Origin: a virus
DNA: 64,000 nt
Virus record (IMG/VR): IMGVR_UViG_3300025769_010106
Coordinates: 1 to 64,000 of that record
Reading direction: 5' to 3' (one strand)
In this document: piece by piece, positions 1-64,000 of the stretch
Position numbering within the stretch: the stretch's first letter is position 1
How the letters are laid out: the number at the start of each line of letters is the position of its first letter
Program-made: the position numbers and the translations under genes
Notes under the pieces: generated by a model
Told to the model about the DNA's origin: nothing
The model's database searches: none
What the model saw: the letters and a program-made list of their open reading frames with translations, nothing else

Positions 1-239
1 AACTTAATGAACGTGATGAACGTTTAGTCAGTTTAATTGTAACTGAAAGTATAGCTGATTATATGGTATTAAGTGAAGATTCAAATTTAGTAGAAGCAGT
101 AGTTTATGAAACCGAGCAGGGTCATACTATGGAGTTCCCCGCAACCACTGACATTAGTGATACTGATGCTGAAAAGATTTTCGAAAGTATATCTAAATTT
201 TTCCAGGATTTTGAACTAGAGGTCAGCGGCAACCAATAA
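1..239 (+). CDS. 3' end of a gene of unknown function (5' truncated)
   Basis: An open frame runs from base 3 to the TAA at 237-239, giving about 78 residues with no stop. The start lies outside the window. The fragment is acidic (LNERDERLV near the left edge, DISDTDAEK in the middle) and has no motif I recognise. The next gene starts 8 bp downstream, so both are probably in one transcription unit. No function assigned. Confidence 0.6.
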   Translation, partial: LNERDERLVSLIVTESIADYMVLSEDSNLVEAVVYETEQGHTMEFPATTDISDTDAEKIFESISKFFQDFELEVSGNQ

Positions 240-246
240 GTAGCTA

Positions 247-1452
247 ATGATTACATGGTTGTTTGATCGTAAAAATCAGTGGGGGGTCATACCCAATCTG
301 ATTTCTAGGACAGATATTGTTCCGAACAGTAAAGAATGGTGGGACCTGTGTGTTCAACCACCTTATAGTTATGAATTCAGATTCTTAAAATATTGTTCTT
401 TTGATAAAGTTGAATATAAACTTAGCCTTGTGTCTGATATCTGGCAAGCGCCAGCATATTATCCAGTCAATTTAAATTTCTGGGATAGTACGTTAGACTA
501 CTTCAGCTATATGTCACCAGACAGTCTTGCTAAACTACAGCGTGGTGATTTCAAAATATTATTTTATTACAGTGAAGGCGACGATGTTAATATTGAAATT
601 AAAGACCATATTAATAGACTAGCCAGTCTGCATAATATTGATAATAATAATATTATAGTAGTTTCTGCAAATTGGTTATCTTCTGACGAAAGAAATTTCT
701 TTTATTTTCCTGATGATGAATTATACTATAGATATATAAACCTGATGAAAAAAGACAGTGACTGGGTGAAAGAAATTAATTTTAGCCCTAGACACTATAA
801 GAGTACTTGCCTAATAAGAGCTGACAAAATATGGCGAAAGATCTTTGCAAGTTACTTTGTGCGCCTAGGCCTTAATAATCATAGTCAGTTTAGCTATAAT
901 AATTATAATTACGAAACTCCATTCATTGAAGAGGATGATATTAAATATTGGTCTAGACTTGATGATGAGCTGTTACAGGTGATATCTAGTTTTGAATTAC
1001 ATCTACCATATAAGTGTGATGACTTATTAGATTCCGACCATAACAATCATAAGTTAATAAATAGGAGGTTCTTTAACGAAAGTTATTGGAACATTGTAGT
1101 GGAAACACACTTCAATCAGAAAACTGTTTTCTTGACAGAAAAGACATTTAAGCCTATACTTAACTTACAACCATTTATTATACTTGGCCCACCGGATACT
1201 CTTAAATTACTCAAACATTTGGGGTATCAAACTTTTGATCAGGTACTAGATGAAAAATATGACAATATTACTGATGACATTGATAGAATGCATGCAGTAA
1301 TTGAAGCTAGCTACAGTTTAGATCAAAGAAACGATCAGGAACATATTAATTTACAGCATCTAATGGCAAAAGCTTTAATGCATAATCAGCAACACTTTCT
1401 AAGACCAAAAGTCAGTAGAATAAAAAACCTATTAGCACAGTTGGAATACTAA
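247..1452 (+). CDS. Glycosyltransferase-like phage protein, paralogue of 49867-50925
   Basis: 401 residues, function not established. The C-terminal third carries the block TEKTFKPI..QPFIILGPP..LK.L..LGY.TF...DEKYDNI. The same block, with small changes (SEKSYKPI, FGAPYSLK, DESYDNI), ends the 352-residue protein at 49867-50925, so the two are paralogues. The motif order recalls GT-B type glycosyltransferase C-termini such as fucosyltransferase-like proteins; that is inference. The stop overlaps the ATG of the next gene, a GT-A-like protein, which supports a glycan role. Many W, Y and N residues; no signal peptide or membrane segment. Confidence 0.6.
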   Translation: MITWLFDRKNQWGVIPNLISRTDIVPNSKEWWDLCVQPPYSYEFRFLKYCSFDKVEYKLSLVSDIWQAPAYYPVNLNFWDSTLDYFSYMSPDSLAKLQRGDFKILFYYSEGDDVNIEIKDHINRLASLHNIDNNNIIVVSANWLSSDERNFFYFPDDELYYRYINLMKKDSDWVKEINFSPRHYKSTCLIRADKIWRKIFASYFVRLGLNNHSQFSYNNYNYETPFIEEDDIKYWSRLDDELLQVISSFELHLPYKCDDLLDSDHNNHKLINRRFFNESYWNIVVETHFNQKTVFLTEKTFKPILNLQPFIILGPPDTLKLLKHLGYQTFDQVLDEKYDNITDDIDRMHAVIEASYSLDQRNDQEHINLQHLMAKALMHNQQHFLRPKVSRIKNLLAQLEY

Positions 1453-2123
1453 TGACCTCAATACACTTTGCAACACCATGCTACGGGGGACAGATCAACG
1501 AAGTCTGTTTTCAAAGTTATTTGCAGTGGACTATAATGGCGATGCAACACAATCTTGCGTTTACAGTTGACACACTAAGCAATGAAAGTAATATCAACAG
1601 AGGACGTAACAGTTGTGCAGCAAAGTTTCTCAAAGGTGATTGCACACACCTAATGTTTGTGGATGCTGATATCGGTTGGAACCCTGTTGACGTTGTAAAA
1701 CTAGTGAGTCTTCAAAAAGATATTGTAGTAGGCGCTTATCCTCAAAAGACAATGCCTGCGAAGTATGTGGTAAACGTTACTAAAGATGGAGAGCATGACG
1801 GCGATCTAGTAGAAGTAGACAGTGCAGGTACAGGCTTTATGCTTATTAGGCGTAATGTATTTGAACGGCTTATTGAAGAAGGTGCAGCTAAATACCATGA
1901 CGATATTGGTTTAGATGCGGAAACAAATGCTAACCAATACGACTTTTTTAATTGTACAGTAGAAGGCGGACAATATCTTACAGAAGATTACAGTTTTTGC
2001 CATAGTGTAAGACGTGCTGGATTTAAAATTTGGTTAGATAAAACTATTAACTTGACACACACCGGTTACTGGCGTTTCCCCGGTGATACTGCATTATTAG
2101 AGGATCTATATGGAAAATATTGA
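1452..2123 (+). CDS. GT-A family (GT2-like) glycosyltransferase
   Basis: 223 residues, likely a nucleotide-sugar-dependent transferase acting in the host cytoplasm. The N-terminus reads IHFATPCYGG and is followed by SNINRGRNSCAAKF. A DxD-type metal and sugar-nucleotide site is seen in FVDADIGW around residue 72. GTGFMLIRR and a late acidic patch (TEDYSFC) resemble the acceptor-side motifs of GT2-like enzymes. It shares one base with the stop of the upstream gene and overlaps the next by 14 bp. The acceptor is unknown; candidates are phage DNA, virion proteins or host surface sugars. Confidence 0.75.
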   Translation: MTSIHFATPCYGGQINEVCFQSYLQWTIMAMQHNLAFTVDTLSNESNINRGRNSCAAKFLKGDCTHLMFVDADIGWNPVDVVKLVSLQKDIVVGAYPQKTMPAKYVVNVTKDGEHDGDLVEVDSAGTGFMLIRRNVFERLIEEGAAKYHDDIGLDAETNANQYDFFNCTVEGGQYLTEDYSFCHSVRRAGFKIWLDKTINLTHTGYWRFPGDTALLEDLYGKY

Positions 2124-2568
2124 ATTTTTATTGAATTTAAAATGTGGAGCAGGTCCAGATGGATACCCTGATGTAAAGATTGGAATCATTACACATGATC
2201 CATTTGTTGAAAATGTCTATTGGCAGGGAAAAATTGAAGGCGATAAATTAGTTAAGTTCAATGCCGATATTGAAGAGGGCGATTTTGACCTTTTCATTGA
2301 TTTTGAAGGTAATCCTACTGATAAACTAATTGTAGACAAAAGTACAGGAATACCAATTAATGTTGGAGAACTAAGTATAGTTCAAATAGCTATTGATGAA
2401 ATACAACTAGAACACAGTTTTTATACTAAATCTACATTCTACGTAGATGAATCAGAGATATGGGTAGACAATAAGATTCAAACAGAGTGTATTAACTTTG
2501 GAAATAAAGGCGTATGGCGCTTACCTATGTTTATTCCTGTTTACTTATGGCTACTCGAAAATCTATAA
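2110..2568 (+). CDS. Conserved-looking protein of unknown function
   Basis: 152 residues, acidic, soluble, probably rich in beta strand (alternating hydrophobic pattern around DFDLFIDFEGNPTDKLIVD). It starts inside the end of the glycosyltransferase gene, so translation is probably coupled. The tail (WRLPMFIPVYLWLLENL) is hydrophobic and could pack or touch membrane. Its stop lies inside a TATAAATA box that precedes the next gene. No family recognised. Confidence 0.7.
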   Translation: MENIEFLLNLKCGAGPDGYPDVKIGIITHDPFVENVYWQGKIEGDKLVKFNADIEEGDFDLFIDFEGNPTDKLIVDKSTGIPINVGELSIVQIAIDEIQLEHSFYTKSTFYVDESEIWVDNKIQTECINFGNKGVWRLPMFIPVYLWLLENL

Positions 2569-2571
2569 ATA
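2564..2571 (+). promoter_or_regulatory. T4-late-type promoter box TATAAATA
   Basis: An exact match to the T4 late consensus TATAAATA, ending 4 bp before the ATG at 2576. The tight spacing would give a very short leader, so it may be chance. It is one of several such boxes at gene gaps here (6728, 10188, 33992, 39189, and 44466 on the minus strand). Confidence 0.35.
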
Positions 2572-2575
2572 CTGT

Positions 2576-5170
2576 ATGAAAATCTATGAGGCAGAAGGTA
2601 AAACAGCAGTAATAGCTTTTGGTAGGATGAATCCTCCTACTATCGGTCATGCAAAATTAGCTGATAAAATAGCTAGTTTGCCTGGTGATCCGTATATCTT
2701 TCTAAGTCATAGTCAAAAACCCAAGACAGATCCCCTAAGTTTTGAACAAAAAGCAGGATATGCCAAGGCATTCTTCCCTAATGTAACTGTGGGTGATCCT
2801 GAAGTACGCACTGCTATTCAAGCGTTTAGTAAAATTTCAGACATGGGCTACAGCAACCTAATATATGTTGCTGGTAGCGACCGTGTGGACGACTTCCAAA
2901 AACTACTTTCAACATACAATGGTCAGCCTGATAAAGAAGGCAATGTAGCATATAACTTTGACAATATAAAGGTTGTCAGTGCTGGCGCCAGAGATCCTGA
3001 TGCAGAAGGTGCTGAAGGTATGAGTGCTAGTAAAATGAGAGCCGCCGCAGCAAGTGGCGACTTTGAATCGTTTAAGAGTGGTACACCCGATCCCAAACTT
3101 GCTCAGGCAATGTATAGAGATGTTCGTAATGGATTGGGTATGATGGAGAGTCTTGCACGTATCATTGAAGTTGCTACAATGCTAAAAAGTTTAGATGAAG
3201 TTAAACCCATTACAGAGGACGTTAAGAAAGCCTTTGGTGTAGTAGTTGAAGCCTGGAGCGAAAAGTATAAGCGTAGCATAAACTGTAACAATCCAAAAGG
3301 ATTTAGCCAACGTGCTCACTGTGCTGGCCGCAAAAAGAACAAAGGCGTAAACGAAGATGCAACGTCCTCTGATCTTTCCAGCGTATATACACCAAGTATT
3401 CCTGAAATTGCTAAAAAACATAATATATCACTGCAACAGGTTGTTGATCAACTAAAAAAGGGTCTTGCCAAAGAATCAGAACATACTAAAAACTTTGATG
3501 TAGCCTTAGAGATAGCAATGGATCATGTAGCAGAAATTCCTGACTATTATGATAGAATAGAAGATATTGAAGGACCTTATGTAGAGCCAGATCCCAAAGG
3601 CTACCAAAAAGACTTGTTGACTATGCCACAAAGAGCTGTGGTAATAGACACTCCCGGTGAGCTTGACTGGTATAAGATTGGTCAACACTATCCAAATCTA
3701 GGACAAGAAGATCCACATGAATATGGACAAAGCGAAACTGATATGGTTATTGTTCCTCCCAGTGAGGAGATGTTAGATAAACTAACCAAGGATCTATCAC
3801 GCTTGGGTATAAAGTGGAAAGTAATCGGTGGCACAAAAGATCAGCCCGAGATCCACAGTGAAAGCGAAGTAGCAGAAACAATACGTAAGACTGGTAGTCA
3901 GTATACTGTTTACAGTAAAAAGGGTAAGCGCATGGGCACTTATCCAAGTAAAAAACAGGCTAAAGAACGTCTAAGACAGATTGAATACTTCAAGCATGTA
4001 GGCGAATCTCAACTAAATGAACGTGCCACTGATATAGTCTATCACTATACCACAATTGGCCCAGCATTGAACATTTTAAAATCCGGTGAGTTTCAGTTAA
4101 GCAGCGTAGCAGGTAGCGTTGAACAGGATATCAATCCCAAAGGTCATAACTTTTTTCTAAGCACTGCCCGCAGCAAAGGTGGCGAATACCACAGCAGAGT
4201 TGGTGATTCAGCAGTAATGTTTGTACTGAATGGGCGCTGGTTTAGTGATCGTTATCCAGTTAAACCAGTGGACTATTGGGCTGGGTTCTCTATTGCTGGA
4301 CGTAACAAAGAAGCAGAGGATCGTATATTCAGCAAAGATCCTACTATGCCCATAGACCCTGTTACAAGTATACATGTTTTATTAAAAGAACAAAATCCAT
4401 TTGCTAGTGCTAAGACCAGACAGTTTCTAATACGAGCAAAAACACTGGGTATACCAACTTACTTGTATAAAGATGAATCTGCGTGGAGACTACAAAATAC
4501 TGCCAAAGCAGTCAGTGTAGCGCAAATGAAAAGTGAACTAAGTGGCCCAGAAACGTTTCGTACAGGTGGTAGCGGATCACGCTGGTTATTACCCTGGCTC
4601 GAAGTTATATTTGGCAAAACTGACGCTGATCTAGGTAAAAAAGCCAAAGACTTGGTAAGAGGTTTCCGCTATTATCATAACGATGGCGATGACCACGGAC
4701 TAGGAAATGAACTTAGCAATGCTAGAAAGCCTGGCAATTTAGACCGAGAAGATGCGGTTAAGATTCTAAAGTTCATGCGACAAAATCGTATGCTTACACA
4801 CAAAGATCTAGTAAACTATCTAGTAGACAAGTGGAAAGTAAAAGACGAATCCATAAACGAAGCAGGTGTTGGGCGTATTACTAAACAAAACGCAACCAAA
4901 GACGCACCAATTGGTAGCGAGTATGCAAACGTTAAGAAGCTAGGTTTGGGTAGTGGTAAGCCCAAAGAGCTACACGCTAAAGCAAGAAAGAATTCAGATC
5001 CCAATACACTATTCAATCTTGGACTAACAGAAGGACAGTTAAATGAAAAAGGCAGCATCGGCATACCATTGAGCAGTGGTATGACAGTAGTTATTGCGCC
5101 ACACCGTCCACTTAAAGTTAGGAAGAGCAAGAAAAAAGTCAAAATGGTAGGAGCAGGCGGGGAGGAATGA
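2576..5170 (+). CDS. Multidomain phage protein: nucleotidyltransferase-like head, ART-like middle
   Basis: 864 residues. I chose the ATG at 2576, not the longer frame from 2498, because the longer start runs back into the upstream gene and the family-like MKIYEAEGKTAVIAFGRMNPP begins here. Residues 1-190 look like a cytidylyltransferase/NMN-adenylyltransferase fold: GRMNPPTIGH gives the (H/T)xGH motif (T22, G24, H25), and SASKMRAA resembles the C-terminal ISSTxxR motif. Around 235-260 is a Cys-containing basic motif (SINCNNPKGFSQRAHC). Around 442-475 is a basic YTVYSKKGKRMGTY motif. From about 484, YHYTTIGPALNILKSGEF resembles ADP-ribosyltransferase or DarT-like N-termini, a tentative match. 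The tail is Lys-rich. The mixture suggests an injected virion or polyvalent protein. Ends 1 bp before the lipase gene. Confidence 0.65.
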   Translation: MKIYEAEGKTAVIAFGRMNPPTIGHAKLADKIASLPGDPYIFLSHSQKPKTDPLSFEQKAGYAKAFFPNVTVGDPEVRTAIQAFSKISDMGYSNLIYVAGSDRVDDFQKLLSTYNGQPDKEGNVAYNFDNIKVVSAGARDPDAEGAEGMSASKMRAAAASGDFESFKSGTPDPKLAQAMYRDVRNGLGMMESLARIIEVATMLKSLDEVKPITEDVKKAFGVVVEAWSEKYKRSINCNNPKGFSQRAHCAGRKKNKGVNEDATSSDLSSVYTPSIPEIAKKHNISLQQVVDQLKKGLAKESEHTKNFDVALEIAMDHVAEIPDYYDRIEDIEGPYVEPDPKGYQKDLLTMPQRAVVIDTPGELDWYKIGQHYPNLGQEDPHEYGQSETDMVIVPPSEEMLDKLTKDLSRLGIKWKVIGGTKDQPEIHSESEVAETIRKTGSQYTVYSKKGKRMGTYPSKKQAKERLRQIEYFKHVGESQLNERATDIVYHYTTIGPALNILKSGEFQLSSVAGSVEQDINPKGHNFFLSTARSKGGEYHSRVGDSAVMFVLNGRWFSDRYPVKPVDYWAGFSIAGRNKEAEDRIFSKDPTMPIDPVTSIHVLLKEQNPFASAKTRQFLIRAKTLGIPTYLYKDESAWRLQNTAKAVSVAQMKSELSGPETFRTGGSGSRWLLPWLEVIFGKTDADLGKKAKDLVRGFRYYHNDGDDHGLGNELSNARKPGNLDREDAVKILKFMRQNRMLTHKDLVNYLVDKWKVKDESINEAGVGRITKQNATKDAPIGSEYANVKKLGLGSGKPKELHAKARKNSDPNTLFNLGLTEGQLNEKGSIGIPLSSGMTVVIAPHRPLKVRKSKKKVKMVGAGGEE

Positions 5171-5171
5171 C

Positions 5172-5945
5172 ATGTCAATTACCACTATGGAATTCAAAGA
5201 GCGCAGTTTGCTTTTTGCACAATTAGCAAAGATTGCATACTTAGATGAAAAGGGTGCACGAGCAGCAGCCAAAGTCTTAGGATTCACAACAACAAAATTT
5301 TATGATAGGAATGGTGCACAAGCCTATCGTTTCCAAAACAAAGACGATTGTGTTATTGCATGCAGAGGTACACAGCCTACTGAATTCAATGACATCAAAG
5401 CAGATCTACGTGCACTACCAGTTATAGCTGAAACAGTAAGTAGAGTGCACAAAGGTTTTAAGGTTGAAGTAGATGAACTTTGGCCTATGATACTAGAAGA
5501 CATTAAAAAAGCAAAACAAAAACTATGGTTCTGCGGACACAGTTTGGGTGCAGCAATGGCAACTATTATGGCTAGCCGCTGTCACTTGTACGAAGGTATC
5601 CCAGTTGTAGAAGAGCTATATACATATGGAAGCCCAAGAGTTGGATGGCGTAAATATGTTAACAGTTTAAAAGTTACACACCATCGTTGGGTGAACAATA
5701 ACGATATTGTTACTCGTGTGCCACTAGCAATCATGTTTTACGTACACCATGGCGAGGAACACTATTTGAACACTTGGGGTAATGTACGTGCTCCAACAGG
5801 ATGGCAAAGGACAAAGGACAGATTCCGGGGCATGTGGTTTGGTATTAAGAAGGGACAGATTGATAACTTCTCAGATCACAGCATGGTAAACTACGTGGCT
5901 TATCTAGAAAATTATGCGAATGACTTAGAAACACCACAAATATAA
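5172..5945 (+). CDS. Class 3 lipase-like alpha/beta hydrolase
   Basis: 257 residues, full length for a Lipase_3 domain. The nucleophile elbow is GHSLGAA near residue 123. The acid is probably the Asp of NNNDIVTRVP, and the base a His in the VHHGEEHYL stretch. An oxyanion-type motif CRGTQP precedes it. It should hydrolyse acyl esters of lipids; no signal peptide is visible, so it either acts inside the cell or is carried with virions. It begins right after the large multidomain gene. A lipase among small, possibly virion-associated genes could help attack host membrane lipids at entry or lysis; this is inference. Confidence 0.85.
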   Translation: MSITTMEFKERSLLFAQLAKIAYLDEKGARAAAKVLGFTTTKFYDRNGAQAYRFQNKDDCVIACRGTQPTEFNDIKADLRALPVIAETVSRVHKGFKVEVDELWPMILEDIKKAKQKLWFCGHSLGAAMATIMASRCHLYEGIPVVEELYTYGSPRVGWRKYVNSLKVTHHRWVNNNDIVTRVPLAIMFYVHHGEEHYLNTWGNVRAPTGWQRTKDRFRGMWFGIKKGQIDNFSDHSMVNYVAYLENYANDLETPQI

Positions 5946-5971
5946 AGTAATCATCAATAGGGAGAACTAAG

Positions 5972-6298
5972 ATGAAGACCCTAATAAATCCACAACTTAA
6001 TTTAACAGAGGAGAAAGTGTATGATGAACAACTTAAACTATGTATTAAAGAACTTGAACAACTTGTTGAGGATTTTACAGGGAAACCTAAACCAGGTAGT
6101 CGCCCGGGCAGTTTAAAACGCAAGGCAGCGCAGTATCTAGGTAAAGGAGCAGGAGAAGAACTAAGCAGAACAGAACTAAAACAATTACGTGCTAAGGCAA
6201 ACAAAATGAAAAAGAGCTCACGCAAGGACGAACGTGCCCGCGGAGTACAACTAGCACGTCAGGTAAGTTTTGCTTTTAACATGAGAGACAGCAAATGA
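5972..6298 (+). CDS. Small basic phage protein, unknown function
   Basis: 108 residues, strongly basic in the second half (KLKRKAAQYLGKG, RAKANKMKKSSRKDE). Preceded by a good ribosome site (GGGAG, 5954-5970 region). It overlaps the next gene by 4 bp. Charge suggests nucleic acid binding or a virion core role. No family recognised with certainty. Confidence 0.75.
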   Translation: MKTLINPQLNLTEEKVYDEQLKLCIKELEQLVEDFTGKPKPGSRPGSLKRKAAQYLGKGAGEELSRTELKQLRAKANKMKKSSRKDERARGVQLARQVSFAFNMRDSK

Positions 6299-6531
6299 AA
6301 TTGAACTTTGATATTAAATGTAGTGATTACACAAATACACCAGCGTACAGAGTATTTGTAAATGGTGAACTAATGACTGAACGTGACTTCGTTATACCCA
6401 ATAACCAGTTCAGTCACTATAACTTTACAGGATTTATTGATAGTGAAACAGCAGATATACAAGTTGAGAGCGTTACACCAGGTGTTACATTTACATACGA
6501 CAATGTGAGATTGACCAATGAGAGCGAATGA
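6295..6531 (+). CDS. Small beta-rich protein, unknown function
   Basis: 78 residues. The pattern (YRVFVNGELMTERDFV, then DIQVESVTPGVTFTYDNVRL) suggests a small beta sandwich. Coupled by ATGA overlap to the upstream gene and overlapping the downstream one by 14 bp. No signal peptide. Confidence 0.7.
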   Translation: MKLNFDIKCSDYTNTPAYRVFVNGELMTERDFVIPNNQFSHYNFTGFIDSETADIQVESVTPGVTFTYDNVRLTNESE

Positions 6532-6727
6532 ATTTATTAAAGAAACAGCAAGTGCTGGTGCTACCACAAGCGGAAATGTTGCTGTAGTAGTGAATCCAGC
6601 AGTTGCTCGCAGTAAGAAAAAACCAAAGATGCAAAAACCTACAGATAATGCATTAGATGGTGATGTAAGTTTATTTGGTGGCGAAGTAATTAAACGTAAT
6701 TCAAAAAAGCCACTGGCCACATTATAG
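6518..6727 (+). CDS. Small phage protein, MRANEFIKE type
   Basis: 69 residues. The opening MRANEFIKE is shared in style with other starts here (MRSSEFISK at 7766, MRVHEFTTN at 7957), so this may be a short common leader in virion or capsid-core proteins. The middle is Lys-rich and the end contains LFGGEVIKR. From memory such proteins recur in marine T4-like phages; role unknown. Confidence 0.7.
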   Translation: MRANEFIKETASAGATTSGNVAVVVNPAVARSKKKPKMQKPTDNALDGDVSLFGGEVIKRNSKKPLATL

Positions 6728-6735
6728 TATAAATA
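6728..6735 (+). promoter_or_regulatory. T4-late-type promoter box TATAAATA
   Basis: An exact TATAAATA in the 35 bp gap before the gene at 6763. Distance to the ATG is 27 bp, as expected for a T4 late promoter with a short leader. This is the best placed of the late-type boxes in the first 10 kb. Confidence 0.55.
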
Positions 6736-6762
6736 CTATATTATTTTATTTAGGAAGATATC

Positions 6763-7155
6763 ATGAGTAACGACATAGCAAATACTTATAAAAAACTACA
6801 ACAGATTGCAGAAGGTCACCTAGGTGACATGGCTGATCGTTGTGAGACAGATCATGAAGTGCAAATGGCCCGTGCAGATCTATATAGGATAGGAAAATAT
6901 GCTATTGAGCTTCATGACATGCTACGAAACGTAAGCGAGGAACAGGGCTTAGAGGGTTGGGTACAAGCTAAGATTACCAAGGCAGCAGATTACATTGGCA
7001 GTGTTAAGCATCATCTAGAGTATGAGATGAGCGGAATGAATTCTGACAATCAGGAAGCGATGCCAGCAGATGCATTAGATGCACTTGAGTCTGCAGAGCC
7101 AGTTCAAGAGACCCGCAAACTCAAAACAAAGTATTCAGATTGGAGTAAGAGATGA
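6763..7155 (+). CDS. Conserved small phage protein, helical
   Basis: 130 residues, predicted mostly helical, acidic. Contains AKITKAADYIGSVKHHLEYEM, a pattern I recall from marine T4-like phage proteins of unknown role. Starts after a late-type promoter box and a ribosome site (TAGGAAGA). Overlaps the next gene by 4 bp. Confidence 0.75.
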   Translation: MSNDIANTYKKLQQIAEGHLGDMADRCETDHEVQMARADLYRIGKYAIELHDMLRNVSEEQGLEGWVQAKITKAADYIGSVKHHLEYEMSGMNSDNQEAMPADALDALESAEPVQETRKLKTKYSDWSKR

Positions 7156-7760
7156 GCAATTCATTCGCAGACCTAGTAAAAAAGCTCAATGCTATTAGTG
7201 CTGATGAAGATCAAGTATCAGTAACCGGTGAAGAAGTATACAAGCCAGTTGAAGAAGCAGTAGTAGGCACTCGTGAGACAGCCAGTATTCTCAAGGTGTT
7301 TAATGAACTTGAAGAAGCAGCAAAGCCAGACTATATTGATTTAGATGGCGATGGCGATAAAGAAGAATCCATGAAGAAGGCTGCCGCTGACAAGAAAGCC
7401 AAGAAGGAATCTGTAGCTGAAGACAAAGCTAACGAAGATGTGCTAGGTGATATTGCTAGTCGATATCGTGACTTTATGAAGAGTGAAGTAGCACAGGGTA
7501 ATGATCTAACCACAGTTGATAGCGCAGTTAAAGAAGCCACAAGTTCTGCAACAGCAATCGATGATAGTTTTCAAAAGATGTTTAATATGATGGGCCGTCT
7601 TATGAAAGTTACAGCAGAAGGTGCAGTGCTTAGTAAAATGGTAGACCGTGAAGGCGGTGACGCTGCATGGATTGCAGATGCACATCAAAAACTAATTGAA
7701 GCTATGGAAGCTCTAGAAGAAGCACACATGTATAGCAACCCACCAAGGGAAGATGACTAA
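7152..7760 (+). CDS. Acidic, Ala/Lys/Glu-rich protein, unknown function
   Basis: 202 residues. It has an acidic motif YIDLDGDGDKEESMKKA near residues 57-75 that resembles a calcium-binding loop (DxDxDGD), followed by a Lys/Ala-rich linker. The second half is helical and includes a Met-rich helix (FQKMFNMMGRLMK). Overlaps the previous gene by ATGA. A structural or head-core role is plausible but not shown. Confidence 0.7.
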   Translation: MSNSFADLVKKLNAISADEDQVSVTGEEVYKPVEEAVVGTRETASILKVFNELEEAAKPDYIDLDGDGDKEESMKKAAADKKAKKESVAEDKANEDVLGDIASRYRDFMKSEVAQGNDLTTVDSAVKEATSSATAIDDSFQKMFNMMGRLMKVTAEGAVLSKMVDREGGDAAWIADAHQKLIEAMEALEEAHMYSNPPREDD

Positions 7761-7765
7761 TTATT

Positions 7766-7957
7766 ATGCGTTCCTCAGAATTTATTTCAAAAGCAATTAC
7801 TGAGGCTGAGTTTGATGAAGCAGCTGGCGAAAAGGATGCCTGCTATCATAAAGTAAAATCACGTTACAAAGTTTGGCCAAGCGCATATGCTAGCGGTGCA
7901 CTTGTAAAGTGTCGCAAGGTTGGCGCAGCTAACTGGGGCAATAAGAGTAAAAAGTAA
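7766..7957 (+). CDS. Small conserved phage protein with YKVWPSAYASG motif
   Basis: 63 residues. The motif KSRYKVWPSAYASGALVKC followed by KVGAANWG is highly conserved in phage proteins I remember, sometimes labelled DUF5872. Two Cys (in KDACYH and VKCRK) may bind metal. Ends on the ATG of the next gene. Confidence 0.75.
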   Translation: MRSSEFISKAITEAEFDEAAGEKDACYHKVKSRYKVWPSAYASGALVKCRKVGAANWGNKSKK

Positions 7958-8214
7958 TGCGGGTCCACGAGTTTACAACCAACGAAGATCTACGCAAGTG
8001 GTTTAAGGACAAATGGGTTCGTTTCGGTCCTGATGGTAAAATTCGTGGCGACTGTGCTAGGGATAGTGACAGTGAAGGCAAGCCCAAGTGTTTACCACAA
8101 AGTAAAGCACATGCACTAGGCAAAAAGAAACGTGCTACAGCAGCAAGTAGAAAGCGTAGAGAAGATCCCAAAAAGAACAGACGCGGTAAAGCCAAGAATG
8201 TGAGAACAAAATGA
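7957..8214 (+). CDS. Small basic protein (DUF5872-like)
   Basis: 85 residues, very basic C-terminus (KKKRATAASRKRREDPKKNRR). The start contains WVRFGPDGKIRGDC and PKCLPQSKAHALGKK, both familiar from phage proteins related to the neighbour at 7766. Pairing and charge suggest DNA binding, perhaps in the capsid. The start ATG overlaps the upstream stop (TAATG). Confidence 0.75.
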   Translation: MRVHEFTTNEDLRKWFKDKWVRFGPDGKIRGDCARDSDSEGKPKCLPQSKAHALGKKKRATAASRKRREDPKKNRRGKAKNVRTK

Positions 8215-8948
8215 AAGCAAGTGATCTAAAAAGAAATCCAGTTGAAGAAGCAATTAAGGAACATATTGCTCGTGGCATTCCTTTTAGTGAATGCATGTTC
8301 CGTCCTGGTAGTGAAGCATTTACAGAGTTTTATACTCGTGTGCGTAAGATGCGTGAAAGTCTTGACCTAGATTGGCAGGATCAGGAGTTACTTGATACAG
8401 ACATCGGTGAATGTATTATGGTAGAGGGCGAGCGTGTTCCTCTTGATGTTCCTATAGAAGACCTTGCTGAAGGAATGCCAGCCAGTGTTATAAAAAGCAA
8501 ACAACGCAATGCTGAAATGAGTGACGAAGATTTTGCTGAAAGATACAAAGACAAGAGCGATGATGACCTACGCTCAATGGCATGGCGTCATGGATATGGC
8601 AAAGGTAGTAACTATTATGTCAATAAGAAAAAACGTGGACTAGACGAAGAAGTAGAGCTTGACGAAGCAGAGTATCAAGGACGCAAAGTTAAACTGAATT
8701 CACCCAAACGTGGCGGTCCTAAAAAGTTCTATGTATATGTAAAGAATCCAAAGACTGGTCGTGTTAAGAAGATCAGTTGGGGCGATACATCAGGACTAAG
8801 CGTAAAGAGTGGCGATAGGGACAGAGTTCGTTCATTTGTAGCACGTCACAAGTGTAAACAAAAGAACGACAAGATGAAAGCAGGTTACTGGGCATGCCGC
8901 ACACCACGATATAAAGCTCTTGGTGTCAAAGGCGGCCAGTGGTGGTAA
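8211..8948 (+). CDS. Conserved phage protein, unknown function
   Basis: 245 residues. The middle has MSDEDFAERY and LRSMAWRHGYGKGSNYY. The C-terminal domain has FYVYVKNPKTGRVKKISWGD, then RARHKC-like (VARHKCKQKND) and GYWACRTPRY, giving two Cys that could bind a metal. I recall this C-terminal domain from T4-like cyanophage proteins annotated only as hypothetical. Overlaps the previous gene by 4 bp and ends the block of small basic genes. Confidence 0.75.
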   Translation: MKASDLKRNPVEEAIKEHIARGIPFSECMFRPGSEAFTEFYTRVRKMRESLDLDWQDQELLDTDIGECIMVEGERVPLDVPIEDLAEGMPASVIKSKQRNAEMSDEDFAERYKDKSDDDLRSMAWRHGYGKGSNYYVNKKKRGLDEEVELDEAEYQGRKVKLNSPKRGGPKKFYVYVKNPKTGRVKKISWGDTSGLSVKSGDRDRVRSFVARHKCKQKNDKMKAGYWACRTPRYKALGVKGGQWW

Positions 8949-8995
8949 ACACTTTTTAATTATAAGTATTTTTTAAACTATATGATGGGAGAACT

Positions 8996-9928
8996 ATGCC
9001 GTTTAATATCCCGACGATTGATATCGGACAATCTTTTTCTAGTGATAGTGTATATGCTGAATCTCAGGCGAACTTACTTAGAGAAATACTGATTGAGTAC
9101 GGATTTTTTTCTGTAAACAATCATAATATCGATACTAAAATAATAAAGACTATTGAATCAAAAGCTAAAGAGTTTTTTAGTTGTAGTCCAGAGCAAAAAA
9201 ATTTATGCATAGGTTATTTAGAATCTACTGGATCCACAAGATTTATACCTGGCAATAGTCATATGCAAAACCTTAGAATAGTGCCAGATCATTTTTTTTC
9301 TAATAATCATAAATTATTGCAGTATGAAAATAGAAGGTTGGAATCAGTTGGTAAAACTATAGATGATTACATGCTTTTACCCAAAGACGATATTGTTGAC
9401 GGATTTGAAAGTGCTACAAGATCATATATTAATGCAATGAGCAGTGTTGCAAATAAACTACTTCCGCTATATGCAAGAGCACTAAACTTAGAATATAACT
9501 ATTTCAATAATTTATTCACTGATCCTTATTGGATTTTCTACTGTAAATATTATCCTCCATATTCAACCTTAGAAAATCAATATGGGTTAGCTGAGCATAG
9601 TGATTTAGATTTTATTACTATTTTACCATTATCAAGTGTGCCAGGCTTAGAGATTTTAGTGGAAAATTCTTGGCAACCTGTAGGTTATAAAGAAAATAGT
9701 ATTTTAGTTTTTACAGGTGATTTCTTACATCGTTGGTCTAACGGTCTTTGCAAAGCAGCAGTACATCGTGTTACAATTCCAGAAACAGATAGGTATTCTT
9801 TTCCTTTTCATTATAATCCTAATTTTGATGTGACTGATGAATCTTTACCAAGTTGTATAAATGAAAACCCTATTGTCGATTCTCCTCTTACGCTATTTGA
9901 TTTTTTACATAAAAGAACATTGTTATGA
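8996..9928 (+). CDS. 2OG-Fe(II) dioxygenase, isopenicillin N synthase-like
   Basis: 310 residues, full length for this superfamily. The N-terminal region has the typical FSVNNHNID and FF segments. Iron ligands fit H201 and D203 (AEHSDLDF) and H257 (AVHRV). R266-x-S268 matches the 2-oxoglutarate RxS site. It should hydroxylate or oxidise a small molecule or a base; substrate unknown. Ribosome site GGGAGAA precedes the ATG. It overlaps the cupin gene by 4 bp, so the pair may act together. Confidence 0.85.
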   Translation: MPFNIPTIDIGQSFSSDSVYAESQANLLREILIEYGFFSVNNHNIDTKIIKTIESKAKEFFSCSPEQKNLCIGYLESTGSTRFIPGNSHMQNLRIVPDHFFSNNHKLLQYENRRLESVGKTIDDYMLLPKDDIVDGFESATRSYINAMSSVANKLLPLYARALNLEYNYFNNLFTDPYWIFYCKYYPPYSTLENQYGLAEHSDLDFITILPLSSVPGLEILVENSWQPVGYKENSILVFTGDFLHRWSNGLCKAAVHRVTIPETDRYSFPFHYNPNFDVTDESLPSCINENPIVDSPLTLFDFLHKRTLL

Positions 9929-10188
9929 AACCATATACTGAAATTCGCAGTAGTAATACAATTACACGAACTTTTAGTGTAGACTGTAATGAAAGTGAAC
10001 TTGTTTGGCATAGAGATCATACTGACAGATATGTAGAAATATTAGAGGGTAATGGTTGGCGTTTTCAAATGGACAACGATTTACCCATAATTCTACAGCC
10101 TGGCGATACTCTTGCTATACCCAAAAACACATATCATCGCATACTAAAGGGAACAACCGACCTTGTTGTAGAGATTGTAGAGCGTTAG
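9925..10188 (+). CDS. Small cupin-domain protein
   Basis: 87 residues, one cupin barrel. The pattern WHRDHTDRYVEILEG followed by QPGDTLAIPKNTYHRI matches cupin motifs 1 and 2, with metal-ligand His in both. Coupled by ATGA overlap to the 2OG oxygenase. It may bind a small ligand or metal; no substrate can be given. Confidence 0.8.
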   Translation: MKPYTEIRSSNTITRTFSVDCNESELVWHRDHTDRYVEILEGNGWRFQMDNDLPIILQPGDTLAIPKNTYHRILKGTTDLVVEIVER

Positions 10189-10195
10189 ATAAATA
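10188..10195 (+). promoter_or_regulatory. Late-type promoter box, GATAAATA variant
   Basis: GATAAATA, one mismatch to the T4 late box, right at the end of the cupin gene and 7 bp before the ATG at 10203. The short spacing lowers confidence. Confidence 0.3.
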
Positions 10196-10202
10196 CACTG
10201 TT

Positions 10203-10532
10203 ATGAACGCACAAGATATTAGAAATACAATTACTATGCTCGAACGCACTAACAGCGATTTTCAATATGTCGCTGGTAGAGACTTTAGACTAGTTACTAA
10301 AGTTGAAAAGAACGGCGAAGTCTATGCTCTCGGCTCACTAGACCATGACTATGATGATAATACAAAGTCAGATTATAGCGTATATAAGCTAGAACGTGAA
10401 GATGGATTTGAATACAATAATAAGTTTTACCCTCAAGAATTTTATAGTGAAGTGGAATCACTTAAACTTAGTCCCTATGTCAAACCACAAGTAGCTCTTG
10501 ATTCATTTAAATCTTGGTTATCAAAAGTATAG
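10203..10532 (+). CDS. Hypothetical phage protein
   Basis: 109 residues. I use the ATG at 10203 (MNAQDIRNT) because the longer frame from 10056 lies inside the cupin gene. Acidic, mixed alpha/beta, with a charged loop (GSLDHDYDDNTKSDYS). No family recognised. It lies between the cupin gene and the membrane triad. Confidence 0.65.
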   Translation: MNAQDIRNTITMLERTNSDFQYVAGRDFRLVTKVEKNGEVYALGSLDHDYDDNTKSDYSVYKLEREDGFEYNNKFYPQEFYSEVESLKLSPYVKPQVALDSFKSWLSKV

Positions 10533-10548
10533 TACGAGAGTAAATGTA

Positions 10549-11031
10549 ATGCTAACACAAAATATTCCATTTCTGAAGTGGTGGATACAACTCACTATAA
10601 CCTTTTTTGGTGCACTCATAGCCTGGAAATTGGGTTGGTGGGAAGCATTATGGTATGCTGATATAACAAAAATAAGCATAGCAATCATTGTTGTCTTTAT
10701 TGTGACTACTGGCTTAACTGGCTATATTAGTAAGGTTAATAGTAAGGAAATACAAAACTATAGCAACTACGTATGGTTTGGTAGTGAAGCTATGATTACT
10801 TTAGGTATGATTGGCACTGTAGCAGGATTTCTACTAATGCTTAATACAACTTTCAGTGGCTTAGATGTTAAGAATGTTGTAAATGTCCAGGAAGCTATTG
10901 CGGACATGGCAGTGGGAATGAGCACTGCACTCAGCACAACTCTTATTGGATTGATTTGCAGCATACTAACAAAACTGCAAATGGTTATTTTAGAGAATAG
11001 CTGGGACAATGGCGAACAAACCAAGATATAA
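10549..11031 (+). CDS. MotA/TolQ/ExbB-like membrane protein
   Basis: 160 residues from the ATG at 10549, which follows the previous stop; the longer frame from 10498 overlaps it. Three hydrophobic segments: about 14-32, 38-60 and a long C-terminal hairpin. The conserved core of the ExbB/TolQ/MotA family is visible: GMIGTVAGFLLML and later AVGMSTALSTTLIGLICSI. These proteins form ion-conducting pentamers with an ExbD/TolR partner. The next gene overlaps by 23 bp and encodes such a partner. The protein is shorter than cellular ExbB (about 240). Confidence 0.8.
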   Translation: MLTQNIPFLKWWIQLTITFFGALIAWKLGWWEALWYADITKISIAIIVVFIVTTGLTGYISKVNSKEIQNYSNYVWFGSEAMITLGMIGTVAGFLLMLNTTFSGLDVKNVVNVQEAIADMAVGMSTALSTTLIGLICSILTKLQMVILENSWDNGEQTKI

Positions 11032-11632
11032 ATCTGGCTTCGGCTTTATTGACTTATTGTTTAACCTGTTAGTAGGTTTTACATTCATGTTTATTCTGGC
11101 TTTTATTCTAATAAATCCAGTAGCGAAAAAAGCAAGTGTAGATCCAAAGGCGGAATATATTGTATTGGTAACATGGGATGATACTAGTACTTATGATATA
11201 GATACATGGGTAATGGATGACCAGAATAACATTATAAGTTTTAGACGTAAAGACCATGCTCTTATCCATCTAGAAAGAGATGATATGGGTATTAGTAATG
11301 ATAGGTTTATTGATAAGGATGGTAAAGAGAAGATACGACAGATTAATAGAGAAGCGGTAAGTATACGTTCAAGGGACCCTAGAGTCTTTTATGTAAGTTT
11401 ACATTGGTTTAGCAATGGTGGTTCACAAACTTCAGACCCTATTGATGTTACTGTAGAATTTATATCAGTAAATCCATTCGTATCAATATCAACTAAAACA
11501 GTTACGCTAACTAAAACTGGGCAAGAGATACCAGTCTATAGAATAGAAATATTTGATGATAAATCAGTGGACGTTGAGGATAGCAATACTCATATAATTT
11601 ATAGTGATACTAACTTACGGAAAGAATGGTAA
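11009..11632 (+). CDS. ExbD/TolR-like single-span membrane protein
   Basis: 207 residues. A short cytoplasmic N-terminus, then one membrane helix (about 16-38: LLFNLLVGFTFMFILAF), then a soluble outer domain. That layout matches ExbD, TolR and MotB. A charged residue expected in the helix (Asp in ExbD) may be D14 of GFIDLLF, just at its start. The outer part has LVTWDDTSTYDIDTWVMD and is unlike a standard peptidoglycan-binding OmpA domain. It overlaps the ExbB-like gene, so both are made together. Confidence 0.7.
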   Translation: MANKPRYKSGFGFIDLLFNLLVGFTFMFILAFILINPVAKKASVDPKAEYIVLVTWDDTSTYDIDTWVMDDQNNIISFRRKDHALIHLERDDMGISNDRFIDKDGKEKIRQINREAVSIRSRDPRVFYVSLHWFSNGGSQTSDPIDVTVEFISVNPFVSISTKTVTLTKTGQEIPVYRIEIFDDKSVDVEDSNTHIIYSDTNLRKEW

Positions 11633-12111
11633 TGTTTGACTTTAATCTGAGTATGATACAACTAGCAATGATCTGGAGTTTTGCAGGACTAGTCTGTCTT
11701 ATTCCACTATTAACAATAAGCAAAAAAACGAAGTTTTTAATCGTTCCAATAGTATTTGTAGCTATCTATTTAAGTTTTGTAACTAACTTAGGATTTATTG
11801 GTAAACCTTACTATGCCAAACCTGAAAAGTTTGTATACAAATATCATACAGTGGATAAAGTAGATGATCAAACGTATATCACATTATGGGCTATTGTAAA
11901 GGGCAAGGACAGCCTATATAGATTTCCTTATACAAAAGACAATGAAGATACACTTAATAAAGCAAAAGAACGTGGCAAATCTGGAACGCCTCAGATTGGT
12001 GAATTCTTAAAGAACAATAAAAAACAGAAAGAACAGAAAGGTTTAAACCCCGACTCGGGTGGAGACCTAAAGATGTATGACTTTCCTCATCAAAAGTTGT
12101 ACCCAAAATAA
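11632..12111 (+). CDS. Membrane protein, third member of the ExbBD-like cluster
   Basis: 159 residues from the TAATG-coupled ATG at 11632. Two hydrophobic segments near the N-terminus (about 7-27 and 34-55), then a soluble, Lys-rich C-terminal half ending in LKMYDFPHQKLYPK. Always-overlapping starts with the two preceding genes suggest one complex. No family recognised. Confidence 0.65.
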   Translation: MFDFNLSMIQLAMIWSFAGLVCLIPLLTISKKTKFLIVPIVFVAIYLSFVTNLGFIGKPYYAKPEKFVYKYHTVDKVDDQTYITLWAIVKGKDSLYRFPYTKDNEDTLNKAKERGKSGTPQIGEFLKNNKKQKEQKGLNPDSGGDLKMYDFPHQKLYPK

Positions 12112-12118
12112 GTATAGG

Positions 12119-12147
12119 TTGACATTCGCACGGTCCCATAGTACACT
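12119..12147 (+). promoter_or_regulatory. Sigma70-like promoter, TTGACA-17-TACACT
   Basis: Perfect -35 TTGACA at 12119-12124, 17 bp spacer, -10 TACACT at 12142-12147, in the gap upstream of the dsbA-like gene. The expected start of transcription lies about 14 bp before the ATG at 12168. Confidence 0.6.
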
Positions 12148-12167
12148 TGAATCATAAGGAGAACTCA

Positions 12168-12434
12168 ATGAGTAACGGTGATCGCGTATTCAATCCAGAA
12201 GAAAAAGCTAAACTAACACAACTAATTAACGAGGGTCTTTCAGTCCTGCAGGAAGTGGACGACCTTAATGGCGGCCTAGATGACACAGTAAAGGCTATTG
12301 CAGAAGAAATGCAGATTAAGCCAGCAGTACTTAAAAAAGCAATTAAAACAGCATACAAGGCCGACTTTGCACGCCATAGTGAAGACCTAGCAGAACTGGA
12401 AAACATTCTAGCCACAGTTGGCAAACTACAGTGA
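12168..12434 (+). CDS. dsbA: DsbA-like dsDNA-binding late transcription protein
   Basis: 88 residues, close to T4 DsbA (89). I use the ATG at 12168 (MSNGDRVF) because AAGGAGA sits just upstream; the longer frame from 12147 overlaps the promoter. The C-terminal half contains DTVKAIAEEMQIKPAVLKKAI, the pattern I remember for T4 DsbA, which binds DNA at late promoters. Presence fits the TATAAATA boxes. It sits just upstream of the polymerase and has its own sigma70-like promoter. Confidence 0.75.
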   Translation: MSNGDRVFNPEEKAKLTQLINEGLSVLQEVDDLNGGLDDTVKAIAEEMQIKPAVLKKAIKTAYKADFARHSEDLAELENILATVGKLQ

Positions 12435-12655
12435 CAGTACGCAAACCCCATCAATGGCTTGCCTGGTTAGGCACGGCGGGCTTGTTGATTGCAGCAACAC
12501 TTGCTGCGTTCAATTTCTATCCCTTTTATATTTTTGCATTTATAATAGGAAATAGTTTATGGGCCATTGCAGGTTGGCTGTGGAAAGAGCAATCTTTGGT
12601 TGTTCTCAATGTAGTAATTACGCTAATATATGTGATAGGATTGTTTTTTAAGTAA
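12431..12655 (+). CDS. Small membrane protein
   Basis: 74 residues starting at GTG, whose TG overlaps the TGA of dsbA. Two or three membrane helices cover nearly all of it (WLGTAGLLIAATLAAF, IFAFIIGNSLWAIAGW, VVLNVVITLIYVIGLFF). Stop overlaps the ATG of the polymerase gene (TAATG). Function unknown; helices fit small phage inner-membrane proteins. Confidence 0.7.
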   Translation: MTVRKPHQWLAWLGTAGLLIAATLAAFNFYPFYIFAFIIGNSLWAIAGWLWKEQSLVVLNVVITLIYVIGLFFK

Positions 12656-15330
12656 TGTACATAGACGCATATTTTGATAGAGAACACGACAGGATCAACG
12701 TTGTAGAACGTGTGGAAGGGCGTAGGGAATACAGAGAGTTCCCTGCTAACTACGTGTTCTATTACAGTGATGCTCGAGGTAAGTTCCGTACAATCTACGG
12801 AAACCCTGTAAGCCGTTTCAGTACACGTAATGGTAAGGAGTTCCAGAGAGAACTAAAGATTCATGGCAAACATGGTCTATGGGAAAGCGATATCAATCCA
12901 GTATTTCGCTGTTTAAGTGAACACTATATAGGCATTGACGCACCTAAACTACAGACATGCTTCTTTGATATTGAGGTGGACTTTGATCCTGTTCGTGGTT
13001 ACAGTAATACTGATGATCCATTTAATGCTATTACAAGTATCAGTATGTATTTGGATTGGCAAAACAAGCTAATCACTCTTGCTGTTCCACCTAAGAGTTT
13101 GAGTATGGAAAGTGCACAGGATCTTGTGCGTGACTTTGAAAATACAGTACTGTTCCAAAGAGAAACAGACATGCTGGAGGCATTTCTGGATCTAATAGAA
13201 GATGCAGACATACTCAGCGGTTGGAACTCAGAGGGATATGATATTCCCTACACTGTTAATCGTATAACTCGTGTGTTGAGTAAGGATGACACACGCAAGT
13301 TCTGTTTATGGGGACAGTATCCTAGAAAGCGTACTTTTGAACGTTTCGGCAAGGAAGAGTTTACTTATGATCTAATTGGCAGACAGCACTTAGACTATAT
13401 GCAGTTGTATCGCAAATATACATACCATGAAATGCATAGTTATAGTTTGGATGCTATTGGTGAGTATGAGTTAGGTGAGCGCAAAGTTGCCTATGAGGGT
13501 ACGCTAGACCAGCTTTACAACCAGGACTTTTATACATTTATTGACTATAACAGACAGGACACCATGCTCCTGTATAAGCTGGATACCAAACTAAAGTTTA
13601 TTGATCTTAGTAACGAGCTTGCTCACGCTAACACTGTTTTACTTCCTACTACAATGGGCGCGGTTGCTGTTACAGAACAGGCAATTATTAACGAAGCACA
13701 TGAACAGGGTTTGATTGTTCCCAATAAAAAGGACGCAGGTGAAAAGCATACAGCAGCAGGTGCATATGTTGCAGATCCTAAAAAAGGTATTCACGAATGG
13801 ATTGGTTCAATTGACTTAAACAGTCTATATCCTAGTGCAATTCGTGCTCTTAACATGGCACCAGAAACTATCGTGGGCCAACTACGTCCAATAATGACAG
13901 ACAATGAGTTAGGCAGACGTATAGCTGAAGATGGTGCTTCATTCGCTGGTAGTTGGGAAAACATGTTTGGTACGCTAGAGTATCAGGCAGTAATGGCTGG
14001 CGAGCGTGGAACGGAAATTACTATTGATTGGGAAACCGGCGGATCGGATACTCTTAGTGCTGCTGAAGTTTGGCGTTTAATCTTTGACAGTAATAATCCC
14101 TGGATACTTACTGCCAATGGTACAATCTTTACATACGAGAAAAAGGGTGTAATCCCAGCACTGCTAGAACGCTGGTATGCTGAACGTAAAGAACTGCAAG
14201 CGAAAATGCGTGAAGCAACTGGCGAGGAACGTGCGTTCTGGGACAAGCGGCAGCTAGTTAAGAAGATTAACCTTAACAGTTTGTATGGCGCTATTCTTAA
14301 TCCATACTGTCGTTTCTTTGACCGTCGTATTGGACAGTCCACTACACTCACAGGCAGATGTATTGCAAAGCATATGAGTGCAAAGACTAATGAGCTGCTA
14401 ACTGGCAAGTATGATCACGTGGGTGACACAATCATATATGGTGACACTGACTCTGTATATTTTAGTGCTTGGCCAGTAGTCCGTGAGCAAGTTGAGCGTG
14501 GCGAAATGCGCTGGGGCAAGGATGAATGTGTAGCATTATACGATACCATTGCAGATGAAGTGAACACTACATTTCCAGCATTCATGGAAAAAGACTTCCA
14601 CTGTCCGCGTAAAAATGGCGAGATCATTGCTGCCGGCAGAGAAATCATTGGCAGCCGCGGCATCTTTATTACAAAGAAGCGTTATGCAGTACTAGTGTAT
14701 GATCAGGAAGGTTATCGTACAGACAAAGATGGCAAGCCTGGCAAAGTAAAGGCTATGGGACTGGATCTCAAGCGTAGTGATACACCTAAGGTTATGCAGG
14801 ACTTTATGAGTGAGCTACTTGAAGAAGTACTGGATGGCAAGGGGTCCGAACATGCCGTGGAACGTATTCTAGAATTCAAACGTGATTTTGCTAATCTCCC
14901 AGGCTGGGAAAAGGGCACACCCAAGCGTGTTAACAACCTAACCAAGTTTACTAACCTAGAGTGGGGCAAAGAAGACGGCAAAGAAGTATACAAGGGCAAA
15001 GCAAACATGCCCGGACACGTCAGGGCCGCTATTAACTGGAACCGTCTAAAGAAAATGCATGGCGACAACTACAGCATGAATATTGTGGACGGTATGAAGA
15101 CCATTGTATGCAAACTCAAAGACAATCCCATGGGTTACACCAGCGTTGGCTATCCAGTGGACGAACTAAACCTACCTAACTGGTTTAAAGAACTTCCGTT
15201 TAATCATAAGGAAATGGAAGCAACTATTGTAGATCAAAAGCTAGATAACTTGTTGGGAGAGCTTGGCTGGAACTTAACACAAAAGACACAAATACATAGC
15301 ACGTTTGAAAGTTTATTTACATTTGAGTAA
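12655..15330 (+). CDS. 43: Family B DNA polymerase (T4 gp43-like)
   Basis: 891 residues, same size as T4 gp43. The 3'-5' exonuclease is intact: FFDIEVDF (D105, E107), GWNSEGYDIPY and a later YNRQDTMLL. Polymerase motif A is DLNSLYPSAIR, motif B is KKINLNSLYGAI, motif C is YGDTDS (residues 595-600). The C-terminal tail ends in STFESLFTFE, consistent with a clamp-binding peptide. It replicates the phage genome with the clamp encoded at 16580. Translation is coupled to the small membrane protein upstream. Confidence 0.97.
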   Translation: MYIDAYFDREHDRINVVERVEGRREYREFPANYVFYYSDARGKFRTIYGNPVSRFSTRNGKEFQRELKIHGKHGLWESDINPVFRCLSEHYIGIDAPKLQTCFFDIEVDFDPVRGYSNTDDPFNAITSISMYLDWQNKLITLAVPPKSLSMESAQDLVRDFENTVLFQRETDMLEAFLDLIEDADILSGWNSEGYDIPYTVNRITRVLSKDDTRKFCLWGQYPRKRTFERFGKEEFTYDLIGRQHLDYMQLYRKYTYHEMHSYSLDAIGEYELGERKVAYEGTLDQLYNQDFYTFIDYNRQDTMLLYKLDTKLKFIDLSNELAHANTVLLPTTMGAVAVTEQAIINEAHEQGLIVPNKKDAGEKHTAAGAYVADPKKGIHEWIGSIDLNSLYPSAIRALNMAPETIVGQLRPIMTDNELGRRIAEDGASFAGSWENMFGTLEYQAVMAGERGTEITIDWETGGSDTLSAAEVWRLIFDSNNPWILTANGTIFTYEKKGVIPALLERWYAERKELQAKMREATGEERAFWDKRQLVKKINLNSLYGAILNPYCRFFDRRIGQSTTLTGRCIAKHMSAKTNELLTGKYDHVGDTIIYGDTDSVYFSAWPVVREQVERGEMRWGKDECVALYDTIADEVNTTFPAFMEKDFHCPRKNGEIIAAGREIIGSRGIFITKKRYAVLVYDQEGYRTDKDGKPGKVKAMGLDLKRSDTPKVMQDFMSELLEEVLDGKGSEHAVERILEFKRDFANLPGWEKGTPKRVNNLTKFTNLEWGKEDGKEVYKGKANMPGHVRAAINWNRLKKMHGDNYSMNIVDGMKTIVCKLKDNPMGYTSVGYPVDELNLPNWFKELPFNHKEMEATIVDQKLDNLLGELGWNLTQKTQIHSTFESLFTFE

Positions 15331-15338
15331 TATACGTA

Positions 15339-15346
15339 TATAAATA
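15339..15346 (+). promoter_or_regulatory. Possible late-type box TATAAATA
   Basis: An exact TATAAATA in the 15 bp gap after the polymerase gene. It ends on the first base of the annotated ATG at 15346. If used, translation would more likely begin at the ATGs at 15352 or 15355. Low confidence because the leader would be nearly absent. Confidence 0.25.
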
Positions 15347-16365
15347 TGTTTATGATGGATGCTACTCATATAGACTTCCTAGAACGAGAGACTGATAAAC
15401 GTGCAGTTGCTGACATCCGCGACATAAAAGATTTATTAGATTCGTTTGTTCGCTTATATGAAATAAAGAGACGTATAGAAAGATATAATATTAATATTGA
15501 TGAGTCAGCCGAGCATATCAAAAACCAGATTGTTCATCAAAAAAGACATTTCCTTAATACCAGTTCACATGATAATTTGTTAGATAGTATTGACAATCTG
15601 CAACAAAGCATCAGCAATTATCAGGTAAAGTTGAAGGAACACAAAAAATATATTGAAAATAGGATAAGAGAATTTGAAATTATATTCCTTCAAAAAGACT
15701 ATTTGGAATTTGAATTTCATTTGAAATCCACCGCGGAAGATTTAATAGAAAGACGCTCAGAGTTAAGCAGTAATGTAAAAGACTATCTACTTACTTTGGG
15801 TCAAGAAAGTAGCGGTTGGCAATTATCAGCAGCAGATATAAATCCAACTGACGGGGGGTTCACATCTAGCCTTGTTGCAAATGAGCCTCTCTATATAGTG
15901 GGTAAACAGGAACTACTTGATTATACTACAAAATCAATTACAGAAAAGCATAATGCATTTTATGCAGAACGACGTGTAAGAAAGTATTTGGATCTGAATG
16001 ATCTTCCTAATAATGGTTTATGGAATATATTCTGTTTTAGTAAATATGAATATTACCCCCTAGATCCATTTAAGGACGAAGCTATAATAATCTATAACAA
16101 ACTGGTACCGGGCGGCAAGTTCTTTTTCACATATAATAACTGTGAACTCAAACCTGGTCTCGAGTTTTGCGGTGGCTTTAGAGCATACCAAACAGAGTCC
16201 CTGGTAAAAGGTATGCTGTATGGTTTGGGTTTTGATTTTGTGAAAAACATTGAATTTAATAACGGAGCTCATACTATAATGGTTGTAAAAAAACCAGGAA
16301 GTATGGCTAGTATAAAACGAAGTGTACCAGATATAAGCATCGTACGAAAACTAAATGATGAGTAA
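15346..16365 (+). CDS. Coiled-coil protein with methyltransferase-like C-terminus
   Basis: 339 residues. Residues 1-150 are heptad-like and highly charged, a probable coiled coil (repeated I/L with K, E, R). The C-terminal 150 resemble the last strands of a class I SAM methyltransferase: YNKLVPGGKFFFTYNN, then a region ending in GAHTIMVVKK. The usual GxGxG SAM-binding loop is not obvious, so activity is doubtful. The start could be the ATG at 15346, 15352 or 15355. No function assigned. Confidence 0.6.
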   Translation: MFMMDATHIDFLERETDKRAVADIRDIKDLLDSFVRLYEIKRRIERYNINIDESAEHIKNQIVHQKRHFLNTSSHDNLLDSIDNLQQSISNYQVKLKEHKKYIENRIREFEIIFLQKDYLEFEFHLKSTAEDLIERRSELSSNVKDYLLTLGQESSGWQLSAADINPTDGGFTSSLVANEPLYIVGKQELLDYTTKSITEKHNAFYAERRVRKYLDLNDLPNNGLWNIFCFSKYEYYPLDPFKDEAIIIYNKLVPGGKFFFTYNNCELKPGLEFCGGFRAYQTESLVKGMLYGLGFDFVKNIEFNNGAHTIMVVKKPGSMASIKRSVPDISIVRKLNDE

Positions 16366-16539
16366 ATCAAATGGATAGAGAAATATCGTCTGTTCACTGA
16401 AGAAGAATGGATTTCTAATTGCAGGAATAATCAAGATACCTTCCCGAATTCTAAATTAGAAATGCAAGGCGGCGGCAATACAATAAGCTATATGGTTTGT
16501 GAATATATCCAAAAGAATATTGACTCAGAATCTAAATAA
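16366..16539 (+). other. Open stretch in frame after the upstream stop (readthrough or remnant)
   Basis: After the TAA at 16363-16365 the same frame stays open for 57 codons to a TAA at 16537-16539. The translation looks protein-like (KWIEKYRLFTEEEWISN near the start). No ATG begins it; the first in-frame ATG is far inside (about 16462). It may be a C-terminal extension made by stop readthrough, a broken gene, or a gene using a rare start. Nothing else was found in this 214 bp gap. Confidence 0.3.
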
Positions 16540-16579
16540 TCATATAATTAACTATCAACTATAACATAAGGAACAATCT

Positions 16580-17311
16580 ATGAAAGATTATTTACTTGAC
16601 GCTGTGCAGCATACGCACAGCCTAGGTTTCATTGATCTGGTTAAGATCACAGGAACAGAGGATACAACAAATATTGAAGGTATTGCTGAGGATCGTACAG
16701 TTATACTCAAAGGCGAATTTCATAAGCCTGTACCAGAGTTTATGGGTACATTTGGTATGCCCAATCTTACTACATTAAATGTTATCCTACGTATTCCTGA
16801 ATACGCAGAAAATGAGAAGATTAGTATTAATACCCAAGAGCGAAACGGACAAACAGTACCGGTTGGTATCCACTTTGAAAACGCGACTGGCGACTTCCAG
16901 AATGACTATCGTTTTATGGCAAGTGAAGTTGTTAATGACAAGCTCAAGAGCGTTACAATGAAAACGGTTAACTGGGGTGTAGAATTTGAACCCACCGTAG
17001 CCAGTATTCAACGTCTTAAGATGATGATCAGTGCAAATAGCGGAGAAACAACTTTTATTGCTCGCACAGAAGGCAAGGATCTAAAGTTTGCATTTGGTGA
17101 TGCTAGCACACACGCAGGCGAGTTTGTGTTCCAGCCAGACGTTGGTGGTAAAGTAAGCAAGGGGTGGGCTTGGCCAGTTGAGGCAGTATCAAAGATCCTT
17201 AGCCTAGGTGGTGACCTGAGATATTCAATCTCTGATGACGGTGTTAGCCAGATCAGTGTTGACAGTGGACTAGGCGTATATAACTATCTACTTCCAGCAC
17301 AAACAAAATAA
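16580..17311 (+). CDS. 45: DNA polymerase sliding clamp (T4 gp45-like)
   Basis: 243 residues, near T4 gp45 (228). It would form a trimeric ring that tethers the polymerase and, in T4, activates late transcription. Alternating strand pattern with DRTVILKGEFHKPVPEF and GTFGMPNLTTLNVIL near the N-terminus resembles gp45 proteins of T4-like phages. An AAGGAA ribosome site precedes the ATG. The next gene starts at the base after its stop. Confidence 0.85.
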   Translation: MKDYLLDAVQHTHSLGFIDLVKITGTEDTTNIEGIAEDRTVILKGEFHKPVPEFMGTFGMPNLTTLNVILRIPEYAENEKISINTQERNGQTVPVGIHFENATGDFQNDYRFMASEVVNDKLKSVTMKTVNWGVEFEPTVASIQRLKMMISANSGETTFIARTEGKDLKFAFGDASTHAGEFVFQPDVGGKVSKGWAWPVEAVSKILSLGGDLRYSISDDGVSQISVDSGLGVYNYLLPAQTK

Positions 17312-17947
17312 ATGTCCTTTGATTACAACATTCTTCCTAATATTAGAATACTGCTAAATCCAAATCTGGACTGTATATGGATTAATATTCCAAAGAATGG
17401 AAGTAGTTTTGTACAGAAAGTTTTACAGGACAATGGATGGCGTGTGCCACATCCGAACAGTCATGATGGGTTGCTTAGAAGTAACATACGCAAATTCTTT
17501 ATATTACGAAATCCGTTAGAAAGATTTATCAGTGGGTTTGCTGAATGTTTTATTGAAGAACCTTCCGTATTATCATTGCTTGATAATCCCACATTTTTAC
17601 GGATACTAGCACGTAATCCAGTCTATGACGGGCACACTACACAACAACATCTTTTTATTCCAGATTTAAGGAATAGTGAACACATATTTCTAGGATCAAG
17701 CCAACCTGCTCAACGGTTCTATTATAATCTTCAGGAATGGGTTAGAGCAATGGGCGGTCAAACAGACTGTGGAACATGGAAAGATCCAGCAAATCCTAAA
17801 GACAATGACGATAATAAACTTGCTATTAACCACAAGTTAAGAGAAATCATTGGTAGCAATAAAGATCTTAAACTCGCTATTGAAAATTTTTACAGTCAGG
17901 ATTATGATCTTCTAAATAAAGTCAAAAGAGTAAAATATGATGGATAG
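17312..17947 (+). CDS. Sulfotransferase-family protein
   Basis: 211 residues. Two PAPS-binding motifs of carbohydrate sulfotransferases are visible: IPKNGSSFV (residues 26-34, 5'-phosphosulfate loop) and ILRNPLERFISGF (64-76, 3'-phosphate site with Arg and Ser). It should transfer sulfate from PAPS to a sugar or other hydroxyl group. It lies directly after the clamp and overlaps dpdA by 11 bp. The acceptor is unknown; with the glycan genes downstream a sulfated sugar is plausible. Confidence 0.8.
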   Translation: MSFDYNILPNIRILLNPNLDCIWINIPKNGSSFVQKVLQDNGWRVPHPNSHDGLLRSNIRKFFILRNPLERFISGFAECFIEEPSVLSLLDNPTFLRILARNPVYDGHTTQQHLFIPDLRNSEHIFLGSSQPAQRFYYNLQEWVRAMGGQTDCGTWKDPANPKDNDDNKLAINHKLREIIGSNKDLKLAIENFYSQDYDLLNKVKRVKYDG

Positions 17948-19397
17948 CAACTTTACACAACAGCAAAATGATTACGCAGTATTTCTACCGGCGATCAGTA
18001 GTTTCTATGCTACGTTTGTGGGTAGACAGCGGTATGAAAACTATGTTGATCCAGCACGTATTCCCAGTCACTTTACTAACGGTTTAGAGAGTGGTAACTG
18101 GTTAAGCAATGATGGTCTGTTTAACTACAAGTGGAGTCTGTATAGTTCAGGACATGTAGACTTAGACACTAACAAACATCTGCCTAAAGAAGCAATGATA
18201 CGTGAACGTGATCGTAGCACAAGTTTTATTGTTGGTGATAGTGGTGGCTATCAGATTGGTAAGGGCGTATGGGAAGCAGACTGGAAGGATCCCAACTGTC
18301 CACGAGCTCACGCCAAACGTGATGCTGTTCTAAAGTGGATGGATGCCTATATGGATTATGGCATGACACTTGACGTTCCCAGTTGGCTACAGCGTAGTAG
18401 TCAGGAAGCCAGAGATCGCACTGGTATTCACAGCTATGAAGATGCGTGTTCAGCAACTGAAATCAATAACGAATATTGGATACGTAATCGCAAGGGGGAA
18501 TGTCGTTTCCTAAACACACTACAGGGTGAGAATCATACAGAGGCAGATGATTGGTACAACCGTATGAAGAAATACTGTGATCCAAAACAGTATGAGAATC
18601 ACTTTAATGGTTGGGCAATGGGTGGACAAAACGTAAGTGATGTGCACCTTATTCTAAAGCGTATAGTTACTCTAATGCGTGATGGCTTACTTGAAAAGGG
18701 ACTACACGATTGGATGCACGTACTAGGTACTAGTAAACTAGAATGGGCGTGTCTACTAACAGATGTTCAACGTGCGATTCGTAAAAACTATAATGAAGAC
18801 TTTACAATTAGTTATGATTGTGCAAGTCCTTTCCTTGCAGTAGCAAATGGACAAGTATACTGTGAACTAACTATGGAAGATCGCAAGCGTTGGAGTTATC
18901 GTATGATGAAATGCTTTGACGATAGGAACTTGCATACTGATACAACTCCGTTTGGACAAGCATTTATACGTGAAGGCTGTTATCATAAGTTTGATGAAAC
19001 TGTAATTAGTAAGGGACTTACAGCAGCAGATATTTGTGCTTATGGTCCTGGTGACCTAAATAAGATTGGTAAAGAAGGCCGCACAAGTTGGGATAGTTTT
19101 ACATACTTCCTACTCATGGCTCACAGCGTGGCTCTACACATTCACGCTTGTCAGGAAAGTAATAGACGTTACGATAAGGGCATTGTTCCTAGCATGCTAG
19201 TACAAGAAGACTTTGATCGTGTACTAATGCGTGACGTAATTAATGAAATTATCGGTTGCGCGGATTCAGATAAGGCTTTAGAATTAGTAGATGAGTACAG
19301 TAGACTTTGGATGGAAGCAGTAGGTACTCGAGGTTATACCGGTAAACGTGCTATAAACTCTAATACAAAATACTATGATCTTTTTCAAGAGGTTTAG
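17937..19397 (+). CDS. dpdA: DpdA-like DNA (7-deaza)guanine transglycosylase
   Basis: 486 residues. It resembles tRNA-guanine transglycosylase and its phage DNA-acting relative DpdA, which exchanges guanine in DNA for a 7-deazaguanine. Visible motifs: GDSGGYQIG with D101 (the TGT DSGG(F/Y)Q active-site loop), TLDVPSW (144-150), and SYDCASPF with D294, matching the second catalytic Asp region. GWAMGGQNV is also TGT-like. The precursor route is supplied by folE, queD and queE, plus a YhhQ-type importer in this window. Confidence 0.85.
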   Translation: MMDSNFTQQQNDYAVFLPAISSFYATFVGRQRYENYVDPARIPSHFTNGLESGNWLSNDGLFNYKWSLYSSGHVDLDTNKHLPKEAMIRERDRSTSFIVGDSGGYQIGKGVWEADWKDPNCPRAHAKRDAVLKWMDAYMDYGMTLDVPSWLQRSSQEARDRTGIHSYEDACSATEINNEYWIRNRKGECRFLNTLQGENHTEADDWYNRMKKYCDPKQYENHFNGWAMGGQNVSDVHLILKRIVTLMRDGLLEKGLHDWMHVLGTSKLEWACLLTDVQRAIRKNYNEDFTISYDCASPFLAVANGQVYCELTMEDRKRWSYRMMKCFDDRNLHTDTTPFGQAFIREGCYHKFDETVISKGLTAADICAYGPGDLNKIGKEGRTSWDSFTYFLLMAHSVALHIHACQESNRRYDKGIVPSMLVQEDFDRVLMRDVINEIIGCADSDKALELVDEYSRLWMEAVGTRGYTGKRAINSNTKYYDLFQEV

Positions 19398-19580
19398 ATG
19401 AAAGAAATTGATAGGCTCACTGAACAACACAATAGGCTTCATGCTAGTGTTGAGAAACTAGAAAAAGAACACACACAATTTCCACAAGATTCAGATATTA
19501 GTAATAAACTTTCAGAGTTGAAGAAAAAGAAACTTCAAGTTAAAGACGCACTGAATCAGGGGAAAAACAAAAGTGAATAG
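19398..19580 (+). CDS. DUF465/YdcH-like small coiled-coil protein
   Basis: 60 residues, almost one helix pair: EIDRLTEQHNRLHASVEKLE then SELKKKKLQVKDAL. This matches DUF465 (YdcH) proteins, short antiparallel coiled coils of unknown role. It starts at the base after the dpdA stop. Confidence 0.7.
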   Translation: MKEIDRLTEQHNRLHASVEKLEKEHTQFPQDSDISNKLSELKKKKLQVKDALNQGKNKSE

Positions 19581-19734
19581 AAAACAGTACACAGAGTGGG
19601 CATATTCTCAAATGAAGAAGTATGGTATTCCTATGCCCGAAACATATTCTGCAGATGAATTAGAATATCTCAATCCTGGTATTCCCAGAGATTTTATTGA
19701 CAATCATGTAAAGAACAGAGACAACAATGACTGA
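19573..19734 (+). CDS. Small protein, GTG start
   Basis: 53 residues from a GTG that overlaps the end of the DUF465 gene, with AAAAACAAAA rather than a strong ribosome site upstream. The sequence (WAYSQMKKYGIPMP, SADELEYLNPGIP) looks like a real soluble protein and fills an otherwise empty gap. It ends 8 bp inside the next gene, so all three are chained. No family recognised. Confidence 0.6.
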   Translation: MNRKQYTEWAYSQMKKYGIPMPETYSADELEYLNPGIPRDFIDNHVKNRDNND

Positions 19735-20182
19735 AACAAGAGAGAGTCACGACGAGTTCATTCTACGTAGGATGCGTGAAGAAGGTCTAAAGGATCGTGT
19801 ACGCAAAGCCTCACGTATGGTATGGGTTACGTTTGAGAAGGAAGGTATGCATCGCTATCCAGCGGCTGCTGATGATCCTAAACTAGCAACAGGCGATGAA
19901 TATGATGTAAGTTTCTTACAATATCCTCATCGTCATATCTTCAAGTTCCGTGTTTGGATTGAAGTATTCCACGATGATCGTGATATTGAGTTTATCCAGT
20001 TCAAGCGTTGGATGAATAAACTTTACGAGGGCGAACTTGATGTAGACTTTAAGTCATGTGAGATGATTTCCGATGACCTTTATCTAACCATTCAGGATCG
20101 CTATCCAGGCCGTGATGTTTGGATTGAAGTATCCGAAGACGGCGAAAATGGCGCACTAACACAATACTCAAAGAACGTATGA
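19727..20182 (+). CDS. Conserved-looking phage protein, unknown function
   Basis: 151 residues. The central part, YPHRHIFKFRVWIEVFHDD, then DFKSCEMISDDLY and WIEVSEDGENGA, is dense in conserved-looking aromatic, His and acidic residues and suggests an enzyme or a T-fold-like barrel. I could not place it in a family. Its position two genes after dpdA makes a link to deazaguanine chemistry possible, but this is only context. Confidence 0.65.
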   Translation: MTETRESHDEFILRRMREEGLKDRVRKASRMVWVTFEKEGMHRYPAAADDPKLATGDEYDVSFLQYPHRHIFKFRVWIEVFHDDRDIEFIQFKRWMNKLYEGELDVDFKSCEMISDDLYLTIQDRYPGRDVWIEVSEDGENGALTQYSKNV

Positions 20183-20748
20183 TGAAAATAAGAAATCCTC
20201 AGCCAAAAGTTTTAGACGGATCTACATCAAAGTTTGTTGGACTCTCAGGTAGAGACCGGGGTTTAGCTGTTCAGCAGTCCTACGAAGATGCCGGAATAAC
20301 GACCAACTGGGCTGAGGGTTTAGACTTGCCTCAGTTTGGCGAAGAAATTAAGACATTTACACCTAGTAACGATATAACCATTGGCACATACAAAAGTCGC
20401 GATTTACTCAACACAGATGGTAAAGTTTGTCTTAATAAACTAGGGTGTGCTCATCAGTGGCATGAATTTGATAAGTATAACGTAAAACGAAAAACCCATT
20501 ATGTAGATTTACGTTTAATACATGATATTATCGAAAACGATTTGAAGGCATTAACAGATGATTTCAGAACCAATCCCGGGTACGGTAAATGGACCTGTGC
20601 CAAATCTAAATATTTTATATTAGAATGGACTAGACCTGAAAGCAAAGCCACTGGTGTTAAATTAAGAATACGTGCATCAAAAGTAAAAAACTTAATAACA
20701 TTAGCAGGCCAACCAACCTTTAACAAATTATTTAAGGAAGTAGTATAA
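20179..20748 (+). CDS. Hypothetical protein
   Basis: 189 residues, basic, starting at ATGATG overlapping the upstream stop. Contains LGCAHQWHEFDKYN with Cys and two His, possibly metal-binding, and a basic C-terminus (KLRIRASKVKNLI). Ends on the ATG of the next gene. No family recognised. Confidence 0.65.
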   Translation: MMKIRNPQPKVLDGSTSKFVGLSGRDRGLAVQQSYEDAGITTNWAEGLDLPQFGEEIKTFTPSNDITIGTYKSRDLLNTDGKVCLNKLGCAHQWHEFDKYNVKRKTHYVDLRLIHDIIENDLKALTDDFRTNPGYGKWTCAKSKYFILEWTRPESKATGVKLRIRASKVKNLITLAGQPTFNKLFKEVV

Positions 20749-20957
20749 TGAAAAACGACGTGCAAAAGATTTTTGACGATCTAGACGATTACAAGCGTTT
20801 CTGCACAGTATTTGGTCATCCTTATAACGAGGCTGACCTATATAACAACAAGAGTCCAGCATACAACGAGTACGCCGCCTTTAAGGGAGGCAAACGTATT
20901 AGTAACAACTGGATTAGGGATGCTAAAGTTTTTGGACGTAACATCTTTGGTAATTGA
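20748..20957 (+). CDS. Small phage protein, unknown function
   Basis: 69 residues with KIFDDLDDYKRFC, NEADLYN and SNNWIRDAKVFGR. I recall similar short proteins in marine T4-like phages without function. Starts on the A of the upstream TAATG and ends on the next gene's ATG. Confidence 0.7.
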   Translation: MKNDVQKIFDDLDDYKRFCTVFGHPYNEADLYNNKSPAYNEYAAFKGGKRISNNWIRDAKVFGRNIFGN

Positions 20958-21259
20958 TGCGTGGGTTTCCATATATAGCTGAACCTTACGTAGAACGTTG
21001 GAGTAACCGCCCTCCGCATTTGAACCATGAGGGCGGTGCTCTTAACGCAGATTATACTACCGTGGATGCGCTGTGTGCTATAGCAAATCATCTAGGAAAA
21101 CATGGACTAGAATACAACAGAGATTGGTATTGGGAAGGACGAGGCTGGAACTTCACAAACAATGCTGGTATACCAACTGTAAGGTTGAGTTTTGCCAAAC
21201 AAGAGTATACACTGTTATTACCACTAGTGGAGAACGCACATGACTATATTTCTCGTTGA
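20957..21259 (+). CDS. Small protein, unknown function
   Basis: 100 residues from the ATG at 20957; the TTG just before it is a less likely start. Aromatic-rich (DWYWEGRGWNF). Overlaps the next gene by 20 bp. No motif recognised. Confidence 0.65.
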   Translation: MRGFPYIAEPYVERWSNRPPHLNHEGGALNADYTTVDALCAIANHLGKHGLEYNRDWYWEGRGWNFTNNAGIPTVRLSFAKQEYTLLLPLVENAHDYISR

Positions 21260-22286
21260 TTTAGAAGCAGTTGAGACACGTTACACCAGTGAATGGAAAA
21301 CGCATCTACCCAAACAATTACGTGCCGCAACTAATGAAGATGTTGTTGTTATTAGCGGAGGCGATGTACCTCAGGCTACTACTCCAGGTGCGTTCCTAAA
21401 CTTTGGAGGAACAAATGTTTATAAGAGTAATCAACTTGAACAGATTGCTGAGATGTTTTGTCGAGGGCAAGTACACAACGGCGACTATTTCCTTTACACA
21501 GATGCTTGGAACCCTACTGTTATCCAACTTCGTTATATGGCTGAACTACTGGGGGTTGACATTCGTATTGGCGGTCTATGGCATGCTGGCAGTTATGATC
21601 CTGCTGATTTCCTCGGGCGTCTTATAGGCGATAAGCCTTGGGTCAGACATGCCGAACAGAGCATGTATGAATGCTTTGATAACAACTTCTATGCATCACA
21701 GTTTCATATTGATATGTTTGCTGAAAGTCTAAAGATAGATCCAGCAAAAACAAAACGTGTTGGCTGGCCTATGGAGTATGAAGTAGATCAAATGCTGTCA
21801 TACAAGCATATGCAAAAGACCAATACTATTCTTTTCCCACATCGTATTGCACCCGAAAAGCAGCCTGAGATATTCCGTGACCTTGCAGAAAGTATGCCAG
21901 AGTATGAATGGATTATGTGTATGGAGCAGGGCTATACTAAAAATGATTACCATAATGCACTAGGTACATCCAAGTTAGTGTTTAGTGCTAATCTACAGGA
22001 AACACTAGGTATCAGTTGGTATGAAGGTTTGCTAGTTGATACCATTCCAATGATTCCCGATCGTCTAAGTTACAGTGAAATGGCTATCGATGAATTTAAG
22101 TATCCTAGTGAATGGACAGAAAGTTGGGATAAATATCAGGAACACAAATCTAGTGTTATTGAAACAATCCACGATTACATGATTAATTACGAAAAATATC
22201 GTAATGCTATGATTACTCAAACTAATAAGTTATCTAATGACTTCTTTAGTGGAAAACAACTTTATAATACAATAAAGAATCGATGA
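21240..22286 (+). CDS. GT-B fold glycosyltransferase-like protein
   Basis: 348 residues. The C-terminal half has the GT1/GT4 style layout: LFPHRIAPEKQPEIF (start of the sugar-nucleotide domain) and QETLGISWYEGLLVDTIPMIPD, the E-x7-E-like acidic region that contacts the nucleotide sugar. The N-terminal half includes NFGGTNVYK and LYTDAWNPT. It opens a run of six sugar-related genes with overlapping ends (21240-26651). Product and acceptor unknown. Confidence 0.7.
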   Translation: MTIFLVDLEAVETRYTSEWKTHLPKQLRAATNEDVVVISGGDVPQATTPGAFLNFGGTNVYKSNQLEQIAEMFCRGQVHNGDYFLYTDAWNPTVIQLRYMAELLGVDIRIGGLWHAGSYDPADFLGRLIGDKPWVRHAEQSMYECFDNNFYASQFHIDMFAESLKIDPAKTKRVGWPMEYEVDQMLSYKHMQKTNTILFPHRIAPEKQPEIFRDLAESMPEYEWIMCMEQGYTKNDYHNALGTSKLVFSANLQETLGISWYEGLLVDTIPMIPDRLSYSEMAIDEFKYPSEWTESWDKYQEHKSSVIETIHDYMINYEKYRNAMITQTNKLSNDFFSGKQLYNTIKNR

Positions 22287-23110
22287 ATATACTTCTTATA
22301 GGCGGTGCTGGATTTATTGGTAAGCATCTCGAACGTGAACTAGAACAAGATAACAATGTAGTTGTTATTGATAAGAAGTTTGGTACTAATGTAAACAACC
22401 ATAACGATCTTAATCTCATTAGTCCAGATTATGATTGTGTGGTATTTCTTGCTGCAGAACCTAATCTTGCAGCAGTAAAGCGTAGTCCTGTAGAAGCTAC
22501 TCATACTATGACAACAGGACTTATTAACTGCCTAACAAAGTTTACTAACAGTCACTTTATCTACTTTAGTAGTAGTATGGTGTACGGTAATTGGGATAGC
22601 AATCTAACACACAAATATGAATACGACAGTCCTGCTCCTATTGACTTATATGGCAGACTAAAACTAGTTGGTGAAGGACTAGTTAAAGAGCTACACGATA
22701 ACTGGACTATTGTACGTCCTACCGCAGTCTACGGAGAGGGCGACGATCCTAATCGTGTGCTACCTACATTTATTCGTACTGCTAAAGAAGGTGGAGTAAT
22801 TGAAGTAAAAGGACATGATAACTGTTTAGACTTTACAAATGTAAGTGACGTTGTTCAAGCCGTACGTTTGATGATTAAACGGGAAAGCCGCAATCAAATC
22901 TATAACGTTAGTTACAGTCAAAGTCACGCACTAGATATTATTGCAGAATATATCTGCACACAGGTTGGCACAGGCAGTTACACTATTATTCAACGGGACT
23001 ACGACTATCCTAGACGTGGCGCTCTTAGCATACAAAAGGCTAGAGTTGATCTAGGATACGAGCCTAAAATTAGTGTTGAAAAAGGTATCAAGGCGTTACT
23101 ATGCAAGTAG
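22283..23110 (+). CDS. NAD-dependent epimerase/dehydratase (extended SDR)
   Basis: 275 residues. Rossmann motif GGAGFIG (7-13), catalytic triad candidates in FSSSMVYG (S96-S98) and Y123-x3-K127, and VRPTAVYGEGDD, typical of nucleotide-sugar epimerases or dehydratases. Coupled by ATGA overlap to the glycosyltransferase and overlapping the nucleotide-sugar dehydrogenase by 10 bp, so these probably act on the same sugar. Confidence 0.88.
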   Translation: MNILLIGGAGFIGKHLERELEQDNNVVVIDKKFGTNVNNHNDLNLISPDYDCVVFLAAEPNLAAVKRSPVEATHTMTTGLINCLTKFTNSHFIYFSSSMVYGNWDSNLTHKYEYDSPAPIDLYGRLKLVGEGLVKELHDNWTIVRPTAVYGEGDDPNRVLPTFIRTAKEGGVIEVKGHDNCLDFTNVSDVVQAVRLMIKRESRNQIYNVSYSQSHALDIIAEYICTQVGTGSYTIIQRDYDYPRRGALSIQKARVDLGYEPKISVEKGIKALLCK

Positions 23111-24318
23111 GATTTATTGGATTAGGAAAGCTAGGTCTGCCTTGTGCAGAAGCAATGTCTGTCAAACACTCAGTTACAGGGTTTGATATTGAAGACCGTG
23201 CTAGTGATAATATAAAAGTAGTCACAGATGTAAAAGATGCAGTACAAAACAAAGATCTAGTTTTTGTTGCTATTCAAACACCACATCATCCACAGTATGA
23301 TGGTAGCATGCCTTGTATGGACTATGAGCCGCAGGACTTTAACTATGATCAAGTAAAGCAGTGCTTAAAGGAAGTCAACGAGTATGCAAATGAACATACT
23401 CTTATAGTTCTTATTAGCACAGTACTTCCCGGTACTGTTCGCAGAGAACTTGCACCTTTAATTACACAAGCACGTTTTATCTATAACCCATATCTAATTG
23501 CTATGGGAAGTGTAGCATGGGATATGGTTAATCCAGAAATGGTTATTATCGGCACAGAGGATGGTAGTGAAACAGGTGATGCAAGTCTGCTTATTAACTT
23601 CTATAAAGAACTTATGCAGAACAATCCTCGCTATAGTGTAGGAACATGGGAAGAAGCAGAAAGTATTAAGATATTCTATAACACGTTTATTAGTGCAAAA
23701 CTCAGCCTTGTTAACATGATCCAAGACGTTGCAATGAAACTGGGTAACATGAATGTTGATGTAGTTACAGATGCTCTTGCTAACAGCACCCAACGTATTA
23801 TGGGCCCAAAGTATATGACAGCGGGAATGGGAGATGGTGGTCCTTGTCATCCACGTGATAATATTGCATTACGCTATATGGCTAAGGAATTAAATTTAGA
23901 ATACGATCTGTTCCATGCTATTATGAACAGTAGAGAAGTACAAGCACGTAATCTTGCAAACTTCCTATGTGATCTTGCCAAGGAACATGAACTACCTGTA
24001 CTCATACACGGCTATGCGTACAAGCCAGATGTCCCCTATACAGACGGTAGCTATAGTAGTTTGGTTGCACATTACTGTAGCGAGCGTGGATTTCATCCTA
24101 TGATTGTTGATCCTTTAACACATCCAGATCCTGGTCCTTATAGTGCAGTTGTACTTCTTGCTCACAATCCGAGTGTTACTTATAACTACATTAACAATCA
24201 ACAATCTAACGACTTATACTGCAAACTTAATGAGGACAGCGTTATTGTTGATCCTTGGCGCAGTTTTTCCGACACTAGTTATAAAGTGATTCATTATGGC
24301 AACACAAGAATGGCATAG
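23101..24318 (+). CDS. UDP-glucose/GDP-mannose 6-dehydrogenase family protein
   Basis: 405 residues, full length. N-terminal GFIGLGKLGLP binds NAD; the middle has ESIKIFYNTFISAKL with the family Lys; the catalytic Cys is C249 in GDGGPCHPRD (cellular enzymes have GGSCFPKD). The usual FNPEFLREG is changed to YNPYLIAMGS, so substrate binding may differ. It should make a uronic acid sugar nucleotide by two NAD-linked oxidations. Confidence 0.85.
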   Translation: MQVGFIGLGKLGLPCAEAMSVKHSVTGFDIEDRASDNIKVVTDVKDAVQNKDLVFVAIQTPHHPQYDGSMPCMDYEPQDFNYDQVKQCLKEVNEYANEHTLIVLISTVLPGTVRRELAPLITQARFIYNPYLIAMGSVAWDMVNPEMVIIGTEDGSETGDASLLINFYKELMQNNPRYSVGTWEEAESIKIFYNTFISAKLSLVNMIQDVAMKLGNMNVDVVTDALANSTQRIMGPKYMTAGMGDGGPCHPRDNIALRYMAKELNLEYDLFHAIMNSREVQARNLANFLCDLAKEHELPVLIHGYAYKPDVPYTDGSYSSLVAHYCSERGFHPMIVDPLTHPDPGPYSAVVLLAHNPSVTYNYINNQQSNDLYCKLNEDSVIVDPWRSFSDTSYKVIHYGNTRMA

Positions 24319-24820
24319 AGGGCACGTCGAGCCCTTTTGGAACGACGAATATTGTTCTTTGTCATATGGTCTTGAGTCTTTTAATAGCAGGAAAGACATA
24401 GAACGTTGGCGTAGAGAAGGGTATGTTCATCCACAAAGTCATTTTACTGGGTTTATGTGTGACATGCGTAATCAACAACCAAGTTGGAATAATGTCATAA
24501 TACATTGGGCAGAAACAGAGTTTGCGCTTAAAGACATTGGTACAAGTTATTACAAAATGGGAACAGGCGTAATATTACCAAACCATAGAGATACCTTTAA
24601 ACGATATAGAGAACTTTTTAACTGTACATTAGAACAATGTGAGCGTATAATAATATTCTTGCAAGATTGGGAAAGCGGTCACTATTTCGAGATAGAAAAA
24701 AATCCAGTGGTGGGTTGGAAAGCTGGAGATTATTATTGGTGGCGTGGTGACGTAGAACACATGGCTGCTAATATAGGCACAACTAAGAGATATACTCTAC
24801 AAATTACAGGACACAAATAA
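24296..24820 (+). CDS. Aspartyl/asparaginyl hydroxylase-like oxygenase
   Basis: 174 residues. A jelly-roll pattern with [12 protein letters not shown] (HxD iron ligands), an internal strand ([17 protein letters not shown]), then [28 protein letters not shown], which gives the second His and a 2OG-binding Arg. This matches aspartyl/asparaginyl beta-hydroxylase-type 2OG oxygenases. Overlaps the dehydrogenase by 23 bp. Substrate could be a sugar or a protein side chain. Confidence 0.7.
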
Positions 24821-26049
24821 TGAAGCGTATTTTACTATTGGGAAGCGGCGAGTTAGGTAAAGAGTTTACTATAAGTGCAAAACGTTTAGGTTGTTATGTT
24901 ATAGCATGTGATAGCTATATAGGTGCGCCCGCAATGCAGGTAGCTGATGAGTTTGAAGTTTTTGACATGCTAAATGATGATGATTTAAACAAGACTATTG
25001 ATTTTTATAAACCAGACTTGATTGTACCTGAAGTTGAAGCAATTCGTACAGAAGTGTTACTGGAAAAGGAAGCACAGGGTTATACTGTTGTTCCTACAGC
25101 AAGAGCTACTAACCTAACAATGAATCGAGATCGCATCAGGGATCGCGCAGTTGAACTTGGTTTGCGTACAGCAAAGTTTGAATATGCAAATAATTTAGAG
25201 GAACTTCAATTAGCCGTAGATAGAATAGGAATGCCTTGTGTAGTTAAGCCTGTAATGAGTTCTAGTGGTAAAGGTCAGAGCGTTGTTAAATTTCAGTCAG
25301 ATACAGAACATTGGCAAAAACATTATGGACCTGCATGGGAAAGCAAAGAAGAACTAGTTGAAAATGCTTGGAACTATGCAGTTGAAGGTATGCGTGGTGA
25401 TAGACAGCGTGTAATTGTAGAAGAGTTTATTGATTTTGATCTAGAGATCACACTACTAACTGTAAAGCAACATGAGGGCCCTACACTATTTTGTCCACCA
25501 ATTGGTCACTATCAAGAACGTGGAGATTATCAGTACAGTTGGCAACCTGCACTAGAAGAAACTTTTACAGGACACATTATCGAGACCCACGCACAGGAGA
25601 TGGCAAAAATCATTACAGATGATTTGGGTGGTGCTGGTATATTTGGTGTAGAGTTTTTTGTTAAGACCAAAGGCAATAGTCCTGAGGTTATCTTCAGCGA
25701 ACTGAGTCCACGCCCACATGATACTGGAATGGTAACCATGTTTACGCAAAACCTAAGTGAGTTTGACTTACATGCAAGAGCTATACTGGGATTACCAATT
25801 GGTGAAATTAAACTGGTACGTCCGGGCGCAAGTCACGTTGTCCTAGCACATGAAACTACACATGAGTTTATTATAAGCGGTATTAACGATGCACTTAAAA
25901 TACCAGACGTTGATGTAAGAGTGTTTGGTAAGCCTACAACGAGGCCATATCGTAGAATGGCAGTTGTACTTGCACCTAGTTTGAAAATTGCAAAAGAAGC
26001 AGCTGGTAAAATTAGTGTTGTAGATATTGCAACTGATGCAGGTTTATGA
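24820..26049 (+). CDS. purT: PurT, formate-dependent GAR transformylase
   Basis: 409 residues (E. coli PurT 392). Strong match to remembered Pur[17 protein letters not shown] at the start, [23 protein letters not shown], the PurT-specific ATP-grasp loop [12 protein letters not shown], and [15 protein letters not shown]. It uses ATP and formate, by way of formyl phosphate, to formylate an amine, normally GAR in purine synthesis. Start overlaps the upstream stop (TAATG). Position inside a sugar operon, just before a DegT-like gene, leaves a sugar amine as a less likely alternative substrate. Confidence 0.93.
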
Positions 26050-26651
26050 TGAATTACGATATTTTAGATAAGTTTGAAGGCGTTCTAAGGGAATATACTG
26101 GCGCGCCGCACGTTGTACTAACAGATTGTTGCACACATGCTATTGAATTATGTTTGAGGTTTCAGAAGTATACCGGGCCAGTCATACTTCCAAGTCATAC
26201 TTACATTAGTATCCCAATGACAATGCACAAGTTGGGATTAGAGTTATATTGGGACAAGGATTATAACTGGGAGTATGAATATCGTATTGCTCCTACAAAT
26301 ATCTGGGATAGTGCTAGAGCATTCGACGAGAATATGTATATAAGCGGTCGTATGCAGTGCCTAAGTTTCGGTTGGGACAAGCGGTTGGCTATTGGTCATG
26401 GTGGTGCTATTCTACTTGATAGCAGAAGTGATTATAATATCTTACGAAGAATGGCCTATGATGGCAGAACGCTAGATACTTCTCCTTGGGAGAATCAAAC
26501 TTATTGGTGGCTGGGATTCCACTATAACATGCGACTAGAAGATGCAGCAAAGGGTATAGATATGATGCTACATCCAGAAAACTTACCCAACAAACAAAGC
26601 CAACTTAAAACCTATCCAGATTGTAGTAAAATAAAAGTTGACTTATCTTAA
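26046..26651 (+). CDS. Short DegT/DnrJ/EryC1-like PLP protein
   Basis: 201 residues, about half the length of the family (370-400). It keeps the N-terminal PLP domain: [22 protein letters not shown], an Asp region (IWDSARAF), and [18 protein letters not shown] with the probable PLP Lys. The C-terminal small domain is missing. It may be an aminotransferase shortened by evolution, or a decayed copy. A longer relative is at 46629-47621. Confidence 0.75.
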
Positions 26652-26691
26652 TTTATATCTTACAATTTAAAACTACAAAGGAACACAGTAC

Positions 26692-27372
26692 ATGAGAAAG
26701 ACTTCCGAAATAATCCGAGAGCGCATGCAGGCAACTAACAAGCGTTTTCATAGCAATGACAACATCAGTGATTTTATTCAGGATGGCGAACTAGAACTAC
26801 TACAGCAAGAAGTGGAAGAACGATTCCAAGAAGTTTTGGACGCTCTAGTCATTGATACAGTGAACGATCACAATACACAAGAAACAGCAAAGCGTGTTGC
26901 TAAGATGTTCGTAAATGAAACATTTGGCGGACGTTATCATCCAATGCCACGGGTTACGGCATTTCCTAATATGGGTTACAAGAGCATGTATACCAGCGGC
27001 CCTATTAGTATCCGTAGTACCTGTGCTCACCACTTCCAAAACATCGTGGGCAACTGCTGGGTAGGAATTATCCCAGAAGATGAAGTAATTGGACTTAGTA
27101 AGTTCAATCGCATCATTCACCATATCGCTGAACGCCCACAGATTCAGGAAGAAATGACTACACAGATTGCAGAAGTACTAAAAGAATATGCAAAGACAGA
27201 GCATATCGCTGTGGTAGTTAAAGCCGAGCACCATTGCATGACGGCCCGTGGTGTTCGGGAACATGAGAGCGATATGACTACCGCAGTTATGTGTGGTGGT
27301 TTTCTCACAGACCCAAGTGTTAAGCAGGAGTTTTACAACATCTGTTTAAGCATGAAGGGTCATGGCAACTAA
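26692..27372 (+). CDS. folE: GTP cyclohydrolase I
   Basis: 226 residues, E. coli FolE is 222. Converts GTP to dihydroneopterin triphosphate, the first step to 7-deazaguanines and folate. Zinc and active-site residues are present: STCAHHF (C111, H113, H114) and EHHCMTARGV (H180, H181, C182). GLSKFNRI is also typical. Preceded by AAAGGAA and a 40 bp gap. Belongs with queD, queE, dpdA and the YhhQ-like gene directly downstream. Confidence 0.96.
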   Translation: MRKTSEIIRERMQATNKRFHSNDNISDFIQDGELELLQQEVEERFQEVLDALVIDTVNDHNTQETAKRVAKMFVNETFGGRYHPMPRVTAFPNMGYKSMYTSGPISIRSTCAHHFQNIVGNCWVGIIPEDEVIGLSKFNRIIHHIAERPQIQEEMTTQIAEVLKEYAKTEHIAVVVKAEHHCMTARGVREHESDMTTAVMCGGFLTDPSVKQEFYNICLSMKGHGN

Positions 27373-27396
27373 ACTTCAGAATAGGGAGAAAATTTT

Positions 27397-28020
27397 ATGA
27401 TGAAGTTACTAGAAGGTGTAGATCGCAAGTTGGTTACCAATCTTGTTATCATGCACACAATCGTAATTGCACTTTCAAATTACTTGGTGCAGTTCAAGTT
27501 TAACCTGTTCCCAGGTGCTAACTTGCCATTCTTTGGTGAGTTTCCACTTGCAGTTGCAGCATTTACATTTCCAATTGTAGTTGTTGCCACTGACTTGACC
27601 GTCCGTATGGTGGGCAAGGAAGCAGGCAGGGCAGTTGTTGCCCTAGCAGTCATCCCAGCAATCATTGTAAGTATTTTGGTTGTTTGGGGCGGCGGTGCAC
27701 CAGTTGAGAAGGCACTACGTATTGGTGCAGCAAGTGGTGTTGCATATGGCGTTGGTACAATGCTAGACGTTTATGTATTCCAGTATATTCGTGAGAAGTT
27801 CACAGAGATGTGGTGGGCTGCTCCAGCATTTTCAACCATTGTCGCAAACATCCTAGACACTTATGCGTTCTTCTATACAGCATTTTATCCAGCACCTTGG
27901 GTACATGCTGTTGCGTTCAACCAAACAATCACAAAGATTATTGTAGGGTTGATTGTGTTCCTACCAGCATATGGTTTCCTATTAAACTATTTGCGGAAGA
28001 AGCTAGGACGTAGTCTATAA
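27397..28020 (+). CDS. yhhQ: YhhQ-type queuosine-precursor transporter (VUT family)
   Basis: 207 residues (E. coli YhhQ 221) with about six membrane helices. FPIVVVATDLTVRMVGKEAGR closely follows the YhhQ signature. E. coli YhhQ imports preQ0/preQ1. A phage copy next to folE suggests it feeds 7-deazaguanine base to DpdA, bypassing missing steps. Good GGGAGAA ribosome site; ATGATG start. Followed by a strong terminator. Confidence 0.88.
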   Translation: MMKLLEGVDRKLVTNLVIMHTIVIALSNYLVQFKFNLFPGANLPFFGEFPLAVAAFTFPIVVVATDLTVRMVGKEAGRAVVALAVIPAIIVSILVVWGGGAPVEKALRIGAASGVAYGVGTMLDVYVFQYIREKFTEMWWAAPAFSTIVANILDTYAFFYTAFYPAPWVHAVAFNQTITKIIVGLIVFLPAYGFLLNYLRKKLGRSL

Positions 28021-28030
28021 TACGTGCTGT

Positions 28031-28058
28031 GGGGGGCCTTAGTGCCCCCCCTTTTTTT
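28031..28058 (+). terminator. Rho-independent terminator
   Basis: Stem of 7 G:C pairs (GGGGGGC at 28031-28037 with GCCCCCC at 28044-28050), 6-base loop, then seven T at 28052-28058. It closes the folE-yhhQ unit. Confidence 0.9.
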
Positions 28059-28069
28059 AGGATACCTTA

Positions 28070-28351
28070 ATGCCAAAAATATATGAATCCCCAGACGGCG
28101 GTAAAACTATTAGAGAACGAGAGTTTGGTGACTATACTAATACAATTACTATAGCTGATCCTAGCACATTTGATGACAATGGTAGTTGGACAAGTATTAG
28201 TACAGGTACAATAACATTACATGATCCATGGCAAGAACAACAGGAACGTACAATGCTTATTGACAAGTATCCAGAACTAAAAGATAAGTGGGAAGAGTAC
28301 AAAGAGCTTGAAAAGCATTATAAGGCGTGGGATCTTTTATATAACAAATAA
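28070..28351 (+). CDS. Small hypothetical protein
   Basis: 93 residues, acidic. The N-terminus (MPKIYESPDGGKTI) and the C-terminal helix (YPELKDKWEEYKELEKHY) look like a short phage protein of unknown role. It follows a terminator by 12 bp with a weak TTAGGATACC ribosome site, and is followed by another terminator-like hairpin. Confidence 0.65.
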   Translation: MPKIYESPDGGKTIREREFGDYTNTITIADPSTFDDNGSWTSISTGTITLHDPWQEQQERTMLIDKYPELKDKWEEYKELEKHYKAWDLLYNK

Positions 28352-28361
28352 TCAAAAACGG

Positions 28362-28389
28362 TAGACAAGTCTTTACTTCGTGTTATTAT
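28362..28389 (+). promoter_or_regulatory. Sigma70-like promoter TAGACA-16-TATTAT
   Basis: -35 TAGACA (28362-28367), 16 bp, -10 TATTAT (28384-28389). Same spacing and -10 as the duplicated promoters at 40292 and 40629. A short dyad (AGAC AA GTCT, 28363-28372) overlaps the -35. Its transcript would meet the hairpin at 28393 at once. Confidence 0.5.
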
Positions 28390-28392
28390 AAG

Positions 28393-28421
28393 AGTATGTT
28401 CAAGGTGAACATACTTTTTTT
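28393..28421 (+). terminator. Terminator or attenuator hairpin before the subtilase gene
   Basis: A perfect 10-bp stem (28393-28402 with 28406-28415), 3-base loop, then a run of T to 28421. It can end transcription from the upstream gene. Because a promoter lies immediately before it, it could also be an attenuator for the subtilase gene at 28439. Confidence 0.75.
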
Positions 28422-28438
28422 ATGATAAAAACGAGGCT

Positions 28439-31400
28439 ATGATGACTCATTTTAAAACTATTGCAGGAGCATTGCTAGCCACCACAATGCTTACAGCGTG
28501 TCAGGGTGGCAGTTCAAATCCTGTTAAAGCTATCAATTCCGTTAAGGCTGAACTTAATCCTGTTGTAAACAGTAACTTTGGTGCTATTGCAGGCGAAATT
28601 TCTGCACTGGAAGCAATCGTAAATGAGGCAACCGGATCAGCAACTATTAGTGCTATTTTAAATCCCACAGAAGCAGATAAACGCACTGCTGAAAACATTG
28701 TATCTCGAATCGATGATGTTATTAACGGCTGGGAGGCACATAAAGCAGAATATAATCCAAAACTACTTGCTGTTAAAATGAGTTCTGAGGACTTTCGTCG
28801 TGCAGAAGCAGTTGTTAAAATTTTAAAAGAGGATCTACGTCCAGTTATTGTTGACGTTACCAATGGTAAGGGCTACGACACTGAAGCATTTGCTTTTCTT
28901 GAGAGTAAAGAAAAGATTGATGGTGTTATTGATAGTAAAAAGATAAAAATCTTTGAAAATGTAGTACCTACTCTAATTAGTTCAAACGTCAGTAGCGTAA
29001 CGGTAGACAAAACTAGTGCTGCTACCAGTCCTGATCGTCTTAAGGAAACTATTGTAGTTGATGGCGAGCAGACTGTAACTGGCGGTTCTAGCATTTCTGA
29101 TCTAACACGTACCGCTACTTGGGTAAAGACAACTACAAAGAAGATGGAGTATGATCGTAGTTGGACGGTTACACTACAAAATGTAACCACATATGTTTAC
29201 AGCGATGGTAGCACAAAAACTGAACGTAGTGAAATCCGTGAAGTACCTTATACACAGACACTTTCAGCTGCTGACATTGTTACTACACAGGACATGTCAC
29301 AGAACATTGCCTATACAGTTGAAGAACAAAACGATCCAACTACAACTGTCACTCGTGGCGAAACGGTTGTAGTAAATGAGTATGTGGATCGTGTTGAAAC
29401 TGCTACGCAGGAAGATGGTAGTAAGGTACATAACACCATTCGTACTACTACAACCACAAGCACTACGCCTGTCACTACTACACTAACATATCCTAAGATT
29501 AGTGTGTACACATACACAGATGGACATTCATTTACTCATGATGCTACAGATGAAGTGGTTAGTAGTACAGAAGATGAAGTTGTTGTCAATACAAGTGAAG
29601 CAACTGTAGAAAGTACTACAGAGCATGTTGTAGCGAGTGAAACCGTTACAAACGAAGTTATTACAGACGTAACAGAAGCTGATCCAGTATTTGATACAAC
29701 CTATGAAGACAAGACAACTAGTGAAACTGTAGACGGTAAATTAATTACTACTGTAACACGTTATTACACGACCACTGCTACTATTGTTACTACAACTACC
29801 ACAAACACAACTCCTGTGACAAAACAGATTTGGACTGATGGTACTGAGAAACTAATTCGCGGTGAAACTGTAGTTGAAACTAGTACTGAAAATACTGTAG
29901 TGACAGATAGTTGGACTAAGGTTATGAGCACCACAACAGAGGATGCTCCTGCTGATAGTACACCTATTGCAGACGATCATCCTGACATGGGCACACGTAC
30001 CGCAGGGTTCAACAGCAATCCTGTAAGCTATCGTACTTCAGAGTTCAATGGAACTTCTGGTCAGAACTACAAGCAGGCAATTAACGCAGACGTTGCATAC
30101 TCCCGTGGTTGGACTGGTAAAGGCAGTCTAATTACTATTGCTGATACTGGTTACGATAAGGATCACTCAGACCTTGCTGGTGCAGTTAAACATGAGTTCA
30201 ACACTCTAACAAATGATGCGACGTTTATGGATGACAACGTTGGTCACGGTAGTCATGTGTTGGGTATTGCGGCTGGACGTAAGAACGGTAGCGGTACACA
30301 CGGTGTTGCATTTGATGCAGACGTTGCAGTAGTTAAAGTAACTGATAGCACTGGCTACAGTTTCCAACGTGCACGAACAGGCGCTGCCTGGGCACGTGAT
30401 TTGGGTAGTGTTGCGTTTAACGTTAGTGCTAACTCACGTGAAGACTCAGCATTTAGAGCAAGTCTTACTCCAACAGGTACTACTGGTGTCCAGTATAGTA
30501 ATCACTGGTACTACGGTGAGAATGGATACAATGGTGCTGTAGACGAAGCCAAGTTGTGGGCAACTGCATTAGGTAGCGAACAGATCCTTGTGAACAGTGC
30601 TGGTAACTTTGGCAAGGATTATGTATCGGGTACTGGTCAGATGGCCCATGCTACAGATTCTAATGGCAACCTTATTATGGGCGGGCGTATGCTAATCGTT
30701 GGCTCATATGATCTTGCTAACAATAAGATTGCTAGTTACAGTAACAAGGCTGGTACAGTTTGTGCTACCTGGGACTTTACAAACAATCTCTGTAAAGATG
30801 CTGCCAAGGCAAGTGACTTCTATATTCTTGCACCAGGCGATAACATTCAGAGTGCATATAAAGACGGTACTAGTGTTAACATGAGTGGTACTAGTATGGC
30901 AGCACCTGTTGTTACTGGTGCACTTGCTATTGTACATCAGATGTGGCCTCACATGAAGGGTGAGAACCTGGTTAAACTGTTGCTGGTAACGGCAGACAAG
31001 GACTTGCCTGGCTATGCTGAACACACACATGGACAGGGTATGCTGGACTTGGACAAGGCTACACAGCCTGTAGGTGCAACTGGTATTCCTACCAGTGGAC
31101 GTACTGATGGCGAGATTGCCAATCTTGAAACATTAAGTGGTGGTGCTGGCATTGGTAATATTAGTAGCGATGCTTTTGCGGCACTAAGTAATGTTACGGT
31201 GCTTGATAGCTTTGAGCGTGATTTTACAATCAATCTAAACAACACTCAGGCTATTGATACTCGTCCTGGATCGTCAACAGAAGCACTAAGTTTTGGTGCA
31301 GACTATGACGGTTACTGGAACCTTGCTAATGCAGGCGAAGCCACTAGTGACTTGTTTGGTATTAGGACATCATTTAAGTTTGATCCAGATGCTAAAACAA

Positions 31401-32005
31401 ACGCTGACTGGGGCATGCGTACAGAGTATGATGTACATAGTAGCGAAGAAACTACTATTACTGCCGCACTTGGTATGATTAAGGAGACAGGTAAGTTCCT
31501 TAACAACGTTCAGGAAGGCTTTATGGGAGTTGGTGAGTCACACACCACAAACTATGCAGGCTTGCGTCTCAATCACAAGTTTGATGAGAACTGGTTTGGG
31601 TTTGGTAACTTCCAGTTGGGCATGACAGACGTTGAGTCATCCAAGGAGTTTAGTCTAGTAACTGGGTACAGCACCCTAGTAAGTAACAGTTGGGGTGTCG
31701 GTGCAGGTTACAAGTTTACTAACGGGTGGACTGTTGGCGCTAACTTTAGTCAGCCAATGACAGTTACAAGCGGTAAGATGAACTACAAGGTTCCAGTAGG
31801 ACGTACACTTGACGGACAGGTATTATTTAATGAAGGAAGTGCTGATGCAAGTACGAAAAATATTGAATATGATACCGGTTTGTTTGTAAAATATAATGTA
31901 AACAATGTTGCACTTGCTGGCTATGCAGAGCATCGTAGCAATGTTGCAGGCGTCGACGGTAACAACGAAGTTAACCTAGGCGTTAAATTGAACTTGAAGT
32001 TCTAA
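28439..32005 (+). CDS. Lipoprotein-type subtilase (S8) with autotransporter-like C-terminus
   Basis: 1188 residues. A signal peptide with lipobox LTAC (C21) would export and lipidate it. Residues about 190-520 are Thr/Val-rich with imperfect repeats (TTPVT followed by an aromatic-rich DG turn), like a stalk. The S8 protease triad is intact: D569 in ADTGYDKDH, H603 in GHGSHVLG, S819 in MSGTSMAAP. After about 930 the sequence becomes strands with alternating aromatics and ends in VKLNLKF, a C-terminal Phe as in outer-membrane barrels and autotransporters. This is the layout of a surface serine protease autotransporter, very unusual for a phage. Alternatives: a tail protease or a gene taken from a host. 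Confidence 0.8.
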   Translation: MMTHFKTIAGALLATTMLTACQGGSSNPVKAINSVKAELNPVVNSNFGAIAGEISALEAIVNEATGSATISAILNPTEADKRTAENIVSRIDDVINGWEAHKAEYNPKLLAVKMSSEDFRRAEAVVKILKEDLRPVIVDVTNGKGYDTEAFAFLESKEKIDGVIDSKKIKIFENVVPTLISSNVSSVTVDKTSAATSPDRLKETIVVDGEQTVTGGSSISDLTRTATWVKTTTKKMEYDRSWTVTLQNVTTYVYSDGSTKTERSEIREVPYTQTLSAADIVTTQDMSQNIAYTVEEQNDPTTTVTRGETVVVNEYVDRVETATQEDGSKVHNTIRTTTTTSTTPVTTTLTYPKISVYTYTDGHSFTHDATDEVVSSTEDEVVVNTSEATVESTTEHVVASETVTNEVITDVTEADPVFDTTYEDKTTSETVDGKLITTVTRYYTTTATIVTTTTTNTTPVTKQIWTDGTEKLIRGETVVETSTENTVVTDSWTKVMSTTTEDAPADSTPIADDHPDMGTRTAGFNSNPVSYRTSEFNGTSGQNYKQAINADVAYSRGWTGKGSLITIADTGYDKDHSDLAGAVKHEFNTLTNDATFMDDNVGHGSHVLGIAAGRKNGSGTHGVAFDADVAVVKVTDSTGYSFQRARTGAAWARDLGSVAFNVSANSREDSAFRASLTPTGTTGVQYSNHWYYGENGYNGAVDEAKLWATALGSEQILVNSAGNFGKDYVSGTGQMAHATDSNGNLIMGGRMLIVGSYDLANNKIASYSNKAGTVCATWDFTNNLCKDAAKASDFYILAPGDNIQSAYKDGTSVNMSGTSMAAPVVTGALAIVHQMWPHMKGENLVKLLLVTADKDLPGYAEHTHGQGMLDLDKATQPVGATGIPTSGRTDGEIANLETLSGGAGIGNISSDAFAALSNVTVLDSFERDFTINLNNTQAIDTRPGSSTEALSFGADYDGYWNLANAGEATSDLFGIRTSFKFDPDAKTNADWGMRTEYDVHSSEETTITAALGMIKETGKFLNNVQEGFMGVGESHTTNYAGLRLNHKFDENWFGFGNFQLGMTDVESSKEFSLVTGYSTLVSNSWGVGAGYKFTNGWTVGANFSQPMTVTSGKMNYKVPVGRTLDGQVLFNEGSADASTKNIEYDTGLFVKYNVNNVALAGYAEHRSNVAGVDGNNEVNLGVKLNLKF

Positions 32006-32017
32006 GGAGATAAGGTA

Positions 32018-32476
32018 TTGAATCTAACTACGCTGACATATGAAAATATAGAAGCATTACAGTTTGATACCAACCACGACCCCGTGAGACCCGAGCTTGA
32101 CCTTAACTTTAGGTTAGGCCCGGGCCGTCGGGTTTATGTGTTGGAAACAGACGGTAAGTATCAGGCAGCAATTTGCGTTGCCTATACTAATGAAGTACCA
32201 ACTACTGTAAAGGAACTTGACCTTATGAGTCAGGCTGCTTGTCAGGAAGATCAACACGGTTCTATTTGTATAGCATATACAGTTTGGAGTCGTGCACCAC
32301 GTGCTGGTAGAGAAATTGTGTTTCGTTTGCTAGACGAATGTCGTGCAAATCATAAAGTCAAACGTCTTATTACACTAAGTCCAAAAACGGATATGGCACG
32401 TAGGTTTCACTTAAACAATGGAGCAGTTACTTTGCAGAACAATACTGCAACTGATAACTACGAATACAGTTTATGA
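32018..32476 (+). CDS. GNAT-like acetyltransferase fold protein
   Basis: 152 residues from a TTG start at 32018, chosen because AAGGAGATAAGG lies just upstream and no ATG fits. Central strands and AYTVWSRAPRAGREIVFRLLD resemble the acetyl-CoA loop region (R/Q-x-x-G-x-G/A) of GNAT proteins, and AHHK/NHKVKRLITLSPKT the following strand. The acetyl-CoA site is degenerate, so activity is uncertain. Coupled to the next gene by ATGA. Confidence 0.6.
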   Translation: MNLTTLTYENIEALQFDTNHDPVRPELDLNFRLGPGRRVYVLETDGKYQAAICVAYTNEVPTTVKELDLMSQAACQEDQHGSICIAYTVWSRAPRAGREIVFRLLDECRANHKVKRLITLSPKTDMARRFHLNNGAVTLQNNTATDNYEYSL

Positions 32477-32910
32477 ATATTTTCAAAAATAGAAAAAGAA
32501 TTATACTAGATCGCATTGGGCAACAGCCCTATCTAGAAAGGTATTACCTGTTCCTAAAAGATCGTAAATGGTTTCCATTTAACGTCTTCTTACACAAGTT
32601 TTTACAAAGTGATCCAGACGAACTACACGATCATCCTTGGCCCTACTTCACGCTAATCTTACGTGGAGGTTATTGGGAGACTACTCCTAAAGGACGCTTT
32701 TGGCGTGGCCCAGGGCATATGCGTGTTAACGGTCCTAAGAGTCTACATCGTGTAGAACTAGAACCAGGAGTATGTGCTTGGTCACTATTTTTTCCTGGTC
32801 CTAAACTACGTGAGTGGGGTTTCATTGTAAACGGTAAATGGATGCACAATGAAAAGTATTTTGAATGGCGAAAGCAGAAGGTAAGAGATGAACAAACTAT
32901 ATCTGTCTAA
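32473..32910 (+). CDS. Cupin-like protein
   Basis: 145 residues. LHDHPWPYFTLILRGGYWE, then a later HRVEL, fits a cupin barrel with metal-ligand His. It resembles short phage cupins of unknown role. Overlaps the phosphoribosyltransferase gene by 23 bp. Confidence 0.7.
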   Translation: MNIFKNRKRIILDRIGQQPYLERYYLFLKDRKWFPFNVFLHKFLQSDPDELHDHPWPYFTLILRGGYWETTPKGRFWRGPGHMRVNGPKSLHRVELEPGVCAWSLFFPGPKLREWGFIVNGKWMHNEKYFEWRKQKVRDEQTISV

Positions 32911-33400
32911 TCGAGATATTGAAAAAGGCGTACATGATATTGTAAACTCAATGTATGCTGACAACTGGCGGCCCGATTACATTGTAGGTATTACACGAGG
33001 TGGATTAATTCCTGCTGTAATGATGAGTCATCTAACTGGTATTAAGATGCACACACTGGACGTTCGTTTGCGTGATGGCGATGAACAACAATCTAACTAT
33101 TGGATGGCAGAGGATGCATTTGGGATCTTTCAAATGGGCGGCACATATGAAGATAAGAAAATTCTTATCTTAGACGATATTAACGATACTGGTGCTACAT
33201 TCCAATGGATCAAAGAAGATTGGCCGGCAGGCTGTCATCCAAATGAACGCCGATGGGATAAAGTTTGGCATAACAATGTTCGGTTTGCTACTATTGTGAA
33301 TAATCTATCCAGTAAGTTTGAGATTGATCACGCTAGTATTGAAATCAACAAAGCAGAGGAAGACACATGGGTTGTTTTCCCATATGAGGAGTGGTGGTGA
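32888..33400 (+). CDS. Phosphoribosyltransferase (type I PRTase)
   Basis: 170 residues. The PRPP motif KILILDDINDTGAT (about residues 91-104) and N-terminal IVGITRGGLIP define a PRTase related to xanthine/hypoxanthine enzymes. It should join a base to PRPP, or break that bond. The gene lies between folE/yhhQ and queD, so it may salvage a purine or deazapurine. Ends on the ATG of the next gene. Confidence 0.85.
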   Translation: MNKLYLSNRDIEKGVHDIVNSMYADNWRPDYIVGITRGGLIPAVMMSHLTGIKMHTLDVRLRDGDEQQSNYWMAEDAFGIFQMGGTYEDKKILILDDINDTGATFQWIKEDWPAGCHPNERRWDKVWHNNVRFATIVNNLSSKFEIDHASIEINKAEEDTWVVFPYEEWW

Positions 33401-33996
33401 TGCACGTACCATTATTTGAAACACACAAAGACTGGATTACTGAAGAAGAACATGGCATGTTACAAGCATTGGTGTTGTATGCTCCACGCTGGCGTTTTGG
33501 TCAGGTAAGCGACGATACAATCCAACCAAACTATCCCATGTGGTTCCAAAACTTTTGGAATATTGGGACATTTGAGTTCAAACCAGATCAAGAGATAGTG
33601 ACCAATCTGTTATCACAGCTAAAAGATAGATTTTTAAAGCTATGTCCCAGTAATTATAAACTAGTTAGGTTTATGGCTAGCAGCAATACATTTGGTATTG
33701 ATGGCGATATCCATACAGACTGGCCACATCCTGATGTAAGCATTACCGGTGTGCTCTATACAGACAAGGTATGGGAACAGAACTGGGGCGGCGAAACAGC
33801 GCTCTACAAGGATGGCATTGTAGAAGCTAGCGAATATGAACCCAGAAAGCTCATTACGTTTGATAGCAGTATTGCCCATATAGGCAAAGGACCGCAGCGA
33901 CGTTGTAAGGAGATGAGAACAATTCTAGCGTTTCAAGCAGTTAGCGAAGACGCTCTAAATGCTAGAATGAACAAAAAGGTTGACTCTGAATTATAA
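33400..33996 (+). CDS. 2OG-Fe(II) oxygenase, prolyl-hydroxylase-like
   Basis: 198 residues from the ATG at 33400 (GTGATG junction with AGGAG upstream). Iron motif GDIHTDWPHP gives HxD, the later SIAHIGKGPQ gives the distal His, and CKEMRTILAF supplies the 2OG-binding Arg. It hydroxylates an unknown substrate; members of this family in phages are often near sugar or DNA modification genes. Confidence 0.78.
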   Translation: MHVPLFETHKDWITEEEHGMLQALVLYAPRWRFGQVSDDTIQPNYPMWFQNFWNIGTFEFKPDQEIVTNLLSQLKDRFLKLCPSNYKLVRFMASSNTFGIDGDIHTDWPHPDVSITGVLYTDKVWEQNWGGETALYKDGIVEASEYEPRKLITFDSSIAHIGKGPQRRCKEMRTILAFQAVSEDALNARMNKKVDSEL

Positions 33997-33999
33997 ATA
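33992..33999 (+). promoter_or_regulatory. T4-late-type promoter box TATAAATA
   Basis: Exact TATAAATA overlapping the stop of the oxygenase gene, 82 bp before queD. The 86 bp gap to queD otherwise holds only an AAGGAG ribosome site. Confidence 0.45.
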
Positions 34000-34081
34000 C
34001 CCTACAATATTAATCATAGAGGACTTAGTGTTCGTTCCCTCTCTAAAAATTCCGCACACTCCATAACCAAGGAGTATAAAC

Positions 34082-34555
34082 ATGGCAAAGTATATTAGTA
34101 CAAAAACATATAGGCACCTAGGTCCCGTTGCATACAGACAGTGGCGAGCAGATTCACATTGTAATCTTATCCACGGATATGCACTGAGTTTTCATTTCGA
34201 GTTTGAAACTGATGACCTTGATGCTCGAAACTGGGTAGTAGACTTTGGTGGATTACGTCCACTAAAGGACAGCTTAGAAGATTGGTTTGATCACACTCTG
34301 CTAGTAGCACAGGATGATCCAGACCGCGACACGCTACTAGAACTAGGCAAGAAAGGCCTAGCAAAGATTACAGAAGTTGAAAAGACTGGATGCGAGGGTC
34401 TATCAGACTTTTTGTATGAGTATGTAAACACAATATTTTTACCTAGTTGGGAACCTGGCACCAGGGTATGGTGCTGTAAGGTTGAGGTAAGAGAAACTGA
34501 CTCGAATATGGCTATGCGAGTTGGTCACAGAGAAGATGGAGAATTTGATGTTTAA
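34082..34555 (+). CDS. queD: QueD, 6-carboxytetrahydropterin synthase-like
   Basis: 157 residues. QueD/PTPS proteins convert dihydroneopterin triphosphate (FolE product) to carboxytetrahydropterin. Visible: ADSHCNLIHGYALSF with C27 as likely catalytic Cys and H31; VDFGGLRPLK; WFDHTLLV with H71; and a late Glu in VRETDSN. The canonical HGH zinc pair reads HGY, so one zinc His is replaced, perhaps by H26 or H12. Clear AAGGAG ribosome site. Confidence 0.88.
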   Translation: MAKYISTKTYRHLGPVAYRQWRADSHCNLIHGYALSFHFEFETDDLDARNWVVDFGGLRPLKDSLEDWFDHTLLVAQDDPDRDTLLELGKKGLAKITEVEKTGCEGLSDFLYEYVNTIFLPSWEPGTRVWCCKVEVRETDSNMAMRVGHREDGEFDV

Positions 34556-34763
34556 AAGTTTATGGAACATGTTAACTGGCTCAGGCAGTATTAAAGACAT
34601 TGTTAAGATAGCAACAGTATCAGAAGCTGAGCTCAAGAAGATGACCAAGAAGCAGATTGATGACTGGGCTGTAAATGCAGGTGTTACACTTGATCGTCGT
34701 CTTACAAAGGACAAGATGATTGCCGAGCTAAAGACACATAAATCACAAGTTAATATTACCTAA
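34548..34763 (+). CDS. Small protein with SAP/Rho-N-like motif
   Basis: 71 residues from the ATG at 34548; the longer TTG-started frame runs back into queD. The helix-extended-helix LKKMTKKQIDDWAVN...LDRRLTKDKMI resembles SAP or Rho-N domains, which bind nucleic acid. Between queD and queE in tight spacing. Confidence 0.65.
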   Translation: MFKSLWNMLTGSGSIKDIVKIATVSEAELKKMTKKQIDDWAVNAGVTLDRRLTKDKMIAELKTHKSQVNIT

Positions 34764-34772
34764 GAGGTTATA

Positions 34773-35636
34773 ATGAAAGTAAGATACACTGAAGCGTTTT
34801 ATTCAGTTCAAGGAGAAGGTCGCTGGACAGGTGTGCCCAGTGTTTTCCTTCGCATGTATGGTTGTAACTTTACATGTCCTAAGTTTGGCATTGCAAGAGA
34901 CAGTAACGAAACAGCAGAGCCCCATATCAATAAAATTGTAGATGAGATTGACAAATACAATAGCATTGATGAGCTACCACTTGTAACAGTTGGATGCGAT
35001 AGTTATGCAGCCTGGCATCCCGCATTTAAACGATTCCAGCATGATGTTGATATTGATCAACTAGTAGACGATCTGCTTGCACTTACACCAACAGGTTCTT
35101 GGACATTGGACAATGGACAGGATATCCATTTGGTTATTACAGGCGGTGAACCCTTGCTTGGTTGGCAACGAGCATATATACAATTATTCAAACACGAACG
35201 CATGAAGGACCTAAAGAATGTTACATTCGAAACTAATACTACACAGAATTTGTCTGACGATCTCAGATCGTACCTCACAGATAATCAACATGTACACATT
35301 ACATTCTCTTGTTCCCCTAAACTATCGGTTAGTGGACATACTTGGGTTGATGCTATCAAGCCTAATGTTGCTGTTGAGTACGCTAGTCTTCGTAACAGCC
35401 ACTTGTATCTTAAGTTCGTTGTTTGCGATGATGTTGACGTGGCAGAAGTTGATCGAGCTGTTGCAGAATATAGATCTGCAGGACTTGAAGCGCCGGTTTA
35501 CCTCATGCCAGTCGGCGGTACGACGGACAGTTACTTCAAAAATGGCCGCCAAGTCGCAGAGCTCGCCTTACAAAAAGGCTACAGATATAGTCCACGGCTC
35601 CACGTTGACATCTTTGGCAACGCCTGGGGAACCTAA
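34773..35636 (+). CDS. queE: QueE, 7-carboxy-7-deazaguanine synthase (radical SAM)
   Basis: 287 residues, longer than E. coli QueE (223). Start EAFYSVQGEGRWTGVPSVF is diagnostic of QueE. The cluster Cys begin CNFTC (C31, C35), but the usual third Cys three residues later is absent and replaced by PKFG. The next Cys is C75 in VGCDSYAAW, after a 39-residue insert. TGGEPLLGW and FETNTTQN are the GGE and later motifs. Product CDG feeds deazaguanine DNA modification with DpdA. No QueC seen in the window. Confidence 0.9.
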   Translation: MKVRYTEAFYSVQGEGRWTGVPSVFLRMYGCNFTCPKFGIARDSNETAEPHINKIVDEIDKYNSIDELPLVTVGCDSYAAWHPAFKRFQHDVDIDQLVDDLLALTPTGSWTLDNGQDIHLVITGGEPLLGWQRAYIQLFKHERMKDLKNVTFETNTTQNLSDDLRSYLTDNQHVHITFSCSPKLSVSGHTWVDAIKPNVAVEYASLRNSHLYLKFVVCDDVDVAEVDRAVAEYRSAGLEAPVYLMPVGGTTDSYFKNGRQVAELALQKGYRYSPRLHVDIFGNAWGT

Positions 35637-35669
35637 TCCTGAGGAAAAGTTTCGTAAGGCTGGCATTTT

Positions 35670-36227
35670 ATGAAAACCATCTGGGTTAGACATGGTGAGT
35701 CAGAATATAATGCCAAAAACTTAGCAACAGGCTGGCATGATCCTCTACTCACAGAGAAAGGCATAAACCAAGCAGCAAAAACTGCTAAAGAACTTGCTAA
35801 TCGTTATCAGTCAGTTGATAGCATCCATTGCAGTGATTTAAAAAGAGCTGCACAAACAGCAAGTATCATCGTTCAATTAACTCCATGGTTTGTTGATGTT
35901 AAAATTGATCCAAGGCTTAGGGAACGTGATTATGGTACTTGGTCTGGTTGCGATAAAAATCAAAATAAACTAAGTGTGGGTCAAGAACAATATTTAGCCA
36001 TAAGGAGAGGTTGGAAAACAGCACCGCCTGAAGGCGAAAGTCTCGAACAAACCTCAGTAAGGGTAGCAGACTATTTGGACAATATAGAACAAAGTAATGT
36101 TCCAATTATTTTTGTATGTCACGGAAATACTATAAGAGCAGCAAGTGTAATTTTTGGTAAAAATACACCGGAATCTGTTGTAGACTGGGAAATAGAGACT
36201 GGAGGTTTCGTAGAATGGGAATACTAG
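35670..36227 (+). CDS. Histidine phosphatase superfamily protein
   Basis: 185 residues. WVRHGESEYN carries the catalytic His after R; CSDLKRAAQTA, RERDYGTWSG and CHGNTIRA are the family's other motifs. Could act as a phosphoglycerate mutase-like or nucleotide/sugar phosphatase. Starts 33 bp after queE and overlaps the next gene by 13 bp. Confidence 0.88.
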   Translation: MKTIWVRHGESEYNAKNLATGWHDPLLTEKGINQAAKTAKELANRYQSVDSIHCSDLKRAAQTASIIVQLTPWFVDVKIDPRLRERDYGTWSGCDKNQNKLSVGQEQYLAIRRGWKTAPPEGESLEQTSVRVADYLDNIEQSNVPIIFVCHGNTIRAASVIFGKNTPESVVDWEIETGGFVEWEY

Positions 36228-36583
36228 ACGACGCAAAACGTGCTATGGGTTTAGGTAAAGCTAAACGGGTTGAGGAACCTAAGCCACGGGCACCCAAGAA
36301 ATCAGATAAGGAAATCGCTACAGAAAAGGGTGAACCATGGGTTAGTGTCCTTAGTGTAGAAGTTGATCAGGAAAATCCTGGTAATGGTGCTTTTGAATTA
36401 GACTGGAACGAACCTTTTATTAAACTACTTTGGAAAAAAGGTTACCGTGACGAGAATGAAAACGATATGGTAGATCGTTGGTTCCAGGATGTATGCCGAC
36501 ACGTAGTTATGGAAAGCTACGAAAAAGATCAAGCTATGGTTACTCGTAACGACTTAGGTGATGGCAGGACTGAGTACAGATGA
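36215..36583 (+). CDS. Conserved small phage protein
   Basis: 122 residues. Lys/Pro-rich N-terminal third, then FELDWNEPFIKLLWKKGY and DMVDRWFQDVC. I recall the second part from marine T4-like phages, function unknown. Stop overlaps the ATG of the short membrane protein at 36580. Confidence 0.75.
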   Translation: MGILDDAKRAMGLGKAKRVEEPKPRAPKKSDKEIATEKGEPWVSVLSVEVDQENPGNGAFELDWNEPFIKLLWKKGYRDENENDMVDRWFQDVCRHVVMESYEKDQAMVTRNDLGDGRTEYR

Positions 36584-36756
36584 TCCGAGCTGTACCTCGT
36601 CAAGTAGCAAGGAACTATCTCAATACAATGGGCATGAGTTGGCTTATAACAGGTATGATTTTTGGTTCTCTATTAAGTCCCATGGGACTGGTTATCCTTA
36701 CACTTCTAACTGACTGGTGTTGGTGGAGAGTGTTCAAACACGCAAACAATCTATGA
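36580..36756 (+). CDS. Short membrane protein (58 residues)
   Basis: An ATG at 36580 overlaps the upstream TGA (ATGA), and the TGA at 36754-36756 overlaps the next gene's ATG. One or two helices (SWLITGMIFGSLLSPMGLVI) and a basic/aromatic tail (CWWRVFKHANNL). It fills an otherwise empty 170 bp gap with perfect coupling at both ends, which supports it being real. Confidence 0.7.
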   Translation: MIRAVPRQVARNYLNTMGMSWLITGMIFGSLLSPMGLVILTLLTDWCWWRVFKHANNL

Positions 36757-37511
36757 AAATATATCTAAACGGTGATAGTCACACTGCTGGTGCGGCAACA
36801 TACAAAAATTATTGCTTTGCTAATGATGATCCTGAGTATAGTCATCTAGGAGAGCTAGCTCATCCTAAATGTTTACAACTAAGTTATGGTTATGTCCTAG
36901 CAAAAATATTGAATGCTGAATTTTTTTGCGAAGCAATAAGTGCTAGTAGTAACTCTCGTATACTTAGAAAAACCAACGAATTCCTCAATAAGAAACTGGG
37001 CGGTGAGTTAATTGTTGTAATTGGCTGGAGTACATGGGAACGTGAGGAATGGCTGTACAATGACAACTACTACCAAGTAAATGGCAGTGGCACTGATATG
37101 GTTCCTAGAGAACTTGAAGAACAATACAAACAATGGGTGACTGAGCAAACTCGCAACAATATTTACAGTAAGTCATTAGAGTGGCACGATAAAATATATG
37201 AGTTACACAAACACCTAGACTCCAGAAATATTAAGCACTTGTTTTTTAACAGTTACGCCCACTTCCACAAAGTTCCTGAATTGGATTGGCATGGCTGTTA
37301 TTTGGATCCATACTCATCGGAAGGAACATATTGGAACTGGTGTAAGAATCAGGGATACAAATTACAGGATGATGTATCACATTACGGAAAAGATGCTCAT
37401 ATTGCCTGGGCAAAGTTTTTATTACACAGGTTGACAGATACGACAAACAGTAGTAGTATAGTAACTGTTAGATCAGCTAACATTAATAGAACTTTGCGAG
37501 TAAAAAAATGA
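36753..37511 (+). CDS. SGNH/GDSL hydrolase-like protein
   Basis: 252 residues from the ATG at 36753. Block I is LNGDSHTAGA with the nucleophile Ser, SSNSRIL may be block II/III, and HYGKDAHIAWA gives the C-terminal DxxH pair. SGNH enzymes hydrolyse esters, often acyl groups on sugars. A second SGNH-like protein lies in the radical SAM array at 56222. Overlaps the RNase H gene by ATGA. Confidence 0.7.
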   Translation: MKIYLNGDSHTAGAATYKNYCFANDDPEYSHLGELAHPKCLQLSYGYVLAKILNAEFFCEAISASSNSRILRKTNEFLNKKLGGELIVVIGWSTWEREEWLYNDNYYQVNGSGTDMVPRELEEQYKQWVTEQTRNNIYSKSLEWHDKIYELHKHLDSRNIKHLFFNSYAHFHKVPELDWHGCYLDPYSSEGTYWNWCKNQGYKLQDDVSHYGKDAHIAWAKFLLHRLTDTTNSSSIVTVRSANINRTLRVKK

Positions 37512-38518
37512 CTACATATTTGCTAGTAGATACAGCAAACACTTTTTTTAGGGCAAGGCATGCAGCTCATCGAGCGGCAGATCAATGGACCCGCTTGGGT
37601 TTTGCTATGCATGTAACTATGAGCGCAGTAAACAAAGCATGGCGTATAGCAGAAGCTGATCATGTGGTATTTGCACTCGAGGGCAGGAGTTGGCGTAAAG
37701 ACTATTATGAACCTTACAAAAAGAACCGTAAGGTAAAGTATGAAGCTCTTACAGAAGCAGAGCAGGAAGAAGATAATCTGTTCTGGGAAACATACGACGA
37801 GCTTACTACATTCCTTAAAGATAGTTCAAATTGCAGTGTCTTACGATGCGAGGTTGCAGAAGCAGATGATATTATTGCACGTTGGATTGATATGCATCCT
37901 AACGATAATCATGTAATTGTTAGCAGTGATACTGACTTTGTTCAGCTAGTTAGTGAGAACGTTCGTCAATACAACGGTATCCAAAATCACATGATTACTA
38001 TTGAAGGTGTGTTTGATGATTACGGTAAGCCTGTAAAGGACAAAAAGACAGGCGAGCCTAAGGAAGTGCCTAATCCTGAGTGGCTGTTGTTTGAAAAGTG
38101 TATGCGTGGTGATAGCACTGACAATGTATTCAGTGCTTATCCTGGTGTACGTAAAAAAGGCACTAAGAACAAGGTTGGTTTGCTGGAAGCATTTGAAGAT
38201 CGTGCTAGCAAAGGCTACAACTGGAATAATATGATGCTACAGCGTTGGACAGATCACAACGGTGAGGAACATCGTGTACTAGATGATTATGAGCGTAATC
38301 GCACACTAGTGGATCTTACTGCTCAACCTACTGAGATTAAAGATTTTGTTGATAACACAATCCGTGAACAAATGGATACTAAAACTAACAAGATGGTTGG
38401 TGCTAAGTTCCTCAAGTTCTGCGGCAAATATGAACTGAATAGGATTGCTGAAGATGTTACAAAATATGCAGAGTGGTTACAAAGTGGATACAATGCTACA
38501 AGCAATACCCATAGTTAA
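37508..38518 (+). CDS. rnh: 5'-3' exonuclease / RNase H (T4 Rnh-like, FEN family)
   Basis: 336 residues (T4 RNase H is 305). Acidic metal ligands are visible: D8 in LLVDTANTFF, AEADDIIAR, SSDTDFVQL, and RGDSTDNVF. These match the FEN/PIN superfamily enzyme that removes RNA primers from lagging-strand fragments. A helical tail follows. Starts by ATGA overlap; ends inside the next gene. Confidence 0.9.
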   Translation: MTTYLLVDTANTFFRARHAAHRAADQWTRLGFAMHVTMSAVNKAWRIAEADHVVFALEGRSWRKDYYEPYKKNRKVKYEALTEAEQEEDNLFWETYDELTTFLKDSSNCSVLRCEVAEADDIIARWIDMHPNDNHVIVSSDTDFVQLVSENVRQYNGIQNHMITIEGVFDDYGKPVKDKKTGEPKEVPNPEWLLFEKCMRGDSTDNVFSAYPGVRKKGTKNKVGLLEAFEDRASKGYNWNNMMLQRWTDHNGEEHRVLDDYERNRTLVDLTAQPTEIKDFVDNTIREQMDTKTNKMVGAKFLKFCGKYELNRIAEDVTKYAEWLQSGYNATSNTHS

Positions 38519-38954
38519 TAATAAGTTCTGGATTATAGAACGTAATGGTCAGAAGGTAGGCACCTTACGACTAGGCAAAGAATATGTCCTAACAGTCCAG
38601 GATAAAAATGCACGGTATCCAGATCTAAACAGTTTGCTTGAAAAGCTGGACATCAACTTTGAACAGTCTAAACAGCTAGAAAATAAAAGTAAATCTAAAG
38701 AGTTTGATGTACATGGATTTCCTTGTAAGACTAAACCATATAATGATATTTTTGATCTAAAGCGTAAACTACCATTGTACACTAAAACTGAAAAAAGCCA
38801 GAGCTTTTATTGTGCTGGTTACTATGGCATACACTTTGACAATGGATGGGTAAGAGCATACTGTCCCAAGCTAATCACACTGAGTAGAAATGAATTCATA
38901 GGCCCATTCAAAGATAAATTGGAAATGCTAGAACAGATTAAGGCAAAATCTTAA
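38493..38954 (+). CDS. Conserved T4-like phage protein, unknown function
   Basis: 153 residues from the ATG at 38493 inside the end of rnh; the longer frame from 38445 is less likely. NNKFWIIERNGQKVGTLRL and FYCAGYYGIHFDNGWVRAYCPKL look conserved; I recall such proteins beside rnh in marine T4-like phages. Role unknown. Confidence 0.75.
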   Translation: MLQAIPIVNNKFWIIERNGQKVGTLRLGKEYVLTVQDKNARYPDLNSLLEKLDINFEQSKQLENKSKSKEFDVHGFPCKTKPYNDIFDLKRKLPLYTKTEKSQSFYCAGYYGIHFDNGWVRAYCPKLITLSRNEFIGPFKDKLEMLEQIKAKS

Positions 38955-39169
38955 TGGCAAGGCTACCCTCTCTAATTAACTTGGACACCTTTATTACTAA
39001 GTGTACTAACAATAAAGCGGATCAATTGGTTATTAGTAAGGCTGACTCTATTAAGTTAGTAAACGATTATAAGCGATTGTTAACATATATTACTGAATTA
39101 CAGGCCCTAGTGATACAAGAAAGGGCAGGAAATGAGGTCACAGTGGAAATCAAGTCACCAGACTTTTAA
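38954..39169 (+). CDS. Small helical phage protein
   Basis: 71 residues, TAATG-coupled start. Mostly helical with a coiled-coil-like stretch (LVNDYKRLLTYITELQALV). It resembles short unassigned proteins next to rnh in T4-like phages. Confidence 0.7.
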   Translation: MARLPSLINLDTFITKCTNNKADQLVISKADSIKLVNDYKRLLTYITELQALVIQERAGNEVTVEIKSPDF

Positions 39170-39188
39170 AATATGGTACTATTTTTCT

Positions 39189-39196
39189 GATAAATA
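39189..39196 (+). promoter_or_regulatory. Late-type promoter box GATAAATA
   Basis: GATAAATA 28 bp before the ATG at 39225, in the only gap of this stretch. The spacing fits a T4 late-type promoter; one mismatch to the consensus. Confidence 0.4.
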
Positions 39197-39224
39197 ATAA
39201 TACGTTATTAGTCAGGAAAATCAA

Positions 39225-39524
39225 ATGAGCAGACCTAAGCCTAATGTTCTGTTAGAAAAAGTAGATAAAGAATCCTATAAAGTAGAGCAAGTGCTTGCTA
39301 GTGAAGGTGTATGGAGCGTATTCTATCAAGATAGTCCTATCAATCTAAAAAGCGGAAATCTACTTATAAACTATCCTGGTCCAAAGTACAAAAAGGTTAA
39401 CTTTAGTAATCCAGGTCATGCTATAAATCTTTGTAAAAAACTAAATCACCAGTTTCAGACTGCTGACTTTACTGTTATCTTACTAGGTACAGGCGAGATA
39501 GTTTATAAAGAAGATGCCAAGTAA
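39225..39524 (+). CDS. Hypothetical protein, first of three related-looking small genes
   Basis: 99 residues, basic, beta-rich (LLINYPGPKYKKVNF). An AGGAAAA ribosome site precedes it. Overlaps the next gene by 11 bp. No family recognised. Confidence 0.65.
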   Translation: MSRPKPNVLLEKVDKESYKVEQVLASEGVWSVFYQDSPINLKSGNLLINYPGPKYKKVNFSNPGHAINLCKKLNHQFQTADFTVILLGTGEIVYKEDAK

Positions 39525-39885
39525 GAAACAATATACAGATATTTTTTTAAAAAACGCTGAACACACTCGAATACCCAAAGGTACCGAGATGGTATTCTTT
39601 TGGAAAAATGTAAGAGAGACTGGCGGGCTTAGACTTACTGATTTAGGTTATAAGTGTTTAGTAGAGGATCTGCAACTCAAAACCTATGAGTTACAATTAT
39701 GGAACAAAGACAGTCATATAGATGTAAACTATAAGTTCCTATTAGATCTAGATAAACATTTGAATGTGCCATATTATGTTAGAATAGGAAGGTGGCCTGT
39801 TGTAACTCTCTTTGATGAGCAAACTTATTTTTGGGCCACGCTGCATGGTGATTTTCAGAGGTTCTTAGATGGATACAAAATTTGA
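39514..39885 (+). CDS. Hypothetical protein
   Basis: 123 residues, basic, with KGTEMVFFWKNVRETGGLRL and many aromatic residues. Overlaps both neighbours, so these three genes form one unit. No motif recognised. Confidence 0.65.
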   Translation: MPSKKQYTDIFLKNAEHTRIPKGTEMVFFWKNVRETGGLRLTDLGYKCLVEDLQLKTYELQLWNKDSHIDVNYKFLLDLDKHLNVPYYVRIGRWPVVTLFDEQTYFWATLHGDFQRFLDGYKI

Positions 39886-40180
39886 ACTTAACTATATAAA
39901 GTCAATTTATGACAGCAAGTGGCGTTATTTAGTTAATATATGGTTTGATGACTTTGGTTATCTAACAACAAAAACTATCAGAGAAAACTTACTAAAAATA
40001 ATGCTTGATCTTTACGGAAAACAAGACATCAACTGGAGTATACGTTGGACTAGTGCTGGTGCTGATATCAGATTTGTCAATGATTGCGATGCGGGTAGTT
40101 TTATTATGTTTTATACTGACACCAAAGATTCGGATCGCTGGTATAGAAACAATAGTAGTTACGTTGGTAGAGGGCACTAA
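39869..40180 (+). CDS. Hypothetical protein
   Basis: 103 residues. Similar in style to the preceding gene (aromatic, mixed alpha/beta: DINWSIRWTSAGADIRFV). Overlaps it by 17 bp and is followed by a hairpin terminator. No family recognised. Confidence 0.65.
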   Translation: MDTKFELNYIKSIYDSKWRYLVNIWFDDFGYLTTKTIRENLLKIMLDLYGKQDINWSIRWTSAGADIRFVNDCDAGSFIMFYTDTKDSDRWYRNNSSYVGRGH

Positions 40181-40217
40181 ATTTAGCAATAGTATGCAAA
40201 TTCTAAGAAAAAACAAC

Positions 40218-40240
40218 CGCAGAAATCTGCGATTTTTATT
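40218..40240 (+). terminator. Probable rho-independent terminator
   Basis: Stem CGCAG/CTGCG with AAAT loop (40218-40231) followed by ATTTTTATTT. It ends the 37508-40180 unit just before the early-like promoter region. A second dyad (CCATTTT/AAAATGG) lies at 40270-40291, next to the promoter. Confidence 0.65.
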
Positions 40241-40284
40241 TCCTTATTTTTCAATAGGTTATTAAAACACCATTTTTTGTAGCC

Positions 40285-40345
40285 AAAATGGTTGACTATC
40301 TGGGTAGTCGTGCTATTATAAAGCATAAGTTGGAAATGAGGAGAG
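40285..40345 (+). repeat. Promoter-leader repeat, copy 1
   Basis: A 61 bp stretch that recurs at 40622-40682 with one mismatch (40323 against 40660). It contains a full promoter and ribosome site, and ends just before the start codon. Confidence 0.9.
40292..40319 (+). promoter_or_regulatory. Sigma70-like promoter TTGACT-16-TATTAT, copy 1
   Basis: -35 TTGACT (40292-40297), -10 TATTAT (40314-40319). A dyad GACTA/TAGTC (40294-40309) overlaps the -35 and spacer, a possible operator. Drives the gene at 40352. Confidence 0.75.
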
Positions 40346-40351
40346 CAAACT

Positions 40352-40615
40352 ATGCAAAACATTACTTTTCCGTTCACCGTTACACTAGCAGGCGACAGCA
40401 TTTGGGACTATGAGGGTCCGCAAACTGTTACAGTCTCAGACATCGCTGTACACGAGGATGAGGACTACAAGATGATCGACGTAGTACACGATACAACGTG
40501 GGAGATCTACACAGACAGTGGCTTTGAGGCCGCAATTAGCAAAGCACTTGGCTATGAGGTGCAATTTACAGAGCAAGGTATGCAACAAAACGGCATGGCC
40601 TCTATGGAAGCATAG
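40352..40615 (+). CDS. Small early protein, unknown function
   Basis: 87 residues, acidic (DIAVHEDEDYKMIDVVHDT). Expressed from the copy 1 promoter with a GAGGAGAG ribosome site. It shares no clear sequence with the protein from copy 2. Likely a host-takeover type small protein, by context only. Confidence 0.7.
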   Translation: MQNITFPFTVTLAGDSIWDYEGPQTVTVSDIAVHEDEDYKMIDVVHDTTWEIYTDSGFEAAISKALGYEVQFTEQGMQQNGMASMEA

Positions 40616-40621
40616 CATAAA

Positions 40622-40682
40622 AAAATGGTTGACTATCTGGGTAGTCGTGCTATTATAAAACATAAGTTGGAAATGAGGAGAG
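40622..40682 (+). repeat. Promoter-leader repeat, copy 2
   Basis: Second copy of the 61 bp promoter cassette, 337 bp after copy 1, identical at 60 of 61 positions. The identity includes promoter, leader and ribosome site and stops before the coding region. Confidence 0.9.
40629..40656 (+). promoter_or_regulatory. Sigma70-like promoter TTGACT-16-TATTAT, copy 2
   Basis: -35 TTGACT (40629-40634), -10 TATTAT (40651-40656), with the same overlapping GACTA/TAGTC dyad. Drives the gene at 40688. Confidence 0.75.
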
Positions 40683-40687
40683 TAGAT

Positions 40688-40978
40688 ATGGCTATCATGT
40701 ACACCCTTCGAGTTTGGGAGCCGAAAGAGTGGAGAGTTCACATTGCTAAGGGCCCAGTAGCAAAAGGCCACGATAATACTTGGATGGTGCAAAAAGGGCA
40801 GTCCAAGATAGTGAGGTCTGAGACCCTTCCTATGGAAGAAGCTTTTGCTGCCGCTAAAGAAGAGCTCGCACGGTTCAATACAGTTGAGCTCTCATGGTTT
40901 GACACGAACTGGGGCCACGACGGCACTGGGTTCGTAGACGATAGAGTCACTGTAGGTCAGTTAAGCGAACTGGGTTGA
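40688..40978 (+). CDS. Small early protein, unknown function
   Basis: 96 residues from the ATG at 40688, directly after GAGGAGAG; the longer frame from 40625 would run through the promoter. Contains TLRVWEPKEWRVHIAKG and a helical middle (PMEEAFAAAKEELARF). No family recognised. Confidence 0.7.
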   Translation: MAIMYTLRVWEPKEWRVHIAKGPVAKGHDNTWMVQKGQSKIVRSETLPMEEAFAAAKEELARFNTVELSWFDTNWGHDGTGFVDDRVTVGQLSELG

Positions 40979-41033
40979 CAGGATGTCTATTTTTTCCATG
41001 GGTGATGTGGTTACGTTTAACAATGTAAAACGG

Positions 41034-41061
41034 TTGACACATAGCACAAATGTGTTATGTT
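41034..41061 (+). promoter_or_regulatory. Sigma70-like promoter with internal palindrome
   Basis: -35 TTGACA (41034-41039), 16 bp, -10 TATGTT (41056-41061). A near-perfect palindrome ACATAGCAC-AAAT-GTGTTATGT fills the spacer (41039-41060), likely a repressor or activator site for the MoxR gene. Confidence 0.65.
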
Positions 41062-41089
41062 TAGATATTAGTTAAACAAGGAGAAAGAA

Positions 41090-42202
41090 ATGGCAGACAT
41101 TGTTAGTGCCCGTACTGTTACTCTTGCAGAAGCCGAGAATCGTATCGTTCGTGCTTTCCGCAATAAACTTCCGGTTTTCCTCTGGGGGCCTCCGGGTGTA
41201 GGTAAGAGCGAGCTTATGGCTGGTATTGCTAACAAGGGTATCCTGGGCAATGCTACACTGGTAGATATCCGTGTTGCGCTCATGGAGCCTACAGACCTGC
41301 GTGGCATGCCTTTCCTTAGCAAGAAGCAGGATAACATGCTCTGGGCACCTCCAGTGGATCTGCCCAGCGAAGAGATGGCTGCTGAGTATGATACTGTCAT
41401 CCTGTTCCTGGATGAAATGAACGCGGCTGCTCCTGCGGTGCAGGCTGCTGCCTACCAGCTGATCCTCAACCGTCGCATTGGCACTTATAAGTTGCCCGAG
41501 AATGTGGTGATTGTTGCCGCAGGTAACCGTGAGAGCGACAAGGGCGTTACCTACCGTATGCCCACTCCGCTGGCTAACCGCTTCGTCCACCTTGAAGTCC
41601 GTGCGGACTATGAAAGCTGGCTGAACTGGGCTGTTAACAACCAGATCAGCGAGGATGTGGTGGGTTATATCAGCTTCGCCAAGCAGGATCTCATGGACTT
41701 TGATCCTCGCGCTAGCGGCCGCTCGTTTGCTACACCGCGTAGCTGGACTTATGTCAGCCGCTTCCTGGAGGACGATACGATCTCTGATAGCGAACTTACT
41801 GACCTGGTCAGCGGTTGCGTGGGTGAGGGTGTTGCGATTAAGTTCATGGCGCACCGTAAGGTTGCCAAGGACATGCCGCACCCCAAGGATATCCTTGCTG
41901 GTAAGGTTAAGGAGCTCAAGATTAAGGAAATCAGCGCCCAGTATGCCCTGACTATTGGCATGTGCTACGAGCTCAAGAATGCCTACGATGACTTTGGTAA
42001 GAAGGACAGTAAGCGGTGGCACGAGATGGCTGACAACTTCTTCCGGTTCATGATGGATTTCTTCCCCACGGAGATGACTGTTATGGGTGCCCGTACAGCA
42101 ATCGCCAACTATAGCTTGCCCTTTCAACCCAACAAGCTTACTCACTTTAAGGAGTTCTTTGACCGGTTTGGCAAGTATGTTGTTAAGGCTTCAGAATTCT
42201 AA
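41090..42202 (+). CDS. MoxR-type AAA+ ATPase
   Basis: 370 residues. Walker A GPPGVGKS (33-40), Walker B ILFLDEMN (D108, E109), sensor 1 VAAGNRE, and TPLANRFVHLEV near sensor 2. MoxR ATPases work as chaperones that insert metals or activate partner complexes, usually with a VWA protein such as that at 42671. Strong GGAGAAAG ribosome site and its own promoter. Visibly GC-richer than neighbours (57% in 41821-41880 against 40% in 40081-40140), with codon use to match. Confidence 0.92.
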   Translation: MADIVSARTVTLAEAENRIVRAFRNKLPVFLWGPPGVGKSELMAGIANKGILGNATLVDIRVALMEPTDLRGMPFLSKKQDNMLWAPPVDLPSEEMAAEYDTVILFLDEMNAAAPAVQAAAYQLILNRRIGTYKLPENVVIVAAGNRESDKGVTYRMPTPLANRFVHLEVRADYESWLNWAVNNQISEDVVGYISFAKQDLMDFDPRASGRSFATPRSWTYVSRFLEDDTISDSELTDLVSGCVGEGVAIKFMAHRKVAKDMPHPKDILAGKVKELKIKEISAQYALTIGMCYELKNAYDDFGKKDSKRWHEMADNFFRFMMDFFPTEMTVMGARTAIANYSLPFQPNKLTHFKEFFDRFGKYVVKASEF

Positions 42203-42225
42203 TAGTAAAGTGGCTCCTCCTCGTA

Positions 42226-42293
42226 ACCCTGGTAGCAGTCTGGCTACCAGGGTGCACGTCGGAAAAGTATTGCACCTTGGGATGTGGCAATAC
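42226..42293 (+). other. Two strong hairpins between moxR and the next gene
   Basis: Hairpin 1 is an 11 bp perfect stem (42226-42236 with 42243-42253, loop of 6). Hairpin 2 is a 7 bp stem (42267-42273 with 42287-42293, loop of 13). No T run follows, so these are not ordinary terminators. They could be RNA stability, processing or protein-binding structures. They occupy most of the 141 bp gap. Confidence 0.6.
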
Positions 42294-42343
42294 CAACTTA
42301 ACAAGACCTCCACAATACGATCAAACGGTAACAAAGAATAACG

Positions 42344-42622
42344 ATGATGCAAGAATTAACTCTCTCTGAGGACTTCGCAATTTGGTGGAAGATGCAGAAA
42401 TATGAGGATAGGAATATCCCTGCTCGCAAATTTGGTGACCAAAAGATAGTAGTTCGTAATGCTAGCAATAGCGGCTGGCCAGGTGAACAAAAAGATGTGC
42501 ACTACTGGGTAGAACTAGAAAACGGTTACGCAGTAGGGATGCGTCATGGTCGAGGACCTAGCGAAACACGCAGGGCAAAATATGCTGAATTTCCAGTAGT
42601 TTTTATGGGTAAAAACGGTTGA
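42344..42622 (+). CDS. Small hypothetical protein between MoxR and VWA genes
   Basis: 92 residues. Contains FAIWWKMQKYED, HYWVELENGYAVGMRHGRG and a basic C-terminus. No family. Its placement between the two halves of the MoxR-VWA pair suggests a partner, by context only. Ends over the -35 of the next promoter. Confidence 0.65.
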   Translation: MMQELTLSEDFAIWWKMQKYEDRNIPARKFGDQKIVVRNASNSGWPGEQKDVHYWVELENGYAVGMRHGRGPSETRRAKYAEFPVVFMGKNG

Positions 42623-42646
42623 CAGACACTATTTGTGTGTTAATAT
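42619..42646 (+). promoter_or_regulatory. Sigma70-like promoter TTGACA-16-TAATAT
   Basis: -35 TTGACA (42619-42624), -10 TAATAT (42641-42646). An ACAC/GTGT dyad at 42626-42638 lies in the spacer, similar in place to the palindrome in the MoxR promoter. Drives the VWA gene. Confidence 0.7.
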
Positions 42647-42670
42647 AAACATATAAAAGGAGTGAACTGC

Positions 42671-43963
42671 ATGCCTACTACCACTGCAAACAAGAAAAAC
42701 GTAGAAATCCCAGTAGGGTTTGAGACTGTTCCTAGCGAGGACTATGAGGCTCGTGAGAAGCTCACTACAGCTCGAGTAGGCTTGCTTATTAGGGCACCAT
42801 GGTTTGGGAATATGGCAACCCGGTTACCACTGGTTAATGCAGACGACTGGTGCCCTACAGCGGCTACAGACGGTCGTTACTTCTATTACAATAGCAAGTT
42901 CATCAACATGCTAAAGACCAAAGAGGTAGAGTTTCTCTTCGGGCATGAGGTTTTGCACAATGTTTATGAGCATCTAGGGCGTAGTAAGGATAACAAGCAT
43001 AACGCCCAGATTGCTAATATTGCAGCTGACTATGCTGTAAACGGTGACCTTGTTAAGAGTGGTATTGGTACACTTATTACCACCGTGCCTGCTCTGCATG
43101 ATTCGAAATACTACGACATGAGCATGGAGGAAATCTATGATGACCTCTATGAGAACGCTGATAAGATTGACATGGATCAGCTTATTGATATGTTACTGGA
43201 CGAGCATCTTGAAAGCGACGATGATAACAGCTCTGGTGGGAAGCCTGAAGAGGATGAGAACGGTAACCTCAAGAGCTCGGGTAAGCCCACTTATTCTGAC
43301 GAAGAGCGCAAGAAGATCCGTGATGAGATCAAGGAAGCTCTTATTAATAGCGCCAAGCTGGGTGGTGGTGCTGGTAACCTTCCTGGGGGTGTTGCTCGCC
43401 TTGTTAAGGATCTTACCGAGCCCAAGATGGACTGGCGCAGCCTGCTTGCGATGAGCATTGAAAGCTCAATCAAGAGCGATTATAGTTTTATGCGTCGTAG
43501 CCGTAAGAGCTGGGGCAGTGACTTCCTGCTGCCTGGTATGATCCCCGAGCAGACTATTGACATTGCTATTGGCATGGACATGAGTGGTTCAATTGGTGAC
43601 CACCAGGCACGTGACTTCTTTAGCGAGTTCAAGGCTATTATGAACATGTACACAGACTTTAAAATTAAACTTTGGTGCTTTGATACTAAGGTTTATAACT
43701 ATGCTGAGTTTGATGCCAATAATCTCGACGAGATTATGAACTATCAGCCTATGGGAGGAGGTGGTACTGACTTCATGTGCAATTGGGACTTCATGAAGCA
43801 TGAAGATATTCAACCCAATCGCTTTGTGATGTTTACAGATGGGTACCCAATGGGTTCATGGGGCGATGAGTTCTACTGCGACACAGTGTTTATTATCCAT
43901 GGCCCAGATACTATTAAGCCAGCGTTTGGCAACTGGGCTTATTATGAGGGTACAAAAACCTAA
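42671..43963 (+). CDS. DUF2201-like metallopeptidase/VWA protein, MoxR partner
   Basis: 430 residues from the ATG at 42671, placed 8 bp after AAAAGGAG; the GTG at 42662 overlaps that site. The N-terminal domain has a zinc motif HEVLH (92-96) as in DUF2201_N. An acidic linker follows (about 165-220). The C-terminal VWA-like domain has MIDAS DMSGS (303-307) and a late TDGYP. Cellular relatives pair with MoxR ATPases. GC-rich like the MoxR gene. Confidence 0.85.
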   Translation: MPTTTANKKNVEIPVGFETVPSEDYEAREKLTTARVGLLIRAPWFGNMATRLPLVNADDWCPTAATDGRYFYYNSKFINMLKTKEVEFLFGHEVLHNVYEHLGRSKDNKHNAQIANIAADYAVNGDLVKSGIGTLITTVPALHDSKYYDMSMEEIYDDLYENADKIDMDQLIDMLLDEHLESDDDNSSGGKPEEDENGNLKSSGKPTYSDEERKKIRDEIKEALINSAKLGGGAGNLPGGVARLVKDLTEPKMDWRSLLAMSIESSIKSDYSFMRRSRKSWGSDFLLPGMIPEQTIDIAIGMDMSGSIGDHQARDFFSEFKAIMNMYTDFKIKLWCFDTKVYNYAEFDANNLDEIMNYQPMGGGGTDFMCNWDFMKHEDIQPNRFVMFTDGYPMGSWGDEFYCDTVFIIHGPDTIKPAFGNWAYYEGTKT

Positions 43964-43968
43964 ACCAA

Positions 43969-44427
43969 TTAATTTTTTAGTGATTCAGAAATAGTTTCTA
44001 TATGCGTTTTGCAGTCTTTACTTAGTCTAAATAAGTTTTGAACATGCTGTCTTAGTTCTTTATCGTCACTTGCATCTAATCCGTTAATTAACAGGCCCAT
44101 AGAAATATCATTATATAAACTAATTACATCCTGATTTATATTGGAAATATAAGGTTGTAACGATCGCTGTAGCATAATTGAAATCTTCTCTGCTTCTAAC
44201 CAATCCTCTTTTAACATTTCTATTAAAGAGCTATCAGTGGTCATATTTTCTACACTCTCTTTAAACATATAATAAATACCTGCATAATATGCTGCTATTT
44301 TAAATGTAGCCTGGCAGGTCGTAATAGTTTTAAGGCCCTGATATAACACGTTCTTATCATTACCTTGCGCCCATACTGAAGAAGTCAAGATAATTGAAAT
44401 TAATATAGACAAAAAAGTTGATTTCAT
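43969..44427 (-). CDS. Exported protein, unknown function, isolated on the minus strand
   Basis: 152 residues with a clear signal peptide (basic MKS, hydrophobic core, cleavage likely after SVWA, residue 20). The mature part is helical, with two Cys (TCQATF and DCKTHI) that could form a disulfide. It is the only minus-strand gene in the first 47 kb, ends 5 bp from the VWA gene stop, and has a minus-strand late-type box upstream. A periplasmic role such as lysis control is possible; no family recognised. Confidence 0.75.
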   Translation of the reverse strand: MKSTFLSILISIILTSSVWAQGNDKNVLYQGLKTITTCQATFKIAAYYAGIYYMFKESVENMTTDSSLIEMLKEDWLEAEKISIMLQRSLQPYISNINQDVISLYNDISMGLLINGLDASDDKELRQHVQNLFRLSKDCKTHIETISESLKN

Positions 44428-44465
44428 AATTATAAATCCATATAATAGTACTTAGTTAAAGGAGA

Positions 44466-44473
44466 TATTTATA
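44466..44473 (-). promoter_or_regulatory. Late-type promoter box, minus strand
   Basis: TATAAATA read on the minus strand, 38 bp before the start of the exported protein gene at 44427. It also overlaps the ATG at 44473 on the plus strand. Confidence 0.4.
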
Positions 44474-44805
44474 TGTCAATCGAAGAACCAGTTGAAGAGA
44501 CCAATGAAGAAAACACTGTTCATGAAGTTAAGCCACAACAGCAGACCCTAAGCATTCAGGATCTTACGTTAATGGTTAATATTCTTGAAGTAGTGAGTAA
44601 TCGAGGTGCCATTAAAACTAATGAGATGGAATTAGTAGGTAAATTATATAATAATTTAGTACTATTCCTTAAAGAAAATGGTGTGATTGCTAATCAAACT
44701 CAGGAAGATGCAGTAGCACATGATGCTGAAAAAGTAGAAAACGAAGAAGGTGATTCAGATACTGCTGAAAAAGTAGAAAACGAAGAAGGTGATTCAGATG
44801 CTTAA
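44473..44805 (+). CDS. Acidic protein with C-terminal tandem repeat
   Basis: 110 residues. The middle, TLSIQDLTLMVNILEVVSN, resembles short proteins I recall from marine T4-like phages. The C-terminus carries the unit AEKVENEEGDSD twice. AAAGGAGA ribosome site. Overlaps the next gene by 8 bp. Function unknown. Confidence 0.75.
   Translation: MSIEEPVEETNEENTVHEVKPQQQTLSIQDLTLMVNILEVVSNRGAIKTNEMELVGKLYNNLVLFLKENGVIANQTQEDAVAHDAEKVENEEGDSDTAEKVENEEGDSDA
44725..44799 (+). repeat. Tandem 39 bp-period repeat in the acidic protein gene
   Basis: 36 bp copies at 44725-44760 and 44764-44799 are identical, with 3 bp between them. This indicates recent slippage or duplication; copy number may vary among relatives. 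Confidence 0.9.
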
Positions 44806-45436
44806 ACATGTAGGTAGACATGGTGAACAAAGAGTCGCTGTTGTCTTTAGAGAAGTACCCAACGAGGAACATATGTGCTTGGTAATCTATCCAGGTCAGC
44901 TACAATCAGCATATCATAACGATCTTATGAAGTGTATTGAAAGTAACGCAGGACAAACTGCAAGCAATTTAGGCGAAGCCATGCAACGTTATGTTGGTGC
45001 TGACGGCCGCAATCTACTAGTAGCCGCTCACCGCGAACGCTGGATGAAGAAGGTACGGTGTCAGGACGTTATTATGACACCAGTTCCTAATCAGCAGGGT
45101 GCACGCCTTGATGAGATCAACAAGATCATTAAGGAAGTGGAATCAGGCGCAGATGCTGCCAAGCGTATGGCAGAGATTGATGCACAGGCTGGTATGGCAG
45201 ATCCTGCAAAGACTGTAAGCGATACAGCATATGCTGCAACTGCACCTGCAGGTGTACTAACTGATTCAGATATTGCCGCAGACATGATGAAGCAGGCAGC
45301 ACAAATGGAGTCACAGATTGCAGGACTACAGGCAGAAGTTGCACGTCTTACTGAAGAAGCAACTGCACTTGATCCAAGTGTTGCTCCAGCACCTGCTCCT
45401 AAGAAGCGCGGTCGTCCTAAGAAGGCTGCTGCCTAA
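44798..45436 (+). CDS. Conserved phage protein with AT-hook-like tail
   Basis: 212 residues from the ATG at 44798 (MLKHVGRHGEQ). N-terminal VAVVFREVPNEEHMCLVIYP and DVIMTPVP are typical of a protein I recall from T4-like cyanophages. The C-terminus is Ala-rich and helical and ends in PKKRGRPKKAAA, an AT-hook-like DNA-binding motif. The stop overlaps the thyX ATG (TAATG). Function unknown. Confidence 0.75.
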   Translation: MLKHVGRHGEQRVAVVFREVPNEEHMCLVIYPGQLQSAYHNDLMKCIESNAGQTASNLGEAMQRYVGADGRNLLVAAHRERWMKKVRCQDVIMTPVPNQQGARLDEINKIIKEVESGADAAKRMAEIDAQAGMADPAKTVSDTAYAATAPAGVLTDSDIAADMMKQAAQMESQIAGLQAEVARLTEEATALDPSVAPAPAPKKRGRPKKAAA

Positions 45437-46116
45437 TGAAGGTAAGCCTGGTTAGTTTTAGCCAAGCCAGTCCAGAGTTTTTAACTGAACACGATCTTGC
45501 TGATGCAGATGTGCAGGACCTTATTGCGTTCTGTGCTAGAGTCAGCAACCCTAGTGGACAGTTAAACATGGAGACTAGTGCAAAGCTCATTAAATATCTG
45601 ATCAAACACAAGCACTGGAGTCCCCTAGAAATGGTCAGTGCTTGTATGGAGATTGAAACTACTCGTGATATAGCAAGGCAGATCCTACGTCACAGGAGTT
45701 TCAGTTTCCAGGAGTTTAGCCAACGCTATGCTGATCCCACAAAGGATCTAGAGTTTGTTATTCGTGAAGCACGTTTGCAGGATACTACAAATCGTCAAAA
45801 CAGTATCGAGAACGATAATCAGCAGCTGGCTGTTGACTGGGAAGAGTATCAGAGAGATGTAATTGAATATGCCAATAGAGCATATCAATTTGCTATTGAA
45901 AATGGTATTGCAAAAGAACAGGCTCGTGCTGTTCTCCCGGAAGGACTGACCGTTTCTCGGTTATACATGAACGGCACACTACGTAGTTGGGTACACTATA
46001 TTGAACTACGTGGTGATAATGGTACTCAAAAGGAACACATGGAGATTGCTCATGCTTGTGCTAAGGTTATTGCAGATGTGTTCCCACTTGCAGACGAAAT
46101 GTTTGAATGGTCATAA
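45436..46116 (+). CDS. thyX: Flavin-dependent thymidylate synthase ThyX
   Basis: 226 residues. The ThyX motif RHRSFSFQEFSQRY starts at R85. ThyX makes dTMP from dUMP with FAD and methylene-folate. HKHWSPLEM and an ELRGDNGTQKEH segment are also diagnostic. It provides thymidine for phage DNA, along with the dCMP deaminase at 50927. Confidence 0.96.
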   Translation: MKVSLVSFSQASPEFLTEHDLADADVQDLIAFCARVSNPSGQLNMETSAKLIKYLIKHKHWSPLEMVSACMEIETTRDIARQILRHRSFSFQEFSQRYADPTKDLEFVIREARLQDTTNRQNSIENDNQQLAVDWEEYQRDVIEYANRAYQFAIENGIAKEQARAVLPEGLTVSRLYMNGTLRSWVHYIELRGDNGTQKEHMEIAHACAKVIADVFPLADEMFEWS

Positions 46117-46376
46117 AACATAACTGGGTACCTACACATTCATACCCACAGGGTTGCGGTTACTCGAAAGTATACGAACATCAGGTTACACTAGAGTGTG
46201 ATGGCGTAAATTACCAGAGCATGCAATGGGCAGCAGAACATTGCAACCGTCGTTGGGGTTGGTACTTTACAGTGCTAACTACTAACTATGAGAAACATGC
46301 AGTTATGACATTTGAAGACCCGGAAGAAATGATGCTTTGGGTATTGCGTTGGCAAGCAGAACATAGGAGAAAATAA
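46107..46376 (+). CDS. Hypothetical protein
   Basis: 89 residues, rich in Trp, Tyr, His and Cys (SYPQGCGYSKVYEH, AAEHCNRRWGWYF). It overlaps thyX by 10 bp and the next gene by one base. Two Cys and several His could bind metal. No family recognised. Confidence 0.65.
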   Translation: MVIKHNWVPTHSYPQGCGYSKVYEHQVTLECDGVNYQSMQWAAEHCNRRWGWYFTVLTTNYEKHAVMTFEDPEEMMLWVLRWQAEHRRK

Positions 46377-46660
46377 TGGGCGGCGATAAATCATTTGCTA
46401 ATATTGAAAAGATATTAACCAAGTATGAAAATGAAACTAACAGGTTGGAATTGGTTATTCATGCTGCTCAACTTGCAAGATCCAAAAAGATTTCAGGACG
46501 AGCTGCATTAAATGTTTTAGAAACAGAAACTATTAATTTAAAAGATTTAGACGAGCAACTGATGGATAAACTACAGAAACAAATCCAGAAAGACAATAAA
46601 GAAAAAGAAAGCAAAAAGGTAGATTCAGATGATCCACCTACACAACCTAAACAGACTTAA
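46376..46660 (+). CDS. RpoZ/omega-like or small helical protein
   Basis: 94 residues. NRLELVIHAAQLARSKKISG resembles the helix of RNA polymerase omega subunits (xxRxxLvxxAaxRArqi), which is notable but short. The tail is Lys/Glu-rich. It could tune host polymerase, or be unrelated. Overlaps the DegT gene by 32 bp. Confidence 0.5.
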   Translation: MGGDKSFANIEKILTKYENETNRLELVIHAAQLARSKKISGRAALNVLETETINLKDLDEQLMDKLQKQIQKDNKEKESKKVDSDDPPTQPKQT

Positions 46661-47621
46661 TAAAGAATTAAATACTGCTTTAATAAAAGCTAACGACCTG
46701 GTTCTAAAATCAGGTCGTGTCATGATGGGTGAATATACACTGGAGTTTGAAAGCAGAATAGCAAAAGTATCTGGAGCAAACTACGCATGTGTAGTAGGAA
46801 GTGGAAGCGACGCTCTGTTGTATGCGTTAGTATCTAGTAACACTACAGGACTTGTTGGCATGCCTGCTCAAACTTTTATTGCTACTAAAAATTCTATTTT
46901 AAGAGCTGGATGCATACCTTATTTGGTAGATGTAAAGAATAATGCTCTATTAAATTGGGATTTAATTCCAAACAGTGTTGATTGTGCTGTATGGGTTGGG
47001 TTATTTGGTAACTCTGAACCTCTACCTGATAACTTATTTGTAATAGAAGATGGAGCTCAACATTTTGGAGCAAGGCTTCAATCCAATATTGCAACATATA
47101 GTTTTGATCCTACAAAAAGTCTACCTAACTTTGGCAATGGCGGTGCAGTTGTTAGCAACGACAAACGTGTTATAGACAATGTAAAACTTTTACGCAGACA
47201 TCAAATAGTAAATGGACACACGGGCGGCAACAGCATAATGAGTGAACGTGAGTGTGCTGAAATGTGTGTTAAGTTAGATTACTTTCCTCTTTGGCAAGAG
47301 CGTAGACAGGAGATTGCTAGAGATTATTACACACATTTAGGACATCTTGTAAATTGTGTCACTCAACTAGATGGACAGATAAGCAAGTTTATTATTGAAA
47401 CAACTATGCGGGCTGACCTACAAAAATACCTATCTCACAAACATATAGAGACCAAACGTGCCTATGAACATCCAATATACGAATTTGACCAGGCATCCAA
47501 AAACTGTAAAAGATTTCTACAATTACCCTGTGATCCTTATATGACTGATGAAGAACTGTTAGCTGTTATAATGGCTGTCAAAGAATTCTTTGAGGAAAGC
47601 CCACTCGAAAGTTTGCTGTAG
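46629..47621 (+). CDS. DegT/DnrJ/EryC1 family PLP aminotransferase
   Basis: 330 residues. GSGSDALLYAL binds PLP phosphate; MPAQTFIAT is the family's substrate loop; IEDGAQHFGAR holds the PLP Asp; and SFDPTKSLPNFGNGGAV carries the PLP Lys. It should aminate a keto-sugar nucleotide. Longer than the second copy at 26046, with a nearly complete C-terminal domain. Its end overlaps the minus-strand gene by 63 bp. Confidence 0.85.
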   Translation: MIHLHNLNRLNKELNTALIKANDLVLKSGRVMMGEYTLEFESRIAKVSGANYACVVGSGSDALLYALVSSNTTGLVGMPAQTFIATKNSILRAGCIPYLVDVKNNALLNWDLIPNSVDCAVWVGLFGNSEPLPDNLFVIEDGAQHFGARLQSNIATYSFDPTKSLPNFGNGGAVVSNDKRVIDNVKLLRRHQIVNGHTGGNSIMSERECAEMCVKLDYFPLWQERRQEIARDYYTHLGHLVNCVTQLDGQISKFIIETTMRADLQKYLSHKHIETKRAYEHPIYEFDQASKNCKRFLQLPCDPYMTDEELLAVIMAVKEFFEESPLESLL

Positions 47622-49868
47622 ATCATTTCCATCTTCAACATACTTGACAGCATCCTCAGCACCTCGTACACTCCACTTACCATTCTCTCCATTACCAACT
47701 GTAGTCCATTGCTCTAGTCTATAACGACTTTCAATGTCTGACTGTTGAGTAAGTTTTACACATTCGCGGAAGGCTGTACGCCAAGTTTCATATGGCGTGG
47801 TGTTAAAGTCTGCTGTACTTGCTATTACAGGAACAACTCCGTGTCTAGCACTTAGCGTAAAGTCTAGCCCCCATTCAGTAGCATCCAATACCATTTGTTT
47901 GTGGTACGCAATAATACCCATGTGTCCATACTCTAATCCATTAACAGGATTACGACTGTGGAATATCCAATGCTTGGGGCCTTGCAGCCAATCTGGTTGC
48001 CAGTTAAAATTAAAGTCAGGTTCTACAATACACTTAGCAAATACGTTAAAGAACCAGGGTGTCTCACTGATCTCTGCACAGGCCTTATATGCTTCTGCTC
48101 TACCCGTTACACCATCTATGCGCTTGGCTCTAGGGCACATACACTTGAGTAGAAACCAGTTTTTATCGGCGTTTTTTTCACCATTACTAAGATACACAAC
48201 ATCTAGTAGTTTTTCTTCTATATTATAGTCATTATGACGCAATATGTATGGGTAGTCATAGAATTGAGTAGAAAAATGCTGTTTACAGTCCCTAGGCACT
48301 AGTAGTACGCTACCGCTCTGTGTAAAGACGTGCAGATCGGGTTTTTTCCAAAAACTAGGAACATAGTCCAAAGATTTAGTGTCTGTATTCAATATCCAAC
48401 TATATGACTGTGTAACTTCATGTAGTGCATTAACTGTGGGCCAGGGTCTATAAGGGACTGTAACATCCTCTACGTAGTTTATAGTATCAAACCACCCTAA
48501 AACTTTTAGGGTACTGTGTTGACTCTTAAAACGCTCCACAGGGACTAAAAATGTATCACCCTCACGCTGATTACAGCTAGGGAATACATGTAGCATATCC
48601 TTCTGCCAGGGTTCCGGTTCCCAGCCAAAATCAAAGTTAGTGTAATCACAAGTGCTACTCGTAACCCATATATACTCGCTATCTGTACGCTCGCATATTC
48701 TTCCCAGAGTTTCTAACCAGGTACTGAAAAATCTAGTTGTTTTATGATCTAGATCAGGTGTAAACTTATATCCATTACCAAAGTCTACATATACTATTTC
48801 TCTGTTGTCATCAAATAATTCTACCGTTTGATCTTCAACAAAGTTTAATTCTGGAAAGTCTTTAACATCCTCAAACCAAGGTACCAGTCGTAGGAATTCA
48901 AGTCTTGGTACTCTAAACACATTAGCCCATTTTTGAAACTTGCTGCCAAACACATGTATCATGTTGCTTTGCCAAGTTTCTGGATACCATCCAAAGTCAA
49001 AGTCTGTGTAGTCATAGTCACTGCTGACTATCCACACAAAATCACTATTACTATTTTCACAAGCCTTTTTAATAATACTGGCCCAGTTGCCTACACCTCT
49101 AATTTTACGAGCATTTGAATCTTGTGCTAATACTGTGTCAAAACTTTTTTTGTTGTTTTTATTAAATTGGTCTACAACAAAAATATCACTAGTGATCTTG
49201 CTTTTAACCTGTTGCACACTTTCATACTTGATTTCACTAGCACCAGGTGTGTGATATTCAGGACCGCCTTGTCTAGCCCATTTACTACCAAACACATGAA
49301 TGTAACTGTCGGACTTTCTTGGATGCCAACTAAAATCAAAATTATCCAAATCAGCGTTTGGTGGCACATGCCAATTGTTTAAATTTTCTAGTGCTGTTGA
49401 TCGTTGCACACTTTCATATTTTATTTCACTAGCACCGGGTGTATGATATTCAGGACCTCCATCAGGTTGCCATTGTGTTCCAAAAACATGAATATAATTT
49501 TCATTTGGATCTGGATGCCAACTTAAATCAAATTTGTTGGTGTCAATGTTTGAAGGTATTTGCCAGTTGTCAACACATGGCAGTCTAGTTACACGTTGAT
49601 CTTTCATGTAGTGTAAAGGACCAGGATTGTGTTTGGGTGTTAGATAAACTTGTCCGTCTTGTTGCCATTGACTGGGCCATACATACACATGATCATGCTC
49701 CCAGTGCGGAGGCACCATGTCAAAGCGAAAATCTGTGTAGTCATTTTGACCCGATAAATACCAGCAGTATTCAGTACGACTTTGCTGTTGTGCTGCTTCA
49801 ATTGAATCTGCAGGCTGCTCGTGAGCAAATAGATTAGGCTTAGAACCTGTATAGAAAACATCAAACAT
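47559..49868 (-). CDS. Large repeat protein with glycosyltransferase-like modules
   Basis: 769 residues. At least six modules share the pattern DYTDFDFGWYPETW....HVFGS, then a late VP. Two adjacent modules share EYHTPGASEIKYESVQ exactly. The C-terminal part (VVYLSNGEKNADKNWF, CPRAKRIDGVTGRAEAY, SRNPVNGLEYGHMG) resembles the protein at 62022, a GT-A-like protein. The modules may be degenerate copies of that protein's DxD region. Role unknown. It overlaps a plus-strand gene at each end. Confidence 0.65.
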   Translation of the reverse strand: MFDVFYTGSKPNLFAHEQPADSIEAAQQQSRTEYCWYLSGQNDYTDFRFDMVPPHWEHDHVYVWPSQWQQDGQVYLTPKHNPGPLHYMKDQRVTRLPCVDNWQIPSNIDTNKFDLSWHPDPNENYIHVFGTQWQPDGGPEYHTPGASEIKYESVQRSTALENLNNWHVPPNADLDNFDFSWHPRKSDSYIHVFGSKWARQGGPEYHTPGASEIKYESVQQVKSKITSDIFVVDQFNKNNKKSFDTVLAQDSNARKIRGVGNWASIIKKACENSNSDFVWIVSSDYDYTDFDFGWYPETWQSNMIHVFGSKFQKWANVFRVPRLEFLRLVPWFEDVKDFPELNFVEDQTVELFDDNREIVYVDFGNGYKFTPDLDHKTTRFFSTWLETLGRICERTDSEYIWVTSSTCDYTNFDFGWEPEPWQKDMLHVFPSCNQREGDTFLVPVERFKSQHSTLKVLGWFDTINYVEDVTVPYRPWPTVNALHEVTQSYSWILNTDTKSLDYVPSFWKKPDLHVFTQSGSVLLVPRDCKQHFSTQFYDYPYILRHNDYNIEEKLLDVVYLSNGEKNADKNWFLLKCMCPRAKRIDGVTGRAEAYKACAEISETPWFFNVFAKCIVEPDFNFNWQPDWLQGPKHWIFHSRNPVNGLEYGHMGIIAYHKQMVLDATEWGLDFTLSARHGVVPVIASTADFNTTPYETWRTAFRECVKLTQQSDIESRYRLEQWTTVGNGENGKWSVRGAEDAVKYVEDGNDLQQTFEWAFLKEFFDSHYNS

Positions 49869-50925
49869 GTATAATTTAGAAACCTTTTATCCTACTATCA
49901 GCACATGGTTTAGACGCAAATATGACCATTTGGAACCTGCTGTGGTATACCCTTATCCATATGGCAGTGAACATCCAGAAGATACTGTGTTTGACAGTGC
50001 TTATGAATTTCCTAAGACTGTGTTACTATTATACGATCAAGAACCTTTTTGGTCAAGTATTCGTTGGCTAGATCATTTTGCTGAAATGTTTGCTGATTGG
50101 GGCTCAACAGTAATACTTATTACCACACAAGAATGGGGCACTAATTTAGACTATTATGTTAAAAACTTTAATTGGAAACATGTTTGTTACCAGCACCACC
50201 TGTTAGCATGCAGAGATTGGTATAGGGGTTATAGAAATCATCCACAACTGGTTTCACCTCAACAACGAAAACTTTATAATCATTTTGTATGTTATAATAG
50301 ACTTTTTGCTGAAAATAGACCACATAGAGTTAATCTTCTTAAAGACCTATATGATGATAACATACTATGCAAAGTTGATATGAGTTTTCCTGCAACTGAT
50401 CCTATTACAAATAGTTCTTATGCAGATATATCTGGTCGTAGTGATATACAGTTTATTCTACCATTAGACATAGACGATCCCAATCATAACAACAATAGTT
50501 TTACTTTAGATATACAATCTGCTAATGAAACTGCTATACATATTATTACTGAAACTATTTTCAATATTAAAGAAAATTATCTAAGCGAAAAAAGTTATAA
50601 ACCTATTGCCCTTAAACAACCATTTATAATATTTGGCGCTCCCTATAGCCTTAAGACTTTGCAGGATTTAGGATTTAAAACTTTTGCTAATTTTTGGGAT
50701 GAAAGTTATGATAACATTGAGGACCATGATCTAAGATACAGCAAGGCATATAAAATTGTTAAAGATATTGCTAGCATGTCATTAAATGATATTCAAAATA
50801 TTCTAATACAGTCTACGGATATTCTTGAATATAATTATAACCATTTTTATGCACAGGAAACTTTGGATAATATAGTTAATAATCTATTTTTAGATATTAC
50901 TAAGGCCGCTAGTTACGTAAATTAA
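49867..50925 (+). CDS. Glycosyltransferase-like phage protein, paralogue of 247-1452
   Basis: 352 residues. C-terminal SEKSYKPIALKQPFIIFGAP and DESYDNIED mirror the block in the protein at 247-1452. The N-terminal half has VYPYPYGSEHPED and is also aromatic-rich. Its ATG shares CATG with the minus-strand gene. It is the only plus-strand gene to the right of 47621. No strong ribosome site is seen upstream. Confidence 0.6.
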   Translation: MYNLETFYPTISTWFRRKYDHLEPAVVYPYPYGSEHPEDTVFDSAYEFPKTVLLLYDQEPFWSSIRWLDHFAEMFADWGSTVILITTQEWGTNLDYYVKNFNWKHVCYQHHLLACRDWYRGYRNHPQLVSPQQRKLYNHFVCYNRLFAENRPHRVNLLKDLYDDNILCKVDMSFPATDPITNSSYADISGRSDIQFILPLDIDDPNHNNNSFTLDIQSANETAIHIITETIFNIKENYLSEKSYKPIALKQPFIIFGAPYSLKTLQDLGFKTFANFWDESYDNIEDHDLRYSKAYKIVKDIASMSLNDIQNILIQSTDILEYNYNHFYAQETLDNIVNNLFLDITKAASYVN

Positions 50926-50926
50926 A

Positions 50927-51391
50927 TCAAACATCTATTTGTTCCACTGGTATATTACATTCTTTTAAAAACTCTAGTCCATCGTTTAATCGGTAGGGAT
51001 GAACATAGAATATTTCCTTAATACCTGCTTGATATAAGCCTTTAGAACATTCCATGCAGGGCTGATGTGTTATAAAGGCACTAGCACCTTCGCCACTTTC
51101 AGTAGATCGGGCCAACTTCATAAGAGCATTCATTTCCGCGTGAAGTACTTCTGGTTTGGTCACTAACTCAACATGATCCGCAGTGCCATTGCCTGTCATA
51201 AATTGTGTCTCACATTCATTAGTCCAGCCGCTGGGCATGCCATTATAGCCAATGCTAATCACACGATTGTCTTTTACAATCACACAGCCAACCTGTAGTC
51301 TAACCGCAGTACTACATTCGGCATATGCAAATGCAGCCTTCATGTGAGCTACTTTGTGTTTTTCCTTCACCAGCCTATGCCTCGTCGCCAT
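50927..51391 (-). CDS. dCMP deaminase
   Basis: 154 residues. Deaminates dCMP to dUMP for ThyX. Zinc motif HAEMNAL (His-Ala-Glu) and HQPCMECSKGLY (PCxxC) are intact; GYNGMPSGW is typical of T4-like phage enzymes. The ATG at 51391 has a weak ribosome site. A GTG at 51370 after GACGAGG would start at KEKHKVAHMKA and align with the start of the next upstream gene (51794). Confidence 0.93.
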   Translation of the reverse strand: MATRHRLVKEKHKVAHMKAAFAYAECSTAVRLQVGCVIVKDNRVISIGYNGMPSGWTNECETQFMTGNGTADHVELVTKPEVLHAEMNALMKLARSTESGEGASAFITHQPCMECSKGLYQAGIKEIFYVHPYRLNDGLEFLKECNIPVEQIDV

Positions 51392-51434
51392 CTCATTTTA
51401 TATAGTTTTACTAAAAGTTTGAATAACATAATCT

Positions 51435-51794
51435 CTAAAATCCTAAATCCATTCTCCATGGATACATTGTATAGCCAAGAGGACGTAAGACGAACTCTTC
51501 AAACAGTACGATTAAAACAATACCAAATACCCATTGTACCCAACGTGGCCAAGTTGTTCGCCAACGTGTAAAGGGACGCAATATCCATGCTAATATATTG
51601 GTTACCTTACCCCAGAACCAATCACCTACACTAAAGGGAGGAACTTTCCACAGTACTACAGGAACTATTAACCACCATATCCACTGTGGATAGTCGTCAT
51701 TGGGCTCATCTATTACAATCATTAGAACCAGTAGTGCTAGTAGGTATGCACCAATCCATTTTTTCATATGTGCTAGTTTATGTTTTTCTTTCAT
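51435..51794 (-). CDS. Membrane protein, unknown function
   Basis: 119 residues with three hydrophobic segments (about 12-28, 38-52, 84-104) and many Trp. The start MKEKHKLAHMK nearly equals the start of dCMP deaminase. Sits between the SufT-like and dCMP deaminase genes. Function unknown. Confidence 0.7.
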   Translation of the reverse strand: MKEKHKLAHMKKWIGAYLLALLVLMIVIDEPNDDYPQWIWWLIVPVVLWKVPPFSVGDWFWGKVTNILAWILRPFTRWRTTWPRWVQWVFGIVLIVLFEEFVLRPLGYTMYPWRMDLGF

Positions 51795-52088
51795 TTAAAA
51801 TATACCTATCATTAGTTTAGTATCTTCCGGTATAAGATCAGGTCCCCACTGTGGTTCCCATACAAGTTCACGTTCTACTTCTGTCACACCGTCAACATTT
51901 TTGCAGGCTTGGTATATGTCTTCGCATATTTGATCGGCAAATGGACACATAAAACTTGTTAAGCTATGCTTTACATGAACTTTAGTTTTTTCTATTTCTA
52001 TACTATATATCAAACCCAAATCGTAAACATTAACGCTTATCTCTGGATCATAGACAAGACGTAGTGCTTCTATTATCTTATCTTTCAT
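51795..52088 (-). CDS. sufT: SufT/MIP18 (DUF59) family Fe-S assembly protein
   Basis: 97 residues, full length for DUF59. VYDPEISVNVYDLGLIYSI is the family signature and the Cys in LTSFMCPFAD (C48) the conserved thiol. These proteins help mature iron-sulfur proteins. It is unusual in phages, and here sits next to five radical SAM enzymes. Coupled by overlap to the carbamoyltransferase and adjacent to the membrane protein gene. Confidence 0.85.
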   Translation of the reverse strand: MKDKIIEALRLVYDPEISVNVYDLGLIYSIEIEKTKVHVKHSLTSFMCPFADQICEDIYQACKNVDGVTEVERELVWEPQWGPDLIPEDTKLMIGIF

Positions 52089-53566
52089 GAGCAGACCTTC
52101 ACACCATACTGCTTTTCAAAACGATCTGCGTCAGCACGATCATTTACCATGGGCTCGCCACGGATGTTTAGGCTAGTGTTTAATAGCATTGGGCAGTCTG
52201 TCATTACATACCACTTTTCAAGTAGGTCCCTTGCGCCAGTACGATCATCCTTGCCTACTGTTTGTACACGACTGGTGTTGTCATAATGTACTATTGCAGG
52301 GAATAGATCTGGACGCTTACATTTATAGGTAAACTGCATATAGGGACTCGTATCCAGTCTGGGCATATCAAAATAATCGTGTGCATGCTCCTCTAATATC
52401 ATAGGAGCAAAAGGTCTGAACTTTTGTCTGCGTTTGATCTCGTTAACACGGTCTTTTATATCATCGCCGCGTGGGTCAGCAAGTAGACTGCGATTGCCCA
52501 GAGCACGTGGGCCAAACTCTGCACGACCACTTGCAACTCCTACAATACCTTCACGCTGTAGTTCGCCAATAATTTCTTCACTGGGATATTCACCGGGAAT
52601 GTTTGTTCCCAGATATGGCCCTTGCCAGTTTAAACGTTTGCCATATGCAAGAGCAGCAGCACCTAAACTACTACCACAGTCGCCAGGGTTTGGCATAACC
52701 CATAGTCTATTCCAGATATCACGAATCGCACTATTTGCAACACAGTTAAGAGCAACACCCCCCATGAACACGCAATCATCAATATCAGTATTTGTAATAC
52801 TTAATTGATGCATTGCCGTTCTGAGCATGCCTTCAGTGATCATTTGTGCAGCTCTGGCTATTTCTTCGATTGTATATTCACTGGCGAAACTGTCTTCTAC
52901 ACCAACGTGAAAATTTCGTTTAAAAATCTGTTTATGTTCATTATCTAAACTACCAGTAACAACCTCGCGATATGCATTTGGAGATCCATACGCTGCCATA
53001 CCCATGAGAATATATTCTTCTTCCATGGGTTTTAAACCACAACGCTTGGTCATTGCGCTGTAAAACAATCCTAAACTATGAGGGTAGCGACGTGTATAAA
53101 TCCTTTTATATTGTGCCCGACCTTGGTCATCGTATTCAGCACGATATGTTGACCAACAGTCCCATTCACCAATAGCATCTATTACTACCACAACAGCACG
53201 ATCAAAGGGTGATGTTTGAAACCCTGCCGCAGCATGACTTAAATGATGTCCTGAGTATTTGTCTACTTTAAGTCCGTATGGTTTTAATTGTTTAGTAGGA
53301 CTAGGGTCACCAAACACTTTACGCCACTCACCACTATATAGTTGACGTGTTTTTTTCAGCCATGGACGTTCATACCAAGCAACTAAATCAGGCGTACCAT
53401 AACCGAGTGCCTCAGCCATAATGCCTTCATTTAGTGTAGCATCATTTTTAACTTTACTATAGCGTTCGCTGTGACCTGCAAAAAGTATATTGCCTCTACT
53501 GTCCACGACACTGACACCAGCATCATGAAAGCCTGCACTCACGCCCATGTATGTTTTAAGTTTCAT
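52085..53566 (-). CDS. Carbamoyltransferase (NodU/CmcH/TobZ family)
   Basis: 493 residues. N-terminal GHHLSHAAAGF carries the metal-binding His pair of the kinase-like domain, then VVIDAIGEW, MGGVALNCVANS and FGPRALGNRSLLADPR. The C-terminal domain has RPFAPMILEE. These enzymes use carbamoyl phosphate and ATP to carbamoylate hydroxyls of sugars, antibiotics or bases. In this phage the target could be a glycan or a modified base. Overlaps sufT by ATGA. Confidence 0.92.
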   Translation of the reverse strand: MKLKTYMGVSAGFHDAGVSVVDSRGNILFAGHSERYSKVKNDATLNEGIMAEALGYGTPDLVAWYERPWLKKTRQLYSGEWRKVFGDPSPTKQLKPYGLKVDKYSGHHLSHAAAGFQTSPFDRAVVVVIDAIGEWDCWSTYRAEYDDQGRAQYKRIYTRRYPHSLGLFYSAMTKRCGLKPMEEEYILMGMAAYGSPNAYREVVTGSLDNEHKQIFKRNFHVGVEDSFASEYTIEEIARAAQMITEGMLRTAMHQLSITNTDIDDCVFMGGVALNCVANSAIRDIWNRLWVMPNPGDCGSSLGAAALAYGKRLNWQGPYLGTNIPGEYPSEEIIGELQREGIVGVASGRAEFGPRALGNRSLLADPRGDDIKDRVNEIKRRQKFRPFAPMILEEHAHDYFDMPRLDTSPYMQFTYKCKRPDLFPAIVHYDNTSRVQTVGKDDRTGARDLLEKWYVMTDCPMLLNTSLNIRGEPMVNDRADADRFEKQYGVKVCS

Positions 53567-53664
53567 TTGTAGATAAAAGGGTCCCTACGTCTCAACTCTT
53601 TTAGTCGCTTGCGATACTGTATCTCAAGTTTAATTCTGTTAATAAGGTTGCGAATCCAACGCAT
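53563..53664 (-). CDS. Small basic protein (33 residues)
   Basis: Reads MRWIRNLINRIKLEIQYRKR at its start and ends DPFIYK. It has an AGGAG ribosome site 8 bp upstream and its TGA overlaps the carbamoyltransferase ATG (ATGA). I recall this small protein from marine T4-like phages. The overlap suggests it couples translation of the carbamoyltransferase. Confidence 0.75.
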   Translation of the reverse strand: MRWIRNLINRIKLEIQYRKRLKELRRRDPFIYK

Positions 53665-53676
53665 TATATTCTCCTG

Positions 53677-53901
53677 TTATTGTCCGTACCAGTTATGTAT
53701 TCCAAGGAACGCTGCGCCAAAGTAAAACATCTCCATTAGCATCCTAGGCATGTCACGATCTTTATAAGCAAAGTATGCCCATGCGGCGCAAGACACACTA
53801 CTGAGTGCCCATCCCATCCATTGTATGCTGACTATGCCACTTGTTAAAATAAACAATGCTGTAACAGCACCCACAAACCCCAACCATCTTTGTATTCTCA
53901 T
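53677..53901 (-). CDS. Small membrane protein
   Basis: 74 residues, two or three helices (LGFVGAVTALFILTSGI; ALSSVSCAAWAYFAY; a third near the end). The end recalls short PnuC-like pieces, but weakly. Coupled by overlap to the gene at 53898. Function unknown. Confidence 0.65.
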   Translation of the reverse strand: MRIQRWLGFVGAVTALFILTSGIVSIQWMGWALSSVSCAAWAYFAYKDRDMPRMLMEMFYFGAAFLGIHNWYGQ

Positions 53902-54971
53902 GGTATTAATCCTAGTGCTTGCATCTGCACATTTTCGTAGTCTTCATCGTCTACAGTATAATCAAAGTAGTAGGGAACGCCATCTACTTCAATACTATAT
54001 ATGTTTAGAAGAGGACTCATCATATCCCAAATCTGCACAGGATCGGTTGTTCCAAAACTACTTAGCATATCTACTTGGCCCAGTGGCAAATATCCTAAAC
54101 TAAGTCTTGGATCTGTTATATCCTTGCCATTGTCAATCATCCATTGATGGAATTCATCTATATCTTCGTTATGCCATTTATGATCACCACCATATACTAC
54201 ATCTTTAGCCCACTCTATATCGAATTCACCACTATAATATTTTAAATCTGTAATTGCTTCGCATACTGTGTCAGTTAACATCGGAGCATCTTCGTCTCTC
54301 CATACTTCAAAGTATGTTTTTCCTATCTGACACCAGTGCATGTACACGCCACCAAACACACGATCATATCCGTTAGTCACAAAGCCTGCACGATATTCAT
54401 CTTCTAAGTGTAGACGCGGAGCGTTAAGAAATGTAGTAATCTGGCTGGGCCTTACCCACTCAGGTGCTAGGGCATCTTTAACTAAACTTAGTATGTATGT
54501 TTCCATCTCATGGCATAGGTTGTTTAATTGTCTAATACTATATTTTACTTTAGGAGATGCATTGTAATAATAATTACTTAAATTTCCAACTGTACCTTGT
54601 AATATTTCAAAATGATTATGTAAACGATTTAAAATATTGTGTTTGACATAATGCTGATGTCGAGAAAATTTATATTCTTTGGGATCAAACCAAACACTAT
54701 CAGGCGTAAAGTGTTCTTCTATTCTGTAATCCAAATCACTTTTATTAATACGTTTTATATGCTTATTAAGTTCACTAACCATAGCATGTAAGCCACGTGT
54801 CTGTTTTGGAAACCCCATAAAGCAAAAGTTCTTTTCTAGGTGTAGTCCGCGCTCAAGAATCTCTAATAGAGCAGTTTTCCATGCACGACCCAAGGGAATA
54901 TCATGGGGAGTTATTGTGTAGTCTAACTCAACACCAGTTTCATGAGGACTTTTAAGAACTATTCGTATCAA
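53898..54971 (-). CDS. Hypothetical protein linked to the radical SAM array
   Basis: 357 residues, rich in His, Tyr and Asp. Blocks such as LHLEDEYRAGFVTNGYDRVFGG and YMHWCQIGKTYFEVW look conserved. It overlaps the first radical SAM gene by 20 bp. Could be a substrate-handling partner; no family recognised. Confidence 0.65.
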   Translation of the reverse strand: MIRIVLKSPHETGVELDYTITPHDIPLGRAWKTALLEILERGLHLEKNFCFMGFPKQTRGLHAMVSELNKHIKRINKSDLDYRIEEHFTPDSVWFDPKEYKFSRHQHYVKHNILNRLHNHFEILQGTVGNLSNYYYNASPKVKYSIRQLNNLCHEMETYILSLVKDALAPEWVRPSQITTFLNAPRLHLEDEYRAGFVTNGYDRVFGGVYMHWCQIGKTYFEVWRDEDAPMLTDTVCEAITDLKYYSGEFDIEWAKDVVYGGDHKWHNEDIDEFHQWMIDNGKDITDPRLSLGYLPLGQVDMLSSFGTTDPVQIWDMMSPLLNIYSIEVDGVPYYFDYTVDDEDYENVQMQALGLIP

Positions 54972-56229
54972 TACTTTCCCACCATTTTGCTAACTCAGTG
55001 TCGCGTAATGTATCAACGAACGGCATCCCGGCTCTTGCCGTATCTAGGCGTTCCATACGTCGCTTGGCCCGGGCTCTAGCCTTAGCATAGTCTTCGGGAT
55101 ACTCTTCCTCAAACGTAGGCCGTTTAATTAAGTTCATTAATACATCACGCATTGGACCTGATGTGTCAGGTAACACATCTGTTATTATAGCATGTAATAT
55201 GTCTCTGGGCAAGAATAAAGGACTCATGGCAATATCAGGTGTGAACGCAAATGTAACTTTAGCAAGTATGTCTACACCCAAATCTGCTGCTAGTTTTTGT
55301 ATATTGCGTATCTCAAATAAGCCTGGCACGGTTAGTGTAAAGTCTATACGCATTTGCCTACGGTATTTGCTAACAGCAATACCCTGCTTGAAGTTTTCCA
55401 GCCACTGATCATATTTGAGTCCAGTGCGTATGTATTCTCCTACAGCACCAGTGCCATCCAAACTAGCACAAATCTGCCAGTCTCTTATCTTCGGCAATAT
55501 ATCAGTATAAAGGTTACAGCCACCAAACTCAATACGACTAAGGTTGGTATTGTATCTAGCGTATATACGTGGACCATCTCCTAGTTCAATAATACGTTGC
55601 ATATAACGCCAGTGCTGTTCATACATAAGAGGCTCGCCGCCTACCCAGTATATTTCTTCAACACGATGTTCTTCCACTGCACAAGCAAACTCCTGTTCAA
55701 CAGTATCTTTTTGAAACTTTTCTATTGCTTGCTTTACAGGCGTTTCCATCCAGGGTTCTATTTTGCCATCCATACGTGCTTCTGCTTCCCAACTGCTACT
55801 AAGCATTGGGCCGCACATACGACATTTAAAGTTACAGAGGTTAGTAAAACGATAGTCCCAACTCACAGGCTGCATACTAGTATAGCCCGTGTCATCTGTT
55901 GTTCGTGCTATGTCATCATACTTGTGTTTGAATAAATGCCAGAAGTAATCACGATAAACATCTGTGTTTAGTAATTTCTTGTCGCAAACCTCACACTCAG
56001 GTGGCAGTTCACCTGCTAGCATTTGACGGCGCACTCTGCGTATATGTTCACCGTTCCACCACTCATCCAGTGTTTGTGGCAAATATTCATTAGTGCCGGC
56101 GGCGGTGTCTATATACTGACGAAAGTTCTGAGCAGGTTCTCTGCTGGCACAACATAGCCTACGCTCTGTCTGTGGTGACAGATAGGTGTGCGTCCAGGGT
56201 GCCATGCACAAGGTATCAGGTTTATTCAT
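54952..56229 (-). CDS. Radical SAM protein, SPASM-like region first (A)
   Basis: 425 residues. Core motif CNFKCRMCG: C132, C136, C139 bind the SAM cluster. Before it, CMAPW (C8), LCCAS (C26, C27) and CEVCD (C79, C82) look like a SPASM/twitch-type auxiliary cluster region, here N-terminal. VGGEPLMYE matches the GGE motif. Likely modifies a peptide, sugar or small molecule. Overlaps its neighbours at both ends. Confidence 0.85.
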   Translation of the reverse strand: MNKPDTLCMAPWTHTYLSPQTERRLCCASREPAQNFRQYIDTAAGTNEYLPQTLDEWWNGEHIRRVRRQMLAGELPPECEVCDKKLLNTDVYRDYFWHLFKHKYDDIARTTDDTGYTSMQPVSWDYRFTNLCNFKCRMCGPMLSSSWEAEARMDGKIEPWMETPVKQAIEKFQKDTVEQEFACAVEEHRVEEIYWVGGEPLMYEQHWRYMQRIIELGDGPRIYARYNTNLSRIEFGGCNLYTDILPKIRDWQICASLDGTGAVGEYIRTGLKYDQWLENFKQGIAVSKYRRQMRIDFTLTVPGLFEIRNIQKLAADLGVDILAKVTFAFTPDIAMSPLFLPRDILHAIITDVLPDTSGPMRDVLMNLIKRPTFEEEYPEDYAKARARAKRRMERLDTARAGMPFVDTLRDTELAKWWESIDTNSS

Positions 56230-56791
56230 CTGCTAATGGAAATTCAAATTTCCCATCTGCTGCTTTCCTAAACAAGTCCGATACCCACTGATGCCATTCT
56301 GGTGCATAATGATGTCCCAATTTACTGATTGGCCATCGGTCGGGATGGTCGATATAGGGTATCAGATCATAAAGAGTCATATCAATCAAGCGACATTGAT
56401 TCTGCTCACAAATTGATTTCAAATCTATTAGATTCCTAGAAAAGTTTTTCCTACACCAGTCATCGTCGTGTGTTTCCATAAAATAGATTCGATTACTGCA
56501 TGTAGGAAGACTCTGATAAAACTTTCCATCTTTTTGATATTCAAATCTACTCCAATCTGGCCAAAGACAGTAGACTATGTTTGGTTTATGTTCCGGTACG
56601 AGATCTTGTGCCAGACGAACAACCTGATCACCGCTGGCTGATCCAACCCCAAAATTCTTAGCCCCTAACAGATAAGGCCAGGTTTCGTTGTTTTCTACTC
56701 CAACACCCCAGGTATGGCTGCAACCAAATGCTATAGAATCCGAATTGGTGATTTTATTCCTAAATTTCAGTGGATTTTCACTCATAGCCAA
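56222..56791 (-). CDS. SGNH hydrolase-like protein in the radical SAM array
   Basis: 189 residues. Block I is SIAFGCSHTWGVGV, with the usual GDS as GCS. The later VGSASGDQ fits block II. The C-terminal SKLGHHYAPEWHQW gives a possible catalytic His. It is likely an esterase or acyltransferase acting on the same product as the radical SAM enzymes. Confidence 0.65.
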   Translation of the reverse strand: MAMSENPLKFRNKITNSDSIAFGCSHTWGVGVENNETWPYLLGAKNFGVGSASGDQVVRLAQDLVPEHKPNIVYCLWPDWSRFEYQKDGKFYQSLPTCSNRIYFMETHDDDWCRKNFSRNLIDLKSICEQNQCRLIDMTLYDLIPYIDHPDRWPISKLGHHYAPEWHQWVSDLFRKAADGKFEFPLADE

Positions 56792-58011
56792 GACTTTCTG
56801 CCAGCTCCCATAGCTATAGCAATAGGCGTGTGTGTTTCTAGAAAACTTTCATTTCTGAATTCGTCTGCCTTTTTCATCAACCTTACAAATTTTTCACCAT
56901 CACCAGTTGGACCATTTTTTATAAATTGTATTATTTTTTTTATTTCGTCTCTGTGTTGAGGAGGGAAATGATCCTGAGTTAGCCTATTAATAACTAAGTC
57001 TTTTGCTGCTTTAGTCATCTCACCTATATTCATATGCCTAGGGTCATGTAGCATATTAAAGTGATCGTAATCAAAATTCTGTTTTGAAACCCAGTCACAA
57101 AGATCCTTTAAATAGTAAACGTTTTGAGCGTTTATTGTCATACAAATTTGTAGTTGAATATTATCATTCTGCTCTCTTAAAATTTTAAACTTTTTGATAT
57201 TTTCCTGTACCTGCTCCCAATCAGCACCATATCGTTCAAGTTCAAATCGTTTACCTACGTTATCAATACTAAATGCTATTTCCACATACTTAAATTGTTT
57301 CCAAAGATCTATATGCTGTTCAGGATAGTGTGTGCCATTTGTATTATAATGTATTTCTATATTTTTTGCCAGATCCAGATCAACAGCCCGTTGTAGGAGA
57401 TTGAAGTGTTCCTGAATCATAAATGGTTCTCCGCCAGTAAATTCAAAGTGACGAATATTTGGTAGTATAGTTTCCATATGCTCCCAAAAAATGTCACTTT
57501 CCCTAGGCCATCTTCCTTGCTTTAACCACGTATGTGCAATATTAAATTTAGTATCTGCCTTCCATTCTTTTTTATGATATTCAATTTCTTCTGCTGCCCA
57601 TTTGCTACTACTCCAACTGCCGCATATGCGACATTTAAGGTTACATATGTTACCCAACTTTAAATCTAAAAACCAAATATCTTCAGGTTGAATGTTACTG
57701 TAATCTATTTTTTCACGTTCGTGTTTAAAACGTATGTCTGTATTCATACGCTTACTGGTTCTTCCAGCATCCTCTTCGTCCCAACAACGTTGACATGTTT
57801 TAGGACGCTCACCTTTTAGAAATTGTTCACGTAAATCTTTCATATAGTCACTCTGAAAGATATCTTTTAGTGTATGTTCTTTAAGATCATATTTCTCGCC
57901 ATTTGGCTGGAGAATTTCATCTATAGCCATACAGCATGGACGAGTTGTGCCGAGTGGTGTTGTTTCTAAACTTACCCAGGGCAACATACATAAGGTTTTA
58001 GGGTTTTGCAC
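56782..58011 (-). CDS. Radical SAM protein, SPASM-like region first (B)
   Basis: 409 residues. Core CNLKCRICG: C123, C127, C130. N-terminal CMLPW (C8), RPCCMA (C26, C27) and CQRCW (C73, C76) as in protein A. TGGEPFMIQE is the GGE motif. MTINAQNVYYL resembles similar late motifs in the array. Starts by overlap with protein C. Confidence 0.85.
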   Translation of the reverse strand: MQNPKTLCMLPWVSLETTPLGTTRPCCMAIDEILQPNGEKYDLKEHTLKDIFQSDYMKDLREQFLKGERPKTCQRCWDEEDAGRTSKRMNTDIRFKHEREKIDYSNIQPEDIWFLDLKLGNICNLKCRICGSWSSSKWAAEEIEYHKKEWKADTKFNIAHTWLKQGRWPRESDIFWEHMETILPNIRHFEFTGGEPFMIQEHFNLLQRAVDLDLAKNIEIHYNTNGTHYPEQHIDLWKQFKYVEIAFSIDNVGKRFELERYGADWEQVQENIKKFKILREQNDNIQLQICMTINAQNVYYLKDLCDWVSKQNFDYDHFNMLHDPRHMNIGEMTKAAKDLVINRLTQDHFPPQHRDEIKKIIQFIKNGPTGDGEKFVRLMKKADEFRNESFLETHTPIAIAMGAGRKSWL

Positions 58012-59326
58012 GAGCCGGCTCCAGTTCAGGAAAAGTTTTCCAGAAGTCTTCTTTTCTGAAGTTATCTAATTTTGCTACTTCAAATTCAAATCTTTCCCAG
58101 TTTTTTTCATAATTATCCTTAGCATTTAAGAAACTTATTACACCTTCTAAACCAGTTGATGCCCTGTTAAGTGAATCTTGAGGTCTTAACCATTCAATAT
58201 GCTTCCTATATGCAGGTTCAATAACTTCCTTCTTAAACCAAGTTGGGAATATATCTATTCTGTACCAATCAGGACTTTGACATATATTAATATTTAAGTC
58301 TTTAGGTTGTATGAACCCACGCTCTACCCAATCACGATGAAAATCAAGCACATGTAATACATTTTGACTTGTAATAGTTGCACTAATATAGAAGTCTATA
58401 TGTGGAACTTCTTCAATCATTCTCTGTCTGTTTTCTTCTGTTTTTTTCCACACGGCACCCTTGCGTATTAGTTCCCCTTGTTTGCCCATTCCGTCTAGAC
58501 TTGCACCAATACTAACATTATTAAAGTGTTTCCAATACTCTATGACATGTTTGTCTTTATATCTAAGTTCACTAAAGTTAGTGTTATATAGTAAACGTAC
58601 ATTTGTCTTTCCATGCTCGATAAGTTTTTCAAGTAGATAATAATGCTCTTTCATTATAAGCGGTTCGCCGCCTGCAAAATATACTTGTTCTAAGTATGGT
58701 ATATGCTTTTCCATTTGAGCGATCATACCATCTTCATCACCAGTCGTATATTCAACTCTTGCCATATCTCTGCCAAGTACATCTGGTTTGACACCATAGA
58801 GTCCTATATAATCCTCATACCAATTACTACTAAAAATAGGGCCACAACTTCTACATTTAAAATTACAGAGGTTACTAAACCTAACATCCCAGTATCTTAT
58901 TTTAAACTCATCATGGTTACCATCTTGACTTGTTTTATCAAGGTCCTTGATTAAATGACCATAGTTACGATTAGCATCATTACGCATACTGAAGAAACCA
59001 TTTTCTTCTTGTTCATAACATTTACCACATTCAACACAAGTATTTTCTTCCATCATGTTCTTGCGTAATCTTTTATAACCTTCTTGATTCCAAACTTCCT
59101 CCATTGTATTCTTTCTTAGATCACCAACTGGATGCCAGTAATCAGCAAAACAACAGGGATATGCTCTGCCGTCCGGAAACGCATGCATATGTACCCATGG
59201 AAGCATACAGAATCGTTTGCTCTCAATGAGTTTAAATTTTTCGTCTTCAGTTAATTTTTCTAATTCAATGAAGTGTGGTTTACGTTCATCATATTTGAAA
59301 TTTTTGTAAAAGTCCTTGTTAGACAT
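57998..59326 (-). CDS. Radical SAM protein, SPASM-like region first (C)
   Basis: 442 residues. N-terminal extension, then CMLPWVHMHAF (C40), YPCCFADYW (C58, C59), CVECGKC (C97, C100, C103). Core CNFKCRSCG: C154, C158, C161. AGGEPLIMKE is the GGE motif. The NT region reads like a classic C-terminal SPASM domain moved to the front. Confidence 0.85.
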   Translation of the reverse strand: MSNKDFYKNFKYDERKPHFIELEKLTEDEKFKLIESKRFCMLPWVHMHAFPDGRAYPCCFADYWHPVGDLRKNTMEEVWNQEGYKRLRKNMMEENTCVECGKCYEQEENGFFSMRNDANRNYGHLIKDLDKTSQDGNHDEFKIRYWDVRFSNLCNFKCRSCGPIFSSNWYEDYIGLYGVKPDVLGRDMARVEYTTGDEDGMIAQMEKHIPYLEQVYFAGGEPLIMKEHYYLLEKLIEHGKTNVRLLYNTNFSELRYKDKHVIEYWKHFNNVSIGASLDGMGKQGELIRKGAVWKKTEENRQRMIEEVPHIDFYISATITSQNVLHVLDFHRDWVERGFIQPKDLNINICQSPDWYRIDIFPTWFKKEVIEPAYRKHIEWLRPQDSLNRASTGLEGVISFLNAKDNYEKNWERFEFEVAKLDNFRKEDFWKTFPELEPARAKP

Positions 59327-60665
59327 TCTGATACCAATCCTTCAATTCTGGAAATACTGAGATTAAGTCCTTTTTTCTACGCACGTCATACTGACTATAA
59401 AACTTTTTAAAGTCATTGTGTAGTTTAGGCATTTCAAATGCTTCACTGTGCGGTGTTTCTACTGTACGCAAATATGTTACCAGTCGTTCCAACTGTCCTT
59501 GTTCAAACTGGTGCATGGGTGTACTACGGTTAAGAAACTTGGGTGCCCAGCGTTTGTATAGGTCTTCCAATTTATCAGCGTGACGATTGCGTATATCCAA
59601 TGGAAGTACTAGTGCCGACTGGAAACTTGGAAAGCGTAATATATTTAAACTGAATACTGCAAAATTATTCCCTAACAGTCTTCTTGTTTGTAATATTTGC
59701 TCGATTAGGTCTGGTAGTGTCTCCAAGCACAGCGCATTAACTGTCATCATGCAATGTGTGCCAACGCCTGCCTCACTCAATCTGCAAATATTTTCCCACC
59801 AATAGTCCCAATCTAATCCGTCACGTATATATTCTGCAGGCGCCCCTACTGCTTCACAACTGGTGTAAACATCCAAGCTAGGCAAGTAATTACGAGCATC
59901 AATTAGTCTGTCAATTAACTCACCCTTGCCTCCTAAGTTACTATTAATAGCAAGTTTGGTTTGGCTTTTGTCTGCGTTTGCTTTGAACCAATCTATTAAA
60001 CGCCACAAGTCTGCGCTCATTGTTGGCTCACCGCCGGTAACTCGTAGTTCACGTAATGTTTTATGTAAGTCTGTATCCCACCATTTAAAAAATGCTTCTA
60101 CGTAAGGATTTCTATCCTCCACCCCATAAAGCTGGCTACTACTATGAACGTGAGTAAAGTGGTTACGGCCATCACTAACAAGGCCCTTATAACTGCCATT
60201 TGTTTTTAGGTCCTTTACCCATGTGGTGCTAAAAGCAGGATTACAGTAACTACAAGCAAAATTGCAGGTACGATCAAATGCAATTTCGAGTGTACGGAGA
60301 TTGACGTCAATATCATGCGGGCTATTTCGTGCATCTTGTAATTCCTCATCAGTATATATCTTGCTCTTATATACACGGTCACTTATAAAATTAGGACCCA
60401 TATCTTCAATTTTCCAACAATACTCACAGCCGGTTGGACGCTCTCCACACTGCATTTGTCGCCGCTGTTCTTTTTTCTCTGGTGTATTGTGTAACAATTT
60501 TGGATTAGTTTCAACAGCAACAGGATCTACTTTATGTGGTAATGGATGATGGCAACTAGTAGTCATGCCAGATCCTAACCAGATAGTAGCATTATACCAT
60601 TTAGCACCACAAAAGGTCGGACTAAGTTTGTCTAGAACTTCCTGTTTATAAATTAAGTCATCCAT
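59319..60665 (-). CDS. Radical SAM protein, variant auxiliary region (D)
   Basis: 448 residues. Core CNFACSYCN: C134, C138, C141. The front Cys set differs from A-C: FCGAKW (C19), TSCHHP (C38), CEYCW (C80, C83). RVTGGEPTMS is the GGE motif. With E it forms a second subtype in the array. Overlaps neighbours. Confidence 0.85.
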   Translation of the reverse strand: MDDLIYKQEVLDKLSPTFCGAKWYNATIWLGSGMTTSCHHPLPHKVDPVAVETNPKLLHNTPEKKEQRRQMQCGERPTGCEYCWKIEDMGPNFISDRVYKSKIYTDEELQDARNSPHDIDVNLRTLEIAFDRTCNFACSYCNPAFSTTWVKDLKTNGSYKGLVSDGRNHFTHVHSSSQLYGVEDRNPYVEAFFKWWDTDLHKTLRELRVTGGEPTMSADLWRLIDWFKANADKSQTKLAINSNLGGKGELIDRLIDARNYLPSLDVYTSCEAVGAPAEYIRDGLDWDYWWENICRLSEAGVGTHCMMTVNALCLETLPDLIEQILQTRRLLGNNFAVFSLNILRFPSFQSALVLPLDIRNRHADKLEDLYKRWAPKFLNRSTPMHQFEQGQLERLVTYLRTVETPHSEAFEMPKLHNDFKKFYSQYDVRRKKDLISVFPELKDWYQNV

Positions 60666-62025
60666 TTGCTATATACCTACATTCATCCCAAAATTCTCTC
60701 ATCTCAGGAAATGTTTGTTCAAAGTTTGTGCCGCGGCGACGATCATGCTCACTAAAAAATCTATAAAAGTCTGCTCTGCGCGTGTCCACATCACTTACAT
60801 TATCCACACCCTGCATCCAGACTAGATCACGTCTCATCTTTAGTACTTCGTAGTCCTTAAATCCGTGCATCTCATCTAAATTTGATTCCATAAATTTTAT
60901 ACAGTCTTTAAGATATAACTGATATGCCGGAGTTAATATCTGCATACTTTGCCATTCAGGAGTATACAGTAATGGAGTATCAAACCAAATACGCTGATAA
61001 CTTTTGGTATAAGTCTTGCGAAGGTATAAAATATATTCTAGCAGTCTTTTCAAACTAATAATATTAAGATTACTCATAGTAATTATTAGAGTTAAACTAC
61101 TGCGATAGGGAATGTCGCGCACAAATCTTTCTATGCGTGACTTACAAAGTTCAAAGTCAAGTCCATGTCTAATATATTCAGCCTGTGCACCCCAGGTATC
61201 TAAGCTAACAAACTGCATGAAGTGTTCAATCTTTTCACCCTGTGTAAGCTGATGTATATAACCCATATAGTTTTCAAAAATATAATCATCTGTACTAAAG
61301 TTACTAGTAGTGTTTAAATGCAAATCTTTTTTAGGATTATCAAGCACATAATCAAACACACGATAGGTATTTGGATCCATGGTAGGTTCGCCACCAGTCA
61401 TACGAAAATGTTTTAGGTCTTTGTATAGATCAGGCCACCAACGCCAGAATGCTTCACGGTATGGATTGGCATCTTTATTGGGGATTGGTTTGCGTTCACC
61501 AATAAAATGTGCAGGATCATTATGTGGTGTGCTAGTAGGATAAGAACCATACTGCTTGGCTTCGCGTTCCCAGGTACTACTAAACTGTGGGCTACAATAA
61601 CTGCACTTCAAATTGCAAGCGTGATTAAAGTTAACTTCTACATAACTTGGATTTACATCTGCTTGTGGATTTGCTACAATATCAGCAAATGATTCCATAG
61701 CCCAGGGTTCACCACTGCGATAATGACGATCACTGATTGCGTTAGGTTGACTTTCAATATTCCAACAGTAGTTGCATTCAGTACACTTGACACCCTGTAT
61801 CATTTCAGCACGGCGCTCTTTCTTATGTGCAGTATTATGCAGGGCACTTGGATTGTCTGCAAGCGGCTCAACAGGAATGCGATGCAGTGGGGGATGGTAG
61901 CAACTATTGGTATGTCCGGTTGTTAAGTGTAGACTAACCTGTTTCCATTTAGCCAGGCAGAAACTATCGCTCACAGTAGCGAGTTTATACTTTGCTATAT
62001 TAGCATCAAAAAGGTAATCACTCAC
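60658..62025 (-). CDS. Radical SAM protein, variant auxiliary region (E)
   Basis: 455 residues. Core CNLKCSYCS: C137, C141, C144. Front Cys: SFCLAKW (C23), NSCYHPP (C42), CTECNYCW (C81, C84, C87). MTGGEPTMD is the GGE motif. Closest to protein D. Overlaps protein D by 8 bp and the GT-like gene by 4 bp. Confidence 0.85.
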   Translation of the reverse strand: MSDYLFDANIAKYKLATVSDSFCLAKWKQVSLHLTTGHTNSCYHPPLHRIPVEPLADNPSALHNTAHKKERRAEMIQGVKCTECNYCWNIESQPNAISDRHYRSGEPWAMESFADIVANPQADVNPSYVEVNFNHACNLKCSYCSPQFSSTWEREAKQYGSYPTSTPHNDPAHFIGERKPIPNKDANPYREAFWRWWPDLYKDLKHFRMTGGEPTMDPNTYRVFDYVLDNPKKDLHLNTTSNFSTDDYIFENYMGYIHQLTQGEKIEHFMQFVSLDTWGAQAEYIRHGLDFELCKSRIERFVRDIPYRSSLTLIITMSNLNIISLKRLLEYILYLRKTYTKSYQRIWFDTPLLYTPEWQSMQILTPAYQLYLKDCIKFMESNLDEMHGFKDYEVLKMRRDLVWMQGVDNVSDVDTRRADFYRFFSEHDRRRGTNFEQTFPEMREFWDECRYIANG

Positions 62026-62948
62026 CAGCCTTCGGCCTTTCTAATAACTTCTATTTCTGTAGTCATAGGATCGTATGCATGATAGGTTTGACTATAATAG
62101 TGCTTGAAGAATCTACTTTGTTCTGGTGTGTAATCAACGATTGGTAATTCAAGTTTACGTCTTAGTATAGCACCATATTCAGTAAAGTTTTCATCCCCAA
62201 TATCCCATTCTTCTTCCCAAATTCTATCCAAACTAGCAAAGTCTCTAACTTCATGCCAGTCCCAATCAGTACACATTAGTTTATATGTACCGTACCTAGC
62301 ACCATACATTGCCTCAAACCCATATTGTGCGTCAGCACCAACACTGTGCCAAACACAGAGCTTGTCAAAGTTTTTAGCATGTACCTGTTGCTTAAATTCT
62401 TCTACAGTAGGCTTGCGTCCTTTGTTAAGGCACATCTTAACGCCTTCTCTAAAACCAGCACGGAACGCATGTCTAGCACTACCATTAGGATATGTAGTAC
62501 TATAAACATTGTTCATTGCAAGATACTTGTCGTCAAAGCAAAACTCTACTACAGTTTCATCTGTACCGTCAGTTGCTTCATGTGTCTGCATATTATTAAC
62601 AAACTCACGTGTCCAGCAACTAAGTCCACCGTTGCCATACATAAGCCCGTTTATATTATTGCGAGCTTTCCAACGAAACACGCAATCAGCATATTCCTCT
62701 TTTATATCTAATACAAGATTGAAAAACGATTCATCAGGTATGTTGTCACCGTCTATGAGAACAAAGCGTTCTGTTTCACTTACTGCTGCCGCTGCTTTGT
62801 GTGCTGCATCACTTCCTTGCACACCATCCACACGTTTGGCCCAGGGAACCATATTTTGGATTTGAATCCAGAACTCTTCCTTTTTAGGTTCGTCAAATGA
62901 AAGATAGATGCAGTCTAGATCTGCAATATCAATTATTTGTCCAGCCAC
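62022..62948 (-). CDS. Glycosyltransferase-like (GT-A) protein
   Basis: 308 residues. LDCIYLSFDEPKKEEFW, then VPWAKRVDGVQGSDAAHKAA, then LIDGDNIPDESFF with a DxD-type motif, then NNINGLMYGNGG. This matches a GT-A style protein family found in marine phages, and its first half is related to the C-terminal part of the 769-residue protein at 47559. Leads into the radical SAM array by a 4 bp overlap. Confidence 0.7.
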   Translation of the reverse strand: MAGQIIDIADLDCIYLSFDEPKKEEFWIQIQNMVPWAKRVDGVQGSDAAHKAAAAVSETERFVLIDGDNIPDESFFNLVLDIKEEYADCVFRWKARNNINGLMYGNGGLSCWTREFVNNMQTHEATDGTDETVVEFCFDDKYLAMNNVYSTTYPNGSARHAFRAGFREGVKMCLNKGRKPTVEEFKQQVHAKNFDKLCVWHSVGADAQYGFEAMYGARYGTYKLMCTDWDWHEVRDFASLDRIWEEEWDIGDENFTEYGAILRRKLELPIVDYTPEQSRFFKHYYSQTYHAYDPMTTEIEVIRKAEGW

Positions 62949-63163
62949 TCGTGCAACCTTGCTACATCTTGGTCACTGTCTATACATACACGAATACCAC
63001 GTGCATACACTGTGCGGTCTAGTTCATAGCTAGAACTAAATGACTGTTCACAAAACAATTTTAGCTCTGTGAATAGTTCTTGATTGTCTCTAAATTGAGC
63101 ATCATAAATTATATCACCTGAATTTGCCACATGTGGTAGAGGAACATATACTTCATTCTGCAT
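62933..63163 (-). CDS. Small hypothetical protein
   Basis: 76 residues, acidic, ending RLHEWLDK. No motif recognised. GGAGAT ribosome site upstream. Overlaps the GT-like gene by 16 bp and the next upstream gene by 11 bp. Confidence 0.65.
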   Translation of the reverse strand: MQNEVYVPLPHVANSGDIIYDAQFRDNQELFTELKLFCEQSFSSSYELDRTVYARGIRVCIDSDQDVARLHEWLDK

Positions 63164-63470
63164 TTTCTATCTCCTTTATACAAAAATATGGATTATTTTT
63201 TAATGTAATTGCTGGTGTGGCTTGCCAGTAAACATGGACGGCTGTATCTATATCAACGATTTTGCCATCCTGAACACGCTGTCTTATAGGATATACCAGT
63301 GTATCCTCTGATATAACGATATAGTCTTCAGTCCAGTGTTCAGCTTTATTTACATGACAATAGTTAATAATTTCACCAGTTTCTTTATTGTAGCGCAAAC
63401 GAACCTCAAGTTCAACCTTAGTGCGATTGCCTAATAATTCAACTATTAATTTTTTTAACTCTGTACTCAT
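63153..63470 (-). CDS. Small hypothetical protein
   Basis: 105 residues. Beta-rich (ELEVRLRYNKETGEIINYC, TAVHVYWQATPAITL). No family recognised. Overlaps both neighbours, so it belongs to the same operon as the radical SAM genes. Confidence 0.65.
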   Translation of the reverse strand: MSTELKKLIVELLGNRTKVELEVRLRYNKETGEIINYCHVNKAEHWTEDYIVISEDTLVYPIRQRVQDGKIVDIDTAVHVYWQATPAITLKNNPYFCIKEIENAE

Positions 63471-63996
63471 ATCTATCTATCAATTCTGGAGTGCAAAATG
63501 TTTTATCGTAATAGTGGAATGGATACTGTTGTGCATATCCGCCTACAATTAAATCAAAATCGTCTGTTAGTGTCCATGATACAGCATCCTGCCAGCGCAT
63601 ACTATTCTTCCAGTTATTAATTGCCGGCTTCATATGTGTAAACGTCGGATAACTTAATTTATTTGAACAAGGTATTCCAAGATTTAACTGTGCTAGCGCA
63701 TAAAGAACATCAGTGTCAGGTTTGTCATAGATACTATACTCAAGAACACTGTCACGCAACTCAGCCCAATGGTGTATCGCCTGCTCAATAGCTCTACAGA
63801 AGCCCACACTAGTCCTACTGTACCTAAAATATGAAAACCCATTATAAGCATCATCAAGCTGATTGGCATCAAAAAACTTCCTGTAGTAACGTGTTTGGGC
63901 AATATTACCCTGGTAATCTCTTACACTATTAGTATAGCACACATCATTTAATCTACAACCGTTCCACCAGTGATCCAAACTGCGAGGAATAATCAT
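63439..63996 (-). CDS. Hypothetical, possibly glycan-related protein (may be cut by window end)
   Basis: 185 residues to an ATG at 63996. The frame stays open to the window edge, so the true start may lie outside. The end GGYAQQYPFHYYDKTFCTPELI recalls sugar-transfer proteins from memory, with low certainty. Overlaps the next gene by 32 bp. Confidence 0.55.
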   Translation of the reverse strand: MIIPRSLDHWWNGCRLNDVCYTNSVRDYQGNIAQTRYYRKFFDANQLDDAYNGFSYFRYSRTSVGFCRAIEQAIHHWAELRDSVLEYSIYDKPDTDVLYALAQLNLGIPCSNKLSYPTFTHMKPAINNWKNSMRWQDAVSWTLTDDFDLIVGGYAQQYPFHYYDKTFCTPELIDRYEYRVKKINS

Positions 63997-64000
63997 GTCA

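What the first reader, a model, noticed from the sequence alone, without database searches (positions are those of the whole stretch)
28439..32005. Lipoprotein subtilase with Thr-rich stalk and autotransporter-like end in a phage
Seen: lipobox, intact S8 triad (D569, H603, S819), Thr-rich repeats and a beta-rich C-terminus ending in Phe. Known: this is the architecture of bacterial surface autotransporter proteases. Inference: during infection the phage may place a protease on the host surface, for example to cut receptors and block superinfection, or to aid lysis. It is bracketed by its own promoter and hairpin.
Basis: partly seen in the sequence, partly recalled or inferred. Interest (0 to 1): 0.75.

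Follow-up and report, generated by a model that had tools for sequence, protein, structure and literature searches.

The report
Jumbo-phage surface protease with membrane barrel
A giant bacterial virus, and many relatives known mainly from environmental metagenomes, carries a gene for a subtilisin-type protease with an export signal and a predicted outer-membrane barrel, so an infected cell probably wears a viral protease on its surface, although nobody has tested what it cuts.

Summary
ORF 28439-32005 (+, 1188 aa) has a lipobox (LTAC21), an intact S8 triad (D569/H603/S819), a Thr-rich segment (26% Thr, residues 180-520) and a C-terminal β-domain ending in Phe. The last 223 residues are predicted as a 12-13-strand barrel (pLDDT 85.5); the best-ranked solved structures are nearly all outer-membrane β-barrels, including NalP's translocator. 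The window is part of a 108-kb fragment of a jumbo myovirus. At least 110 IMG/VR matches (contigs up to 307 kb) encode relatives, with the triad complete in 63 of 63 assessable and an export signal on almost every complete N-terminus.

By profile comparison the barrel is the C-terminal domain of a widespread proteobacterial S8 protease family (HHalign 100%, E 6e-49). It is not Pfam's autotransporter domain (3%). So it is built like NalP/SphB1, lipidated surface subtilases, but is not a PF03797 autotransporter.

Not upheld: the gene is not "bracketed" (the hairpin lies upstream; promoter-like sites are at chance level), and superinfection blocking or lysis is untested. Most likely it is a host-surface-displayed protease that trims surface proteins during infection. 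Virion localisation is disfavoured. Similar sequences are already auto-annotated in databases; I found no paper describing the class.

The parts
28439..32005 (+). Gene for the 1188-aa exported S8 protease with C-terminal barrel
   Evidence: ORF; Pfam PF00082 9.5e-31; relatives in IMG/VR
28439..28501 (+). Lipoprotein signal peptide, lipobox LTAC with Cys21 (+2 residue Gln, not Asp)
   Evidence: Sequence; lipobox found in 48 homologue rows, +2 residue G28/Q15/N4/V1, never D
28502..28978 (+). N-terminal region, residues 22-180, fast-diverging, no known domain
   Evidence: 38-62% identity to relatives whose S8 domain is 70-95% identical; no PDB match
28979..29998 (+). Thr-rich stalk, residues 181-520, possibly three degenerate ~105-aa repeats; length varies among relatives
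   Evidence: Composition; repeat spacing; length variation in relatives
30116..31036 (+). Peptidase S8 domain (residues 560-866); catalytic codons D569 30143-30145, H603 30245-30247, S819 30893-30895
   Evidence: Pfam; fold match to subtilisins at about 1e-20 and to autotransporter Ssp 8e7f at 1.1e-19; triad in 63 of 63 assessable relatives
31037..31333 (+). Linker with conserved GIPTSGR and VLDSFERD motifs and a short predicted helix before the barrel
   Evidence: Invariant columns in A1; similar motifs in many of the cellular S8-barrel proteins; helix at residues 946-951
31334..32002 (+). Predicted outer-membrane beta-barrel, residues 966-1188, 12-13 strands, terminal Phe
   Evidence: AF2 pLDDT 85.5, pTM 0.78; Foldseek top hits are nearly all OM barrels; HHalign to cellular S8 C-termini 100%
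28362..28418 (+). Promoter-like site (28362-28389) followed directly by a terminator-like hairpin (28390-28418), both upstream of the gene
   Evidence: Consensus scan, numbers not above shuffles; RNA fold of 28352-28450 has z -4.65

Best explanation
A jumbo-phage gene encodes a host-surface-displayed subtilase built on the NalP/SphB1 plan. It is made during infection, exported by Sec, lipidated at Cys21 and sent to the outer membrane. The C-terminal barrel inserts (through the BAM complex) and the Thr-rich stalk plus S8 domain end up outside, tethered by the lipid and/or the barrel. There it clips proteins on the infected cell's surface, remodelling the envelope. The benefit is most plausibly loss of phage receptors or other surface proteins, hence exclusion of rival phages or less re-adsorption of progeny. 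Shown here by computation: catalytic triad and S8 homology, export signals across the family, predicted OM barrel, homology to bacterial S8-barrel proteases, and a jumbo-phage setting. Inferred: orientation, lipidation, timing, substrates and benefit.
For: S8 domain and intact triad. Lipobox or SPase-I-type signal on almost every full-length relative, +2 residue never Asp. C-terminal model is a beta-barrel, and nearly all of its 50 best PDB hits are outer-membrane barrels, including autotransporters NalP 1uyn, EspP 8qn4 and BrkA 3qq2. C-terminal aromatic residue in 49 of 65 rows. The barrel profile alone finds 54 of 289 alphaproteobacterial genomes, and all ten cellular proteins run against Pfam are S8 peptidases. 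HHalign phage versus cellular barrel 100%, E 6e-49. The gene sits co-directionally among FolE/YhhQ-like/QueD/QueE-like genes, away from the structural block on the other strand, and keeps such neighbours in many relatives. Precedent: lipidated NalP and SphB1 process other surface proteins (PMC5472700, PMC9289746).
Against: No PF03797 match and 3% HHalign probability to PF03797 barrels. TM-scores to solved barrels are modest, 0.27-0.47 for nearly all. A subset of relatives (16 of 65 rows) carries extra residues after the barrel strand instead of a terminal aromatic. No substrate, expression or localisation data. The gene is accessory: absent from 22 of 26 relatives of the neighbouring PRTase locus that have at least 8 kb on both sides, so it is not essential to the wider phage group.
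Confidence: 0.66

Rival explanations
1. Same surface-displayed protease, but its benefit is nutritional: it breaks down extracellular protein so that the infected cell can import peptides for the large demand of jumbo-phage replication.
For: Metabolic neighbours, including a YhhQ-like uptake transporter; cellular relatives occur in alphaproteobacterial and gammaproteobacterial MAGs; aquatic origin of many contigs is my inference.
Against: The lipid plus barrel tether and single copy per record suit local surface processing at least as well. No peptide transporter was seen next to it in the genes examined.
Confidence: 0.18
2. It helps lysis or release: surface proteolysis late in infection loosens the outer membrane or S-layer and frees progeny from debris.
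For: A barrel-borne protease on the outer membrane could do this; the gene has a promoter-like site just upstream.
Against: It sits with replication and nucleotide-metabolism genes rather than with an identified lysis cassette; promoter matches are at chance level.
Confidence: 0.09
3. The protease is a virion (tail or baseplate) component that digests surface proteins on entry, the barrel-like beta-domain being a fibre- or spike-like fold.
For: Phage tail proteins can carry enzymes and beta-rich, Thr-rich shafts (general knowledge). The TM-scores to solved barrels are modest.
Against: A signal peptide or lipobox would send it out of the cytoplasm, where tails are assembled; almost all full-length relatives have one. 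It is far from the structural block and on the other strand. PHROG class is 'other: protease', not tail. Homologues are bacterial chromosomal genes. Its best viral structure hits are an S8 protein and OM proteins.
Confidence: 0.07

Closest known systems
NalP (Neisseria) and SphB1 (Bordetella): lipidated subtilisin-like autotransporters
   Same: Lipobox at the N-terminus, S8 protease in the middle, outer-membrane barrel at the C-terminus; NalP translocator 1uyn is a Foldseek hit; literature on lipid anchoring and surface processing (PMC5472700, PMC9289746)
   Different: Carried by a phage; barrel not related to PF03797 at sequence or profile level; long Thr-rich region of variable length before the S8 domain
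Cellular proteobacterial S8 peptidases with this C-terminal barrel (no Pfam model for the barrel)
   Same: Same domain order, barrel and, in many, linker motifs (HHalign 100%); three cellular members nest inside the phage clade
   Different: The rest of the cellular family lies outside the phage clade; the Thr-rich stalk is found in the window's own subclade and some other phage members
Database records of uncultured phages: BFVD A0A6J5TBB6 (Peptidase S8/S53 domain protein), PHROG 3677 'protease'
   Same: A0A6J5TBB6 shares the barrel fold, TMq 0.71, E 3e-14, and is named as S8; PHROG 3677 matches at 7.8e-30
   Different: Automatic annotation only; no paper describing them as surface-displayed proteases was found
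LasAI/LasAII autotransporters in prophages of 'Candidatus Liberibacter asiaticus'
   Same: Autotransporters listed among prophage genes (PMC10269750)
   Different: Reported there to target mitochondria, not described as S8 proteases; prophage rather than jumbo phage

Membership tests
Peptidase family S8 (subtilases) | PF00082 domain above the curated cut-off | tested here: met
   107.6 bits against cut-off 21.8, E 9.5e-31
Peptidase family S8 (subtilases) | Asp-His-Ser triad in the right motifs, conserved | tested here: met
   D569/H603/S819; 63 of 63 assessable aligned relatives
Peptidase family S8 (subtilases) | Proteolytic activity | not testable with these tools
   Needs an enzyme assay
Type Va autotransporter (PF03797) | Sequence or profile match to the autotransporter beta-domain PF03797 | tested here: not met
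   No match in 46 homologues or in the whole record; HHalign probability 3.3% to 29 PF03797 domains
Type Va autotransporter (PF03797) | C-terminal 12-stranded beta-barrel with the passenger N-terminal to it | tested here: inconclusive
   Predicted 12-13 strands, pLDDT 85.5; OM barrels are the best-ranked hits, but TM 0.27-0.47 for nearly all
Type Va autotransporter (PF03797) | Export signal and C-terminal aromatic beta-signal | tested here: met
   Lipobox; terminal Phe; 49 of 65 rows end in F/W/Y
NalP/SphB1-type lipidated surface subtilase | Lipobox with a residue other than Asp at +2 (outer-membrane sorting rule as known from E. coli) | tested here: met
   LTAC-Q; +2 residue G/Q/N/V in 48 rows; by pattern only
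NalP/SphB1-type lipidated surface subtilase | Surface exposure and processing of other surface proteins | not testable with these tools
   Needs localisation and proteomics
Cellular S8-barrel protease family of Proteobacteria | Homologous barrel fused to an S8 domain | tested here: met
   HHalign 100%, E 6e-49; 10 of 10 cellular proteins tested are S8
Phage virion (tail) protein | Match to a structural family or location in the structural block | tested here: not met
   PHROG 3677 is 'other: protease'; structural genes found at roughly 69-90 kb of the record on the opposite strand

The most novel reading that the evidence does not exclude
A widespread class of jumbo phages equips infected Gram-negative cells with a phage-made, self-displaying surface protease that removes surface proteins (receptors): a proteolytic form of superinfection exclusion or anti-re-adsorption that I did not find described.
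Probability: 0.33. Interest if true: 0.82.

Novelty: new variant of a known kind. Interest (0 to 1): 0.58.

Why it matters
Phages are known to change host surfaces with lipoproteins or sugar-modifying enzymes. A dedicated S8 protease that carries its own outer-membrane barrel would be an enzymatic and possibly broad way to remodel the surface of an infected cell. The family is large and diverse, has diversified in phages, and includes three bacterial chromosomal genes nested inside the phage clade, so phages may pass surface proteases to bacteria. It also exposes a barrel family fused to S8 proteases in many Alphaproteobacteria that Pfam does not model.

Tried and rejected
Placing the barrel in Pfam's autotransporter family: rejected. 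Finding the gene in isolated phages: only weak S8 matches. Finding a substitute secreted protein at the same place in S8-less relatives: none consistent, one porin-like gene. Sequence search of the barrel against PDB: nothing. Sequence search of the N-terminal half against PDB: nothing; Pfam calls on it failed through wrong coordinates in companion queries. Chimeric contig was rejected because many contigs, up to 307 kb, keep a single full copy and recurring neighbours. Direction of transfer between phages and bacteria is left open: the tree is a quick one, unrooted, with long branches.

Full report
OBSERVATION. The ORF at 28439-32005 (+) encodes 1188 aa. The lipobox (MLTAC21), the S8 triad D569/H603/S819 in canonical motifs, and the Thr-rich segment (25.8% Thr in 180-520) are exactly as described. 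Pfam gives Peptidase_S8 at 9.5e-31. The best PDB sequence match is 8e7f, the Serratia subtilase autotransporter Ssp. The 'own promoter and hairpin' claim does not stand. The promoter-like site and the hairpin both lie upstream and abut each other, such sites are at chance level in the region, and the next gene starts 12 bases downstream. The upstream hairpin segment does fold unusually well (z -4.65) and could be a terminator of the preceding gene.

THE PHAGE. The window is part of a 108,479-base IMG/VR record. Its DNA polymerase and baseplate wedge are closest to Agrobacterium phage Atu_ph07 and Sinorhizobium phage Phosso, of about 470-490 kb, and the record contains virion structural, baseplate and tail-fibre genes. 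It also has the MoxR plus metallopeptidase-vWA pair that PMC7824862 reports for group 2.2 jumbo phages. So it is a fragment of a jumbo myovirus. The protease gene lies on the + strand among GTP cyclohydrolase I, a Vut_1 (YhhQ-like) transporter, a PRTase, a PTPS/QueD-like and a QueE-like gene (the QueE assignment is by resemblance, from memory, with no Pfam hit). The structural genes sit at roughly 69-90 kb of the record on the - strand.

THE FAMILY. A first scan gave 36 loci and a profile scan 110 matching stretches, 80 kept. Contigs reach 307 kb, with a single full copy in each of the 13 examined. The triad is complete in 63 of 63 assessable rows. Almost every complete N-terminus has an export signal: a lipobox in lineage A and nearly all of C (+2 residue G/Q/N/V, never D) and SPase-I-like signals in lineage B. 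Forty-nine of 65 rows end in F, W or Y; the other 16 are mainly lineage C, with extra residues after the barrel. Stalk length varies: none evident in lineage B, about 340 residues in the window, over 700 in L017. Selection is purifying in every domain (dN/dS mostly 0.05-0.37). Synonymous divergence differs sharply between domains of one pair (barrel dS 0.09 versus S8 dS 1.05 against L012), so the gene recombines by domain. Within lineages A and B the neighbours recur (PRTase, QueE-like, FolE), while lineage C has its own conserved neighbourhood. In the wider set sharing the PRTase it is accessory: present in 4 and absent in 22 loci with at least 8 kb on both sides.

THE C-TERMINUS. An AlphaFold2 model from 46 homologues (pLDDT 85.5, pTM 0.78) shows a short helix then 12-13 strands. 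Foldseek against PDB ranks OmpG, OpcA, TodX, porins, and the autotransporter barrels NalP, EspP and BrkA. E-values are only about 1e-3 to 1e-2 and TM-scores 0.27-0.47 for nearly all, so 'outer-membrane barrel' is supported and the exact subtype is not. None of the 46 members matches PF03797, nor does anything in the record. As a profile, the domain finds 54 of 289 alphaproteobacterial genomes. All ten cellular proteins run against Pfam are S8 peptidases and none carries PF03797. HHalign gives 100% (E 6e-49) between phage and cellular C-termini, and 3% to PF03797 domains. Two linker motifs are shared in many cellular members. The nearest viral structures are an S8/S53 protein and a VCBS-repeat protein of uncultured phages.

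ORIGIN. In the tree the phage sequences plus three bacterial ones form a strongly supported group apart from the other cellular S8-barrel proteins. The three bacterial genes (L041, L042, L125) fall among the phage lineages. They are chromosomal, and L041 and L125 share a neighbouring gene. Phage-to-bacterium transfer fits, but the tree is a quick one with long branches, so repeated acquisition from bacteria is not excluded.

MECHANISM. The architecture is that of lipidated subtilase autotransporters. NalP is tethered by its lipid and releases other surface proteins (PMC5472700), and NalP and SphB1 are thought to rely on N-terminal lipidation for surface processing (PMC9289746). I therefore propose a surface-displayed protease on the infected cell (about 0.66). 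The benefit is most likely surface remodelling, such as receptor loss; nutrient gain, lysis aid and virion roles are rivals. Export signal, catalytic competence by motif, barrel by prediction and ancestry are shown computationally. Orientation, lipidation, timing and substrates are inferred.

NOVELTY. Similar phage proteins are already in databases under automatic names, and autotransporters in Liberibacter prophages are reported (PMC10269750). An autotransporter classification review does not mention phages (PMC9289746). I found no paper on a phage-encoded surface S8 protease in the open-access library searched, which lacks most subscription journals. Verdict: a new variant of a known kind, moderately interesting, directly testable.

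Noticed in passing
window 54952-62025 (-): Five radical-SAM proteins in one run on the minus strand, three with SPASM-like N-terminal matches, near a carbamoyltransferase (52085-53566).
   Followed up: partly
window 5172-5945 (+): Class 3 lipase domain (PF01764, 1.2e-17) without an obvious signal peptide.
   Followed up: no
window 26692-35636 (+): FolE, YhhQ-like transporter, QueD-like and QueE-like genes surround the protease gene, suggesting a 7-deazaguanine pathway.
   Followed up: partly
L199 17875-19044 (+): IMG/VR contig with a 389-aa porin-like outer-membrane protein with signal peptide and terminal Phe, 13 genes from the shared PRTase.
   Followed up: no
window 28439-32005 versus L012, L005, L013: Domain-wise mosaic divergence (barrel dS 0.09 but S8 dS 1.05 against L012; N-terminal dS 2-3 against L005 and L013), indicating within-gene recombination.
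   Followed up: partly
L041, L042, L125/L174: Bacterial chromosomal S8-barrel genes nested among phage lineages; L041 and L125 share a neighbouring gamma-glutamyltransferase-like gene.
   Followed up: partly
BFVD A0A6J5L9S5: Uncultured phage protein with a VCBS-type repeat annotation whose model matches the same barrel (TMq 0.61), suggesting the barrel carries other passengers in phages.
   Followed up: no
L025, L028, L029, L035 and other lineage C loci: Relatives with a conserved tail of some 55-75 residues after the last barrel strand, many ending near D-x-F-(V/I)-P-I, unusual for an outer-membrane barrel.
   Followed up: no

What the first reader, a model, noticed from the sequence alone, without database searches (positions are those of the whole stretch)
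51795..62948. Array of five radical SAM proteins with N-terminal SPASM-like region, next to SufT and SGNH
Seen: five consecutive or near-consecutive genes (54952-62025) each with a CxxxCxxC core, and a multi-Cys region placed before it instead of after. Two subtypes exist (A-C with CMxPW and CC; D-E with a CH pair). Almost all genes overlap by 4-20 bp, so they form one operon with a SGNH-like protein, a GT-like protein and a carbamoyltransferase. A SufT-like Fe-S assembly protein is encoded just downstream. Inference: a phage-encoded pathway that builds or modifies an unusual peptide, sugar or lipid, with its own Fe-S maturation aid. I know of no described phage system with this layout.
Basis: partly seen in the sequence, partly recalled or inferred. 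Interest (0 to 1): 0.85.

Follow-up and report, generated by a model that had tools for sequence, protein, structure and literature searches.

The report
Five-enzyme radical-SAM cassette beside phage tail fibres
Many large environmental phages carry, right next to their tail-fibre genes, the same fixed row of five iron-sulfur 'radical SAM' enzymes plus sugar-modifying genes and a protein of unknown shape, which looks like a dedicated assembly line for an unusual chemical decoration whose product nobody has identified.

Summary
Five radical SAM (rSAM) genes lie at 54952-62025 (-), each with a four-Cys motif before the CxxxCxxC core, in a tightly overlapping gene run. The proteins are not an unknown kind: all five exceed the cut-off of NCBIfam NF033640 (N-terminal-twitch rSAM), and a marine T4-like genome with 12 rSAM genes plus PaaD, an annotation that our SufT-like protein also matches, was published in 2017 (PMC5332604). 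New here is the system. In 107 distinct viral loci holding both ends, every one is colinear on one strand and 89 show exactly H-E-D-C-B-A-F-G. The five rSAMs form five separate clades (D and E sisters), so they are five old, specialised steps. The cassette follows tail-fibre genes in 55 of 55 loci with enough upstream sequence. Core gene F has a confident predicted fold with no PDB match. Variable cargo (SGNH, putative glycosyltransferases, SDR, extra rSAMs) sits between core genes. Best explanation: a tail-fibre-linked pathway building an rSAM-edited, O-carbamoylated glycan that decorates the virion. Modification of the fibre polypeptide itself, or of host surface glycan, remain possible. Product and target are inferred, not shown.

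The parts
62022..62948 (-). H: 308 aa core protein, first gene of the conserved cassette; DGDN motif hints at a GT-A-type enzyme (unproven)
   Evidence: present in 68 of 68 D-query loci with 6 kb upstream; no Pfam hit, no meaningful PDB profile match
60658..62025 (-). E: N-terminal-twitch radical SAM protein, D/E subtype (CLAKW, SCYH)
   Evidence: NF033640 5e-91; orthologue clade 99% support
59319..60665 (-). D: N-terminal-twitch radical SAM protein, D/E subtype (CGAKW, SCHH)
   Evidence: NF033640 1e-90; clade 98% support
57998..59326 (-). C: N-terminal-twitch radical SAM protein (CMLPW, CC)
   Evidence: NF033640 6e-117, Pfam SPASM at residues 40-103; clade 97%
56782..58011 (-). B: N-terminal-twitch radical SAM protein (CMLPW, CC)
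   Evidence: NF033640 2e-107, Pfam SPASM at residues 8-77; clade 100%
56222..56791 (-). SGNH-like protein, variable cargo between B and A
   Evidence: GxSxTxG motif; SGNH-type cargo is the commonest cargo family, 116 members in 107 loci; Pfam support only marginal (E 0.036 in a relative)
54952..56229 (-). A: N-terminal-twitch radical SAM protein (CMAPW, CC)
   Evidence: NF033640 2e-87; clade 100%; AlphaFold2 pLDDT 88
53898..54971 (-). F: 357 aa core protein of unknown fold with many invariant polar residues (H118, E122, C153-H154-E155, R174, R204, K218, E222, D226-E227)
   Evidence: AlphaFold2 pLDDT 90.5, pTM 0.88; no PDB match at E<=0.001; eight matches in viral models, all uncharacterised phage proteins; residues
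53677..53901 (-). 74 aa hydrophobic small ORF; found again only in the near-identical locus L021
   Evidence: tblastn
52085..53566 (-). G: O-carbamoyltransferase, last core gene
   Evidence: Pfam PF02543 2.5e-31 and PF16861 3e-50, phrog_1601; PDB relatives include NovN, GdmN and TobZ
51795..52088 (-). SufT/PaaD-like Fe-S assembly protein, optional neighbour
   Evidence: PF01883 9.5e-18; TIGR02945 104 bits, below its cut-off of 143; 19 hits among loci
63439..64000 (-). I (continues to 64287 outside the window): glycosyltransferase-like protein between tail fibres and cassette
   Evidence: present upstream of H in 55 of 55 loci; weak profile similarity to glycogenin, E 0.017
49867..50925 (+). 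putative glycosyltransferase (conserved TEK...KP...PF...GF-TF...DESYD motif); family members recur as cargo inside the cassette
   Evidence: 99 cargo members in 107 loci; motif; no Pfam or PDB match

Best explanation
The run is a dedicated biosynthetic cassette of large T4-like phages, co-inherited with and oriented like the tail-fibre genes. Shown by sequence: a fixed core H-E-D-C-B-A-F-G; five anciently distinct rSAM enzymes each with an N-terminal four-Cys twitch motif; a carbamoyltransferase; an unknown-fold protein F; and variable sugar-type cargo. Inferred mechanism: putative glycosyltransferases (J, I, H and cargo) build a short glycan; the five rSAM enzymes perform successive H-atom abstractions on it (for example dehydrogenation, epimerisation or deoxygenation, as known twitch/SPASM rSAMs do), with the N-terminal cluster binding substrate or relaying electrons; F does a further step; SGNH cargo trims or adds acyl groups; G caps a hydroxyl with a carbamoyl group. 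The finished glycan is most likely placed on the S/T-rich tail-fibre proteins encoded just upstream, where it would alter receptor binding or hide the fibre.
For: Order and linkage: 89/107 loci exactly HEDCBAFG, all 107 colinear on one strand; of 43 D-query loci with 9 kb downstream, 42 have C, 43 B, 43 A, 40 F, 37 G, and all 68 with 6 kb upstream have E and H. Tail linkage: fibre-module relatives upstream of H in 55/55 (65813), 54/55 (66776) and 49/55 (68961) loci, and I and J in 55/55; the three S/T-rich fibre-module proteins of the window's record rank 2nd-4th of 94 ORFs in S+T content. rSAM competence: seven invariant Cys in the A/B/C-type alignment and rSAM core matches; cargo in some relatives includes SAM synthetase, a PNP-superfamily nucleosidase, a flavin reductase and SufT. 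Sugar direction: O-carbamoyltransferase related to NovN, TobZ and GdmN; SDR, hexapeptide transferase, aminotransferase and SGNH cargo; in a bacterial genome an rSAM of the same family lies next to an SDR resembling sugar-nucleotide reductases (by eye).
Against: No substrate, product or acceptor is shown. H, I and the cargo GTs have at best weak support. Twitch/SPASM enzymes also act on peptides. Adjacency to fibres could reflect late co-expression only. Supply genes (MetK, nucleosidase, reductase) occur in only two or three loci each. Loci were fetched by similarity to A, C, D or F, so the sample leans to close relatives.
Confidence: 0.42

Rival explanations
1. The rSAM enzymes modify the fibre or another virion polypeptide directly (C-C or thioether crosslink, epimerisation, oxidation), with the sugar genes adding to the same site.
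For: Nearest solved structures by fold are mostly SPASM peptide maturases such as SuiB and SkfB; SkfB is the only PDB profile match of B. Related isolated jumbo phages Atu_ph07 and Phosso have rSAM genes at the same place after the giant tail protein, beside a protein ending in CHxSCHASCHxSRSRR, and 34 adjacent rSAM-like genes were found for 40 phage proteins with such tails.
Against: The window's fibre proteins have no such Cys/His tail; the peptide-maturase fold match covers only part of the protein (TM about 0.3); a carbamoyltransferase and sugar-type cargo are not needed.
Confidence: 0.22
2. The cassette remodels the host surface glycan (O-antigen or capsule), for example to block superinfection.
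For: Sugar-type cargo; a bacterial contig with three C-like rSAMs also encodes an asparagine synthase and large hydrophobic proteins, as in exopolysaccharide loci (partly by eye).
Against: No flippase, polymerase or lipid-carrier transferase was noticed among cargo; strict co-inheritance with fibres is not predicted.
Confidence: 0.16
3. The cassette makes a hypermodified DNA base, G carbamoylating a hydroxymethyl group as shown for 5hmC carbamoyltransferase (PMC8670742).
For: G is of the same Pfam families; a dCMP deaminase lies nearby.
Against: Thymidylate synthase/dCMP hydroxymethylase family PF00303 is absent from 7 of 10 cassette-bearing records, including five contigs above 330 kb; the cited paper found carbamoyltransferases of unmodified contigs beside glycosyltransferases, as here.
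Confidence: 0.08
4. The cassette makes a free small molecule (nucleotide analogue or antimicrobial) used against the host or competing phages.
For: Weak core similarity of B to viperins (38 bits).
Against: Viperin cut-off is 180 bits; no exporter or resistance gene noticed; fibre linkage unexplained.
Confidence: 0.06

Closest known systems
NCBIfam NF033640, N_Twi_rSAM (twitch domain-containing radical SAM protein)
   Same: All five proteins score 294-391 bits against a cut-off of 170, over the full model including the N-terminal Cys region
   Different: The model is a subfamily name without a stated reaction; it does not describe five ordered paralogues or their partners
rSAM-rich T4-like marine viral genome TARA_ERS488813_N000010 (PMC5332604)
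   Same: T4-like virus with 12 rSAM genes, an Fe-S carrier and PaaD; our SufT-like protein also matches PaaD models
   Different: The paper counts genes as Fe-S metabolism; in the section read it gives no gene order, cassette, tail linkage or N-terminal twitch. I could not test whether that genome carries this cassette
Sugar and antibiotic O-carbamoyltransferases (NodU, NovN, TobZ, GdmN)
   Same: Both Pfam domains and conserved motifs in G
   Different: G is shorter (493 aa), far below the NodU equivalog cut-off (134 of 1000 bits), and sits in a phage rSAM cassette
5hmC carbamoyltransferase phages (PMC8670742)
   Same: Phage-encoded carbamoyltransferase, dCMP deaminase nearby
   Different: Most cassette-bearing contigs tested lack the thymidylate-synthase-type hydroxymethylase family; neighbours are putative glycosyltransferases and rSAMs
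Jumbo phages Agrobacterium Atu_ph07 and Sinorhizobium Phosso
   Same: Same baseplate wedge (about 34% identity), giant tail protein and a following rSAM cluster; an F-like fold in a 300-aa Atu_ph07 protein, probably gp166
   Different: Their rSAMs barely match NF033640, and gp171 is of classical type with the extra Cys after the core; no carbamoyltransferase annotated in the stretch

Membership tests
NF033640 N_Twi_rSAM | score over the curated cut-off of 170 bits | tested here: met
   294-391 bits for A-E
NF033640 N_Twi_rSAM | four-Cys twitch motif before the CxxxCxxC core | tested here: met
   invariant Cys
NF033640 N_Twi_rSAM | auxiliary [4Fe-4S] cluster actually bound | not testable with these tools
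   needs EPR or Mossbauer on purified protein
SPASM domain PF13186 (N-terminal) | gathering score 21.5 | tested here: inconclusive
   met by C (45.9) and B (30.3), just missed by A (20.0), no match for D and E
viperin (NF038283) | score over 180 bits | tested here: not met
   best 38 bits, B
SufT / SUF_assoc TIGR02945 | equivalog cut-off 143.4 | tested here: not met
   104.3 bits; the domain PF01883 itself is met
O-carbamoyltransferase | PF02543 and PF16861 domains | tested here: met
   110 and 171 bits
5hmC-DNA modification system | dCMP hydroxymethylase / thymidylate synthase family gene | tested here: not met
   PF00303 absent in 7 of 10 records; records may be fragments
5hmC-DNA modification system | TET/JBP oxygenase as alternative source of hydroxymethyl base | tested here: inconclusive
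   no hit, but the control genomes gave none either
RiPP gene cluster | short precursor peptide gene in the cluster | tested here: inconclusive
   genes overlap and the largest internal gap in the window is 110 bp; no conserved Cys-rich short ORF was seen, but very short ORFs were not searched exhaustively
SGNH hydrolase | GDSL-family profile match | tested here: inconclusive
   motif present; best Pfam E 0.036 in a relative
GT-A glycosyltransferase (H, I) | profile similarity to a known GT | tested here: inconclusive
   I: glycogenin E 0.017; H: none

The most novel reading that the evidence does not exclude
A virus-dominated radical-SAM pathway, inherited as one unit with tail fibres, that installs a chemically new radical-edited decoration on phage adhesins, with F representing a new enzyme fold.
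Probability: 0.3. Interest if true: 0.92.

Novelty: new variant of a known kind. Interest (0 to 1): 0.75.

Why it matters
Radical SAM enzymes are rarely discussed in phages, yet these genomes carry 6-13 members of one subfamily over the curated cut-off per contig (counted), while at E<=1e-40 the family was found in 2 of 150 genomes of one bacterial phylum and in 0 of 289 of one alphaproteobacterial class sample. If the cassette decorates fibres, it would be a new layer of phage host recognition and a source of new enzyme chemistry. F offers a confidently predicted fold without a PDB counterpart. Atu_ph07, which grows on laboratory Agrobacterium C58, has a related rSAM cluster at the same place and gives an entry to experiments.

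Tried and rejected
Annotating F: no Pfam, NCBIfam or PHROG match, no PDB sequence or fold match; profile comparison with Atu_ph07 gp166/Phosso was not significant, so only the fold match links them. Recent tandem duplication: rejected, five separate orthologue clades. Virus-wide SufT dependence: rejected, optional. Viperin-type antiviral or defence role: far under cut-off. 5hmC route: disfavoured. Tail proteins of the window with Cys-rich substrate tails: none. A conserved ~120-aa ORF before H was aligned; it does not look like a peptide precursor. Promoter and terminator scan: no more sites than in shuffles. Cellular homologues: the one genome-contig scan gave a single full-length relative (L023) and two poor ones.
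Full report
What is there. The window is the first 64 kb of a 108,479-base virus record. On the - strand, 62948 down to 52085, lie H, E, D, C, B, an SGNH-like gene, A, F, a small hydrophobic ORF and carbamoyltransferase G, with overlaps of 4-20 bp from H to the small ORF, then a 110-bp gap, and a SufT/PaaD-like gene overlapping G by 4 bp. A-E all match NCBIfam NF033640 well over its cut-off, and the N-terminal four-Cys set is invariant within each orthologue group. Two more rSAM genes lie further along the record, one with an N-terminal and one with a C-terminal SPASM match.

What kind of virus. A polymerase and baseplate proteins match phage families. The large baseplate wedge protein is closest, at about 34% identity, to those of jumbo phages Atu_ph07, Phosso and the Klebsiella K64-1 / Salmonella Munch group. 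Relatives of the cassette lie on contigs of up to 374 kb, so the record is probably a fragment; this is inference.

How conserved. Among 107 distinct loci holding both H and G, 89 are exactly H-E-D-C-B-A-F-G and all 107 are colinear on one strand. Taking only D-query loci with enough sequence, the downstream genes are present in 37-43 of 43 and the upstream ones in 68 of 68. A tree of 96 rSAM proteins puts each of A-E in its own clade (support 97-100%), D and E being sisters. Long branches make the placing of the Vibrio phage and extra rSAM copies unsure. The sample is limited to relatives that the degenerate patterns catch, and near-identical contigs were removed only by comparing one short stretch.

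Company. Upstream of H, glycosyltransferase-like I and J and relatives of the fibre-module protein 65813 occur in 55 of 55 loci, and of 66776 in 54. Between core genes sits variable cargo, nearly all on the same strand: SGNH-like (116), a putative glycosyltransferase family (99), extra rSAMs of this type (41), APS-kinase-like P-loop proteins, B12-binding rSAMs and SDRs. In a few loci there are SAM synthetase, a nucleosidase of the PNP/UDP superfamily, a flavin reductase and SufT. A supply of SAM, removal of the 5'-deoxyadenosine by-product, electrons and Fe-S clusters are what working rSAM enzymes need; that the nucleosidase serves this is inference from known MtnN chemistry.

Structures. AlphaFold2 gives F a confident model (pLDDT 90.5, pTM 0.88). 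Foldseek finds no PDB entry at E<=0.001 and, in viral models, only uncharacterised phage proteins, one of them 300 aa long from Atu_ph07. Only two credible 300-aa reading frames were found in the parts of Atu_ph07 read, one being gp166 inside its rSAM cluster, so F-like proteins probably accompany rSAMs in a cultured phage too; profile comparison alone did not show it. The model of A (pLDDT 88) matches SuiB, BlsE and SkfB only in part (TM about 0.3). I had no coordinates to check cluster geometry.

Function. The carbamoyltransferase's solved relatives act on sugars and antibiotics (functions from general knowledge). Carbamoylation of hydroxymethylcytosine is a known phage use (PMC8670742), but the family that makes the hydroxymethyl base there is absent from seven of ten cassette-bearing records. 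Strict linkage to fibres and S/T-rich fibre proteins point to the virion as acceptor. Steps shown: gene content, order, orthology, motifs. Steps inferred: enzyme order, substrate, product, acceptor, biological benefit.

Known or new. NF033640 names the protein family; a 2017 survey noted a T4-like marine genome with 12 rSAM genes, an Fe-S carrier and PaaD (PMC5332604). Nine literature searches found no description of the cassette, but only open-licence papers are held. Family counts: 6-13 copies over the cut-off in ten cassette-bearing contigs, two in Vibrio phage K566 and none in Atu_ph07 and Phosso; none over it in 14 control genomes; rare in the cellular samples, though the alphaproteobacterial search had no positive control.

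A separate find. The rSAM clusters of Atu_ph07 and Phosso include a tail-region protein ending in a CHxSCHASCHxSRSRR repeat. A DNA pattern scan found 73 viral stretches; 40 encode proteins with such a C-terminus, and 34 rSAM-like genes lie within 120 bases of them. A search for the literal string CHSSCHGSRGRR found no paper. This looks like an rSAM enzyme and its substrate. It is not part of the window's system, but shows that rSAM action on a phage protein is plausible.

Noticed in passing
L264:21119-22009 (-), L265:41627-42547 (+), and loci L301-L373: Phage proteins ending in CHxSCHxSCHxSRxRR repeats; 34 rSAM-like genes lie within 120 bases of 40 such proteins, suggesting an unreported rSAM/substrate pair.
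   Followed up: partly
window 34082-34555 (+) and 34773-35636 (+): By eye, QueD-like and QueE-like proteins, hinting at 7-deazaguanine metabolism or DNA modification in this virus; not tested.
   Followed up: no
G000 98277-99882 and 101668-103352 (+): Two further rSAM genes, each preceded by a short-chain-dehydrogenase-like gene.
   Followed up: partly
L079:9420-9986 and 12463-13563 (+): A PNP/UDP-superfamily nucleosidase and a SAM synthetase inside one virus's cassette.
   Followed up: partly
L023 (bacterial MAG FK5.bin95): Three C-like rSAMs in a row in a bacterial genome with seven family members over the cut-off.
   Followed up: partly
L021:5175-5999 (+): A near-identical relative carries a GIY-YIG-like homing endonuclease ORF (by eye) between the small ORF and G, absent from the window.
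   Followed up: no
window 47559-49868 (-): 769 aa protein without a Pfam match, whose relatives lie just beyond the cassette in many loci.
   Followed up: no
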